A stretch of DNA of 64,000 nucleotides, taken from assembly GCA_935421135.1 (NCBI GenBank), contig OW285194.1, positions 1,882,501-1,946,500 of the forward strand, in the 5' to 3' direction. The translations under genes were made by a program, and so were the position numbers. The notes beneath the pieces were generated by a model that was not told the DNA's origin, searched no databases, and saw only the letters and a program-made list of their open reading frames with translations. The DNA is from Bugulina stolonifera (Eukaryota; Bryozoa; Gymnolaemata; Cheilostomatida; Bugulidae). This document shows positions 1 through 64,000 of this stretch, one piece after another. Every line of letters begins with the position of its first letter. Position 1 is the stretch's first letter.

Positions 1-1837
1 TTAGTAGACTCTGCTTTAGTTTTACGTTTAATTTTTATTTTAAATTTATAAAAAGGAAATAAAATTAAAATCTCACTAATCATATCTAATATCAAATCAT
101 TAGGCCTAAATAATAAAATTAAATATTTTATCTTATTTTATGATTATATTATTATCCACTTTACAGTGGCAATCAGTAGTTATAAGCTCCAATAGTAAAG
201 TCAGTGTTATCGGTATCTAAAGATTAATTATTCATTTATTGTTTCGGAATGATATAAATACAATTCTGATTACAATATTTTTTCTGTTGAAGCCTAGAAT
301 GAAATTGTACATGTACACCGTAGAGTTATTTATCTAAATGGCGCAGAAAGAGGAGCGTAATCAAAATCATTACTATACCCCCTTTTTATCAACTACAATA
401 CATAATAACTACTTGGAATGAATAACGTGACACACTCCTGTTCGGCCACTGATGTCAACTTTGCAATAACTCCCTTTATTACCTACGAAAGTCATTGGAG
501 AGGTCAGTGTTTCAACCCGTCTGCCTGTTGGCGCAAGAGCGGGCGGACAGTGTTGTGGGCGACCGGACTGCCATATGTCAGTCCGGACGACGCAGTGGTA
601 AGCGCGGACTGGCATGCTACAGTCCGGGCTGACGTACGTCAGTCCGCGGACACCCAAAACGAGTCCGGACAGGTTTACCACGTAGCAGGGCCACTAACTA
701 GTCAAGATCAGAGTCATCCAAGTAAATATATTTGAAACATAATTATGGAAATTCCATACACTACCCACCATCAAACCATGTAAACATAATGCAGGATTTT
801 GAGCTAGCAGCCATTGTGTGACTAATGATGATACAGTTTGTATAAGATGGAGTTAATTATCAATAGTGAATATATTTATGACTTTCCTCACTTATGGTTG
901 AAACCAGACTGAGGACAGAATAGAATTGTAAAAAGAGGGCAAAAATAATAAAGCAGAACTAAAGCTTTGTAGCTATTCTGTCTATAGAACATTGACTGCT
1001 AGTATAACCTGGGAGTCATCTTCTTTTCCCCGTACTACTTATCTCTCACATGATTCGGAATGGTCAATGGCTTTATAATTATTCAACAGTATAACATACA
1101 TTATTATGTAATATGAAATATGTGTATAGTTAAAACTTTGTGTCAGCAAGCACACATGTACCATTTGTCCACATGTTTGAAGATGCATGGATGCAGTGTA
1201 AATACATTGCAACAGTGATAAGACCAAAGCTGTGAGAACTGTTGTATTCTATGGTTTTTATATTCTGATATCTACGCAGCAATGTTACACTACTTTGATA
1301 AGAGAGAAGAGATAATTTTTTATTGTTTGAGTTGTATTTGGCTATTTGGTTATCCTAGTTTATTCATCATGCTGTATGCATTAGCTCTACAGTATAAGTG
1401 TAGTATTGATTAAAAAACTGAGAGTGTATTTTTGTATATTTATAGATAAACCTGAATATAGAATTTAATTTGAATGTTTGACCAATGTTACATCTACATG
1501 ACTGTAATGTATGTTAGGATTTTGGTTCTAAAATTTAAAACATGATGTATTACATATGTATATCTGAATCTACATTACAATGTATTCAGTGGGACACCAA
1601 TAATGATGTTGAGTACGTGGTCAACTGGAAGCTAACATTGATAATTGAGTTGTACTATCAATGAAAAACAAGGTAGTTTGTGGAAAAAGTTTTTCCCATA
1701 TACCAGCATAAGAAGTGGTTGTAAAAATTAATTATATTTTAATTTTTCATAAGACCATTATTATTAATTCACTGTTTATACATATTAAAGCACTATACCA
1801 GAATGTAGAAATTTTACATTGTAGTATAGTGTTATAT
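1..1837. other. AT-rich intergenic DNA, no gene recognised
   Basis: No open frame here looks coding. The only compositional break is a CpG-rich patch at about 535-675, where 'agtccg/cggact' motifs recur in both orientations, as in the core of a decayed palindromic element. Frames across this patch on both strands are by-products of its base composition. Confidence 0.5.
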
Positions 1838-2513
1838 TGTAACGGCTTTTTTGGGGGGGGGGGGAGGGGGGGTTGTGCTGCCGTCCTAAGATGGCTCCCT
1901 TGTCCAAAATGAAGAGCCTATGTGTGAGTGGTGCTAGGCCTTACATGAAAGATTAACAGGTACTAGTAGTCAAATAACTACTCAAGATGACTCATGTGGT
2001 CCCGAGTCGATGCGTGTTTACTATACTGAGAAAGAAAGTGATCCGACCTAGAAGGCAGTTCGGGAGGCAGTTCGGTAAAAAGGCCTACGTAGTGTCATAG
2101 AAATATGACGAAGTTTCGTCCGGAAATTCCGCAACAATGCGGCGGCCGGAAGCCCGATGGCCGACCCAAAATAGGCCAGGTTCAACAAAAGGTTCCTCAA
2201 ATCATCCAATTCATGTATAAAATCAATATCAGGCAATTCTGAGAGGCCGACCCTCTTTACATGGGTATAAAAAGGATACATGTATACATGTAATTACTCA
2301 GTAATGCACATTATAAGTATATAAGTTATATGTAATTACAAAATATATGATCAAAACATGCATAACACTATGTAGGTATGAGTCAACAGGTAACTAAGTG
2401 CAGAATGTCGGAAACTGGATAAGTAGAGCTGTGGCAACTACTAGGCACTTAAGGTGCTATAAGGTTCATCAGGCAAGCTGAGGTCGTATAGGCAAAATGT
2501 CCTGACCATTACA
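1838..2513 (-). repeat. Decayed solo LTR of the Gypsy family found at 37.5 kb
   Basis: Read on the minus strand it matches the LTR at 37487-38292: it starts TGTAATGGTCAGGACATT and ends with the same GGACGACAAT-type region and CGTTACA. It includes the conserved stretch that translates as YFGSAIGLPAA (an LTR by-product, not a gene). A poly-G run near 1852-1872 interrupts the 3' end. The flanks are ATAT and GTAT, a weak possible target duplication. No internal retrotransposon sequence remains. Confidence 0.7.
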
Positions 2514-2518
2514 GTATC

Positions 2519-2610
2519 ACAGTCACTATTACTATCAGTATCAGTATCACTATCACTATCACTATCACTATCACTATCACTATCACTATCACTATCACTA
2601 TCACTATCAG
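2519..2610. repeat. TATCAC microsatellite, left part
   Basis: A hexamer array of TATCAC with a few TATCAG variants abuts the left end of the long-TIR element. The same hexamer on the same strand resumes at 12149. The array is therefore direct, not inverted, around the element, as expected if the element inserted inside a pre-existing array. Confidence 0.85.
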
Positions 2611-3843
2611 TAGTATAGTCAGTGCACTTCTAGACAGACACGCACTCATTGACCCCTGTTTTCAACCAATCACAAGCCGGTATTTCCGATTTCAACCAAT
2701 CACAGAAGAGCACAAAAATTTTGCACACGACCTTGCCAAGGTCACCCCAAAATCCCCCCTTCTGATTGGTCGAAAAAACATTTGCACACTTGACCCCGAA
2801 CCCGGCCACGACCCCTTCCCTTCCTCCTTCCCACCCTCCTCCCCTCCCCCTCCCCCACCTCCCACTCCTCCCTCCTCCCCGCCACCGCCCTCGTCCCGTC
2901 CGCGCCACCGCCGTCGCCGCCGCCGCCACCGCCGCCCTCACCACCGCCGCCGCCGCCGCCACCACCACCGCCCTCACCACCGTCGCCGCCACCGCCGCCG
3001 CCGCCACCACCGCCACCACCACCACCGCCGCCACCACCACCACCGCCACCGCCGCCGCCGCCGCCACCACCACCACCACCGCCGCCGCCGCCGCCGCCGC
3101 CATCACCGTCATCACCGCCACCCCTCCTCCACCGCCGCCCACCCTCCCCACCCCGCAACCCCCACTCACCCGAACGACCAATCGTTTGAGGCGGTCAAGC
3201 CGCGTCCGCCCACGTTGCGTGCGGCGCCGACCGTACACGTGGAGGCGACGTCGGTGCCCCGTATCCACCGGGCCAAGCGACTAGGCAGCGGCCCGCCGCT
3301 TCTCCCGAGCCCTCCACTCGAAAAGCTTGTGATCTAAACGAGCGAATTCGGCTGCGCTTCTTCGCCTATAACTCTCATTAGCGATAAGAAGAAGTACTAC
3401 GGAAGGGATGGTTTATGATGTGCATCGCATTGTTAATAAAGAAATGTGTAAAGTCTTGGCTATAAATACACTGATGGGAAGAAGGGTTGGTTCTATGATA
3501 TACATTGTATTGACAATAAAGAAACGTGTGCATGTGTTAAGTCAGCATATATAATACATTAAATAAACTTTCCGCAATGGTGACAATAGAATGAATAAAA
3601 GATTGTGTACACGTGTTAAAACACAATTGAAAGAATAAAAGACACATATTTAAAAGAGTATGTCATATCTGTTATTAGCAAGAAAGTCTGTGTACATGTG
3701 TTAAGACAGTGTATATTATACATTAGATAAACTTTTCACAATGGTAGCAATAGAATAAATAAAAGGTTGTGTGCATGTGTTAAGTCAGCATTATGTAATA
3801 TATTAAATAAACTTCACAATAGTAGCAATAGAATAAATAAAAG
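2611..3843 (+). repeat. Left terminal inverted repeat of copy 1
   Basis: The outer part has three CCAAT-type boxes (about 2665, 2695 and the reverse GATTGG near 2763). A 250-bp GCC/ACC trinucleotide tract follows (about 2880-3130), then a CpG-rich unique stretch to about 3340. The inner part is AT-rich, with degenerate repeats containing 'cacatgtgttaagtcagca' and AATAAA-like motifs. Long poly-Gly, poly-Ala and poly-Thr/Pro frames run through the GCC tract on both strands; they come from the triplet repeat and are not annotated as genes. Confidence 0.85.
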
Positions 3844-3860
3844 AGGGGTTTAGGTACTTA

Positions 3861-5309
3861 TTACTCATCTTCATCAGAAGTCGTAGGAGCTATAATGTTT
3901 ACGACTTCGGTCTCAGCATACTCTAATTGATATGCTCCAGCTCCAAACTCTTGACACAGTCTTACCTACAAGATGATTTTAGTTTTTTACTCAGACGAAT
4001 ATCACTCAAGGTGGACAAAGCAAGAAATCTATACTTCTTTATGTTGTTGGTCCCTTACCATATCTGCTGATTTGTAGAGGTGAGCTAGTTGTTGAGGAGT
4101 TTCACTTTTGTAGTTACGAACTTCAGAATCAGCTCCCAATCTTAGACATGTATGTAGACATTCGTAGTCTTCATTCTCTATGGCAATGTGAGATGGGGCA
4201 TATCCATCTCCCATTCGCTATAATATCAAACAAGAGAATAGAATTAAACTCCCCATCTAACTTATCAATTCGATCTACTCTACTTTTATTCCACTGTAAT
4301 GTATTCACTTACCCTCATATCTAAGTCAGCCCGAGTATTTTTTTTTAGTACTTTTAGTGCCTCTCTATGCTTGCTGCTATGCGCTGTTTCAACAATGAGG
4401 TGGACTACACTCCTTCCATCATGATTGTAGCTCTGTACATTGTCTTGGGGAAGTGATTTGTAAGGAACTCTGAAGTATGGATGCTTTACTTCTGCTCTGG
4501 TCAAACTTGTGGTTAGAGCATGAATAACCTTAGCTCTACCCAGACGTGCAGCAATGTGAAGGGGGGTGTCACCTTCCAAATAAACATTAGCAATATAGAT
4601 AAGTATCGAATTGTTACAAGTTTTGCAATACTATATTTTTTAACAAGCAATGCATGCAAACATTGGTGCTATAAAACACTAACCCCAAGCATCGGCTATT
4701 GCTCCATCCGCTCCCCTTGTGATGATGAGACGAATTAGTGAATCCGAACAATAAGACTGTACAGTTAGGTGAAGTAATGTCTGCCGATTCGCATTCTTTG
4801 TATTCAGTTGTTTGTGACTCCTCGCAACAAATACCGCGAGTGCAATGGCTCTCTCATCTCTATCTCGGGCTGCTTCTAGTACCTCACTACATCATTTAGC
4901 ATGATATTTGTTTTTCACATAGTTGAGAGGTAGTTATATGGGAAATTTGTCTATCATATTTTATTTTGATCATAAAAGACAATACGAAACAAAAAAAAAA
5001 AAAAAAATAGTTGGAAGTATGTATAACTTACAACTCTTCATCCTTTCCATCTTGCTCCCAAAAGATAGAACGAATTTCTTCTAGTAACTGTGTGCTAAGC
5101 TTATTACGAATATCGGTTAAAGGATCCCATTTCTGCCAATCTAGAGGTAAGCTTTTTTGGAGAAAGAGCTCAGACACCCCCTCAAATAAGTCTTTATTCT
5201 CATACTTGCTTTGTTCTGTACATCTTTCCACTGTTACCTTCATCAGCTCTTGGTTTATAGGAGTCATTAGCTTGTTGCTATACTCGCTTGATCCATATCC
5301 ACTTTCCAT
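3861..5309 (-). CDS. IkB-like ankyrin-repeat protein, five exons (copy 1)
   Basis: Exons on the minus strand are 5309-5032, 4886-4684, 4572-4313, 4217-4059 and 3965-3861. All junctions are GT-AG, phases agree, and the spliced frame is 334 codons, close to IkB-alpha length. Residues 2-7 are ESGYGS, matching the DSGxxS-type beta-TrCP phosphodegron with Glu for Asp. About six ankyrin-type repeats follow, with cores such as QTLLHLTVQ, DTPLHIAARLG, GRSVVHLIVE, APSHIAIENE and ETPQQLAHLY. The C-terminus is short and acidic (TSDEDE). This order (degron, ankyrin block, acidic tail) is that of IkB/Bcl-3 proteins, which hold Rel/NF-kB dimers in the cytoplasm. The start follows a canonical TATA box by about 90 bp. 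It is transcribed away from the minisatellite and paired with the divergent 526-aa gene. NF-kB inhibition is inferred, not shown; a vankyrin-like role is an alternative. Confidence 0.82.
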
Positions 5310-5394
5310 GCTATTTGTGTGCTAACCTTCTTTAATTTCTATTAAGAACAGACTGGAGCTAGAAAGAGTTAACTAAACTACTGTTTCCACCTCT

Positions 5395-5440
5395 CTTTAT
5401 ATAGTGAATAAAAAGATACAAATAAAGCTGATTGGCTAAC
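5395..5440 (-). promoter_or_regulatory. TATA and CCAAT boxes of the IkB-like gene
   Basis: On the minus strand ACTATATAAA (5406-5397) lies about 90 bp before the start codon, and AGCCAATCAG lies about 30 bp further upstream (near 5437-5428). The arrangement is conserved in copy 2 (near 16416-16460). The minisatellite begins immediately upstream. Confidence 0.75.
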
Positions 5441-5447
5441 AGCATAT

Positions 5448-6436
5448 ACATTGGAGTGCATTGGAAACACATCAGAGTGCATCGAATCACATCGGGAAAG
5501 ATCGAAAACACATAGGGAAACATCGAAACACATCGGGAAAGGTCGAAAACACATCGGGAGAGGTCGAAAACACATCGGGACACATCGAATCACATCGGGG
5601 GAGGTCGAAAACACATCGGGACACATCGAATCACATCGGGGGAGGTCGAAAACACATCGGGACACATCGAATCACATCGGGGGAGGTCGAAAACACATCG
5701 AATCACATCGGGGGAGGTCGAAAACACATCGGAGGAGGTCGAAAACACATCGAATCACATCGGGGGAGGCCGAAAACACATCGAATCACATCGGGGGAGG
5801 TCGAAAACACATCGAATCACATCGGGGGAGGTCGAAAACACATCGAATCACATCGGGGGAGGTCGAAAACACATCGAATCACATCGGGGGAGGTCGAAAA
5901 CACATCGGGGGAGGTCGAAAACACATCGGGACACATCGAATCACATCGGGGGAGGTCGAAAACACATTGAATCACATCGGGGGAGGTCGAAAACACATCG
6001 AATCACATCGGGGGAGGTCGAAAACACATCGAATCACATCGGGGGAGGTCGAAAACACATCGGGACACATCGAATCACATCGGGGGAGGTCAAAAACACA
6101 TCGGGTTACATCGGGGAAGGTCAAAAACACATCGAGACACATCGAATCACATCGGGGGAGGTCGAAAACACATCGGGGGAGGTAAAAAACACATCGGGTT
6201 ACATCGGGTTACATCGGGTCACATCGGGGAAGGTCGAAAACACATCGGGACACATCGAATCACATCGGGGGAGGTCGAAAACACATCGAGACACATCGAA
6301 TCACATCGGGGGAGGTCGAAAACACATCGGGGGAGGTCGAAAACACATCGGGTTACATCGGGTTACATCGGGTTACATCGGGTTACATCGGGTTACATCG
6401 GGTTACATCGGGTTACATCGAATCACATCGGGATGC
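5448..6436. repeat. CACATCG minisatellite between the divergent genes (copy 1)
   Basis: About 990 bp of nested tandem repeat. The basic word CACATCG recurs every 10-11 bp. The commonest larger unit is about 31 bp (AATCACATCGGGGGAGGTCG plus AAAACACATCG), with 10-bp GGACACATCG and GGTTACATCG variants. The latter forms a homogeneous run at about 6347-6416. It lies between two TATA promoters and is present in both element copies, so it is a candidate upstream activating or insulating array. Open frames of up to 244 codons cross it only because the repeat lacks stops in some frames. Confidence 0.9.
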
Positions 6437-6467
6437 AATAAATCAGACTAAAAAAAGGCAAATCACT

Positions 6468-6497
6468 TCTGATTGGACAGAGATTTCCATAAAAGCA
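6468..6497 (+). promoter_or_regulatory. CCAAT (reverse) and TATA-like boxes of the 526-aa gene
   Basis: CTGATTGGAC (CCAAT in reverse, near 6469) is followed by CCATAAAAGC (6488-6497), about 110 bp before the ATG at 6604. It mirrors the promoter on the other side of the minisatellite. Both boxes are conserved in copy 2 (near 17231-17260). Confidence 0.65.
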
Positions 6498-6603
6498 AGC
6501 GTGAGAGAGGATTTTTATCATTACCACTCAACCACCTAGTAAAGACTTGCAACTCTGTGGATATTTACTAATTCCTCTGAATAAACATCACTCAACAATT
6601 AAT

Positions 6604-9600
6604 ATGGTGAGTAAACTTATTTTAATATGTATTTTAGTATGAATTTACTCATTTGAGTTAACATTGGGACTAATTCTATTTTAGTAGTGATATAATACTC
6701 CCTTGGTATGACTAGAGCTTAGAAACTTTGTAAGCTTATGTATTAAACTGTTTTGATTCTCAACATGAGAGCAAGTATGTAGAGATCTGATCTGTCTATA
6801 CTACAATTTGTGTGACCGGAGCTTAGAAGCTTTATATGTGGTGAGATTTTTTTCAATATGAGTAGTTATACCACTAGTAGTGTAATAAGTATCAAAACAG
6901 TTTATTACCACTTGTACTGGCTATACTAGTACATCCTAGCTATTTTAATATGTATTTTAATATGAACTTACTCATTTGAGTTAACATTGGGGCTAATTAT
7001 ATTTTAGTAGTGGTATAATTCTCCTTTGGTATGTCCAGGGCTTAGAAACTTTGTAAGCTTATATATTAAACTGTTTTGATTCTCAACATGAAAGCATGTG
7101 TGTAGAGATCTGCTCTGTCTATACTACAATTAGTGTGACCATAGCTTAGAAACTTTATAAGTGGTGAGATTTATTTTCAATATGAGTAGTTATACCACTA
7201 GTAGGGTAATAAGTATCAAAACAGTTTATTACCACTTGTACTGACTATACTTGTACATCCTAGCAAAGAAGTATATTATCAAGTGTAGCCTATACTCTAC
7301 ATCCAAGACTATACTGTACTAAAGTGGCCTATCACAATACTTGGGGTGGACTTGCTGCTAAAAAGATTAACTGGATAATTCTAATGAATAGGTCTGCACT
7401 AAAGTGATTTATTACACTACTTGGGATGAACTTGTTGCTAAAAAGATTAACTGAATAATTCTAATAAATAGGTCTACACCAAAGTGATTTATTACACTAC
7501 TTAGGATGAACTTGAAGCTAAAAAGACTAACTGATTAATTCTAATAAATAGATCTGCACTAACACAAGAGTAATTTATCTCTCTGTTTGGGAGGAGCTTA
7601 CCATCAGAAAGACTCAATTGGTTGAAAAACACATAAAAAGTAAGGGGTGGTATTTTTGGTTTTTTTTCTGTCTTATACTGATTATTCACTTCAAAATTAA
7701 TTCTTGCTAACACATGTTCTGTTTATCTGTTCTTGTTTCTATTCCCCAGTGACTATGGTGAGTTGGTGGTTTTATCCACACAGTTAAGGCTTTAGTATAT
7801 ATTATTACTTGTTATTTAACTTGCCTATGCTATTCATTCTAAAAGTAGTTGTTATCAGTATTCTTATTCTCTTGCTCAATAACTATAGGGATTAGTATTT
7901 TTGTATACTTGACTTGTACACTACCACTATGCTCATGTTTCCTATATATTTTTATTCATTCTTATTTTCTTTGTTTAGTAACTATGTTGCATTAGTAGTT
8001 CCGTTTACTTGACTTATGCTTTGGTATATGTTTATTACTCTACATATACTTACAGGCTTCTACATCTAAATATCAAAGAAAGAAATATATAAGAAAAATT
8101 AAAACATCAAAAAAAGGTACGAAGTATATGATTACGTACGACTCGGAAGACAGAAGACGAATCTCGAGGAAAAGAATCCCATCTCCAGAAATGGTTAGTC
8201 TATTATCTTATTTGTTCACACATGCATTACACCTTCAATCCACTATGGTGTTGGGTTTCTAAGATGTCAAAGGAGATTACTGACATTTCTGCAGAAGTAC
8301 ATGTTAGTTACACATAATGATGATGTACTTTTTTATACTATAAGCCTCTTACCATGTCTAGAATGTCAAAAGAGACTACTTCCTTTTTAAAACCAGATGT
8401 TAATTAGTCATAGTATGATTTTCTCTAATTCTATAAGTCTCTTACCATGTCTAAGATGTTAAAGATTAGTGATATTTTTATTATAAGTATTGCACTTTCT
8501 TTCTTATGTATTATTTTTATCAATAAGACACTTTTTTTTTTTTCTTTTCTTATGTGAAAAAATATAACATAAATTACAACTGGTTTTCTTATGTTGATGA
8601 TGTATTTCTCTTTATGTGAGTAAATAGACAGGCTTTAGTAGACTTGCTTAGTACTTAGAGTGCCAGTTTTTTCATCAAATTCTTCAAAAACCATATATTA
8701 CAAATAGCTATGTTAATGTAGTTTGTTAATTAGTCACTGCACATTTTATTTACATTATAGAATGAAAAAGAAACAGAACTAGGGGAAGAAGAGATTGCTT
8801 TATTTGAACAATGTGGGGGAGTAGATGGCTTCGAGATAGGTAAGAATGATTTAGTATCTATTTGTAGATTTAGAATCTTTTTTTTTTTTCTGATTTACAA
8901 GTAAGTCATATGTTCTCTCTCACTTATTCTTGTTATTTTCTTTCTTTTTTAGGACTCAGAGCAAAGTCGATATGTAAGGGGGGTCTAAGATTCTATGTCT
9001 TTGTTAGTGATGAGACAAAAAGAAGACTGGAGATGTCACTAACAAAGCCATTTGAATCGGATGACCCCTGTTTTTTATGCAATAAGAATGTTGGGCACCG
9101 ACGAGGTGTCCACATTCAACAGCATTTTTTGCTCCGAATCTGTTTTTGCTATCACATAACAGTAGATGATGAGGGGATGAATAGACACTACAACTTTCCA
9201 TCTAATCATCATATTGATGGAAAGCCCTGTCACCGACACATCTCATTCAACACACGCTTTCTAACAGATATCTATTCACTAAAAAAGACCATATCCTTTT
9301 TGCAAAGGGTCACTGGTCACTCTCCACCTTCCAAAATACTCATCCCCGCATACACTCCAACAACTGTTGGTGGGGTAGTATACCCTCCCTTCTTTAAGGG
9401 GATGTCTACTACTCCATTCTCTTTAAAGTCTGGGGTGTGCTCTTCACAATTTCCTCTCCCTTCTCACCGTCATTTTGATTCAGATGCTTCTTCCATCAGT
9501 AACTCTCTTACTAATGGAGACATTTCCATCTCTACTTCTTCTCTTACAACTACTACTATTACTACTACTCCTTCTACTACTTCTTTTCCTCCACTCTTTT

Positions 9601-10313
9601 CTTCACATTCACCCTCTCATTCTCCTGAAAGATCTGTAAAGTCTGGGGTGTGCTCTTCACAATTTCCTCTCCCTTCTCACCATCATTTTGATTCAGATGC
9701 TTCTTCCATCAGTAACTCTCTTACTAATGGAGACATTACCACCTCTACTTCTTCTCTTACAACTACTACTATTACTACTACCATTACTACCACTCCTTCT
9801 ACTGCTTCTTTTCCCCCACTCTTTTCTTCACATTCACCCTCTCATTCTCCTGAAAGATTTGATGATACAGTTACCACTGTTTCGATACCTACTTCTACTC
9901 CCACCTCTTCACCTGCTCCACTCTTTTTCTTAGATTCACCCTCTTTTTCTCTTGGAAGGTCTAATAATACAATTACTAGTCTTTCAATACCTACTTTTAT
10001 TACTACTTCTACTACTACCACTTCTTCCTTTTCTTTAGCTTCACCCTCTCTTTCTTTTGGAACAGAGCTACTTAGCTCGCAATCTCCTTCTTGTTCGTCT
10101 GAACTCAATCTTAATACCCCCACCACTATTACCCCCATAGAAGAGGAGACTGTCAGTGAACTAGTTGATCGAAGCAGACTCCCCCCATCTTTTTTCTCTG
10201 GAGCAGTTGAGTATTACCGCTCTGCCATTTTTCATCTCAAGAAGAATGGGTATCACAGAGAGGTAATAGCACAAGCTGAAGCTTACCTTCGAGTCAGTGA
10301 AGAAAAGCTCTAA
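6604..10313 (+). CDS. Four-exon protein of unknown family, 526 aa
   Basis: Exons are 6604-6606 (ATG only), 8056-8193, 8761-8839 and 8953-10313, with GT-AG junctions and matching phases. The N-terminus (about residues 2-47) is Lys/Arg-rich and nuclear-localisation-like. A short acidic segment follows (ETELGEEEIALFEQ). Residues about 80-210 form the only globular-looking part. It is rich in Cys and His, with CFLC, a GVHIQQH segment, CFCYH and PCHRH, suggesting metal binding. The middle is Ser/Thr/Pro-rich and contains a tandem copy of about 70 residues (GVCSSQFPLPSH to SPSHSPER, twice). The C-terminal 55 residues look helical (VEYYRSAIFHLKKNGYHREV). I do not recognise the family. No catalytic DDE triad is obvious, so it may be a DNA-binding regulator, an unrecognised transposase, or cargo. 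Confidence 0.72.
6622..7560. repeat. Tandem duplications inside intron 1 of the 526-aa gene
   Basis: A block of about 325 bp (starting TTTTAATATGTATTTTA) occurs at about 6622-6940 and again at 6942-7262. It is followed by three to four copies of a roughly 70-bp unit containing ACTAAAGTGATTTATTACAC and AAAAAGATTAACTG (7313-7560). The same arrangement is in copy 2 (17384-18310). There is no coding potential. A second ATG directly followed by GTGAG stands at 7755-7757 in the same intron. Confidence 0.75.
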
Positions 10314-10439
10314 TCATCTTTTCTTTTTTCTCCCACTCTCTTTCTCCCACTCTCTCTCTCTGTAGTGTCTCATTCCCTCTGCATTTACTTTTATGTGATA
10401 TCAAATCAGTGAGGATTTTTTTAAATTATTTTTTAAATT

Positions 10440-10869
10440 ATTATATAATGGTATTCTAACACTTATACACATCCTTTTATACATTCTATTGCTACTTTTG
10501 TAAAAAGTTTGTTTAATGTATTATATGTGCTGACTTAACACATGCACACAGCTGTCTCTTGCTATAATAGCTATGACATACTCCTTTACATATGTGTCTT
10601 TTATTCTTTCAATTGTGTTTAAATCATATTATAATGATATTTCAACATGTGTACACAATCTCTATTTATTCTATTGCTACTATTGTGAAAAGTTTATTTA
10701 ATGTATTATATATGCTGCCCTTAACACATGTACACAGACTTTTCTTGCTAACAATAGCTATGACATACTCCTTTACATATGTAGCTTTTTTTATTCATTC
10801 TATTGCTAGTGTTGTAAAAAGTGTATTTAATGTATTACATAATGCTGACTTAACACATACACTCAATCT
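10440..10869. repeat. Subterminal tandem repeats inside the right TIR
   Basis: Degenerate units contain CTTTTATTTATTCTATTGCT, TTTAATGTATTA and 'gacttaacacatgcacac', alternating with TAGCTATGACATACTCCTTT. They extend the inner TIR homology with extra copies not matched on the left, so the right arm carries more units. The 3' UTR of the 526-aa gene probably runs into it. Confidence 0.7.
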
Positions 10870-12148
10870 TTTATTTATTCTATTGCTACTATTGTAAAAA
10901 GTTTATTTAATATATTACATAATGCTGACTTAACACATGCACACAACCTTTTATTTATTCTATTGCTACTATTGTGAAAATTTTATCTAATGTATAATAT
11001 ACACTGTCTTAACACATGCACACAGACTTCCTTGCTAATAACAGATATGACATACTCTTTTAAATATGTGTCTTTTATTCTTTCAATTGTGTTTTAACAC
11101 GTGTACACAATCTTTTATTCATTCTATTGTCACCATTGTGAAAAGTTTATTTAATGCATTATATATATATATATGCTGACTTAACACATGCACACGGTTC
11201 TTTGTTGTCAATACAATGTATATTATAGAAACAACCCTTCTTCCCATCAGTATATTTATAGCCGAGACTTTACACATTTCTTTATTAACAATGCAATGCA
11301 CATCATAAACCAAGCCTTCCGTAGTACTTCTTCTTATCGCTGAAACCAAGCCTTCCGTAGTACTTCTTCTTATCGCTAATGAGAGTTATAGGCGAAGAAG
11401 CGCAGCCGAATTCGCTCGTTTAGATCACAAGCTTTTCGAGTGGAGGGCTCGGGAGAAGCGGCGGGCCGCTGCCTAGTCGCTTGGCCCGGTGGATACGGGG
11501 CACCGACGTCGCCTCCACGTGTACGGTCGGCGCCGCACGCAACGTGGGCGGACGCGGCTTGACCGCCTCAAACGATTGGTCGTTCGGGTGAGTGGGGGTT
11601 GCGGGGTGGGGAGGGTGGGCGGCGGTGGAGGAGGGGTGGCGGTGATGACGGTGATGGCGGCGGCGGCGGCGGCGGCGGTGGTGGTGGTGGTGGCGGCGGC
11701 GACGGCGGTGGCGGTGGTGGTGGTGGCGGCGGTGGTGGTGGTGGCGGTGGTGGCGGCGGCGGCGGTGGCGGCGACGGTGGTGAGGGCGGTGGTGGTGGCG
11801 GCGGCGGCGGCGGTGGTGAGGGCGGCGGTGGCGGCGGCGGCGACGGCGGTGGCGCGGACGGGACGAGGGCGGTGGCGGGGAGGAGGGAGGAGTGGGAGGT
11901 GGGGGAGGGGGAGGGGAGGAGGGTGGGAAGGAGGAAGGGAAGGGGTCGTGGCCGGGTTCGGGGTCAAGTGTGCAAATGTTTTTTCGACCAATCAGAAGGG
12001 GGGATTTTGGGGTGACCTTGGCAAGGTCGTGTGCAAAATTTTTGTGCTCTTCTGTGATTGGTTGAAATCGGAAATACCGGCTTGTGATTGGTTGAAAACA
12101 GGGGTCAATGAGTGCGTGTCTGTCTAGAAGTGCACTGACTATACTACT
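10870..12148 (-). repeat. Right terminal inverted repeat of copy 1
   Basis: Inverted counterpart of 2611-3843. The outer 640 bp are almost identical (one substitution in the GCC-tract frame was seen) and contain the same CCAAT boxes and triplet tract. Near 11340-11380 a short duplication of 'aagccttccgtagtacttct' is unique to this arm. High arm-to-arm identity suggests recent activity or gene conversion. Confidence 0.85.
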
Positions 12149-12266
12149 ACTATCACTATCACTATCACCATAACTATTACTATAACTATCACTATCAGTA
12201 TCACTATCACTATCGCTATCACTATCAATATCACTATCAATATCACTATCAATATCACTACCAACA
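12149..12266. repeat. TATCAC microsatellite, right part
   Basis: Continuation, on the same strand, of the hexamer array interrupted at 2610. It contains TATCAG, TATCGC and TATCAA variants. It marks the outer edge of the right TIR. Confidence 0.85.
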
Positions 12267-13984
12267 GCATAAATCACTTATGATAACCACGTTGTATGCC
12301 ATTTAGACTGCTACTGTGAGGTTATCTCCCCTGATCATACTAGAGATGAGTATTACATGTACATGCAGGTGCAGTAGTGTATAGTTAATCTACAAACTAA
12401 CAATCATACAATGATATCTACTTCCTTCTAGATTACATACTAATACATGTATGCCATCTACTACTTGTATTCAGAGTTATTCTCTCTTGCCTATTGATAT
12501 GACAAGGATAGACAACTCAGGTATATCCTTCATGTAAGACAAGACATCCACGAAAATATAACTACCCTAATTATTATATTATAATTATATACTACTAACA
12601 ATAGCTTGGATAATGTAGAATACTGGTATATAGCACTATTTGGAGTTATCTATCTTCTAGTAGATAAGTGGTTGATTTAGATGCTTACTGTGGAGTTGTA
12701 TTCTCTCGTCCTCTCTGCCGACGCCTTTCCCCGTGACTATGTTGCTGCTGCAGGATATATCCACACATTTGCAATCGACAGGTTTTGATGGACCTGTATA
12801 TAGGGTAGGCGATTCCATCCAGCTACAATTGCTCCTGTGCCTCATATTATAAAAGTCCTTGGGGTCATGCAAGCCAGCATGGCTCCAGGGCAACTCTTCT
12901 ACCCCTGCCAAAAAGGCTATGTCATCTGGGCCTTTTACACAGAGTCAGTGAGTTTTTTTTATTACAACTACCTGCATGTATTTAGTAGGTACTATAATAG
13001 ATATTCCTATGATTCAAGTGGCAGGTCTGGTTCATAAATCAGCTGTTAAATAGAACTGTTGATGTACTTATTATAATACTATTATTACTTGTAGTCTTGT
13101 ACTATGCTTGGTTTATCACAGACCTGCCAACTCTGGTAGCAACATACAAGTATGTATATCCCTCCTTATTTGGTCCAATTGATATCTACAATTTCCATGA
13201 GATGTAGTGCCACATTGTGTTTAGTATTTCCACCTAGCCAGTGCAGTTATGCTATATAGCCCAAAGTTTAGCTTATTTTTACATTTTAATATTATATTGG
13301 AGAAGCATGGGCAGGCCTGCATTACCATTCAACACTGCATACAGTATGTTCAGTGCCAGCAATATGCTAACATGGCAAATACAATAATATTGTAGCACAG
13401 ATTATTATTATCTGCGCAATGCGCTTGGGCTATTAATAGTTGTATTCCACAGTCTCAAGGGCACGCTACATGGACGCACAAATTCTGCAAATATCGCAAG
13501 TTTAAAACACGGAAAAACTTGTTAATACGTGCTACACAGAAGTTGCGTTTTACTTGTAAACAAAAGAAGTTGTCTACTCATTAATTCAACTAAGGGCAAG
13601 AATAGATAAATCTAAGGAATTAATGTAGCCTGTGAGCCTACAAATGATATTTGGGGGTTGTGATACATTTACAATACATTCAATCTCTTTAAGATTAGCC
13701 CTTCCTTATTGTAGCTTAAATTAAAACCTCTACTATTTTAGCAATATATCGAACCATGCAGGTTAAAATATTTCTGCTCTGGGAAAACTAAGTTCGACTA
13801 AATGTTTCCTATACGTAACACGCATCTGAGAGGCTTGACTTAAATTTATGGTTGAGGATGGACATGATAGCTTGACTGTTGGTTTATTTTATTTTCCTGG
13901 TATTTATAATAAGGATTGAACTTCTCCCACAGTGCTGGTCTTTTGTTGGATTAATTTAAACAGCAGCGGTCAGTAGAATACAAG
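12267..13984. other. Spacer between the two element copies, with a small inverted-repeat element
   Basis: No gene is supported. An inverted repeat with ends TGGCAGGTCTG (13019-13029) and its complement (13119-13129) looks like a roughly 110-bp MITE. The minus-strand frame at 12657-12911 ends next to a possible donor (CACAGTAAG) and might be an exon, but nothing in its sequence is recognisable. Confidence 0.4.
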
Positions 13985-14282
13985 TAGTATAGTCAGTGCA
14001 CTTCTATACAGACACGCACTCGTTGACCCCTGTTTTCAGCCAATCACAAGCCGGTATTTCCGATTTCAACCAATCACAGAAGAGCACAAAAATTTTGCAC
14101 ACGACCTTGCCAAGGTCACCCCAAAATCCCCCCTTCTGATTGGTCGAAAAAACATTTGCACACTTGACCTCAAACCCGGCCACGACCCCTCCCCTCCCTC
14201 CTTCCCACCCTCCTCCCCTCCCCCCACTCCTCCCTCCTCCCTCGCCACCGCCCTCGTCCCGTCCGCACCACCACCACCACCA

Positions 14283-14314
<32 letters not shown>

Positions 14315-14760
14315 GACCGCCGCCGCCGCCACCACCGCCGCCGCCACCGCCGCCGCCGCCACCGCCCCCGCCACCGCCACCGCCGCCGCCACCGCCACCG
14401 CTGCCACCACCACCGCCGCCATCACCGCCGCCATCACCGTCATCACCGCCACCCTTCCTCCACCCCCGCCCACCCTCCCCCGCAACCCTCACTCACCCGA
14501 ACGACCGATCGTTTGAGGCGGTCAAGCTGCGTCCGCCTACGTTGCGTGCGGCGCCGATCGTACACGTGGAGGCGACGCCAGTGCCCCGTATCAGCGACTA
14601 GACCGCGGCCCGCCGCCTATCCCGAGTTACACCAGGGCGGGATTGTAAAAGATAAGCTGGTCTGATGGTGGTATTAATGCGAGGAAGGTTTGGTTCTATG
14701 ATATACATTGTATTGACAATAAAGGATAAACGAATAAAAGGTTGTGTGCAAGTGTTAGAT
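13985..14760 (+). repeat. Left TIR of copy 2, shortened
   Basis: It shares the CCAAT boxes and CpG-rich part with copy 1, but the GCC/ACC tract (about 14260-14450) has a different length and phase, and the inner repeats are mostly deleted. Long poly-Gly and poly-Pro frames across it are triplet-repeat by-products. Confidence 0.75.
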
Positions 14761-14889
14761 TTTGCCTGCCAATAGAGTTTAGTAGGAGACTGAGAAAAAT
14801 GTTAAAATAGACACATTGTGATGAAAGGGTAATAGAGAGAGAGATGAGTCTAGGTACTTATTACTCATCTTCATCAGAAGTTTTAGGAG

Positions 14890-16328
14890 CTATAATATGA
14901 TGTTTACGACTTTGGTCTCAGCGTACTCTAATTGATATGCTCCAGCTCCAAACTCTTGACACAGTCTTACCTACAAGATAATTTTAGTTTTTTACTCAGA
15001 CGAATATCACTCAAGGTGGTCAAAGCAAGAAATCTATACTTCTTTATGTTGTTGGTCTCTTACCATATCCGGAGATTTGTAGAGGTGAGCTAGTTGTTGA
15101 GGGGTTTCACTTTTGTAGTTACGAACTTCAGAATCAGCTCCCAATCTTAGACATGTATGTAGACATTCGTAGTCTTCATTCTCTATGGCAATGTGAGATG
15201 GGGCGTAACCATCTCCCATTCGCTATAATATCAAACAAGGGAATCGAATTAAACTCCCCATCTAACTTATCAATTAGATCTACTCTACTTTTATTCCACT
15301 GTAATGTATTCACTTACCCTCATATCTAAGTCAGCCCGAGTATTTTCTTTTAGTACCTTTAGTGCCTCTCTATGCTTGCTGCTATGCGCTGTTTCAACAA
15401 TGAGGTGGACTACACTCCTTCCATCATGATTGTAGCTCTGTACATTGTCTTGGGGAAGTGATTTGTAAGGAACTCTGAAGTATGGATGCTTTACTTCTGC
15501 TCTGGTCAAACTTGTGGTTAGAGCATGAATAACCTTAGCTCTACCCAGACGTGCAGCAATGTGAAGGGGGGTGCCACCTTCCAAATAAACATTAGCAATA
15601 TAGATAAGTACCGAATTGTTACGAGTTTTGCAACATTTATTTTTTCACAAGCAATGCATGCAAACATTGATGCTATAAAACACTAACCCCAAGCATCGGC
15701 TATTGCTCCACCCGCTCCCCTTGTGATGATGAGGCGAATCAGTGAATCCGAACAATAAGACTGTACAGTTAAGTGAAGTAACGTCTGTCGATTCGCGTTT
15801 TTTGTATTCAGTTGTTTGTGACTCCTCGCAACAAATACTGCGAGTGCAACGGCTCTCTCATCTCTATCTCGGGCTGCTTCTAGAACCTCACTACATTATT
15901 TAGCATGATATTTGTTTTTCACATAGTTGAGAGGAAGTTATATGAGAAATTTGCATTGAACCACTTCAGTTTTGTCTATCATATTTTATTTTGATCATAA
16001 AAGACAACACAAAAAAAAAAAGAAAATAGTTGGAAGTTTGTATAACTTACAACTCTTCATCCTTTCCATCTTGCTCCCAAAAGATAGAACGAATTTCTTC
16101 TAGTAACTGTGTGCTAAGCTTATTACGAATATCGGTTACAGGATCCCATTTCTGCCAGTCTAGAGGTAAGCTTTTTTGGAGAAAGAGCTCAGATACCCCC
16201 TCAGATAAGTCTTTATTTTCATACTCGCTTTGTTCTGTACATCTTTCCACTGTTAACTTCATCAGCTCTTGGTTTATAGGAGTCATTAGCTTGTTGCTAT
16301 ACTCGCTTGATCCATACCCACTTTCCAT
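14890..16328 (-). CDS. IkB-like ankyrin protein, copy 2, shortened tail
   Basis: Exons are 16328-16051, 15890-15688, 15577-15318, 15222-15064 and 14970-14890, with splice sites and phases as in copy 1. ESGYGS at residues 2-7 and all ankyrin cores are kept. Differences are few and mostly single residues (for example DTPLHI to GTPLHI, KSAD to KSPD). In the last exon a 5-bp insertion relative to copy 1 shifts the frame and gives a stop at 14890-14892, so the acidic TSDEDE tail is lost. The rest of the gene is open. It has the same TATA/CCAAT promoter and minisatellite upstream. It may still give a protein of about 326 aa. Confidence 0.72.
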
Positions 16329-16469
16329 GCTATTTGTGTGCTAACGTTCTTTAATTTTTATTAAGAACAGACTGGAGCTAGAAAGAATTAATTAAACTAC
16401 TGTTTCCATCTCTCTTTATATAGTGAATAAAAAGATACAAATAAAGCTGATTGGCTAACAACATATACA

Positions 16470-17197
16470 TTGGAGCGCATTGGAAACACATTGGAGTGCA
16501 TCGAATCACATCGGGAGAGATCGGAAACACCTAGGGGAACATTGAAACACATCGGGAGAGGACGAAAACACATCGGGAGAGGTCGAAAACACATCGGGAG
16601 AGGTCGAAAACACATCGGGGCACATCAAATCACATCGGGAGAGGTCGAAATCACATCGGGGCACATCGAATCACATCGGGGGAACATCGAAACACATCGG
16701 GGAGCTTCGGAAACACATCGGGGCACATCGAATCACATCGGGGGAGGTCGAAAACACATCGAATCACATCGGGGGAGGTCGAAAACACATCGAATCACAT
16801 CGGGGGAGGTCGAAAACACATCGAATCACATCGGGGGAGGTCGAAAACACATCGAATCACATCGGGGGAGGTCGAAAACACATCGGGGAGCTGCGGAAAC
16901 ACATAGGGGGACATCGAATCACATCGGGGGAGTTCAAAAACACATCGGGGGACATCAGACCACATCGGGGAGCTTCAGAAACACATCGGGGTACATCGAA
17001 TCACATCGGCGGAGCTCGAAAACACATCGGGGGACATCGAATCACATCGGAACACATCGAATCACATCGGGGGAGGTCGAAAACACATCGGGACACATCG
17101 AATCACATCGGGGGAGGTCGAAAACACATCGGGTTACATCGGGTTACATCGGAAACACATCGGGTTACATCGGGATACATCGAATCACATCGGGATG
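16470..17197. repeat. CACATCG minisatellite (copy 2)
   Basis: Same basic word and 31-bp unit as at 5448-6436, but shorter (about 730 bp) and with different variants (GGGGAGCTTCGGAAAC, GGGGCACATCG). The array has evolved independently since the copies separated, while the flanking TATA/CCAAT boxes are conserved. Confidence 0.88.
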
Positions 17198-17365
17198 CAA
17201 TAAATCAGACTAAAAAAAGGCACATCACTTCTGATTGGACAGAGACTTCCATAAAAGCAAGCATGAGAGAGGATTTTTATCATTACCACTCAACCATCTA
17301 GTAAAGACTTGCAACTCTGTGGATATTTACTAATTTCTCTGAATAAACATCACTCAACAATTAAT

Positions 17366-18960
17366 ATGGTGAGTAAACTTATTTTAATATGTATTTTAAT
17401 ATGAATTTACTCATTTGAGTTAACATTGGGACTAATTCTATTTTAGTAGTGATATAATACTCCTTTGGTATGACCAGGGTTTAGAAACTTTGTAAGCTTA
17501 TATATTAAACTGTTTTGATTCTCAACATGAGAGCAAGTATGTAGAGATCTGATCTGTCTATACTACAATTTGTGTGACCAGAGCTTAGAAACTTTATAAG
17601 TGGTGAGATATATTTTCAATATGAGTAGTTATATCACTAGTAGTGTAATAAGTATCAAAACAAGTTTATTACCACTTGTACTGGCTATACTAGTACATCC
17701 TAGCTATTTTAATATGTATTTTAATATGAATTCACTCAATTGAGTTAACATTGGGACTAATTCTATTTTAGTAGTGATATAATTCTCCTTTGGTATGTCC
17801 AGGGCTTAGAAACTTTGTAAGCTTATATATTAAAGTGTTTTGATTCTTAACATGAAAGCATGTGTGTAGAGATCTGATCTGTCTATACTACAATTAGTGT
17901 GACCAGAGCTTAGAAACTTTATAAGTGGTGAGATTTATTTTCAATATGAGTAGTTATACCACTAGTAGTGTAATAAGTATCAAAACAGTTTATTACCACT
18001 TGTACTGACTATACTAGTACATCCTAGCAAAGAAGTATATTATCAAGTGTAGCCTATACTCTACATCCAAGACTATACTGTACTAAAGTGGTCTATCACA
18101 ATACTTGGGGTGGACTTGCTGCTAAAAAGATTAACTGGATAATTCTAATGAATAGGTCTGCACTAAAGTGATTTATTACACTACTTGGGATGAACTTGTT
18201 GCTAAAAAGATTAACTGAATAATTCTAATAAATAGGTCTACACCAAAGTGATTTATTACACTACTTGGGATGAACTTGATGCTAAAAAGACTAACTGACT
18301 AATTCTAATAAATAGATCTGCACTAACACAAGAGTAATTTATCTCTCTGTTTGGGAGGAGCTTACCATCAGAAAGACTTAATTGGTTAAAAAGACACATA
18401 AAAAGTAAGGGGTGGTATTTTTGGTTTTTTTCTGTCTTATACTGATTATTCACTTCAAAATTAGTTCTTGCTAATACATGTTCTGTTTATCTATTCTTGT
18501 TTCTATTCCCCAGTGACTATGGTGAGTTGGTGGTTTTATCCACACAGCTAAGGCTTTAGTATATATTATTACTTGTTATTTTACTTGCCTATTCTATTCA
18601 TTCTAAAAGTAGTTGTTATCAGTATTCTTATTTTCTTGCTCAATAACTATAGGGATTAGTATTTTTGTATACTTGACTTGTACACTACCACTATGCTCAT
18701 GTTTCTTATATATTTTTATTCATTCTTATTCTCTTTGTTTAGTAACTACATGTATGTTGCATTAGTAGTTCTGTCTACTTGACTTATGCTTTGGTATATG
18801 TTTATTACTCTACATATACTTACAGGCTTCTACATCTAAGCATCTAGGAAAAAAATATATAAGAAAAATTAAAACAACAAAAAAAGGCACTAAGTATATG
18901 ATAACATACGATTCAGAGGACAGAAGAATTTTAAGAAAAAGAATCCCATCTCCAGAAATG
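17366..18960 (+). pseudogene. 5' part of the 526-aa gene, truncated (copy 2)
   Basis: Exon 1 (ATG at 17366-17368, donor GTGAGT) and exon 2 (18826-18960) are present and in frame; exon 2 is one codon shorter than in copy 1. Homology ends at 19217 before exon 3, so the Cys/His-rich part, the Ser/Thr-rich part and the C-terminus are missing. A changed exon 2 of 45 codons without a frame break suggests it was functional before truncation. Confidence 0.75.
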
Positions 18961-19490
18961 GTTAGTCTATTATCTTATTTGTTCACACATGCACTACAAC
19001 TTCCATCCACTATGGTGTTGGGTTTCTACACCTCATCACATTATTTCTAAGATGTCAAAGGAGATTACTGACATTTCTTCAGAAGTACATGTTAGTTACA
19101 CATAGTATGATAATGTACTTTTTTATACTATAAGCCTCTTACCATGTCTAGAATGTCAAAAGAGACTACTTCCTTTTTAAAACCAGATGTTAATTAGCCA
19201 TAGTATGATTTTCTCTAAAATACCAAAGAGAGATGTCCTAGACTAACCTGTACAACAGTTAGGTATATACATGTAGTTAGCTAGTGTTCATGGTCACACT
19301 TGAATGAAGTGTGTAGATAGTAACCAGCGTATAACAATATGCTGGTAGAGAACTGACGTTATCTGACCTAAAGCTGTCTCATTTCTCTGTGTGATAGTGG
19401 AAGTTCATATCACAGCTACTGCACTGTGTGCTGATGGATCATCGTTACTAGGTGTCTTTGTGACCTTTTGGATGGACGGGAAATTACAAG

Positions 19491-19712
19491 ATGGCCGCCC
19501 AACCTAGGTCAGAAGGGCAATTGGTCTGGGATTTCGCTTGGCCGAACGAAGCTATCCCTAGCTCAACTGCATACCTGACTTCGTCGCACAAAAATAAGGA
19601 TTTTGCTTTTGACCCAGGCAGGTATGTTTGCGATTCTGTGACAGATGTGCGCCGGAAAACTTTTTTAAAAATTGGCCTGGGTCTGAAATTTAGGTCGCGA
19701 AGATACCTACAG
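19491..19712 (+). CDS. Possible first exon of an unknown gene
   Basis: The ATG has a good context (CAAGATGG). The frame codes for MAAQPRSEGQLVWDFAWPNE and continues to a possible donor at 19622 (GCAG/GTATGT) or 19713 (ACAG/GTAACC). The protein is not recognisable. Higher GC than the surroundings and dense CpG support an exon or promoter-proximal region. No second exon was identified, so it may be chance. Confidence 0.35.
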
Positions 19713-20539
19713 GTAACCTTCATTATTTCTCTTAATGTTGATGGAATCCTATCGCAAATACAATGTATATTCCTCACATCTCCACTTCTACAACACTTAT
19801 TTCTGCACTGAGTAGCAATGCATAATTTATCAGGTCATTGTGCTGCATAAATATGTGATTAATCTTCCCCTGCATATTTATAAACTCTATTATTTTACTT
19901 TTTTATAATACAATTTGAGCTATTATTAGCAGGGATCGCCGACATGCACAGATTCTGACTCTGTTTTTCTCTACTAAAGTACTCCGTGCAACGGTAACTA
20001 CATGTTTGTAGTGCAAAGTAATCCATCTATTGGAAACTCCTACACTTGCAGAATCACGATTTTAGTTTGAGCAGTGACAAGGTCAGCAGAAGAATGGTAT
20101 TTCCTGCTTCGGACTTTTAGTCAATAATTTCACCTCAGTGATTATCTCCACTTTGACTTTACAACTGGACGGACATACAGTGAACAAAATAATGTGACTT
20201 CCAAGCTACAGCTACATGTACAGATAATATCATAATTATTATTTGTGTTATATCGCTGACTCAAACATACATTGTTGTACTTTGTGCACGCCTTCATATT
20301 TGACCAGGTTTGCTAATATAAAGTTGCCATGTACATGTACAGTGTAGTTGGGTTTATCAGCCAGTACCTCTGCCTAGCTCAGCACTGGAGTAGTTAACCT
20401 GTTTGTAAAGTAAACTCATGGTGATATACACTTTGTAGATTCTCACAACTGATGGCCAGGTTATTCACTGCATAGATAATATTTTTAGCTGTTAAATAGA
20501 AAACCTGTTGTATTTTCTAACCACTGTGAAAGTATAGAC

Positions 20540-20972
20540 CAGGAGTGTCCAATTATTTTTGGTAAAGGGCCAAAAAAGAGACTGGCCCCAAGTATGGGGC
20601 CAGGTATTAGTAAAAAGATATACACTGTATATGTGTGTGCTTACATGTGTTTAAATGTGTAAAAATGCATGAAATGTAATCAAATGTGACATGAGTGTAG
20701 GCATAAGATTTACACTTTTCAAATAAACATTTATTACGTCAAGTAGATCTGATCTTCTACATAACCCACTGCGCAGGTGAAGTATTTAGTGTGATGGGTG
20801 AAAACGGTCTGGCTTTGTAATGAAGTATTGACAAACCAAGGACTTACACACCAAACAAACTGAACCGGAATTATAGTATAACATTTTGGATTTCCACACA
20901 GCAAGTGAAGGGCCTGTTTAAATTAACTAGGGGGGCTGATCAGGCCTGTGGGCCTCCATTTGGGCACCATTG
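20540..20972. mobile_element. hAT-like non-autonomous element
   Basis: The ends CAGGAGTGTCCAATT and TTTGGGCACCATTG are imperfect inverted repeats of the CAGGGGTGTCCAA type seen in hAT elements. Flanking 8-mers GTATAGAC (20532-20539) and GCATAAAC (20973-20980) match at six of eight positions, consistent with a decayed 8-bp target duplication. There is no transposase sequence inside. Confidence 0.6.
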
Positions 20973-20980
20973 GCATAAAC

Positions 20981-23250
20981 TAAAGTGCGATCTAACAGAT
21001 AACTGTGGCAGACAGCTTAACATAACACTAAAGATAAGGAGGCATCAACAAAAAAATAGCCACAGTGTCCTTGTACTGCATGATAATAAAACCTAGCCTA
21101 TATTATCTGTATTAACCAGATTCTACAATGTCAACAGACACAATGTTATCATATAAAATAAATAGTAATATTTTCCTCTTTCTGCACTTTATGTATAGAG
21201 TGGTACCATTGCAATACTGGCATTATCTCCTCCCCATTTATTATGATTTAGCTAATGCTAAGAGTTATAGGTAGATTAACATTGAAGATGGTCATAGCAT
21301 CAATGACCTTGGCCTTGGTTGTTGATGATCGAATTAAAAGTTGTAAATGCTTTTCAGCTTAAGTTGTGTTCCATAAGAGGGAGCTTTACGTACTATAATA
21401 TAAGAGTATGGATGAACAACTCCTTGTACGCACATACTCTTTCCACGGTGTTACAAACATTAATCTATAATTCTGATGCTTTTACTCCAGGAATGAAAAA
21501 TGAGAATTTCTTGCTATTATGTATTACTAGCTAAAAATAGTGACATAATACTTTTAGGTGTATAGTTTACCACATCTCCTACATCTCTGTGCTAACAAGT
21601 ATATTATTTTCACTGCTCCTACTTGGTAGGCATACAGGTAAGTTAAGGCTGCACAACAAAAATGTATGGGCATACTTCAATCTGCGAGATAATCTGTCTA
21701 CATGTATAATATTACACTTAAAGTGGCAAACAATTATAATCATTGATTAATCACCAACCTACATGTACCACAATTACATGGGTGTTGCTATCGCCACAGA
21801 GATCTTACATGTGAACTTAAACGTGACAGTTTATCTGGTTAATTTCTTTTTAGTCAGTTAAGCTGATCCTGTGATAGCCATTAAAATTAATGTGTGGATT
21901 AATTCAGGACCACTGAAAAAGGGGAGCTTATACCAAAAGTATGCCAAACTGAAGTCTTACTATAACTACATATTCGAGTTGATCTCCTTTGGAGGAGGAT
22001 GTTGAGTACTAAACAGAGAATAGTTTATGGACTTTACTGTCTGATATCAGGTGAGGCGATTTCTATGCTGCCTATTGTAGTTGACAATAATATTATATTA
22101 TAATCTACTAACTTGCTGTGTGTATGATAATATGCAAGCACAGTATCATAATGAAATAACTGTATTAGCATATACATATACAAGTACATGTACAAGTGCC
22201 CGTATGTAAAAAGCAATATACAAGTGCTTATTACACGTACATGCACATGTACATGTACATGTATTTGGAGTTAAACTACAGGATTTTTAATTTAGACTCA
22301 AATAGACAGGGCTTTTATATCACTTTATTTGGAAACCTGTTTCAAAAGGTGATGAATTAAGAGTGAGGCATGTCTGGCTGTGTCCCATAATATCAATATG
22401 TATATGTATACTCATTGTACACTTTTCCTATGTACATGTACGTAATACATGTAGATCAATCAAAAGAAAAGCAGATGCCAATTTGGTTGCAACACAATGC
22501 TGCGCAGGTAGGATCCATTACCTGCACTAGACTGTGGTATGCAATTGTGCACTATTTACATGTACACTTGGTCTGCAATCCGATAATCTAAGGAACTTTA
22601 AAATAATGAATTATGGAAGGACTAATTGAAGAGCTTGTTTACTAACCAATGTAGATTGACTCTTTTGTAGAGTAACACTGACTGATGTGACAGACTGTAT
22701 TCAGCTAGAAAGCTAAATAGTTGATTTTTCTATTGCATATTATATTCGATGAATATTTATTAATTTATGTGTATAGATATACTCGCAATACTAAATTAGA
22801 GCATTGTGTCGTTGAAAACAATAAAAATATCCTCTACTGTGTCACGTTACTCACGCCACCAACTTTTTAATCAATCATTCATTGTAACCAGAAAAGTCAC
22901 AATAGCAGCAGTCGAACTGTTTATCTTTGCAGGTGATAAAATCAGATGGGTGTGTCAGCTTATTTTCTAAATCTCTTTAACGAAGAAACTGTTTGATTTG
23001 CCAATTTCTTTGGACCCAACTAAAAATTAGGTGGCAGTTTTTTTGTATTTAGCTGTGTTCTGCCTGTTTGGTTTGTAACATACACTGTAGTCAATAAACT
23101 TGCGAATTTATCTTTTAGCAAGTGTATGCAGTGACAATAATTCAGTACTGTTATTAGAACTACATGCAGGCTTCACCATATTATTATAGAAGTACAGTCA
23201 TGTAGCTGGAGCCTATGAATAGCGAATGACGTATTCATTTTATTTTTTAG
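20981..23250. other. Gene-poor AT-rich stretch upstream of the TSP1 gene
   Basis: No complete gene is seen. A hydrophobic frame at about 21557-21650 (LTSILFSLLLLG) before a GTAAG donor has the right phase to join exon 23251 and could encode the signal peptide of the downstream gene, but no ATG in frame was found, so it is only a candidate. Several 'tacatgta' palindromic words occur near 22240. Confidence 0.35.
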
Positions 23251-26200
23251 GATTTTCTCTGGTCAAAGCACAAATCACAGACACTAGTAAGTTGAATTAA
23301 TGTACTACACTGTCTTAGTACCAGCATTGAGATGTTTAAAGTTTTAAAGGTTTTGTATTTCACAAAAAAGCAATCAAATGATAATTTAAAGGTGGCTGTG
23401 TCCATATAATAGTCACGTTGCATTATATGTATTTATGGTAAAACTTGTCACAAGGACCAAGCTGGATGTCAGCTACAATAACTATGTGTCTGTAGTCTGC
23501 ATCCTCTTGTCGTCTATAATCAGTGTAGAACTGCGACGACTATGCATGTAAGTCTGCATTTTCTCCGTTATGGCGTTAATTGAAGCCTTTACAGTGTATC
23601 AGTATATCAGTTAGCAGCAAACTATGCAGAGTTTGACACTGCTGTTGTTACTATTTGCTCTCTTCCTGTTTAGCCCAAGTTGACACATGTGGAGAGATTC
23701 TTCCATGCATTACCTACAGTGAAGGTATATGTAGTGTTGTTAGAGGAGGTCTTACAAGGGAGGTGTGTCTGAGAATAACTCCAGATGCTGCTGGCTGTCC
23801 CCTTCCCTCAGCTGACACGTTTGATGAAATGTGTCAGCTGGATGGCATGGGAGGTAAGTTGCATACTATTGGGATGGAAATAATATTGCTAAACATAGTA
23901 CAGTGTACATGTATATTATTATGATTCGACAGCGATAAATTGAGTGATAGGATAGTTCAACCTTCCAATAGGAATTTCATGATTTAGACTGTTTACATGT
24001 CATAAGATCTTCTTACCTGGGATGTCCATAGCAGTAATAGGTTTAGTAAGTTCTCATCAAAGATGGACTGTACTGAAAGTTTCAAAATTATTTTCACCAA
24101 ACTAACAATGTTAGTATTGCTTGATACCTCTACAAAAATATCTAAACTGTTTTAGTAGCAGCTAAGAGATGCTAAACTGCAAAAAAGTAACCCCAAAATT
24201 TCTAAAATAACCATGGTGATGTCAGCATTAGGAGTTATCCCCAACTAGCTTTATATCAATTTTCAAAACTTCTTCTTTGATTATCTCAACTCTGACACAC
24301 TATATAGAAGCAATATTGAGTTCTCACAGCTACTTTATAAGAAATGCAGGGTTCATTCAATAAAGCAGATACTAACAATTATAGTACTACGTTCTACAGG
24401 TTCAACACACCAGTCTAATAAGTAGGCATGTTATTCATGAGATAAACAAGTAGCCTATGTTGACCAATCAAATTGCAAACTCAAAAGTCATTTGATAATT
24501 TTTCGCAACAAATTGTGTTTTTTATTGTCTAGGAATATTAACTAGCATTTGGTCCACAAACCCATTTTCTCGTTTTGTGATATTCCTAGTACAACAAGGA
24601 TAAAAACTGAATTAAAATTTCTTGTTTATAATAACATAATAGGCGTATTCGGAAACTGGTACTGGTTCATATAGCACTGGTCTAACTATCCGAATACAAC
24701 TTGAGCGTTCAGGCGTGACTAGTGCTTGCTCTGAAGGGAAATCCCCTCGCTAAGTGAATATACTTTATATTATTATTGCCAGGCACAGCTTGGCTTGCCT
24801 TGCGTTATAGCTAGCGCTATATTATTGAATAAAATATATTGTTATTGCCGCAGATTGCTATTTATAAGCTTGTACGGTGCAATAACCGAATACGCCTAAT
24901 GAGTGGTCTGGCATTCACTCCCAACAATGGTGTAATTCACTAGTTTTAACAGAGCTGAGTACCATGATGACACCATGTATCCCAGCTGGTATTGTGCTAG
25001 CTGGTTCAGCTGCTACTAGGCTTTCTAATGGCAGAGCTGTAAAAGAGTCCCTGTGACTCGAGTTTGGAGTCGAGTCGAGTCAAGTACGAGTTTGACTCGA
25101 GTCAGACTCTCCATGAGTTTTGAGAGAATTGTGCTGAATTGCTAAATTGTAGGACTCTCATTGACTTGCCCTTATTCTTACCTGAAAAGACTCTCATTGA
25201 CTCTAACTCTATCAGAATTTAATAAGAAGACTCTGCTCTACTCAACTGATCTATAAATTGACTTGAATTTACCTGCAGTGCTATAGACTCGAGTCATTTA
25301 TTTGTGCAAGAAAAGTTTATTTTGCAAAAAATAAAAAGGAAGTCGCTGTTATAAATATATACGCATTGGGCCGTTATATTTACTTAACCATTGATATGCT
25401 ATTGTAAGCGTCAGGGTGCATAAGTATGGCTCTCTTATGTTTATGTGATATTTATCATATTTTCTCAAAGGCTTCAGTTTAGCCTGGGAAACTATACAAA
25501 TGTACTCGTTAGCTTTTCTAACATATTAAACTGCTACTGCTACTACTACAGTACGGCTATTAATATTAGTTATTAGTAGCAGCAGTGGTTTCTCACAATA
25601 ACGCGAAACACCAAGCCTGAAAGATAAAACTTTTTATTTTATCTAATCTACTGTTACTACTACAACATACTCACAGGCCTACCGAAAAACTACCGAAATT
25701 TGGCTTGATTGGCATTTTTTGGTTTTTGTTTAAAATCAAAAAAATGCCAATCAAGCCAAATTTCGGTAGTTTTTAAGTAGGCCTGTGTACATACTACTAT
25801 TTCTATATTTTTTGCAATAACTTAATTAGCTAGCTAGCTACCCCAATAATATAAAGTTAAGATTAGCTACCTAGCTAAGGTTGCTGAGATCTTTGCTTAG
25901 CTTATTTATCTATCATACGATACTGTTTCATCTTTTTTGCTAAGCAAATAACAATACAGAGTTCTTTCAATTCAAACAGTAATATTATAACTATATTCAT
26001 AATTCAATCAGGTGAAAAATAGTTTGGATATGGTTGGTGAAACCTTGATAATATTGTTAAGTTAGACACCTTGTATGAAAGCCTCTATAGAGGCAGGAGC
26101 ACTTTCTCATTCTACACGTAGCTTTCTCATTCTACATGTAGCTTTCTCATTCTATATGTAGCTTGCATCATTCTGCAGGTAGCTTTCTTATTCTACATGT

Positions 26201-28625
26201 AGCTTTCCCATTCTACATGTAGCTTTCCCATTCTATATGTAGCTTGCATCATTCTGCACGTAGCTTTCTCATTCTACATGTAGCTTTCTCATTCTACATG
26301 TAGCTTTCTCATTCTACATGTAGTTTTCTCATTCTACACATAGCTTTGTCATTCTACATGTAGCTTGCATCATTCTGCATGTAGCATTCTCATTGTACAT
26401 ATAGCTTTCTCATTCTACATGTAGCTTTCTCATTCTACACGTAGCTTGCATCATTTGCACTACGGAATGCAGAGTTGTATTCTCATAACAAAACGGACCA
26501 CCTGAAATATTTTGCACAAAAGAGTTTTAATGAATAAAATGACTGTTGGGTGTTAAGTCAGATTCATTAGAACTATTTTGTCACTAACCTTAAAACATTA
26601 ATTTATAAGCATCATATGTTTATGTCAATGAAACTATATTCTAGTATTAATATACATAATGTACTGACATGTTACATAATCAATTCTCATGCATGTACAA
26701 TGTACCCGTTGATGAGCAGCTTTATTTCTTTCACTACGACTAAATTCTATGTACATATGCTTGTAGTTATTGCAAGTTCAGCTATTATATTCATAGAAAC
26801 CTTCTGTTTCAAGCTAGGGGTTAGATTTAGTAATGTGAAGGTCACACAACCTAGAAATCACATAGTAGAAATGATAGCCATATATTGATTCACATCTAGA
26901 TTTTAAACTATTGAACTTTCCTAAGACTAATAATATACATTGTATTTGTATTATCAAACTAAGTTCTTAGTGTGAAGTGACGTTCTATTTCTTCTTTGTT
27001 TGCAGGTGTGGTTACTGGAACTGCGGAGTTTAACAGTGCTGACCCATCTTGCCAGACTGTCAGCGGAGGCAGTACTGCTACGTTTAACATATTTATTGGA
27101 GATTCAAGTATGTTTTCTCTTTCAACTCAGATTTCTTACTATAAGATTTTACTTGCAACTTTTATGTATATTGCTTATAAGCAAGTGATATGTCTGATGA
27201 AACCCTAACTATATGTATATAAATGGTTCAGGTGATAATGTAGCCTAAGTGTAGATTAGCACACAATTAAATGTCACAAAACTCCATTACTGTATCAAAA
27301 TTTCAAAACTTGGGTTTGGAGCACATATACATGTACGCTGTACATGTAGATCCTGTTGGACTGGTTACCACATTTACTGCTAGAATGTACATGCACTGCT
27401 ACTGTTTAATCTACATACATGTATGTTGCTTAGTTACTGGGGCAGCAACCCCAGGTGTAGATGTGCCCTTGCTAGGTGGTGGCACATTTCTCGGCAGCTG
27501 TGCTCCAGTTAATACAGCTCAATCTTGCGCAGAAGCACCAACAACCGATATACCTGCTCAATGGACTTTTACAGTTTCATCTTGTATGTATGATAATTAC
27601 AGTCACAGGCATAAGTTTAAGACCACCTTGATTTAGACATTGTGAGGAAAAAACTAGATGAATTTCTAAAGTTTTTTATATTTTGCTGAAGAATGAGACC
27701 TAACAATATTTTTCAAAAAAAGTTTTACTGTTAACGCATAAAAATTAATGTTTGGTTGGTCCACCACCACTAGCGAGGATGGTAGCAAGTCGTTGGGGCA
27801 TACTCCTAATCAGTGTCTCACAACATCCTGGTGATATATCCATTATCCGCACTTTCTTAATGATTTCTATCAGTTTAGCAAGACTAAATGGTTGATGCAA
27901 TGCGACCTTATCCTTCATCAACATCCACATGCCTGCAAATCTGATCTGTTGTCAGGCCAGTACCATTTGCGATTTGGTGAAATTTGTAACGTTTTTCTCA
28001 CGATGGCAAGGAGCACCATCATGCATGAAAACATGACATCCATGGCTGTTCATGAACATTTTTGAACTTTATGTATTTGTTCCTTACAATGCTAATGACA
28101 GTCAAACAGTGTTAAAAATGCTTCAATGCTATAGTATGTCAAGATATGTCATAATACGCCAGGCGGTCTTAAACTTATGCCCGTAATTACTTACTGCAGT
28201 AAAACTGATGTGGGATCATAATTAGATGAATGAAATACTGCAATAGTACACAACGTCATGCTACACCCATTAGCTAGGTACAATATCCTAGTGAGTTTGA
28301 ATGGCTTGATTAATATAGAAATGCATTTGAGGAACTACATTAGTTTAACTCTGATAAAATGGTGTGAACCTTGCTAAGCAGAAGACTTGTGACAATAAAT
28401 ATAAACAATGCAGGTATTGGTAATGCTTGAAAGTTAGATGTTGTTGTGATAAATGAAGCTGAGTAATATGCTTTGGGACTGTTTATGTTGCAGGTACTAC
28501 ACCAGCACCTCCAGCACCAGGTCCTGTCTTTACACCTGGTCCAACACCTGCCCCAACGCCTGCTCCAACACCTGCCCCAACACCGGCCCCAACTACAACC
28601 CCTGCCCCTACTACTACTGCTGCAC

Positions 28626-28689
<64 letters not shown>

Positions 28690-30207
28690 ACTCCCGACTC
28701 CTTTGCCCACTAGCTGCACCTGTAGTGAGTGGGTCAATGTTGGTCTTTGCACTGGGGATTGCGGTAACGGTCTACAAACAAGAGTAAGAAATTGTGAGAA
28801 CTGCCCTGCATCATTTCCACTAGTCTCAACTCAGATATGCACTTTACTGGTAGGTGTATGACTCAGTCAAGTCTGTAATGGAAAGCAATTCAAAGCATTT
28901 TCCCCATTTACCTGTAATGTGCACTAAGGTTAGAGGAGTTACAGGTTCAGGTCTCACACTACTGTCGTGGAAGGTGAGCTCTTCCACTCAGAGCCCAGAT
29001 TCAGCTTCTGAGGTCTGTTAGATTCATGTAAGAAGACTTACAATCATGCGTAGGCCCTTTGGTTTCAGCCTAAAACCGATCATTTTCAACTACACTGTAC
29101 ATAATTATTTTGAATATCACCCTGTGTGATCAATAGCTATTCCTAGGCTCACTGTCTCTGGGTGATGTGTCTTGGTCACTGAACAGTTTTGTTGCACCGC
29201 TGTGTATGCTTACAGCCATGTGAAGTTCTAAATATAGATCTATGCGATTGTGGACCATTTGTTACTGGCGGCTGTAGCCGAACCTGTGGTCCTGGTGTGA
29301 AGATTCGTAGGAGAGTCTGTAATTCTGCCTGCCCTCCAGATACCATCAGATTTGTTAGGGTTGGCTGCAGGCGCCGGGTAAGAATCTCATAGATATTCTA
29401 AAATGGCTGAACGCAGACATGCAGCAACATAGATTTCTGTGAGAATTTTACTTTTAAATGTACGCATTTTGTGCTTTGTTGGGATTGAGAAGGGCAATGC
29501 TATGTATTGATTATCCATGTAGGTAGAAATTACACAATATTATTTTGTCTCAATAAAATAACATAATATTGATAGAGCATGACAACAAAGCATTGCCATA
29601 AAGAGTTTTATAGCTGCTGCTTAATTTACAGTGTGGTTCAGTCAAGGTTACTACTGTAGTATTGGCTAGTAGTTGAATAATAAATTGTTGTCATAATTAG
29701 AAGTGCTGGGAAGCCATGTACAGTGTAAATGTACACAGCAATACCATGGAAAGACGGCACTGGGTTTGCGAATTGCGAATTGCTAATATCTAGCACAGCT
29801 TAAAAAGGCTTAGCTATATTAAAAACATATGATGGTAAATTGGTAGCTAGATGCGAAAACGAAGTGACAATGTTCACTGCATCTACATTGTATAAAAAGA
29901 ATTTAACAGCAACACATTATTAAATACCCAGTTTTATGCTCTTGCCACTGATAGTATTGAGCTTGTCACTGTTACTAAAAAATTCATTTTATTACTGCAG
30001 AGATGTCCCAAGGGACCAACCAAAAGAAGAACACCAAGAAGAAAAAAGAAACCAAAGAAGAAAGACAAACCCAAAAAGAAAAAGAAACCTAAGAAAAAAA
30101 AGCCAAAGCAAAAAAAGTGTCCTTATAAAGGGGCCAAAAATTGTGGTGAAAAACCACAATATGAACCTGTCACTGTATACGCACCTTACCACTCAAATGG
30201 ATATTAG
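23251..30207 (+). CDS. Secreted mucin-like protein with two TSP type-1-like domains (5' end not found)
   Basis: Exons are 23251-23286, 23674-23853, 27006-27107, 27434-27583, 28494-28849, 29216-29377 and 30001-30207. All have GT-AG sites and matching phases, giving 396 codons in window; the first exon(s) with ATG and signal peptide are missing from the model. The N-terminal part is Cys-rich (TCGEILPCITYSEGICSVV) with no family I can name. A Pro/Ala/Thr linker follows, with TPAP repeats then poly-Thr. Two thrombospondin type-1-like modules (CSEWVNVGLCTGDCG and FVTGGCSRTCGPGVKIRRRVC) come next. The last exon is a Lys-rich tail (KKPKKKDKPKKKKKP) with CPYKGAKNCGE. TSP1 modules act outside the cell in adhesion and glycosaminoglycan binding; the basic tail could add polyanion binding. 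The linker length will vary with its microsatellite. Confidence 0.82.
24640..24898. mobile_element. MITE with TAGGCGTATTCGG ends
   Basis: A perfect 13-bp inverted repeat, TAGGCGTATTCGG at 24640-24652 and its complement at 24886-24898, encloses about 230 bp without coding capacity. The outer TA is compatible with a Tc1/mariner-type TA target. It lies in the intron between the second and third listed exons of the TSP1 gene. Confidence 0.7.
25672..25787. mobile_element. Hairpin MITE
   Basis: A near-perfect palindrome of about 50-bp arms (CACAGGCCTAC...GGCATTTTTT and its complement) around a loop of about 15 bp. It folds into a long hairpin. It is intronic in the TSP1 gene. Confidence 0.75.
26100..26460. 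repeat. 20-bp minisatellite
   Basis: About 17 copies of TAGCTTTCTCATTCTACATG, with interspersed TAGCTTGCATCATTCTGCA variants forming a higher-order pattern. It is intronic in the TSP1 gene, with no coding role. Confidence 0.9.
27600..28183 (-). mobile_element. Tc1-like transposon relic
   Basis: The ends share the inverted repeat GGCATAAGTTTAAGACC (left about 27608-27624, complement near 28165-28181) and are flanked by TA (27598-27599 and 28184-28185). On the minus strand a decayed transposase segment reads FMHDGAPCHREKNVTNF, the block around the second Asp of Tc1/mariner DDE transposases. It is internally deleted to about 590 bp and broken by stops. It sits in the intron between exons 27434-27583 and 28494-28849. 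Confidence 0.85.
28617..28688. repeat. ACT microsatellite coding for poly-Thr
   Basis: About 20 ACT triplets inside exon 28494-28849. They encode the poly-Thr linker of the TSP1 protein, a likely O-glycosylated stalk of variable length. Antisense poly-Val and shifted poly-Leu/poly-Tyr frames here are by-products. Confidence 0.9.
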
Positions 30208-31256
30208 TTTCTCAGGTTTATATTTGCACAAATTGGCAAATACAGGAAAGATCTTTTTAAGTTTAAATTCATAATCTAGAGGTATTGAGCTTTAACTTGA
30301 GCTATTGGTGTTCTTAATGGGTCCAGTGGCCCCAGAAATATAGCTCTCTTTAAAGTAGATATTCAACAGAAAACACTGACAAAAAATTTCTAGATGAGAT
30401 ATCATTGGGGTTTTCTTCGACCTGTGGTTGTGCTTTTGTCGCCAAGCATATGCTCTACTGTGATAGTTATTAGCTACACATACATGTATATTGAAATATC
30501 TAGTAATATTACAGCAACAGCAAGTCAAACAAACATTCAAATGGAGGCTCAGAAGTTTAAAGCAGTTTTCTTTATGCTTTAAGCAGACAGAAGGAGGAAA
30601 ATATGACTGAAACACTTACTTGTACAAATCGATCATGTACAGTATTTTATCAGCCTTTTACACTACTTGATGTCTTTTATTGTCGAGATCTTTAATTAAT
30701 CAAAAAGTGTTATGTTGGGTTTATGTAAATTATAAATATTGAATCTCTGCTGGTTTTTGGAAATCACTAAAAATGTTACTTTTATGGCAACTTATTTATA
30801 GTGATTAATCCAATATTATACTTTCTTGAACCTCATTAAAATTTAATAGTGTGTTTGGTGAAGAGATCACACATTTATTATTATAACCAATATGAGAAAT
30901 ACACATTAGATGTCAGTGTAGCGATTAACTAGGATTATATTCATTAAATGACTGATCTTAGCCATAGTGGATGGAAATAGTGGACTGAGGCCTTAACTTA
31001 ATCAACTATCAATGTAAAGTAATGTACAGCATTGCCACAGCTTTGTGCCTGTAACTGAACAAAATATTAATTTAAGAAAATTCTCCTGACATGGAACAGG
31101 ATAATCATTTTTTGCTCCATTATTTGAACTGACCCACATTCAGCTGCTGACAATACACACAAGGTGTGTGCAAGTTAGGCCAACCTGCATATACTCGTAG
31201 ATGCATAGTGGACTTACATGTACACTGTATAGATGTATACTAGAGAATATTGATAT
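30208..31256. other. 3' flank of the TSP1 gene, no gene seen
   Basis: AT-rich. It presumably contains the 3' UTR; AATAAA-like words are frequent but none stands out. No repeat family was recognised. Confidence 0.45.
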
Positions 31257-32022
31257 TGTAATGGTTTTTGGGTTTTGGTATTGTCGTCCTAAGACGGCTC
31301 CCGAGTCCAAAATGAAGTGCCTATGACTGGTGCTAGGTCTTCTCATTACATGAAAGATTAACAGGTACTAGTATTCAAATAACTACCAAAGAAGACCCAC
31401 ATGATCGAGTCAATGCTTGTTTGCAATACTGATAAAGAGAGTGATCCAACCTAGTAGGAAGTTCGGTTGCAAGGTCGAAGACCTTAACAACCAGAATGAC
31501 CTATCTACGAAGTGAAAGTCTCTGTATATAAGTATAGATGTGTCTTTATTGAGATCCAAGCATGAACTGAGACAACAAACATAAAAACAATGTGCTTTAT
31601 ATAGTATTAGAACTTCTAGAGGAAGTTCCGGTAAAAAGGCCGACGTAGTGTTGTCCGGAAATTGCGCAACAATATGGCAGCCGGAAGCCCGATGGCCGAC
31701 CCAAAATAGGTCGGGTTTGACAAAAGATGCTTAAAATTATCTAGATCATATGCAAAATCAATATCAGGTATTTCTGAGAGGTCGGGCCTCTTTACAGGGT
31801 ATAATGTCACAGTAATTCGTATTACAAGTGTAAGATTGATAATGTAATTATCAGTGTATGGTTAGACATGCATAACAATGTAGGTATGAGTATCAAGACA
31901 GCTAAGTGCAAGAGAACAGAGTGTTAGATGAGTAGTCCTGTGGCAGCTACTAGGCACTTAGGGTGCTTTAAGGTCCATCAGGGTAACGTGAGTCGTATGT
32001 ACAAATGTCCTGAACCATTACA
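31257..32022 (-). repeat. Solo LTR with target-site duplication
   Basis: Read on the minus strand it starts TGTAATGGTTCAGGACATT and ends ACCATTACA, and matches the LTR at 37487-38292 throughout, including GGCCGACCTAT-type and polyadenylation regions. It is flanked on both sides by ATAT (31253-31256 and 32023-32026), a 4-bp target duplication. There are no internal sequences, so this is an LTR-LTR recombination product. Confidence 0.85.
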
Positions 32023-35000
32023 ATATGTATATTCTCACATACTTGTGAATTGTTATGGATTTATGCTGTCATTTGTAAAGGCTGTCACACGTAAAGGCTG
32101 TCACACGTAAAGGCCGTCACACGTAAAGGCTGTCACATGCTTATATTGATAGAATCAGATAATAAATACAAGGTAGCTATTTCACTTTGTAAAAACAAAA
32201 TAATATTGTAGGTTATTGCAAATAGTCTGCTACACTACCACTTCAATAATCAAACTGTACCACTACATTTTACATCTTTGTTGGCTTTTGTTACCAAATG
32301 ACTATCACTGAATCATATATTTCTCCAGTTGCCCTTTCAAACAAGGGAATTGTGGGATTTAGCAACCATGAGGCTCTATTGCCTACAGATTCTGCTGAAA
32401 TACACTAGATGAGCATTTAGTTCTATGAGAGATGACTATATACATATGCAGTAGATGCAAAAACTGTATAATTGTTTAATTAACTAATTCTAATTGATTA
32501 GTTTTTTATGCAGTTCTATGCATTGTTGCTATTCCACTCAGCTAGGTACGTTTCTATAAAATTTATAGTAATTATATGACATTATTATTATTATAATATA
32601 ATATATAATGTAATACTTTTATTATTATATTTATAATAAATAATGGGATTCACTGTTAACCACAAGAATTAGTCTCACTTGAATGCTTACACTGTGTTCT
32701 GCTACATGTGAGGCTAATATTGTTCATATCTGGTCAATGGGGCATCATTACGGAGCAAATCTGTATGCAAAAGCCAACACGCAGTATTTTCAGTCCCCGA
32801 CGTCATGTTGTAATTGCTTAGAAATACATAGACTAAATTATATACAACTGTACATATAGTTGATTAGAAACCAGGTTGTGTCGTTAGCTGGGTAGCAATC
32901 ACAATCTTTTGGCCATAAACGGTTTCATTTTTTGAATGAATATATACATCACTACTGCAATGTCTTCAAGAGAGTGATAGAAAGCAAATACACTTTTTAT
33001 AATTCTACATTATGTAAAAAGATTGCTAAACAGAAGTAGTGCATGTAACTATGTTGCACTAGCTGCCTACATAGCTAGAATATTATTATTCTAGACTGCA
33101 CTCACATACTGTATAATTATACCTGACCGGCCGATATTTTAGCCAAAACGAAAATCTGCTCAATCGTGATTAAAAACCAATCCACCTTGTGCTTCACCTC
33201 AAGTCTGCTGAGTAATGCAACTGCTAAGACCACAGAATAAAACAGACCTAAAACACTAGATATTAGTGGTATAGTGATGACTATTTATCTGGATTGTCTA
33301 CATTCGAAAGAATTAGTTACTGGCAAGTTGACAAGTGATATGTGGTGATACTGGGGATTTAATAACATTAACCCATACTAAGAGGTACCATACATGACAA
33401 GTTGGGCTGACATCAAAGAGGGAGATTTTTACACTCGTTGACTGCTAAAATACCTAAAGATGTTTTTAACAACAAGCACCACATTTTATGGGCTGTGTGC
33501 TGTAGGCACAGTTCTCAGTTACATGTAGTTACAAACTAGGCTGGTGAAAAATGTCTTACTTCAAGTACGTGTACTAGGTTGCTACAAATACTAGTACACA
33601 GAATTGTTTGCCCATACAAAACTAGTGAAGACAGACTAGGTCTCAGACTAAGACAATCATGATGTCTCATATAAGTGTGAAGATAACATAAGATAAAATA
33701 ATATTAATTTAATTTGTTGCAATTAGTTTAGAGGCTGTCACATTACGTTTTCTGACTGTTTGTAACCAATCTGGTCACTGTTGTGTTTTGAGGTGGAACA
33801 ATAATTACTATCTAGTACTGGCCATTTACTATCCATTTCAAAACAAACCAAAGTTCTTCATTTATATAGTTGGAGAGACTAAGCTTGCATAGCATTAATA
33901 AACAAAATAGCTCCAAAGCAAATTATATCATATAAACATTAAATGTATGAGCTGCTAGCTTGATAGTCAGCTTATACATGTAGGTCCATAATAGTCCCCA
34001 AAATAGCAAATCAGAGTTATTATTGACTAAAATCCCAAACCGGGAGGGGTGCAGGAGTTTAGGAGTTTGCAGGAGATGGGTTATGAAAACGGGAGAGTCC
34101 TGGTGAGACCGGGAGAGTTGTCATGTATGAGAGGTACAGTTTGACAAGCAGGACTGTGCAGAGGCTAATCTGCTATCTGTGGGCCTAGGGCTACGGGTTA
34201 GAGTTCAGGTGCGGGGCTAGAGGTCAGAGTTCAGGTGCAAGGTTAGAGGTCAGAGTTCAGTGCAGGGTTAGAGGCCAGAGTTCACAGTGTTTTCAGCTGC
34301 AGTGTGACTGATAATAAGTGAAGTGGTAGTTTAACTATTTATTACGGAAGTACCCCTCGCTGTGTATAATTTATTGCGCTTATTACCATGACAACCCCAT
34401 TCAGTTTTCGTTCAATATAAATTAGTATTGATAGGTCAATTTCAATAAATCTTCTTAACTATTAGCATTTCTTACTAAAAGTACAGATGTTACACAGTAC
34501 ATGATTGATCAGTTACCTTGAGTAAATTAATTATTGCCAATAGATCTTTCACATAATTGGTGGAGAGTAAAATGTAGATTAGTTTTACTTGGAAACCTAA
34601 AAACTTCAATGGAATATTGCTAGAAATATCATGTTCCTGTATTATTATGTAAACACTAAAGTTAATATTGTTGTCACATTTTTATTTGTACAGTTATTGC
34701 TCAGTGTAGAAAACTGAGTGGTAGCACTTTATATGGAAACTGAAATCAGTAAATTCCTTAGATTTTATAAGATACCAGATTAGTGCATATTGCATGTTTT
34801 GATAAAGTTCATGACGAATTTCAGACTAATGACTGAAGTAAAGGAAACTAACAGTTAAGCCATGTGGTCACAAGGTACGTGTATTTTAACAATGTTACTC
34901 ATTGCAAATGAATTTTCTAGCATATGGCAAAGGACAGTGTCAGAAGTGGGTGAGAGAGTTTAATATCCCTAATACTAAATTACTAGCACCTGATTTATAT

Positions 35001-35490
35001 TTATCATGCCCAAATAATATAGCTGAGAGAAAGCTGGGTTTTGTTATGACTTACACTGTTAGTACTATTAGCTTTGAGTTTTAAGCTAATGTTAATCATT
35101 GTTGTAAAATGGATCTAATAATCTCATCTTTAGCCAAAATTCAGACGGAGCAGACCTAGTATTGGTGAGCAGCTGCTGTCCATAGCTAGATCCCACTCTT
35201 CAGTACTTTTCCTTTCAAAAATTTAATGGCAACTGCAATGTACATGCTGTAGTGCACAAGTGTTAGATCCGTTATGGTACAGTGAGACTTGAGCATATGC
35301 ATCGCAACAGGCGTTACCGTGAAACTGTACACACAGTTTACCAACCATTGATTTAACTTCTTGAACTAAAACCATGTCATTTCTATGTATTAACACTCTG
35401 CTAGATGTACAATGCATATTGCATTTTTAAGCACAGCTAAGCTGCAATAACTAACCACCATCAATCATGTGAATTATGATTTGGTTATAA
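32023..35490. other. Gene-less stretch with short tandem repeats
   Basis: No gene is supported. It contains a 17-18 bp repeat (GTCACACGTAAAGGCT, about four copies, 32079-32135) and a roughly 32-bp repeat with GAGGTCAGAGTTCAGGTGC (about four copies, 34190-34285). A stretch at 34040-34120 (CGGGAGAGT motifs) looks like the decayed end of a repeat related to the inverted-repeat element at 13019. Confidence 0.5.
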
Positions 35491-36045
35491 TGTTATGTTT
35501 TAGGTGCACACTGGTACGATAGCACAGGTGTGGGAAGAGCCTATGAGTGATGATAGGCCTTCCATACTACAGTATAGAGTGTACAGTACTTGTAGTAATA
35601 GTATTTATCCAAGATGACCCATAGTCCCGAGTCAATGCTTAGACTATTCTTGAGAAAAGTTTTGCTCTATCTTAGTAGAGAATTCGGGCTTGAAGGTCCA
35701 ATGGGACCAAGAGCTAGAACTAATTTAGCTTCAAAAGAGGATATAAGTAGTATTTTTATGTGTCTTTATTGAGATCCAAGCATCATCTGACAGTGTAATG
35801 AGAATGGACACACATTATATACTCTTGCTTTTCTGGTAAAAGTATAAAAGTTATACTTGTACATAGCAAGTCACAATCTATAGTCCAGGAATTGTATAAT
35901 AAGAGTAATTATGACCAAGTATGAGTACATGCATACATAATAAGGTAGTTAGACGAGTATGAGTTGAGCAAGACTACCAGGCACTTAGTGTGCATTGAAT
36001 GTCTGTCAGGGCTACTGGGGCTAGGTCTGAAAGACATACGGATCT
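35491..36045 (-). repeat. Diverged LTR-like sequence
   Basis: It shares blocks with the LTR at 31257-32022 (TGTCTTTATTGAGATCCAAG, TGCACTTAGTGTGC-like, CCGAGTCAATGCTT) in the same order on the same strand. It begins TGTTATG. The right edge is approximate and no target duplication was identified. It is probably a solo LTR of a related subfamily. Confidence 0.55.
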
Positions 36046-37486
36046 AAATATATGGCCACTGTGTATTGATTTACTGTTTTCAAATTGCGATGTACATGTA
36101 CAATTTTTGGTTGCAGTAAAATCTCAATTGCTTCATTACAGTGCTTACAAACTGTGCTGAAGCCAATGAAATGTAACATTATGGCTGAGGAAACTGCTGT
36201 ATTAATGAATAGTGACAGTGAGGTATGGCTTAAATCATTGTCAACATTGCCGGCACACTACAACTTACAGTATTGAACTAAACACATTATTGTCACTTGA
36301 GATATTACCCGTTGCAACTGTAAGCTTGTGCTCGATGTCGTCTGCAACTAGGACTAACGTTGTCGTCTGCAACTAGGACTAACTATGTCGTCTGCAACTG
36401 GGACTAACGTTGTCGTCTGCAACTAGGACTAACGATGTTGTCTGCAACTAGGACTAACTATGTCGTCTGCAACTAGAACTAACGTTGTCGTCTGCAACTA
36501 GGACTAACTATATCGTCTGCAACTAGGACTAACGTTGTCGCCTGCAACTAGGACTAACTATGTGGTCTGCAACTAGGACTAACTATGTGGTCTGCAACTA
36601 GGACTAACTATGTGGTCTGCAACTAGGACTAACTATGCGGTCTGCAACTAGGACTAACTATGTCGTCTGCAACTAGGACTAACTATGTCATCTGCAACTA
36701 GGACTAACGTGACAGTTTCATTCTCTGCAAGCAATATGGAAGATTCTCTACTTTTTCTTCTTTCAAAATTTATTTGTTTTCTTTTACTATTCCAAGAAGA
36801 TATTTTACTATATTAGGCACCCTCTACATGTAATTTATCTAGTTTTACTCTTCATCATAATGATAAAACCTATAGACTCAGACTGTATTAGCTTCAGTAG
36901 GCCATGTCAATACTCAATATTATTATTAGAAATAATGCAAAGTTGTCCTCTCTTCTTCTATTTTTTTTGGAGGGAGGCCAACTCCAACAAATAACATTTC
37001 ACTGTTTGAGCACCATGCACATGTACATGTAGATCACAGTCACATAAATTTACATATAATAGGTAGGCATACAAGTCATGTTCAATATAGTACATGTAAT
37101 TATAATACACTGTATAATACATGCATGTATTTACGTAGTGTGCAGAAATATGTTACTCATATGTAAATATGGGTACATGTACATACACATGTAAATGTTC
37201 ACTGCAATTGTACATGTATATATTGCCAGTTTTTTGTTTCATAAGTGATAAATCTGCAACGACATTTTTAAATATAAATAACTGCAATAAAATAATATAT
37301 AATATGTTATTGATTAAACTTAGAGATATTCCACAATCTCTGCTATATCATAGCAAACAACAAGTGAACTTGAGGCAATAGTCACTTCTATTACAGTATT
37401 ATTTACTCATAATACTGTTCCTTTAGTGCACTTACATTGTTATAACCTGAGTTTAACAAACTATTTTTCAGCTTTTAATATAATAT
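36046..37486. other. Gene-less stretch with a 25-bp minisatellite
   Basis: At 36329-36712 about 15 copies of a 25-bp unit (TATGTCGTCTGCAACTAGGA plus CTAAC) occur, with GTT/TAT and TCG/TGG variants between copies. The remainder is AT-rich with 'tacatgta' words and no coding signal. The array has no spacers and no unique inserts, so it is not a CRISPR. Confidence 0.7.
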
Positions 37487-38292
37487 TGTGATGGTACAGG
37501 ACATTTGTATACGACTCCAGCTACCCGGATAAAACCCTATAGCACCTTAAGTGCCTAGTAGTTGCCACAGCACTACTCAGCTAACACTCGTACTCTCATA
37601 CCTAGCTGTTCGTATACTCATACTCAACTGTATTGCATGTCTAAATTACTCATTTACTGTCTACATACGTGTATCTACAGTGTATGTGTTTATATTCATT
37701 CTACTTAACTACATATCAATGTACATTCATGTATGATAATTACTAAGTCTTTTGGTACCTTTTATACCCATGTAAAGATGCCCGACCTCTCAGGATCACT
37801 TGATATTCATTTTGTACATGAATTGGACGATTATAAGCAACTTTTGTATAACCCGACCTATTTTGGGTCGGCCGTCGGGCTTCCGGCAGCCATGTTGTTG
37901 CGCAACTTCCGGACGACCCTATGTCGTCCTTTCCCGACACTACGTCGGGCGGAAGTCCTTATACTATATAAAGGGCCATGTTTTATCATTTGTTGTCTCA
38001 GTTTTTGCTTGGCTTTCAATAAAGACACATCTATACTTGATACAGAGACTTTCACTTCCTTTTGCCAGGTCATTCGCATTAGCGAACCGCCTACTAGGTC
38101 GGATCACTCTCTTTCAAGGTATAGTATGAAGGTCAGACTTGGGACCAGATGGGTCGTCTCCGGTAGTACTTTGACTACTGAGACCGCTCGATCTTTCATG
38201 TAATGAGAAGGCCTAGCACCACTCATAGGCACTTCAGTTTTGGGTCGGTAGTCGTCCAAGGACGATTGCACGAAATACCACAAACCATAACA
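37487..38292 (+). repeat. 5' LTR of the outer Gypsy element
   Basis: Starts TGTGATGG and ends CCATAACA (TG...CA). It has a TATA box (TATATAAAGG near 37966) and a polyadenylation-like CAATAAAG near 38021. The block GGTCGGCCGTCGGGCTTCCG is shared with the solo LTRs. Open frames through it are not genes. Confidence 0.85.
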
Positions 38293-38312
38293 TTGGTGGC
38301 AGCGGTGGGATT
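38293..38312 (+). other. Primer-binding region
   Basis: TTGGTGGCAGCGGTGGGATT immediately follows the 5' LTR, the expected place for a tRNA primer site. The tRNA was not identified. Confidence 0.6.
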
Positions 38313-38666
38313 CTAAGGTCGTACTCTTACAGTACGAAGCGAAGGAAGGTGACCTCGGCCTCGGAAACCCGACCGACCTCACTCTTCAATACTTCACCGG
38401 CGATTAAGGACTCGGACCCGGGAACCCATATGACGAGAAGGTGACAAAAGCTAAAGCGCACCCTTAGTTCTCGTGGTTCCGCTGCATGTAGCCCGACCTA
38501 CGCCGGATCTTCAACTAAAGACCGACCTCGGATCCAGAATAGATTGACGGTACTCAGTACGTTGACTAGGCCTATCAATTCAAAGCAATTTACTCACTAC
38601 CAGACACATTCTCAAGACGAAGACGACACGTCTCACCCATCAGGAGGCTTAATCTATACTCAGACA

Positions 38667-39496
38667 ATGGCTAGCGAGATAGACAGGCTAGTAGAGGTCC
38701 TCGGGCGATACATTGAAGTAGCCCGACCTCCTCCACCTCAACCCTCCTTCAAGACTCCACAGTTCGACAGACAAGGAGACGTCGAGTTCTTTATAGAACA
38801 ATTCCTGACGATAGCCGAGGCCAATGATTGGAGCCCGGCAGCCATGTACCTCCACTTGCGAGAAGCTCTCAAGGGGTCGGCACAAGAATGTGGCCGACCC
38901 GACTCTCCAGAGGGGATCTTCGAAGCCCTACGCGTCCGCTTCGGGTTGACAGATTAGGAAGCTACACTCCAGCTCATACAGCTGCGAAAAGATCCCGGCA
39001 TGTCCCTACAAGAACATGCCACCCTGGTCAAGAAACCAGCGCACCGCCGGGTACTAGCTGTAGAAAACTGCAGCAACTCCCTTGAGGACGGACACTTACA
39101 GAGACACCTATTGGCAATAAACCCTAGAGATGTGGACTCAGCTGTCCGAGCCGGAAACAACTTCTTGCTCGTCAAGGGACCTTCCCGTGGAAGTAAAACA
39201 CACTAGATAAGGGCAGTGACAGAACCCGAGCCGGAGACACCCCAAGTGAATACAGTGGACTCCGACCTGACCTGGATCAACGACCTAAAAGAGGCCATCC
39301 AGACACTCAGCCGAGAAGTCAGGCACCTCCGAGGACTACTAGACTCCCCCAGAATGCCAGGACCACGGAACAGACCCTCCTGGCAGACCAGCAAGAGACC
39401 TGGTCAACCTCCTCAACCGACAAGCAGGGAAAATCCCCCCACACACTCAGAACCAAGAGTACCCGAGTCGGAAAAAGACTCCGGCCCGAGGCAGTA
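38667..39496 (+). pseudogene. gag remnant of the outer Gypsy element
   Basis: The frame begins MASEIDRLVEVL and contains a capsid-like helical region (FKTPQFDRQGDVEFFIEQFL). Stops at 38955 and about 39204 lie in the same frame, so the gene is broken by nonsense codons rather than frameshifts over this part. The region after 39216 is hydrophilic (RQVRHLRGLL-like coil, then Pro-rich). It was part of a Gag that forms the retrotransposon core. Confidence 0.7.
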
Positions 39497-39589
39497 GAAG
39501 CTGACACTTCGGCCCGAGGCAGTAGAAGCTGACACTCGGGCCCTACAAGCTCCTCACTCCTCTCATATTTCCATCTCGGAAGACCGTCC

Positions 39590-39801
39590 TGTTATATACT
39601 TAATTTACTGTGTTACCACTGGACCAACATAGACATAGCATGTTTACAGGTGGATAACTTGTATTCAACTGACTGCAAGTAACAAGTATATAATAATATG
39701 ACTCATGCATATTCTTGTAAACAAGTTAAGTATAACAGGAAGCAATCTATTTATATCATAGTGAATACTGGAGTGTTTTACCCTGTTAGCCAAACATTAC
39801 A
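39590..39801 (-). repeat. 3' LTR of the nested Gypsy element
   Basis: 212 bp, TG...CA ends, one difference (G against A in AATACTGGAGTG) from the other LTR. Confidence 0.93.
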
Positions 39802-39924
39802 CTCCTCCACGCTAACTTTGAACGGTGTCAGTGCTTTAAAAAATACATACCATTATTATAATAAAACTATTAGTCACTCTATTTATTGTTAGTCTGAACC
39901 ACAGACGTTATGTTACGGTGTCCA

Positions 39925-42900
39925 TTACTTATATCCAAGGTACTCTTCACTATAACGTACTGGTGGCTGCAATACCCTAGGACTACGGCGAACTGTCGTT
40001 GTTTCTGGCTCTATACGTACAGGGTCGCTATTATCTTCCTCATTACTATCGGGAACCGTATTGTGAGTTGTGTTTGTTGGTAGTATTGGTACGATAGGTC
40101 TATTTGTCACAATTGGCCCTGTTATTGTTTCCGTATTTGGCTTTCTGAACTCCTGTGATGCTTTCTTTAGATGGTCAATATGACAATACCTCACTCGGCC
40201 ATTTACTCTCACCAAGTATCCATGCGTGCCCTTGACTTTCAAAATTTCACCTTCTAGCCACCTAGGGCCTGCACCGCCTTGCCTTCTCTCTTTCACAGAC
40301 ACTTTCTCACCAGCTCCAAACCCTCTCAAACTAACCGACTTGTCATGGTATCTCTTCTGATTATCCTGTTGGATTCCCACAGACGTTGTCAGTGATGGTC
40401 GTACCAATGACAGCCGGCTACGTATCTGCCTCTTTAAAAACAACTCATCTGGCCTCCGTCCCGTAGTGCTGTGCGGTGTCATCCTATACCTCATAAGCAC
40501 ATTAGCTAACGCTATATGAAGTTTTAAATGTTTCATCTTATACATGCTTGACTTAATAACCTGCACCGCCCTCTCAGCAGCCCCATTGCTGGCTGCCTTC
40601 ATCTTCACTATCCCAGCATGCGTCTCGTGTAGCTCCGCTAAGATGCGTTCTTGCAGAGAATGGGGAATTACTACTCGGTAGCCATAGACTAAACAACCTT
40701 GATCTACTGATAAATAGTCTCTGTTTCTACAAAATGCCTCCAATTCTTCGTTGACCATGTTGCGGGGCCAGCCCTCCATAACATACAGCATTACACGTGA
40801 CAATTTAGAATCACTTGCAGTCTGCCTGGCTATTTCATCGGAACTGACTGGTAAATTACCTAGCATCGAGTTCACTCCTTCTATCGTTGCCACTTCGACC
40901 TCAATTTGATTAACTGGAAACCGTGACAGCATATCCGCATTACCGTGCTCCTTTCCCGGCCTGTACTCAATGTCATACTCATACGCTGCCAGAATCAGGG
41001 CCCACCGTTGCATTCTAGCGGCTGCTAAAGTGGGTATTCCAACTTTCGGCCCCAGCAAGGCTTGGAGTGGCTTATGATCTGTTACTAACACAAACTTTTT
41101 GCCGTACAGGTATTTGTGGAACTTAGTGATCCCATATTTCAGTGCCAACGCCTCCTTTTCTATCTGGCTGTAGTTCTTCTCTGCGTCTGTCAGAGTTCTA
41201 GAACCAAAAGCTACTGGTCGTTCATTTCCTTCCACAACATGGCTCAACACCGCTCCAACCCCATAGGATGAGGCGTCACAACTTAGCTTTATAGGTAGTT
41301 TCTGGTCATAATGAACCAACACGGAACTCCCTGACAACAACTCCTTACATTTAGCAAATGTCTGCCTACAAGACTCATTCCAATCCCATGCTGCCTCCTT
41401 ATTGAGCAGTCTGTGGAGTGGAGCCAATAGTGTAGATAAGTTTTTGATAAACTTCCCATAAAAGTTCACGGCTCCCAGAAAACTCCTTAGCTCTGAGACA
41501 TTGGTAGGTGTTGCTGCTCCCCTTAGAGCCTCTACCTTCTCGTCTGTAGGACTAATACCCTCCTTACTAATCGTGTGTCCCAAGTAAGTTAGTTCACTCT
41601 TACGAAACTCACATTTATCTTTGCGCAAGCGAACTCCATGCTCATCTAGTCGTGCCAACACTCTCTTGAGTATCGACTCGTGTTCTTCGTCCGATTTAGA
41701 ACCAATAAGTACATCATCCAAATATATTGCAACCGGCAGTCCAGCTAGCATCCGCTCCATTACCGACTGAAAAATAGCAGGAGCTGTTGAAATACCATAC
41801 GCCAATCTGGTATGCCGATATAGTCCTTTATGTGTATTAATCACCAGGTAATCCTTACTATCCTCATCTAACTGTAGCTGCTGATAGGCCTGACTGAGGT
41901 CCAACTTGGTAAACACTCGTTTACCGGCCAGACCAGCTAAAATATCCTCTATACAAGGAATTGGGTGATTATGCTGCTTCAAACTCTGATTAATGGAGAC
42001 CTTGAAATCCCCACATAATCTAATAGCCCCATTAGGCTTAAGCACCACCACTATTGGAGATGCCCAATCGCTATGAGTAACCGGTTCCAAAACCCCTTCA
42101 GCTACTAGCCGATCTAATTCATGACCCACCTTGTCCTTTAATGCGTAAGCTACCGGTCTTGCCTTACAGAAGATGGGTTTTGTGCCATCTTTTACCTCAA
42201 TTTCTGCTTTGTATCCTCTTATTGTCCCAATACCGGTTTGGAAAATGCCTCCATCCTCAACACCCTCCGGTTCTAGCTTCTGTATTTGACTAACTGACAA
42301 CCAGTCTAGTCTAACCTGTGCTAGCCAGTCTCTACCTAAGAGTGGAGGTCGCTGCTCTCCAGACACAACAATCAAGGGTAACTTATGTGACTTATCCTGG
42401 TAACCAACATCTACTAGGGCTTCACCTCTTACTGCAATCACATCCTTTGTATAGGATTTTAGCATTCCCCCTCTATACTGCCTTAGACTGCCTTCTGGGA
42501 ATAGTTCCTTCCACTGACTGTGACACATTAACGAGACTGCTGCTCCAGTGTCTATCTCCATCACAACTGGTTTCCCATTTATGCTAACCGAAACCACGTA
42601 TGCCCCGCGATTGTTCTGATGCACTTTGTATACATACTGGTTTTCACTGCTTTCATCCACTGCACCAGCGTCCTCTATATGTTTTACTCCTTGCCCGTTG
42701 CAAACTTTCATCAGATGTCCCTTTTTTCCACATTTGTTACATGTAAGATCTTTGTATCTGCAGCGGGAAACAATATGCCCAAACCTACCGCAACAATAAC
42801 ATCTCACATTTTTGTCACCTTGTCTAAACATCTTTTGACCTACTTGATTCACGTTCTCCGTATCACTTGTACTCCCTACACTTGGTGTACTTTGTTCTGC

Positions 42901-43407
42901 TACCTCAAGCCTCGCCATCTCCATTGCATTTGTCAGGCTTACTGCTTGTTCCAATGTCAGGTCCTTCTCCTCCAACAATCTCTTCTGTACATTACCATTC
43001 AAAGGCAGCCCACTTACAAAAGCCAGTAGCAGAGCGTCATTCAGAAACGCCCCGAACGAACACGGTACAGCCAACTTACGTATACGCAGCAAATAGTCAT
43101 TGACCGATTCATCAGCATGCTTAGATGCTCTCATAAACGTAAACCTTGACGCTATAACTGGAGGCTGCGGTTTATAGTGTCTTATCAATACCTCCTTCAG
43201 TTGCTGTAACGTCTTTCCATTCGGGGCATCGGGGCTGAGCAAATCCTTCAAAATGCCATACACTTCCGCACCAACCGAGCTCAACAGCACCGGAACTCTC
43301 TTGTTATTCGGAGTCTCCTGCACCACAAAGAACAAGTCCAACCGCTCAAAATACGTCTCAATATCCTCCTTGCCGTCATACCTATCAAACACTGTCTTAG
43401 CAGCCAT
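39925..43407 (-). CDS. Gag-Pol polyprotein with an internally deleted integrase, 1160 aa
   Basis: Domains in order are: a Gag-like retrotransposon domain (residues about 1-170); two CCHC knuckles (CYCCGRFGHIVSRC and CNKCGKKGHLMKVC, about 200-240); aspartic protease (VMEIDTGAAVSLM, about 280-380); reverse transcriptase with YLDD (about 400-600); RNase H (LSCDASSYGVGAVL to NADMLSRFP, about 690-850); then integrase. The integrase reads HETHAGIVKMKA and jumps directly to ASNGAAERAVQ. The zinc-binding HHCC part and the two catalytic Asp of the DDE core are gone; only the region of the final Glu and the C-terminal domain remain. The deletion is in frame near 40595. Reverse transcription functions look intact, but integration would need help in trans. 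Confidence 0.92.
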   Translation of the reverse strand: MAAKTVFDRYDGKEDIETYFERLDLFFVVQETPNNKRVPVLLSSVGAEVYGILKDLLSPDAPNGKTLQQLKEVLIRHYKPQPPVIASRFTFMRASKHADESVNDYLLRIRKLAVPCSFGAFLNDALLLAFVSGLPLNGNVQKRLLEEKDLTLEQAVSLTNAMEMARLEVAEQSTPSVGSTSDTENVNQVGQKMFRQGDKNVRCYCCGRFGHIVSRCRYKDLTCNKCGKKGHLMKVCNGQGVKHIEDAGAVDESSENQYVYKVHQNNRGAYVVSVSINGKPVVMEIDTGAAVSLMCHSQWKELFPEGSLRQYRGGMLKSYTKDVIAVRGEALVDVGYQDKSHKLPLIVVSGEQRPPLLGRDWLAQVRLDWLSVSQIQKLEPEGVEDGGIFQTGIGTIRGYKAEIEVKDGTKPIFCKARPVAYALKDKVGHELDRLVAEGVLEPVTHSDWASPIVVVLKPNGAIRLCGDFKVSINQSLKQHNHPIPCIEDILAGLAGKRVFTKLDLSQAYQQLQLDEDSKDYLVINTHKGLYRHTRLAYGISTAPAIFQSVMERMLAGLPVAIYLDDVLIGSKSDEEHESILKRVLARLDEHGVRLRKDKCEFRKSELTYLGHTISKEGISPTDEKVEALRGAATPTNVSELRSFLGAVNFYGKFIKNLSTLLAPLHRLLNKEAAWDWNESCRQTFAKCKELLSGSSVLVHYDQKLPIKLSCDASSYGVGAVLSHVVEGNERPVAFGSRTLTDAEKNYSQIEKEALALKYGITKFHKYLYGKKFVLVTDHKPLQALLGPKVGIPTLAAARMQRWALILAAYEYDIEYRPGKEHGNADMLSRFPVNQIEVEVATIEGVNSMLGNLPVSSDEIARQTASDSKLSRVMLYVMEGWPRNMVNEELEAFCRNRDYLSVDQGCLVYGYRVVIPHSLQERILAELHETHAGIVKMKAASNGAAERAVQVIKSSMYKMKHLKLHIALANVLMRYRMTPHSTTGRRPDELFLKRQIRSRLSLVRPSLTTSVGIQQDNQKRYHDKSVSLRGFGAGEKVSVKERRQGGAGPRWLEGEILKVKGTHGYLVRVNGRVRYCHIDHLKKASQEFRKPNTETITGPIVTNRPIVPILPTNTTHNTVPDSNEEDNSDPVRIEPETTTVRRSPRVLQPPVRYSEEYLGYK

Positions 43408-43419
43408 CCTCGTCGCCAG

Positions 43420-43631
43420 TGTTATATACTTAATTTACTGTGTTACCACTGGACCAACATAGACATAGCATGTTTACAGGTGGATAACTTGTATTCAACT
43501 GACTGCAAGTAACAAGTATATAATAATATGACTCATGCATATTCTTGTAAACAAGTTAAGTATAACAGGAAGCAATCTATTTATATCATAGTGAATACTG
43601 AAGTGTTTTACCCTGTTAGCCAAACATTACA
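43420..43631 (-). repeat. 5' LTR of the nested Gypsy element
   Basis: 212 bp, partner of 39590-39801, adjacent to the primer-binding region at 43408-43419. Confidence 0.93.
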
Positions 43632-43635
43632 GTCC

Positions 43636-43998
43636 AAAAAATCCGGTCGGCAAAGCCGACCCCCTTCTACAACAGTAACTCCAGTAACCTATGTGAAGCC
43701 GCACGTGCCTAGCCTGTACGTGCAGGGACGACTATGTAGCCAAGACGTAACCCTACTCTTGGACACGGGCTGTACGACCAACCTGATATCACTTCGAACC
43801 CTGAAGAAGTTGCAGAGACCCGACATAAAGGTCCTACCAGTGCACCAGCCATACGGAAAGATGGCCGACGGGTCGACTCTCAAGTTCGAGGGATTGGTTA
43901 GACTACCCATGGTGGTCGGCCGTACTTTCAGCCAAGAACTGTTCCTTATCAGCTCCATACTAGAAGACGGTGTCCTAGGGATGCCCTACCTGGTCTAG
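43636..43998 (+). pseudogene. Protease remnant of the outer Gypsy element
   Basis: Continues the outer element after the nested insertion. LYVQGRLCSQDVTLLLDTGC contains the DTG active-site motif of a retroviral-type aspartic protease, followed by NLISLRTLKKL. The frame closes at 43996-43998 and no reverse transcriptase follows. Confidence 0.75.
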
Positions 43999-44104
43999 CA
44001 CCGGTGTTCTGTTAATTGCAATACTGCTAAGGTATACAGCAGCCGAGATCAATGGCCGTGTGTTAATAGAATGGGAAGCGCCTATAAACAAAGGACGATG
44101 CCTG

Positions 44105-44373
44105 AGATGAAGCCTAGTACACCTCCGCCCGACGTCGATGACCCATGCCAACGTCCTGGATACCTACAAAGAGGACCAGTGGCCGAGGAAGGAACGGAAA
44201 ACTCATCACTTAGTACACCTCCGCTCGACGTCGATGACCCATGCCGACGTCCTGGATACCCACATAGAGGACCAGTGGCCGCGGAAGGAAAAGGATTCAT
44301 ATCACTTAGTACACCTCCGCCCGACGTCGACGATACATACCGACGTCCTGGATACCCACACAGAAGTAGTTAA
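44105..44373 (+). repeat. 96-bp tandem repeat, three copies
   Basis: Units begin TAGTACACCTCCGCCCGACG at 44115, 44211 and 44307 (exact 96-bp period). As 96 is a multiple of three, the frame stays open and codes for STPPPDVDDPCQRPGYLQR repeats. It is probably from the outer element's untranslated or terminal region. Confidence 0.8.
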
Positions 44374-44865
44374 GTAAGGATCTTTTCAAGAAGTTTACTC
44401 CCCTTATGCTATGTATACGCTCTTTTCAAACAGTTTACTTTTTTGTAATTGGCTGATTTTTTGAAACAGTTTACAGCTGGTCACTTTTATATCATCCTAC
44501 ATAGTTTACGAAGCTTGACTGTATCTATCAAACTGATGAGTATTTATCTATCTCTGCCAAGTCTAAATTTGTTTACACTAGGATACGGTACAATGGTCAA
44601 TTATAGGTTTCTACTCTCTGCTCGTGTATGGTAATTTTTATTAACATATATAGCTGAATCATTTCTAACAGTATTATTCTATGGACAGTGTAGTACATGT
44701 AGGCCTACACTCTTTACATGATGTGATAAGTGTATTGTTTCTCTCATTATATTTTTTATTAAATTAATGATATCAGTATATACGTGGTATAGAGAAGAGA
44801 AACCATAGCAAACCCACAGCCTTATAGACATTTTAAGAATATTATGATAAAAAAAACACATTTGT
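44374..44865. other. Gap between the Gypsy remnant and the Polinton protease
   Basis: AT-rich with no gene. It should contain the 3' flank of the Polinton gene block and possibly its terminal inverted repeat, but I could not identify a repeat that recurs inverted at the other end. Confidence 0.4.
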
Positions 44866-45408
44866 TTATAAGACAGGAGCAGTTGCTATCTGTGAAAAGA
44901 TAAATGGTAGATCTACAATTTGAAGTTTTTTTAATTCATTCATTTCTGTAGAGTATTTCTGTATAACGTATTGATATATAAAAGAATCATTAGCGTTTGT
45001 ATCACCGAGGTCATTTAACAAGTATATGATATGCTCGAGGCTGTAACCTCTAGCCATATGCGTTAGGAAGAATATACAATATTGTCCGCATACTGTACTG
45101 TATAAGCTCTGAAGTTTCGTGCTATTGAATGTCCACTCCTCACAAGAATCTATAACCCTAGCTATAGAATCGGAGTGAGTTGGTGGATATCCAAAACTGT
45201 CAAAGTATATTCCTTGGTTATGCTTTGTCTTGTAGACAGCTATCCAGTGTTCACCGGGATCTGTACGAGGTTTAGTGTTGACAACCATACAGCAGGGATA
45301 CTCCAAAGCTGACATTGGCACCAAATCATCGGAGAATACACCCAGAAAGTTAACTTTCTTCAACTTATCATCGTTCGCTAGCACTCTATATATTTGGTTA
45401 GTATTCAT
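44866..45408 (-). CDS. PRO: Adenain-like cysteine protease, 180 aa
   Basis: The frame is intact. The catalytic set can be read as His54 (GEHWIAVY), Asp70 (YFDSFG) and Cys107 (STVCGQYC), with Gln100 seven residues before the Cys, the spacing known for the adenovirus maturation protease. In Polintons this enzyme is thought to process capsid precursors. Its start lies two bases after the stop codon of the major capsid gene, so both are probably expressed from one transcript. Confidence 0.92.
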   Translation of the reverse strand: MNTNQIYRVLANDDKLKKVNFLGVFSDDLVPMSALEYPCCMVVNTKPRTDPGEHWIAVYKTKHNQGIYFDSFGYPPTHSDSIARVIDSCEEWTFNSTKLQSLYSTVCGQYCIFFLTHMARGYSLEHIIYLLNDLGDTNANDSFIYQYVIQKYSTEMNELKKLQIVDLPFIFSQIATAPVL

Positions 45409-45410
45409 GT

Positions 45411-46721
45411 TTAGTTATAGTAATCGGTGATTACGGCTCTATTTTTGTCGATCTTGATATCGGAATCAAATTCGCCGTATACAATCACGTTTACTGGTTC
45501 TCCCAATGCCTGACCAAATTTAAGCTCGAGTCTAATGTTACCTTTCTTTATAATGTGATAACATCCATTCTCTTGTAGGTCAGGGGTCAGGTCAAACGCT
45601 ATTAGAGCGTAACCGTTTTCGTAATCGGATCTAGAGATGTCTGTCCCCTGATCCTTAAACGCCTTTCCCGTAGATTCGAATAGAGTAAAATAGTTTCTTA
45701 GCATATCACCGTTTGTAAAATCGCTTATGTAAGGTTTTGGTGGATACATTTTGCCATCGATTAGCAGGCTGCAATATTTTAAATTACAGTGAGCGAAATT
45801 GAAAGGATTTCTGTTTAATGTACCTTCAAAGTTTTGTGATTTAACTAGTCCTATAACGATTCTCTTAGGGAGTACACCGCTAAAGAGATTTTCTTCGTTG
45901 CTGGACAAAGATCCTTGAGCTATGTTATAAGTTTTCATCGCGACTCTTCGAATTGGGTAAATCGCGGGCTTCATTTGCTTATCCATCATTTCTATATGCT
46001 TCAACTGCAACCCTGGGTTGATTTTAACTTTTCTTACAAAAAAAGATGCTTCGACAAGTTTTAGTTTGAATGTCCCGTTATTGGCGGACATGAGCACCAC
46101 GCTGTTGTCATTTCTTACAAACTTCAATTTGATATCCACACCATTCAGCAAGTATCTGTCTTGAAAAAATAAGTCATTGTGTATTTTAAAAATCATTGGC
46201 ACGACTCCGCTGTTTGCGGTGAACACTTTTCTGGCTACTAATCCTGTATTGCCATCAGCGATGTCATCCATTTGCCCGGCTGTGTCTTTGTCATACAAAG
46301 CTAGTGAAAGTTGGGATTTTTTAGCATCGCTTCCAAAGCTTAGCAATGTCTCGATTATAGAGCGGTAATGATATAGGTTAGAGGAGTCTGAAATCAGTGT
46401 ATCGTTCAAATATATATCTACTTGTTTGAACATGGAGTGAGCTAGAAGGTTGACGGGACCAACAGGGGCGTCATCTGCCAAGTCGGTTCCATCGTTGTTG
46501 GTTATTTTCACTTTCACGTACATATACGACGACGCCAGATCTATATAGTAGTTTGAGTCACCGGATATAGAAAATTTGATCGTGCCTTGATCGGCTAAAG
46601 CAGTTGTGAGTAAATGTTCAACGTGAAATCCATCTTCGGCGGAAGCCTGAGTTGGCACGTTGTTAAACAAGTCTAATTCCGACTTTTCTGTTAAACAGCT
46701 ATGCTCTATCACAAAGCTCAT
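45411..46721 (-). CDS. MCP: Major capsid protein, 436 aa
   Basis: An intact frame of the length expected for Polinton double jelly-roll capsid proteins. Recognisable stretches include TALADQGTIKFSISGDSNYY, YMYVKVKITNNDG near the N-terminus, NLLAHSMFKQVDIYLNDTLI and the C-terminal YENGYALIAFDLTPDL. It would form hexameric capsomers of an icosahedral particle. Intactness beside a broken polymerase is notable. Confidence 0.9.
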   Translation of the reverse strand: MSFVIEHSCLTEKSELDLFNNVPTQASAEDGFHVEHLLTTALADQGTIKFSISGDSNYYIDLASSYMYVKVKITNNDGTDLADDAPVGPVNLLAHSMFKQVDIYLNDTLISDSSNLYHYRSIIETLLSFGSDAKKSQLSLALYDKDTAGQMDDIADGNTGLVARKVFTANSGVVPMIFKIHNDLFFQDRYLLNGVDIKLKFVRNDNSVVLMSANNGTFKLKLVEASFFVRKVKINPGLQLKHIEMMDKQMKPAIYPIRRVAMKTYNIAQGSLSSNEENLFSGVLPKRIVIGLVKSQNFEGTLNRNPFNFAHCNLKYCSLLIDGKMYPPKPYISDFTNGDMLRNYFTLFESTGKAFKDQGTDISRSDYENGYALIAFDLTPDLQENGCYHIIKKGNIRLELKFGQALGEPVNVIVYGEFDSDIKIDKNRAVITDYYN

Positions 46722-46723
46722 TT

Positions 46724-47237
46724 TTAATCAAATATGTCGGCTCTCTCCGATTTGTTAGTTCTTCGTCTTTTGGAAGCTGAGGGTCTACTGGTGGCTACTG
46801 TTTTACGCTTGAGGTTCTTATTTAGCCTTTCTATTCCCTTGTGATTGGCGAATCATTTGGTTATTATTGGTATACCGCATTGGTTGAGTGATAGATCTGA
46901 CTGTTTTGTTTAGTAAGTTTTTTCCCGCAATCTTAGCGTTTCGTTTAATTGAGGATTTAATATTTCTGCCTTGTAGTCCATCGTTTAATACATTGACGCC
47001 AGTTTTTAGTACAGATTTCCCTAAACTAACCGCCCCTTTTTTTAGTAATGGAACGGCTGATCTAAACAGACCGGATAAAATGTTTCCTAACCCATAGCCT
47101 TTTTGAAATTTTGCTCCTGAATATACTTGAATTCCTCCTCGTTGGATGTTACTTTCGTTGTATAAATCATTGGCGTCCGATTGATGGTACGGTACGAGAA
47201 CCATGCTAGCTAATACGTATGGATAGGCTTTACTCAT
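46724..47237 (-). pseudogene. Small pVI/pX-like structural protein, tail frame-shifted
   Basis: The ATG at 47237 opens 139 codons to 46818. The protein has a Gly-rich amphipathic segment (FQKGYGLGNILSGLFRSAVP) and is basic, resembling small core or membrane-lytic proteins of Polintons and adenoviruses. After the stop another frame continues with a strongly basic segment (SASKRRRTNKSERADIFD) and stops at 46724, just before the capsid ATG. Basic tails ending this way are usual in this protein, so a frameshift near 46820 is inferred. The start overlaps the stop of the minor capsid gene as ATGA. Confidence 0.6.
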
Positions 47238-47977
47238 TGAAAGTCTAGTGTCACTAACGTTCTCCCGCTGGTAAATGGCACTAGTTCACCGGTGTCAGTC
47301 CTTAAAAAGATTGAAATGCTTTGCAACTTTGTTCTAGATATAGGTATATATTCGGGGTTATAATATATTGTGCACTGATTTGTCCAATGGTCTTTTTCTA
47401 CCGAAACTACTCGTAGAAGAGGCGCTTCTGTATCGCCAACAATGGTTCCTTGAATTATATCCGTATATACCATTATGTCATGAATATCGGTTAGTCGAAT
47501 AGGATCTCGTAGCCCTATTGTCAACATTTTATCGGTCATAGACACCTCTCTCCTCTCCATGCCAAGTAAATAATTTAATGATGGTGACCCGTCTATTCCT
47601 AGACCATTACCCGTCATTGGTAATGTTATAATGTCTACCCTTTTGGTGTGTTGATCGTACTCAAATCTGATACCGTAATCTGTGAAATCGTTAGGCACTT
47701 GTCTTTTAATATTCTTATTTATGGTATCAACTAACTTTTCGGTAGTACTGTAATAACCGTCTGGTATATCAATTGTAACTTGTCTTCCTTCCATGGTTAA
47801 AATTAAGGAAGTGTCTTTTACATTCACCCATGACTTAGTAAATTGTATTTCTGTGAGAGCGCATTCCCACTGACCTACTGAAAGGTCTAAAGGATTCGAA
47901 AGTTTTACGGTATAGGTTGAAAGAGTATTTTCAGGGAAATGTATCATAGAACTGTTAGATGGTAGCACCACCCTCAT
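47234..47977 (-). CDS. Minor (penton-like) capsid protein, 247 aa
   Basis: The frame is intact. The N-terminus (MRVVLPSNSSMIHFPENTLS) leading to LSVGQWECALTEIQF is characteristic of Polinton penton proteins, single jelly-roll proteins at capsid vertices. The C-terminal half contains GTIVGDTEAPLLRVVSVE. Its TGA overlaps the next gene's ATG by ATGA. Confidence 0.86.
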   Translation of the reverse strand: MRVVLPSNSSMIHFPENTLSTYTVKLSNPLDLSVGQWECALTEIQFTKSWVNVKDTSLILTMEGRQVTIDIPDGYYSTTEKLVDTINKNIKRQVPNDFTDYGIRFEYDQHTKRVDIITLPMTGNGLGIDGSPSLNYLLGMERREVSMTDKMLTIGLRDPIRLTDIHDIMVYTDIIQGTIVGDTEAPLLRVVSVEKDHWTNQCTIYYNPEYIPISRTKLQSISIFLRTDTGELVPFTSGRTLVTLDFQ

Positions 47978-48010
47978 TTTGTCAAAAATGAACGTTGGTA
48001 GTTCAACGAC

Positions 48011-49117
48011 CTAATTTTTATAGTTTGTTACCAAGTCTCGTTTGTCTACGTAAGAATTATAACTCTCGGGATATCCCGCCCATTTTACTAGGTATTGAAG
48101 TCTACCATTTAATTTTCGTTTACCAACTACTCTTTCTATTGCATAGGTTTGATCTGAAGTGTCAACCTTTTGAAGCTCCTCTTGGTACCAGGTACCCTTC
48201 AGATCTTCACCGACATCGTCTATTAAGCTGTAGACGGGAGGGTTTGTTCGGTGACGCTTTGAAATGGAAAATACCTCCTTGCTCTACAGCGGTAAGTATC
48301 CCTTCTCGAATACACCGCTATATTTTGATATTCGTACTCTATCACCAATGCTAAAGTTATGCGTTCTACTAAAGTATGGCGCGTCATTGTTATAAAGCGA
48401 TTGCCAGATCTCTTCTTGATTGTTATAGTTTACATCTACTGGTCTCATTTGTAGCGCCGAATGGATTGAGTGATTATAGCCGTATATGATATCTTGAAGA
48501 ACATCGGTATATTTGTACGACCCTGAGTGAGTAAAATATCGATACAGTTTTGACTTGATAGTTCTTTGGAGTCTTTCGACTATAGAAGCTTTGGTTTCTT
48601 GATTTTCTGTTACATAATGTTCGATATCATTATCTTTTAACATTGTTTGAAATACTCGATTCAAAAATTCTTTTCCCTTATCCGTGTGTAGTTTATTAGG
48701 CTTCCTGCTTTCATCTCTTAGAATTTCCAACATTGCATTTGTTACCTGCATTTTTGATTTATTTCTGATAAGTCTAGCCATAGCGTATCTACTAAATACG
48801 TCGATAGCGAGAAGAATGTAGTTATTGTTGTCATTGTATTTATATAGCTGCTGCATATCAGCTAAATCGCATTGCCAGGTAGCGTCTATGCCTGATACCA
48901 CAAATTGTCGTCTTTTAAATTTTCTCAATACTGGTCTGTGAAGCGTATGAGTGTTTGTTGAATTGAGCCAATCTGACACTTCTGAAGGTTTAATTTTGCC
49001 TTTAACGGCTAAATTCAAACTTTTCTTTCCGCCTAAAGCTCCTGATAGTTTTGGGTTAAAATACTTTTGCTTGAGCAACTTTTGTTTAAGCAGACGTCTT
49101 TTATTTTGTTTAGGCAT
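48011..49117 (-). pseudogene. INT: Retroviral-like integrase with chromodomain, interrupted by one stop
   Basis: The likely start is the Met before PKQNKRRLLK (49117); an upstream Met at 49159 would overlap the previous gene by 32 bp. Counting from 49159, the DDE residues are Asp98 (WQCDLADMQ), Asp160 (HTDKGKEF) and Glu195 (SIVERLQRT), a D-35-E spacing. The frame stops with TAG at 48284-48286 right after FEKGYLPL in the SH3-like domain. The same frame then stays open to 48011 and encodes a chromodomain (LQYLVKWAGYPESYNSYV). A nonsense substitution at a position that is normally an aromatic residue is the simplest reading. Catalytic residues are all upstream of the stop, so a chromodomain-less protein is still possible. 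Confidence 0.88.
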
Positions 49118-49127
49118 GTTATATAGT

Positions 49128-49805
49128 CTAGTATGGTTCCCAATTGTTAAGTCTTTCACCTCTAGCTTTCTTTCGCTGTAACTTCTTTATTTTCGAAGGT
49201 GACGCTAGGTCTTCCGTTCTAGCAATATTAGCCAATTCCTTTGATACAGATTTACTAAGTAAGGTTTGCGGGGTATTCGCTCGTCTCAAGAGCGACTGAA
49301 ACCTATCCCAGCCTGACAGATACTGAGCTGAAGCGTTAGGGCTTACAGCTTTATTCAAAAAATCTGTTATGTTGCTTCTTTTTAGTAGGTTCTCACCTAT
49401 TTTAATTTCTCCACTCTTATTCAAGTCGAAGCCTTCATAGTTATTCAGAGATTGCAACAAATCATTCGCTTTATTTTGGTAAAGTTTAGCGATGCCAACT
49501 AAATATTTTGGTTTGACTTCAGATTTTTCTCCCGATTTAGACTGCGTACTTTTCTCTTGGGGATATTCAAACTTTTTTGGACTGACTTTTGTTAGATTTT
49601 GAAATTCAGCTAATGTAGAGTTGTATTTTGTTACTTTTTCTTCTTCGCTCAAGGATGCATCGTTTACTATGTCGAGCATCCGTTGGTCTAATCTTCTAAT
49701 CTCAGTGGAGCGTAGAGGCTGCAGTCTTTGATTACTTTGAAACAATTCACTCATACGATTCATGTTAGATGGGTCTAGAAGTAGAAACTTATTTGCATCT
49801 GTCAT
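49128..49805 (-). CDS. Conserved Polinton protein of unknown function, 225 aa
   Basis: The frame is intact. It is highly charged and mostly helical-looking, with LLLDPSNMNRMSELF near the N-terminus, an internal Lys/Ser-rich linker, a WDRFQSLLRRANTP segment, and a basic C-terminus ending LNNWEPY. Proteins of this layout recur between ATPase and integrase in Polintons; no function is established to my knowledge. Its ATG overlaps the preceding stop as ATGA, and its 3' end overlaps the integrase upstream region. Confidence 0.75.
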   Translation of the reverse strand: MTDANKFLLLDPSNMNRMSELFQSNQRLQPLRSTEIRRLDQRMLDIVNDASLSEEEKVTKYNSTLAEFQNLTKVSPKKFEYPQEKSTQSKSGEKSEVKPKYLVGIAKLYQNKANDLLQSLNNYEGFDLNKSGEIKIGENLLKRSNITDFLNKAVSPNASAQYLSGWDRFQSLLRRANTPQTLLSKSVSKELANIARTEDLASPSKIKKLQRKKARGERLNNWEPY

Positions 49806-50122
49806 TTTTTGCGTCCGAATATACCACCTAATAGTGGGCCTAATAGAGTTGATGCTAGTGTACCGAGTAAAGCGGTCAAAAATCCTCCTTTCTGTATTAA
49901 ATTCTTTTTAGTTTTCAGTGTCGCCTTTTTACCGGCTATAGTTCGTATTTGATTTTGAGCGGAAGATAGCGGAACGTTTCCTTTCAACAGATTATGACAG
50001 ACCTCCGAGATACAACAAACTAGGTCTGGCTTGGATGATTTTATTATTGCGTTACTGGTATGTTTGTCACAGGATGATAAATAGTGCAATGTTTTAGCAT
50101 GTCTTTGTAAGCGCTTACTCAT
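49802..50122 (-). CDS. Small protein with Gly-rich hydrophobic C-terminus, 106 aa
   Basis: I start it at Met MSKRLQRHAK (50122), which fits known relatives better than the upstream in-frame Met at 50212. The N-terminal half has conserved Cys (YLSSCDKH, DLVCCISEVCHNLL). The C-terminus KGGFLTALLGTLASTLLG followed by GGIFGRKK is a transmembrane or membrane-active segment with a basic end. It occurs widely in Polintons next to the ATPase; its role is unknown, perhaps a minor virion or membrane protein. It overlaps the ATPase by 8 bp. Confidence 0.72.
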   Translation of the reverse strand: MSKRLQRHAKTLHYLSSCDKHTSNAIIKSSKPDLVCCISEVCHNLLKGNVPLSSAQNQIRTIAGKKATLKTKKNLIQKGGFLTALLGTLASTLLGPLLGGIFGRKK

Positions 50123-50816
50123 GACTTGAACATATGTGCGACTGATCGCTTTGAGGTAGTGAAGACAAATGATTAACTCTGTCTCTTGCAATGTAGACAT
50201 ATGTTTTTTCATCGGGAAATATGCCAGTTCTTAACCGTACTATATCACATGTATCTTGCTTCAGATCAACGAATAAATAACCGAAGCTTCTAGAAGTAGC
50301 GTCTGTAAATGCATCTATCATGAATTTAGATTGACCTTTACTGCGATACATATTTTGCCTTGCTAGACAGTTGATTTGTGTTTTGTCTCTGGGATTACGA
50401 AATAAAACTAAGTAGTGACTGTTGAGTTGACAATTTCTTATATGAGGTCCTTTCTGAAAAAAATTTTGTGTAATCAACAAAATACTCATATTTCGATGAT
50501 GACAGTGTTTGGTAAAAATTTCTGATATAATCTCTCCTTGTCTGCTTGCTAACAATTGCATCAAATCATCGAGCATAACTAGCTTAGAGAAATCTGCGTT
50601 AAAAGAGTCAACATCAATCAAGCCTTTATGAAAATTAACTTGTGGTAATGAGTCATACAATGGTTGCCATTCGCTATAGCACAAGTATATTTCTTTAGGA
50701 TGAGGTGATATCATAACCTGTGCATACTTGAGAAGGTGAGCAACCCATTGCGACTTCCCTGCTTGTGATGGACCACTAACAATTGCCGAGAAAGGGTGTT
50801 TTAATGGGAGAGTCAT
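50115..50816 (-). CDS. ATP: FtsK/HerA-type packaging ATPase, 233 aa
   Basis: The frame is intact. Walker A is GPSQAGKS (residues 15-22), Walker B is LVMLDDLM (79-86), and a sensor-like LLITQNFF follows near 115. The arginine-containing LVLFRNPRDKTQI block is typical of the Polinton/adintovirus ATPase. In related viruses the enzyme pumps genomic DNA into the capsid. The first gene of the compact capsid block. Confidence 0.92.
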   Translation of the reverse strand: MTLPLKHPFSAIVSGPSQAGKSQWVAHLLKYAQVMISPHPKEIYLCYSEWQPLYDSLPQVNFHKGLIDVDSFNADFSKLVMLDDLMQLLASRQGEIISEIFTKHCHHRNMSILLITQNFFQKGPHIRNCQLNSHYLVLFRNPRDKTQINCLARQNMYRSKGQSKFMIDAFTDATSRSFGYLFVDLKQDTCDIVRLRTGIFPDEKTYVYIARDRVNHLSSLPQSDQSHICSSHE

Positions 50817-51158
50817 TATCAGTTGTCAAAGCAAAACTGGTCAGATCGTAAATAGTGTTGTGTATTATACAGGTATGGAAAAGTGATACTACTACTACCC
50901 GACCAATCAGAATAGATATTTTAAGCATAGGATTGCATTGACTTAATTTATAAGTTGATTTTGTACGTTATGTATAAATGTATTTGTTATGAAGTTGAAT
51001 TTATTGAGAAAATAATGACACTATACACCCTTACATAGTTTCTCAGATATCAACTTCTTTAATGATGCATTAAATTTATTTTATTCTATTTACAACATGT
51101 ACAATATTTACAGGTAAACGAAATCTTCAAAAGAATCATCTAAAGGTGTCAACAACAG
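50817..51158. other. Short AT-rich gap between ATPase and polymerase
   Basis: No gene. Since ATPase and downstream genes are tightly packed, their promoter probably lies here; no clear TATA box was singled out. Confidence 0.4.
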
Positions 51159-53879
51159 TTAAAGAGATGTAGGTAATGTGGTCACATGATCTGCTGTAAC
51201 AATCCTTTTCCCATAAATATAATTCAACCCTTTTCGGTTTTGTGTGTATGTAAATATGCTATCACCTCTAATCCTGAACCCTTTGTTTACTCCAGGTGTT
51301 ATATCTTGATTCATTAACACGTGCATATAGTCTTTTTCAGTCAGATCATTGTGCTTCTTCGATATTCCTTTAGAGCTTGATTTTGTATGATTGCCTATGC
51401 AGTAATAACATTTACTTGACAGAGCTATAACACCTTCTCCCTTCCACTCTGTGTGGAACTTTCCAACAGTTCTTGAGTCATATTTAGCAGCCGTTTTGCA
51501 ACAGTCACGTGGGCACCAGTTGAGATTGTTAAACATGCATTTAAAAAACTCATCTTTGTGATCATCGCAATAATCTTTTGCAAACCAATTGTCATAGTTT
51601 CTAACAAAGTCTTCCCTCTTTTCGACAGGTACAGCTAAAAACAAGTTAGCTTCAGAGAGTGAAAAGTACATAGAGTCTGTATCTGATTCAATGAGAGCAA
51701 AGTTCTCAAATGAAATGTAAATTAGAAGAAAGTCGTAATAGAATTTGAGTAATAAAAGTTTGGCAAACTCTAAAACAAAGAATCCGACTTGAATAGGCAC
51801 ATCTAGGGTGACTCTTGCCTTTTCGCTCTCTATTTCTATGATTTCATCTCCAATCTCATCTAGGTGATAAAATCGTTTGCTGTTTACTACATTAGCCAAG
51901 CTTTTGTCTGATGTCTGCAGAAATGAGATATTCTTGTGGTTTTCACGATTCACCAATGTCCTTCCGTAAGCCGAATTTCCTAAAATATATCATTTTCTCA
52001 TTTAATAAATATAGTACGGTAATAAGTATATTGTTACGTGAAAGTTTTTATGCAATTAAGTAAAAAAAGGCACATGTAGTTCAACTATGCATTGAGAATA
52101 CTAACCCATTAGCTTGCATGAATCTGAGATTAGCTTCTTTGATGGGTCTACATCTCCTTCACGTCTCGCTTGCATAACTTCTAATCCAAAATCTTGGAAA
52201 CACTTGGATGGGTTATATTGTATAACCTGATACACTTTAGTCACTCGAAGCCCATGATTAAGATACCATGACAACAATGGTGTAGCGAATAGCATTTTCT
52301 GCCCAAAGTAACTGTTCAACAGTGTTTTTGTCGGGGCTTTTAACAGACCATTAGCTATCGCAAACCTTTTCATGTGTTCACCAATGTCATCTCTTTGCAT
52401 ATATGCATGCTTGGGAATTGGTTGGAATTCTGCAAATGCATTTCTCAATTCATCACTCGTCTCTATGTCACACTCAACCATACCATACAGTTGTTCATTT
52501 TTCACCTCATCTATGATCTGTTGCTCTGTAAGCTTATACCTTTTGTCTACCATGTAGTTTAGCTGCTCACAAAATTCTCTCAGTCTATGATCTTTAGCTT
52601 TTGCATCAAGAAACTAACACTCCCATATATGATGAAGTGTGCAACCTATATCTTCTAAATACTTTAGATTCTTGTACAGAAGTAGCAACCGGAGAACTGG
52701 AGTACAATAGGACCAGTAGGTGTATCAGCGTATCCATCTACTGGGATCATTTTTCCGCCGACTCGCTTCTCCACGCCATTAAACATGTGTTGAAATTCAA
52801 GGTCAAATTATTTTTCTTTGCATTTTATCCATTCTGTAGCTAACAGACCATGTGTATATCGCTTCTCAAGTTTGAAATCATTCTCTCTTCTTCTCCTAAC
52901 ATAGACCCCAGTAGGCATGTTTCTCATTAAATTGGATAAATACATTCCTGATATGTCTACGCCCAAACAGACTTTAGTGGTTTTAGCAGTCTCCCCGTAA
53001 TATTGTTCTTTTATTTTAGTGATCTCTGCCTTCTGAAATCTGTGGAACACTATGCTCATTCCCCCTCGAATATTTTGCTTTATCAGATGATACAAGTCTT
53101 TATCCTTCTCTCCGTAGAGAAATATCTGAGAATTTTCCTGCTTGAGATCAAACAACCTTCTAATCGCCAAGCCTGGCATTGAAAAAGCCATTTTGAAATA
53201 CAGATTCTTACTTCGAAAGAATTCATTTTGCTTCTCTAAAGCTTCTACAAAACCTATACAATCAGCGTTGTTGTAGAAAATGAGCATGACTGTCCCGAAG
53301 TGTTTTCATTCCCTGCTCATTCCACACTCTTTTGCAGTATTCATAATTTTCTAAGCTTATTGCTTCTTTTTTTAGATCACTGTAGAAGTCTTCACGAGAT
53401 GGAAACTCTGACTGTTTCAACATTTCCATAGAGGTGAACTTTTCGTATATCCAAAAAAACTTTTTAGATTTTACTTCCATAGCCTTTAAGTAATCCGCAT
53501 AGCTGAAACCTGGTGCCAAATAATTGGTTACATCTAGAAAACGCAACTTTTCGGTCTTTGTACACATGTATGAATTAGCTTTCTTTATAACAAAGTCAAT
53601 AGATTCATCTAAGTCTAGGAAATACTTGAGCATGTGTTTCTTTATCAATGGAATATCGTATGATCCTGAATTGAATCCAAAAATGAGCAAGTCTGATATA
53701 TATTTATCCAACTCTTCTTCTAACTTGTCAAACGCACTCTCTAGCTGCTCTACACCTGCACCATCTGTTGATTGTGTTTCGATTGCTAGCATTTGCTCTC
53801 TTTTACGATCAATTTGTGCAAAGAATACGCTGTATCTCGCTTTTAATCTTTCATAACACAGGTCAGAAAGCTTTTCCAA
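51159..53879 (-). pseudogene. POLB: Protein-primed DNA polymerase B, central and C-terminal part
   Basis: 53879-53262 has exonuclease motifs (IFGFNSGSYDIPLIKKHM, FLDVTNYLAPG). A frameshift near 53285 leads to 53287-52808 with the palm motif (GVDISGMYLSNLMRNMPTG). A TAA at 52808 is followed by about 165 bp of same-frame polymerase-like sequence (PVDGY), then disrupted sequence including an in-frame TAG near 52613. 52553-52101 continues through the thumb/palm (NSYFGQKMLFATPLLSWYL). A 126-bp intron joins it to 51956-51159 with the NSAYG block, the DTDS catalytic motif (ESDTDSMYFSL) and the C-terminal FTYTQNRKGLNYIYGKR. The gene cannot give a full enzyme as it stands. Upstream part is at 58199-59802. 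Confidence 0.88.
51980..52105 (-). other. Spliceosomal-type intron in polymerase B
   Basis: On the minus strand GTTAGTATTC is the donor (52105) and ATATTTTAG the acceptor (51980). Exact removal of 126 bp joins KLMG to NSAYG in the conserved Kx3NSxYG block without a gap or extra residue. The intron is AT-rich and contains stops in frame. Confidence 0.85.
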
Positions 53880-54237
53880 ATATGCATATTTGGAAAAGCT
53901 TTCTGACCTGTGTTATGAAAGATTAAAAGCGAGATACAGCGTAGTCTTTGCACAAATTGATCGTAAAAGAGAGCAAATGCTAGCAATCGAAACACAATCA
54001 ACAGATGGTGCAGGTGTAGAGCAGCTAGAGAGTGCGTTTGACAAGTTAGAAGAAGAGTTGGATAAATATATATCAGACTTGCTCATTTTTGGATTCAATT
54101 CAGGATCATACGATATTCCATTGATAAAGAAACACATGCTCAAGTATTTCCTAGACTTAGATGAATCTATTGACTTTGTTATAAAGAAAGCTAATTCATA
54201 CATGTGTACAAAGACCGAAAAGTTGCGTTTTCTAGAT
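53532..54237. repeat. Near-perfect 353-bp inverted duplication of polymerase sequence
   Basis: The arms 53532-53884 and 53885-54237 are reverse complements (x pairs with 107769-x), with one difference seen (T/G at about 53835/53935 side, Phe to Val in the copy). There is no spacer: the centre is the palindrome AAATATGCATATTT. Homology stops sharply in the codons after KLRFLD. Both arms read as the same protein fragment on opposite strands. It may be a fold-back rearrangement, a replication hairpin, or an assembly artefact. Confidence 0.9.
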
Positions 54238-54340
54238 TTCAGGATAGTTAAGGACAAGCATTTTAGTTATTTGAAGTAATTTGTAACAATTTAGAGTTGT
54301 GCTCCCTTGTAATCCTCTACTCTCTAATCACAAAGAAAAA

Positions 54341-54415
54341 ATCGTCTGGACGGGGTATCGAACACAGAACTTTCGTTTTGTGAATCAGCACTCTACGCAT
54401 TGAGCTATCAGGTGC
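54341..54415 (-). repeat. tRNA-derived SINE head or tRNA pseudogene
   Basis: On the minus strand 75 nt have an A-box-like ATAGCTCAATGCGTAGAGTGC and a B-box-like GTTCGATACC at tRNA spacing. The acceptor and anticodon stems do not pair well, so it is not a working tRNA gene. It is a pol III promoter unit of SINE type. Confidence 0.65.
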
Positions 54416-57400
54416 AATAGCGTTATTAGAAATTATAGTTGAGCAGTCTACTGCAGTGTGAACCCTGGAAGCATTTATGCATGTCTTGTATTTGCAAAAT
54501 ACAAATGTGTCATAGGGCATAGCAAGTGTTTGCTGCCACACTGCACAATAATAATGGGAGTTGCTAGAATCACTAGCTTCGCGGTTGAGTCTGCTTGTCT
54601 AGAACGATTGCTCTGTAACAGGACGATGAGAAGATGATTTTATCTGACTAAAAGGTAAGGTATTTTTAATATTCATTGTGCTGTAATAAAGCACTTTGTT
54701 GCTTGTGAAGCTTTTGCGAGCTGCATACTGTTGCACAAGTACCATGTCCATGGCTGTATTTTAGATTTAGACTTACTCTACTGTCACAAAGTACATCATG
54801 TACTTACAAGTAAGGTGCAATATGGGTATTATTAGTCCTAATTACTATTTAGGTAGAATTTTTACTTACTTCCTCATCCCTTCATTTATTTAATCCTGGA
54901 AGGATTATTTTCATAGATGTAATGCCAGAGTTCGAAGTGTGGTTATACAGGAGTATAAGATGCGTAAGCACCTTAATTTTAATGGCCACTAGGTGTGCTC
55001 CCTCATTTTAATAGCTAGTTTTTGCCCAAACTGTCACTGTGAATTTGATAGTGTATAGTGTTTGACTATCATTCATAGGGTTTGGAGTTTATATCACACC
55101 AGAGCATAATTGTTGTTTCATTTTAGTAGTTCACAAATTTCTTAGCTACTGTAAGATTAAGTGGGATAGCTCTACAATACGAATCTGTAAGATTGCATGC
55201 ACTGTGTACCTGCCTTATTTGTTCCACAGTCTGCTGTAATGGTATTTTCAGCCTCAGATGAAAATGAGGGTATCATATCAGAATGAATTACAGCAATTAG
55301 CTAATGACTTTGCAACGAATGAAATGTTTTACCAAGTCTCAGAGTTAGGCGAGATTTTGAAACCTCGCTTTCACATCATTACCTATCCCCTCATTCTCTC
55401 CAAGTTTATCTAATTCTGAAGGGGTTATTTCCCAAGATGTATAATGCTATTATCAGCCTGACCTAAGCACATATCGATGGAACCAAGAGGCCACAAGGAT
55501 GAATAATGCTAATCGCTTTGAAATGGATGACAGTTATGATGATAAAATAATTACTTGGCAGTACATCCTGCCATTTGAGAGCATCTGATTGCAGCAGCTT
55601 AGCATAGCGGCCTAAATATGCCTGGTTATTTCAAATAAAAGTTTTATTTTACTTTACTTGTAGAATTCCTGGATCTTTGAAGTTTTATATGCTTAGGAGC
55701 TGGATATAGAATAGGTTCTTATCAGCGGCTTCAGCTGGCTAGGAACAATACTCCACCTTTGAGGCCATAGTTATGCACAGGGAGGTACAATGCAGTGTTT
55801 GTGCAGCCATTGAGACCATCAAATAGACAGCTCAGTAGTAACAGCTATCTTGGCTTCAGCTATGAAAGCCAGCAAATGAGTTGGTGCCTATCATAACCTA
55901 CTTATCAGTTATGGTTTGGTGCAACCATTGTACATACATGTACATGTACCATACATATTAATACATATATTATATAGGCTACATGTATGATTTTTGAACC
56001 AGTTATGCTCCTTTTACACGCATAATGCATTACTATGAATAATATTATGATCTCTTACTACATAAAACATTTGAGCTGCTTTTACTCTAAAACATTTTTG
56101 TATATTTACAAGTATATTTTTAAACTGCATACTGTACTTGCTTTTTCAGAAATAAATTGTTCGTACTACTAATTATTTGCAATATTTTATGAACCACGGG
56201 TAACTTTAGACATGGAATGGGGGTCTTTGCTCGGCGAGCACCATTTTCGACCTTGTATCCATGCAGTAGCAGCTAATTAGCTCCAACTTTTGTTGGATTT
56301 ATATTTTGCAATTACATCTAGCTTGTAACCTGGTTGTGCTTGACGGGGCACAAATTTCAGCCTCAGAGCATAATATGTTTATGTTATACAATGTATGATA
56401 AACTCTCATCTTTTAAAAGAGCGGTTTAAATACTTTCATGGCAAGAATGGGGTATGGTTTGAAGTGTTTTTTAAAATCTACACCTAACATACTTCTTTTA
56501 ACTTTTGGAAAAATGATTTTTTTTTCTTTCTAAAACCAACTAAAATATGATGTGATAGATGTGAACCCCAGAAAACAGAGGGTTCAATGGTTTTTATGCG
56601 CTGTTAATGCATGCATTCACCTGTAAATAAATCGACAACATACATCTTTGCACTGTAATATGTACATTGTACAATGTGCATCACTTCAAATCTTGAATTT
56701 TCTGCTGAAGGTTTGAAAGTAGTATTCACTAGCCTAGCCTATGGATACCTCTGCTTTACAGTATAATAGTATGCAAGATAGGGTGAAAGGCCATTGAAAG
56801 GAATGCATATTTTTTATGGGTTGTCAGGAAAAACAATTACCAATCACTACTTACTAGCTCAACACAGGGATCTGCTGATTAGTCAATCAACAGACTAGCT
56901 CTTACTGGACAATGTGTGTGTACATGTACTAACAGTACAGTGTACTGCACTGGTTGCTATAGGAAAAAGCAAATTTGGTTGATTTAGTGAAAGCCACTTT
57001 ATATTGTTTTATGAACATGTAATTTACTGAGAACTGTTGTAATGTAGAGTTAACACACCAGCTTTAATTTCAACCACATTCAACAATACTGCAGATGCAT
57101 AATGTACATGTAAATACATTATAGATGTAAAAGTGAGTGTTACATACATGTGCCTTGTGTGAATATTGCACACCAATGGCCTCTGATCTAATTACTTGTA
57201 AATATCAGTGTATAGGTACAACAAAGGCCTGGGTGATGTTGATGAGAAAATGAGTCAATTATTAGCTGTAGGCTATCTACATGTAGGACACATGATTTTC
57301 AATAACACAGGGGAATTAAATGACATAATATTATTAGCAATTAAATGCATGTGTTTTGGTGAAAATAGCAAAACCATGTTGTAACAATACACCTTGCTAG

Positions 57401-57610
57401 AGGTACATGTATGTTGTAGCATTTATAACCGCCACACTATGCTCAAACATCATTGTAAACCTAAGAAAATACATATTCATATCCTCAATCCGAAAAAATA
57501 AAGCGTGTCCATGTTGTGTTGGTTGATATGTCAGCACCAAATGTAATGAAACTAACTTACAATGTAATGTTGATGTTATATGTCGCAAGACTGGAGAAAA
57601 AAAGTGATAA

Positions 57611-57677
57611 GCATAGACCAAGGATTGAACTTGAGCACATACCCACATTAACTGTCGCCCTTGCCCACTGGACCACC
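57611..57677 (-). repeat. Second tRNA-derived SINE head
   Basis: On the minus strand GGTGGTCCAGTGGGCAAGGG (A-box region) and GTTCAATCCTTGG (B box) lie about 45 bp apart. The sequence differs from the head at 54341, so it derives from another tRNA. A T-rich tract follows downstream. Confidence 0.6.
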
Positions 57678-58198
57678 ATTCAAATTTGTAAAATCTGTGC
57701 TAAAAACCATGGCAGTGATTGCGCTGATGATATGTGATTGATTGGCAGCATATCAAACATGTCAGTTGGCTCCAAAAGTAACTGTCACGCACTGCCGGCT
57801 GCGCTGATCTCTGTTATTATTACTACTATTAATAGAGCTAAACCATGCACAGTAACAATGAACAACATGAATATTGAGCAGGAATTTGATACAAATCTAA
57901 AGTGAAATTGGAAATTTCCAAAGACAACCTTTTAGAATTATTTCTTAGCTACAGGATGGTGTAAATATTATTCATATACTGTGGTTTTTCACCCATCCAG
58001 CAGTAGAACACTGTACCCATATATTTTTTGATGTTTTCTGGTATTACACGAAAAATAAAATAAAATTTAAAAAAACTAAAAAACCAACGTTTTAGATTAT
58101 ATTAAAAGGATTCTAATGATATATTATTTGTCATTGTGGAGTAAAAATTGTCCGTTTCATGGGGAGAACAAAATTTATATATAACATAAAGGAAAGCC

Positions 58199-59802
58199 TT
58201 ATTCATTAAAATGATTGTCCTTATCTATCCTCTGTGTCAACATTTGATTCACCACATCATACTCCGAGTTGTGATCATTTACAAAGCACACTGGATCTCT
58301 GTACCCAGCAATGTTGCTGGCAACACTAATTGAGGCTAATCGATGCCTAGCTGTCCACTCAATGGTTTTAGTATTCTTAGGCAACTGAGTTTTATCAAAG
58401 TAGGCTTCACAATCCCAAACTGCAAAGTATGGATAGTGTTTTCTGCTTTCATCAACTACTATTCCATAATCAGACAGTTATTCAAATATCGTCTTTGGTG
58501 TGCTGGCTATGCCTGATGGATGAACAAACTTAGTGGTTGAAGAGCATGAGACTGAATGCCGTTTGATAGCATTACCCGATTTCATCAATTTGGAGCAGTA
58601 CTGACACTTGTATGATTTAGTATACAATCTGATATTCTTGATCCACGAGAAATGATTTTCGTACAAATGTAGGTTCAGCTTTTCTCTAAAATTTGTCGTT
58701 GATCGATAATGTAATTTTGCTACTGTTTCATTTCCCATCAGCTCTAGACCATAAACACTTATAGATACAGTAAAAAGTCGTTCTATGGTTGGCAAATCCT
58801 CCATCGTAACACCTTGGAATTGATCTTTTATCAATTGTTGCGAGTCTACATATCTGTCAAAACAATCTTTTGTTGATGTTTCGAGAGCCTTTTTGTTTCT
58901 CATTAGGCACAAGGCCCTGAATATGCATAGATTGTCAGTGTATAGTTTACCATTAGAGTCGACATCCGATGATATTATAGCTTTGTTACTTTTAATGTAC
59001 CCTGGGAAAGAGACTGGGCACCCAATAGGGTGATTTTGTATCGGATAGACGTAGAAGGCTATATTCGTAATCATGTGAATTGACCATGATGTGTCTGGCC
59101 TGTTTTGTGTAGCATGCTCGATAAAGTCTTTATCGGTTAGCTGAGCTATAAAGGCTTTGAAATCTGGTAGGGACTCTATTAGTACTGACTTTTCTAGCAG
59201 GCGATCTTTGTTGGCTGATGCGTGGTAATATCGAAGTTTTCCTTCCGAGTTGTTGATTAAAAAGAAACCAAGAGATGCATTGATTTTGAACTTGAAGTTT
59301 TCGTCTTGATAAAGCTTCATTATATTCCATTCCTGAAAAGCATCGACTATGTTATTGTTTTCTATTCTGACATTGTAAATCTTTGTGTATTTACGGATCA
59401 GTGCATAAGTCTTAATTGCTGACCAATTTTTTGTTAGCAATACATTTGTCTCCTCTTTGTGAGGTCCATCATACACTGGTGGGACATTGCCTTCATTTGT
59501 AAACTTTAGTGGTGTATTCGGTTGTCTCTCTTCCATCTTTTGATTGCGTGTAGGTTTCTGCAATAATACCATCATATTTATATAGCTATATCGGTCAAAC
59601 TTCTTCCTTATTCTAGATTGGTTTTAGACTGACAACTTGTAAGACTCCTGTTACAACAATCTCTTACCAATGTACATTCATGTACTCCAGTATTGATCAA
59701 TTGGTTGCAGTCTTTACACCTCTGTCTATGTATATTTTTATGCCTGCTGAGACTTTGCTTATGGGCATAAGATTTGTTGCACTCCGTACAAGAGTATCTC
59801 AC
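58199..59802 (-). pseudogene. POLB: Polymerase B, N-terminal part (zinc fingers, OTU-like region, Exo I)
   Basis: 59802-59608 starts with a C2H2 finger (YSCTECNKSYAHKQSLSRH) and more Cys pairs. 59575-58478, in another frame, carries the N-terminal domain usual for Polinton polymerases (FKINASLGFFLINNSEGKLR, DNLCIFRALCL, zinc finger YKCQYCSKLMKSGNAIKRH). The shift between them could be an intron (acceptor TATTATTGCAG at about 59549) or a frameshift. A TAA at 58478-58480 is followed in the same frame by the Exo I motif (YPYFAVWDCEAYFDK) to 58199, where homology stops at the inserted segment. Confidence 0.85.
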
Positions 59803-60291
59803 TAAAAATAAAAGAATATGAGAACTATTTTAGCGGATGAGTGTTGATAGATCATTTGAAAGAAAAAAAATCATTAAGGATTTAACACTAGGAATAATAA
59901 GCTTTTGCATTTCTTCACATTTGACTTTGTTAGTCTTCAATTCAACCTGTAAATTATTTATGCATTTTGTCACACCAGTGCGTGCTTATTATAAAGAAAT
60001 TATCATGATTTCATTGCTATGTTTATGTAAAACGGTGCTTATACAGTAAGAACGAAGCGATCATTGTGCTTATAGAATAGATATTTATTACATGTGTATT
60101 CTAGATATTACAAGTTATTAACATCAATACCACTGCTATATTGGTGTATGTAAAGCTGATAATAACAATAATGTTGTTGAGGTATGATATTCTTATATAC
60201 GATGTATATTCTTATAGTTACAGTTATATATTTAGTTCACTTGCTAGTAATTGGACTTTTGTTGAATATAATCAAAATCAGTCAACTCCTT
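59803..60291. other. Gap between polymerase start and dUTPase
   Basis: AT-rich without a gene. The promoter of the polymerase should lie here, and perhaps a Polinton terminus if the dUTPase is outside; neither could be identified. Confidence 0.4.
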
Positions 60292-60753
60292 TTACAGTCC
60301 ACTAGATCCAAATCCACTACAACTTCTTGTTGTTGTCCAATAATCTTTCTTCATCAGCACTATATCAGACGAGCAAAATCTCTCGCATATTATTTGTGCT
60401 ATTCTTTGACCTTTTGTAATGTTATAATCATTGCTACCAAAATTCTGCATTATAACTTTTATTTCACCTTGGAAGTCTGGATCTATGACACCACCACAAA
60501 CATTTAATCCATATCTTAGTGCTAGTCCTGATCTAGAAGCTATTCTTCAATAACAGTTATTAGGAAACTTTAGTTGCAATCCAGTTGATATGGCTTTATA
60601 ACTTTTTGCAGGTATGGTTAAGTTTTCGATGCTGTGCAAGTCTAGTCCCGCTGCACCAGGTGATCCTTTCATAGGAACTTTTGAGCCCTCACTCAATAGT
60701 TTATACTCTAACAGCTCTACAGGTAAAAGCAACAATAACTGTAAAAGCATCAT
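60292..60753 (-). pseudogene. dut: Trimeric dUTPase with one internal stop
   Basis: The five motifs of trimeric dUTPases are in order: PGAAGLDLHS (1), SRSGLA (2), GGVIDPDFQGEIKV (3), KGQRIAQII (4), and a diverged motif 5, TRSCSGFGSSG, where the usual first Gly is Ser. The frame is broken once by TGA at 60547-60549 just before motif 2, at a position normally Gly. The enzyme hydrolyses dUTP to dUMP and keeps uracil out of DNA, a common accessory gene of large DNA viruses and some Polintons. It is intronless and on the same strand as the Polinton, which favours it being cargo; a retrocopied host gene is the alternative. Confidence 0.85.
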
Positions 60754-61274
60754 TGTGTTGTGATTGTTGTTCTTCCAATATTAAATATTTTACAAAGTGT
60801 GAGAGCGTACATGTATATTTTATTAGAGTTCTATCAAAGCGTATGTATATGACTAGCTTAGTCTACTTGGTATATTTTTCTATAGTCTAGTGTAGGTTAA
60901 CTACATTCAAAATCAATATAGTGTTGTCACATCTCAGTTGGTTTTTTTGTTTTTTAACTTGGTACGCTTGCATATCTGTTTGTTGTTTGTTAGACTACCA
61001 ACAATACCATTGTGTGATAGAACTACATGTATGTGACATCATTCCCTGATGGATCTGCCAAATGAAAATTCCTTTAGTTTCTAAACCTAGTCCGTATTGA
61101 TAGCAATATTATGCTGTAAACATAGTGTATTTAATAATAATCATTACCATTGCATAGTATATTTATTGTAATGATAATACATCACTTGATAAAATAATAC
61201 AGCAGTATGATGGAATTTGTCCAATGATCTAGCCCATAATAATAATACTCTTTAATACAAGCAATTATACTCAC
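60754..61274. other. AT-rich gap, may contain further exon of the next gene
   Basis: No coding sequence recognised. The gene at 61275-62582 ends with a donor site, so at least one more exon should lie here or further downstream on the minus strand. Confidence 0.35.
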
Positions 61275-62582
61275 ACCACCAGATCTGATCACTCCAGTGA
61301 GTCTGCAAACATATTTTTCTAGTTCAGTTACTGGCAGAAGAACAGGTTGCCCATTTCTTTTTGCACTCACGCAGAGCTCATCGTTCACATTTTTGTGGAC
61401 ATCAACAAAACACCCAACTAGAGGACTTGTTTCTTTCTTTCCGTAAAACTTGACTTTTTTGCCAAACACCTTTGATAAACCATCTTTGATTTTTTCTAGA
61501 GCTTTGCTTTTTCGCACGTATAAAATTGGTCCTCCATTAGGGAGAGAAGATTTGTAACATTTCAACTCTCCCACAAATTCATCTGATTTTATATATATTT
61601 TTTAATGTGGTTGTAAGTTGGTATTATTTTTTCGTTGCCATTATAATATGACAACTTCCCAAGATCAACATCCTTGTCATCAGCCAAATATACATATTTC
61701 TCACCTTCTGGTACCTCGGCTTCATTCGCTTGCTCAGTTTCACCACTTCTGTAAATAGTATCAAGTAAAAACTGTGACAAAATATCACAAGAGTGCATAA
61801 GTTATTCGCTCAATTATGACCAAACTTTCAGCATTATTTTACTGAAATGATCTAAAATGATTACTTACTGAGGCACATCCATTGCATCCTCTACCACTTC
61901 TGTATCCTCCATTATTTTTGACAACTTTGCTGTTTTTGCTGACTTTTCAGGTTGCTTTCCTTTAGTACTCACTTCTGTCTCACTAAAACGAAAATTTCTT
62001 AAATATACAGAGTGAATATTGTACAGAGTATTATAGAACATGCCACGAAGCCTTTGCCATTATAATCACCAAATGGTAAGTTCCTTTACTTACATAAATG
62101 GCTAGCTTTCAAAATAAAAAGAACAGTGAATATTATGCGGAATACCATACCGTATAGGTAAAAATCTTAGCATTAATTCACCAGATGTTAGGTTCTTTTG
62201 CCTACTAGCTTTTAAAACAATTTTTAAGATGACTAATTTGATGTCAAAATACGTATTCACCAACAACAACAAACTTACTTTTTCCGTTTTCGTGGTGTTT
62301 TCTTTTCATTAGATTTTTTCTGTTCAGCCAGCTCTTTCTCCAAGATCTTTATTCGTTCTAAAGGGCTAAAGTGGATACAAGATTAGGTTGACAAAAAAAC
62401 TAATGCTAAATAGCCAAAGTTTGTTTATATAAATCTTGTGATATGTAAATAAAATATCTAAGATGTCATAGTTATACATATAATAAAAATATATACATGT
62501 ATACATATTTATATAGATATATATGTTATAATACTCACTCTGTTTCAGATGATGTAGTAGCGATAGCACTTTCTTTATCCAT
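61275..62582 (-). CDS. Multi-exon gene of unknown function (3' end not found)
   Basis: Exons are 62582-62539, 62365-62279, 61982-61869 and 61748-61275, with GT-AG sites and consistent phases. The start is MDKESAIATTSSET. Residues about 16-45 are coiled-coil-like and basic (IKILEKELAEQKKSNEKK, TPRKRKK, nuclear-type signal). An acidic linker follows (MEDTEVVEDAMDVP). Exon 4 is globular-looking (KYVYLADDKDVDLGKL; VFGKKVKFYGKKETSPLVGC; VLLPVTELEKYVCRLTG). A small frameshift in a TATATATA run near 61603 interrupts exon 4. The exon ends at a GTGAGT donor. No family recognised; nuclear location is inferred. A TATA box precedes it. It may be a host gene or Polinton cargo. Confidence 0.62.
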
Positions 62583-62658
62583 ATTCTATTCTAGTGTTGT
62601 GCAGTGTTGACTATTTGTATGCCAGAGAAGACGCGGTTGTGATGAACTTTCAAAATCT

Positions 62659-62672
62659 GGCATTTATATATC
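62659..62672 (-). promoter_or_regulatory. TATA box upstream of the unknown gene
   Basis: CGATATATAAATG on the minus strand, about 80 bp before the start codon at 62582. No other nearby candidate gene uses it. Confidence 0.6.
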
Positions 62673-62840
62673 GTTGGAAAATGTCATGTGATACCCCATG
62701 TGATAATTTTACAGACTCAAAATAGACAGCAGTCAAGTCATACGATAGGTAGCATAGAGCAAATACATTGAACTGATGAAACATGTCTGGAATTTGGAAA
62801 TCAAATAGATTTAAAAGGTTAACATTTTCCAAGAAGGAGA

Positions 62841-63010
62841 TATGCTGGCTGTCTGGGAATTGGAAGCCAAGTTACAAATAGATCAAACAAGTGAACAACC
62901 ACAGAGTAGAAGATATGCTGGCTGTCTGGGAATTGGAATCCAAGTTACAAATAGATCAAACAGGTGAAAAACCACAGAGTAGAAGACATGCTGGCTGTCT
63001 GGGAATTGGA
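62841..63010. repeat. 73-bp tandem repeat
   Basis: About two and a half copies with period exactly 73 bp (TATGCTGGCTGTCTGGGAAT at 62841, 62914 and, with one change, 62987). The period is not a multiple of three, so it is not a protein repeat. Confidence 0.85.
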
Positions 63011-63092
63011 ATCACAATTTTTGCCAAGACTTTCCTGTTATTTTAGGTACGCATTCGTGACAAACTAGCCTAAGATCTGAAATGTGTATCAT

Positions 63093-63272
63093 CCTACAGG
63101 CCGTAAACTAAAAGCCAGTGTAAAAGCATGCAAAGCTATGATAGAGGATCAGGCAAAAACATCTGATTCAAACCTAAAAAACAAGAATGATTTCATCTCT
63201 TTGATCACCAAACCTTCTAAAATTCTAGAAGCCTTTGGCCTTTACAATAAGCTGTATCAGAACATGAAGTGA
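63093..63272 (+). CDS. Possible terminal exon, unknown protein
   Basis: The frame follows a plausible acceptor (CCTACAG) and codes for a Lys-rich helix-like segment (KASVKACKAMIEDQAKTSDS) ending NKLYQNMK at a TGA. A diverged partial copy of its 3' part (TCATCTCTTTAGTCACCAA) lies at 63370-63430. No upstream exon was found and the protein is not recognised. Confidence 0.3.
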   Translation, partial: PTGRKLKASVKACKAMIEDQAKTSDSNLKNKNDFISLITKPSKILEAFGLYNKLYQNMK

Positions 63273-63680
63273 AATGTAGTTACAAAGAAAATTTGTGATC
63301 TGAGTCTTGTTTTCCGAAATAAACTTGTCTAAACATGTAGTAGAAGAACTTGAAAAACAGAAAAAATGAGTTCATCTCTTTAGTCACCAACCCTCATAGA
63401 ATCCTAGAAACCTTTCACCTTGTCGATTAACGGTAATAGAACATGAAATGAAAGGTGTTTACTAGATCTAATTTTATTTAGATTATTAGAATTATGAAAA
63501 ATGTATAATACATAAAAAAGATTAGAAAAATCAAAGTTACATGTACGTATTTATTACAGCAGACAAGAATTGAAGTATTAAAAAAGTAAAACAGAAAAAA
63601 AAAAAAACTGTTTGGTGATGATGATGATGATATACAGCAAGCCCGTATGTATCAGCAGATTTTCAATCTCTATACATTAA

Positions 63681-63954
63681 TTAAATTCGTGTTTTACAAC
63701 CCGTAAAAATGTCCTGGTACTCTACAGATCCCATAAAGTCTTTATACTGCAAAAGGTCTTTGTTGCTCTCGATGTGTTTGATAGAAATTTTCAAAATAAT
63801 TTTCCTCAACAAAGTAATGTTCTTCTCCTTCAACTTGGCTTTAAACTTAGATTTGATGACATCGGAGTAAACAGTGCTGTATGTGGGTTTCATATAAAAT
63901 CCTTCCTGCCTTTCGAGTGTATAGACCATGTTCAATTGTTGAATTGTAAAGTCT
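63681..63954 (-). CDS. Possible terminal exon, unknown protein
   Basis: On the minus strand the frame follows TGTTTTAG (acceptor, 63955) and encodes FTIQQLNMVYTLERQEGFYM and KFKAKLKEKNITLLRKIILK, ending at 63681. It is Lys/Ile-rich and helical-looking. The rest of the gene would lie beyond the window end. Family unknown. Confidence 0.4.
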
Positions 63955-64000
63955 AAAACATAAAAAGACGTATAGAAACGAAACTATAATATTATTTAAA

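What the first reader, a model, noticed from the sequence alone, without database searches (positions are those of the whole stretch)
2611..12148. A long-TIR mobile element that carries an IkB-like gene
Two copies of a unit with 1.2-kb inverted termini contain the same divergent gene pair. One gene has the full layout of an IkB inhibitor (degron-like N-terminus, ankyrin block, acidic tail). IkB-like proteins are known as immune modulators in polydnaviruses (vankyrins), but I know of no DNA transposon described with such cargo. The element could dampen host Rel/NF-kB responses or use them as a transcription input. The gene assignment is by motif order; the role is inferred.
Basis: partly seen in the sequence, partly recalled or inferred. 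Interest (0 to 1): 0.92.

Follow-up and report, generated by a model that had tools for sequence, protein, structure and literature searches.

The report
Polinton satellite carrying host IkB gene
A jumping element from a virus-like family, found at more than a hundred places in its host genome, carries an intact relative of the host's own IkB-like gene, a likely brake on the NF-kB immune alarm, and it is probably moved and packaged by a sister element with the same ends.

Summary
Window 2609-12148 is one of about 365 elements with one shared inverted terminus (367+370 ends, control 0); 6-bp target duplications are perfect in 14 of 14 pairs tested. The family is Polinton-derived and comes in two main types. 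Type A (integrase 31-mer at 196 places) has integrase, ATPase, protease-like and jelly-roll capsid genes but no recognisable polymerase. Type B, the window's (IkB 45-mer at 135 places), has the IkB-like gene and a second, unknown gene. None of 48 intervals held both listed markers. The IkB-like gene matches one host locus intron for intron: 230 of 327 residues identical, dN/dS 0.085. It starts at an internal host methionine, so one of two degron-like motifs is missing. NF-kB genes are present. Two polymerase-bearing Polintons elsewhere in the genome share the outermost AGTAGTATA. I infer that A's integrase and capsid mobilise B, that helper polymerase copies it, and that the cargo dampens NF-kB. 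Binding, packaging and IkB phylogeny are untested. Copy 2 in the window is truncated.

The parts
2603..2608 (.). left target-site duplication ACTATC (lies in a CTATCA microsatellite, so weak here; perfect at 14 of 14 other pairs tested)
2609..3844 (+). left terminal inverted repeat, starts AGTAGTATAGTCAG; the outermost 150 bp are shared with type A elements
3861..5309 (-). IkB-like gene, five exons: 5309-5032 (ESGYGS motif), 4886-4684, 4572-4313, 4217-4059, 3965-3861 (acidic end)
5490..6432 (+). tandem array with CATCGGG core at 10/20/21/31-bp spacing, between the two divergent genes; arrays with the same core in type A and type C elements
8056..10313 (+). second gene, exons read by eye at 8056-8193, 8761-8839 and 8953-10313 (last one: 452 codons plus stop; Cys/His-rich start, Ser/Thr-rich middle); no Pfam match above cut-off, no protein relative found; 93 of 94 genomic match rows of the last exon free of stops
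10867..12148 (-). right terminal inverted repeat
12149..12154 (.). right target-site duplication ACTATC
13983..19218 (+). truncated second type B copy: left TIR (T allele at TIR position 25), IkB-like exons on the minus strand within 14861-16328, array; no last exon of the second gene and no right TIR found

Best explanation
Window 2609-12148 is a 9.5-kb element of a Polinton-derived family, without integrase, capsid or polymerase genes of its own, that carries an intact relative of the host's own IkB-like gene; it is predicted to be integrated and packaged in trans by a sister element with the same ends (type A), and its IkB-like protein would hold host NF-kB inactive. Shown: about 365 paired ends, 6-bp duplications, shared outer ends and CATCGGG arrays on types A and B, type A's integrase, ATPase and capsid gene, no PolB among the frames of the copies read, the host-like exons and introns of the cargo gene, and purifying selection on it. 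Inferred: A's integrase inserts B and A's capsid carries B; a protein-primed polymerase comes from separate PolB Polintons whose ends also begin AGTAGTATA; the cargo protein binds the host Rel protein, and because it begins at an internal host methionine and lacks the upstream DSGFES motif it would be harder to degrade than the host IkB, dampening antiviral transcription while the elements replicate. The role of the second gene is unknown; a replication or packaging role acting on the CATCGGG array is a guess.
For: 367+370 TIR ends, control 0 and 0. Perfect 6-bp duplications in 14 of 14 pairs (12 distinct sites), 0 of 176 wrong pairings. Integrase 31-mer at 196 places, IkB 45-mer at 135; 48 complete intervals on C1 and part of C2: 20 with a listed integrase match, 20 with a listed IkB match, 8 with neither, 0 with both. 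Type A: rve+Chromo, Pox_A32-like ATPase; capsid model matches PBCV-1, Sputnik and mavirus capsids; 7 of 10 type A frames match the Polinton at window 44866-53912 in the same order, 26-40% identity. Integrase frame open in 113 of 113 scored copies. Outer 150 bp of TIR equal to the reference in 24 of 30 A and 29 of 30 B end rows; alleles G, C and T at TIR position 25 each occur in both types. CATCGGG arrays in 6 of 6 A, 6 of 6 B and 2 of 2 C elements read. Host locus with the same middle-exon lengths and phases, 230/327 aa identical, dS 1.7, dN/dS 0.085. Copy 1 versus copy 2 dN/dS 0.125 (binomial p 2e-7). 136 of 140 full-length exon-1 rows without a stop (counted by hand). Host RHD exons at two loci. 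PolB-element terminus AGTAGTATA.
Against: No expression, binding or packaging data. The cargo keeps one degron-like motif (ESGYGS), so it may still be switched off by signalling, unlike polydnavirus Ank proteins. PDB scores rank generic ankyrins above Bcl-3, so IkB membership rests on layout, the host locus and a recalled IkB-alpha sequence. The capsid profile found no capsid in PDB by sequence; that assignment rests on the predicted fold. Three of ten type A frames (195, 145 and 451 aa) match nothing in the window Polinton. Open-frame counts come from the best-scored candidates and favour intact copies. Trans-mobilisation is inferred from shared ends only. Helper PolB rests on nine terminal bases seen in two PolB elements; beyond them the ends differ.
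Confidence: 0.6

Rival explanations
1. A and B are two obligate segments of one bipartite Polinton-type virus: A supplies capsid and integrase, B supplies the NF-kB brake and an essential replication or packaging function (second gene), and neither spreads alone.
For: Two types account for 46 of 48 intervals (2 of the 46 by shared flanks only), in similar numbers, and no interval holds both listed markers; three TIR alleles each occur in both types; both carry CATCGGG arrays; the second gene's last exon has a stop in only 1 of 94 rows.
Against: Nothing shows that A needs B; the second gene has no detectable relative and its fold prediction failed; shared alleles could come from recombination between ends.
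Confidence: 0.3
2. The cargo acts not as a constitutive inhibitor but as a signal-released switch: it is degraded on immune signalling like the host IkB and times element activity to infection.
For: The ESGYGS motif stands at the start of exon 1 in window copy 1, and the exon-1 copies compared differ from it little or not at all; purifying selection is strong.
Against: No kB-type site in the intergenic region, a weak test; the upstream host motif DSGFES is absent from the element.
Confidence: 0.12
3. The ankyrin protein is a generic ankyrin-repeat protein with no link to NF-kB.
For: Generic and designed ankyrins score higher than Bcl-3 in PDB searches.
Confidence: 0.08
4. Segmental duplication or assembly artefact rather than a mobile unit.
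For: Three of the 14 pairs on C1 share flanks, a local duplication; copy 2 in the window is partial.
Against: 12 distinct insertion sites each with its own 6-bp duplication; 367+370 ends over the genome.
Confidence: 0.01

Closest known systems
Polinton/Maverick elements (incl. adintovirus-like)
   Same: 6-bp duplications, termini AG..CT, and on type A an integrase, ATPase, protease-like and double-jelly-roll capsid gene in the order of the Polinton in this window
   Different: No PolB found in either type; genes are spread over two element types; type B carries an IkB-like gene and no recognised Polinton gene. The lack of PolB rests on the frames of six type A copies, of window copy 1 and of four further type B copies, and on element length
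Nematode Mavericks with wosp/krma cargo (PMC10680173, passages read)
   Same: A Polinton-type element carries cargo genes
   Different: Cargo there is proteases and kinases; here a host-type IkB-like gene on an element without capsid, integrase or polymerase genes
Polydnavirus vankyrins / Ank proteins (PMC3359993, passages; PMC3210807, abstract start in a listing)
   Same: Virus-borne IkB-like ankyrin protein; those bind Rel proteins in experiments
   Different: [quoted passage not shown] this one keeps a degron-like start and an acidic tail, and sits in an integrating TIR element
Polinton-like viruses (PMC11071308, passages read)
   Same: Capsid-bearing relatives, mostly without pPolB
   Different: Those mostly also lack RVE integrase and encode other replication proteins; type A keeps RVE integrase and shows no recognised replication protein
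Satellite/helper systems such as virophages (recalled)
   Same: Dependence on another element's genes in the same cell, as inferred here
   Different: Here the dependent unit shares the helper's termini and has no capsid gene

Membership tests
Polinton/Maverick | 6-bp target-site duplication and long TIRs | tested here: met
   14 of 14 pairs; arms of window copy 1
Polinton/Maverick | RVE-family integrase | tested here: met
   met by type A: rve 2e-11 plus Chromo. Type B itself fails: no integrase frame in window copy 1 or the B copies L041/42, L049/50, L054, L058, and no listed zero-mismatch integrase place in a B interval
[quoted passage not shown]
   no PolB among frames of six A copies and of the B copies; the 5 PF03175 matches on C1 and the one on C2 lie outside the TIR intervals listed (the list holds zero-mismatch ends only and breaks off in C2; the other 5 matches could not be placed). 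A and B are therefore filed as Polinton-derived, not as autonomous Polintons
Polinton/Maverick | double-jelly-roll major capsid protein, packaging ATPase, adenovirus-type protease | tested here: met
   type A only: MCP fold (no hit by sequence profile), ATPase Pox_A32 1.6e-6, protease 35% to the window Polinton's Peptidase_C5 frame (own Pfam hit only E 0.14, below cut-off). Not in B
IkB family | six ankyrin repeats with IkB-type spacing | tested here: inconclusive
IkB family | N-terminal phosphodegron and acidic C-terminus | tested here: inconclusive
   ESGYGS at residues 2-7 and end TSDEDE by sequence; the DSG-type consensus is recalled, and phosphorylation is untested
IkB family | clusters with IkB/Bcl-3 in a tree | not tested
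   no reference set was at hand; a host counterpart was found instead
IkB family | binds Rel/NF-kB | not testable with these tools
   only presence of host RHD exons shown
Polydnavirus Ank/vankyrin | IkB-like repeats without the regulatory N-terminal domain | tested here: not met
   degron-like motif present; contrast in PMC3359993 passages

The most novel reading that the evidence does not exclude
This is the first bipartite virus-like transposon: a Polinton genome split into a capsid/integrase segment and an immune-suppression segment with identical ends, the second built around a captured host IkB, both replicated by polymerase borrowed from ordinary Polintons in the same nucleus.
Probability: 0.33. 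Interest if true: 0.95.

Novelty: new variant of a known kind. Interest (0 to 1): 0.86.

Why it matters
If right, a chromosomal, virus-like element family carries a captured brake on the host's central immune transcription factor in more than a hundred copies whose exons are mostly open. That makes two questions testable in one genome: whether Polintons behave as viruses that must suppress innate immunity, and whether virus-like transposons can split their genome into co-mobilised parts. It also gives a case of gene capture with introns kept, so the cargo can be compared residue by residue with a host counterpart.

Tried and rejected
kB-type sites in 5310-6602: none, with 0.2 expected by chance, so a weak test; the transcription-input idea was dropped. 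PDB sequence search with single exons and with the host protein: dominated by designed and multi-repeat ankyrins, not decisive for IkB membership. Capsid profile against PDB by sequence: no capsid; the fold search answered instead. Second gene: no Pfam match above cut-off, no protein relative, fold mean pLDDT 33.5, useless. Type A 451-aa ORF, lying on the side where the window Polinton has its polymerase pieces: no relatives, no match to that Polinton. Relatives in viral contigs: none for IkB exon 3 or integrase; the capsid alignment had no stretch conserved enough. PHROGs gave little beyond integrase-type matches. Do PolB elements share the family's ends: only the outer nine bases in two elements; the best match over 35 bases had 15 mismatches. 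Segmental-duplication reading rejected by the duplications. Literature: among the rows listed (10 of 10; 4 of 4; 20 of 23; 1 of 1; 10 of 18; 0 papers; 8 of 26; 8 of 13) no title or abstract start described an IkB-carrying or two-part Polinton; only the papers cited were opened, by passages. No call named the host species.
Full report
What is there. Window 2609-12148 is bounded by inverted repeats of about 1.25 kb (95% over 1,282 columns; outer 806 nt fully complementary) starting AGTAGTATAGTCAG. Between them lie two divergent genes and a tandem array with CATCGGG core. The genome (235 Mb, 27 contigs, unnamed) holds 367 forward and 370 reverse matches of the 30-base terminus with up to two mismatches; the reversed pattern gives 0 and 0. 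That is about 365 elements, roughly 1.6% of the genome if each is 10 kb (an estimate).

It moves. All 14 TIR pairs tested have a perfect 6-bp duplication (12 distinct sites, because three pairs share flanks as a local duplication); 0 of 176 wrong pairings do. Window copy 1 has ACTATC on both sides but sits in a microsatellite. The 40 TIR matches scored over the full 1,190 bp are 99-100% identical (the best 40 of 940 candidates), so the spread of those is recent.

It is Polinton-derived and comes in two main types. Sister elements with the same ends carry integrase (rve plus Chromo), a Pox_A32-like ATPase, a protease frame with only a weak Peptidase_C5 hit, and a capsid frame. The capsid's closest relative in another data set is 99% identical (42 relatives); its model (pLDDT 82.7, 25 of the 42 aligned) matches PBCV-1, Sputnik and mavirus capsids (viral library), while a sequence profile found no capsid in PDB. 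Seven of ten type A frames match a separate Polinton in this window (44866-53912, minus strand) in the same order: integrase 40%, ATPase 38%, a 142-aa frame 36%, protease 35%, capsid 29%, minor capsid 27%, a 134-aa frame 26%; the 195-, 145- and 451-aa frames do not. No PolB was seen among the frames of at least 110 aa of six type A copies; 17 of 20 labelled A intervals measure 10.0-12.1 kb, which leaves little room for one. PF03175 has 11 matches in the genome; the five on C1 and the one on C2 lie outside the TIR intervals listed, and the other five could not be placed.

Counts. Integrase 31-mer: 113+83=196 places. IkB exon-3 45-mer: 62+73=135. Of 48 complete intervals on C1 and part of C2, 20 hold a listed integrase match, 20 a listed IkB match, 0 both, 8 neither. 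The 8 resolve as 3 type B by the second gene, 1 type B by its frames and exons (L049/L050), 2 probable A (flanks shared with an A locus) and 2 type C, repeat-rich, without a long frame other than repeat translations (L053, L055). The listings stop at 100 places, so these labels use listed matches only.

A and B belong together. The outer 150 bp of the TIR equals the reference in 55 of 64 end rows (24 of 30 A including 4 probable A, 29 of 30 B, 2 of 4 C; some ends were fetched twice); the rest differ at 1-3 positions, except L040 with 23 in a shifted stretch (counted by hand). Further in, the TIRs diverge. At TIR position 25 three alleles exist, and each is found in both types: C in A at C1:24267079 and C2:7560824 and in B at C2:5466507 and C1:17683105; T in A at C1:20170047, in window copy 2 (B) and in C at C1:36736541; G in most listed ends. 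CATCGGG arrays with 10/11/20/21/31-bp spacing occur in 6 of 6 A, 6 of 6 B and 2 of 2 C elements read (29-97 hits each), against 1 hit in 18 kb, 1 in 20 kb and 0 in 2.0 and 2.4 kb of background.

The cargo is a host-type gene. Searching exon 1 against the genome gave 150 match rows from 154 candidates. By hand count 140 cover the whole exon at 87-100% and 136 of these have no stop; 10 rows are partial or divergent. One of the latter is C5:15180327-15180599, at 48%, the only divergent row that covers nearly the whole exon without a stop. That locus (L059) has the same five exons in the same phases, with 67-, 86- and 53-codon middle exons, and no TIR motif. Element and host agree at 230 of 327 residues; over exons 2-4 dS is 1.72 (near saturation), dN 0.147, ratio 0.085. 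The host exon extends upstream and holds DSGFES before ESGYGS (L062); the element begins at the methionine of the second. I conclude that the gene was captured as DNA with introns, long ago, from this or a related lineage, and kept under purifying selection. Between the two window copies the ratio is 0.125 (19 synonymous, 9 other changes; p 2e-7); between copy 1 and L050 it is 0.27 (11 and 11; p 0.003). Another locus, C1:19047391 (L060, 68% over residues 1-53), is a broken relative.

IkB identity. Exon 2's best PDB match is Bcl-3 (4e-6, with MIB1 next), but exon 4 and the whole host protein score higher against designed and generic ankyrins. I therefore rest on layout plus the host gene, and leave the tree as a next step. 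The host has Rel-homology exons at two loci, three matches on C8 (one with a stop inside the match) and one on C1. The degron consensus is recalled, not from a call.

The second gene. Its last exon is free of stops in 93 of 94 match rows at 96-100% identity (the best 93 of 223 candidates scored). It has no relatives in the protein search, no Pfam match above cut-off and no usable model. The type A integrase is open in 113 of 113 scored rows (of 383 candidates). These samples favour intact copies.

How it likely works. Shown: shared ends, shared arrays, integrase and capsid frames on A, cargo on B, PolB seen on neither. Inferred: A's integrase inserts both, A's capsid packages both. The ends of two PolB-bearing elements (C2, C4), taken as the point where their 99.5% similarity stops, begin AGTAGTATA, the same nine bases as A and B, and then differ. 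A repeated triplet at the terminus is what some protein-primed polymerases use (recalled), so helper PolB is the likely replicase. The cargo would bind host Rel protein; polydnavirus Ank proteins do so and lack the regulatory domain (PMC3359993, passages), whereas this one keeps a degron-like motif. No GGGRNNYYCC site lies in 5310-6602, where 0.2 were expected.

Known background. Polintons encode PolB and a DDE integrase (PMC6431247, passages). Nematode Mavericks carry wosp and krma cargo (PMC10680173, passages). PLVs mostly lack both pPolB and RVE integrase (PMC11071308, passages). NF-kB is linked to pathogen responses in some sponges and cnidarians (PMC13042239, passages), and a sponge is reported to have two ankyrin proteins that appear to be IkB-type (PMC3553144, passages). 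Among the rows listed (several lists cut short) none described an IkB-bearing or two-part Polinton.

Noticed in passing
window 44866-59623 (minus strand): A separate Polinton with open protease, capsid, minor capsid, integrase and ATPase frames and a polymerase region in pieces; an inverted repeat at 53532-54237 lies in it. PolB is assigned by recalled motifs (NSAYG, DTDS); Pfam did not call it, and the genome search for PF03175 did not list it.
   Followed up: partly
window 39590-43635: Gypsy-like retroelement (by eye) with a 1169-aa frame, flanked by 216-bp direct repeats at 99%.
   Followed up: no
L053, L055 (C1:36736541, C1:17537473): Type C elements: family TIRs around long repeat arrays with no other long frame; L053 keeps an IkB exon-5 remnant with a stop, so some may be decayed type B.
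   Followed up: partly
L043, L039, L048, L051: In 4 of 6 type A elements the CATCGGG motif occurs in similar numbers on both strands, as if two arrays faced each other; in the other 2 and in the 6 type B elements read it is on one strand only (bar a single stray hit).
   Followed up: partly
L040 3547-4924; L049/L050 frame of 960 aa: Other mobile elements (hAT-like and LINE-like by eye) inserted inside an A and a B copy.
   Followed up: no
G000:C1:14200019, 14298528, 14359535: Three loci (one labelled type A, two probable) share identical flanks, a local duplication of 10.5-kb elements with surroundings.
   Followed up: no
L059/L062 host IkB locus: The host IkB-like gene has two degron-like modules (DSGFES and ESGYGS), each followed by an NQEL motif, as if duplicated.
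   Followed up: partly
P0001: A capsid protein 99% identical to type A occurs on a 3.4-kb contig of another public data set; whether free virus or host DNA is unknown.
   Followed up: no
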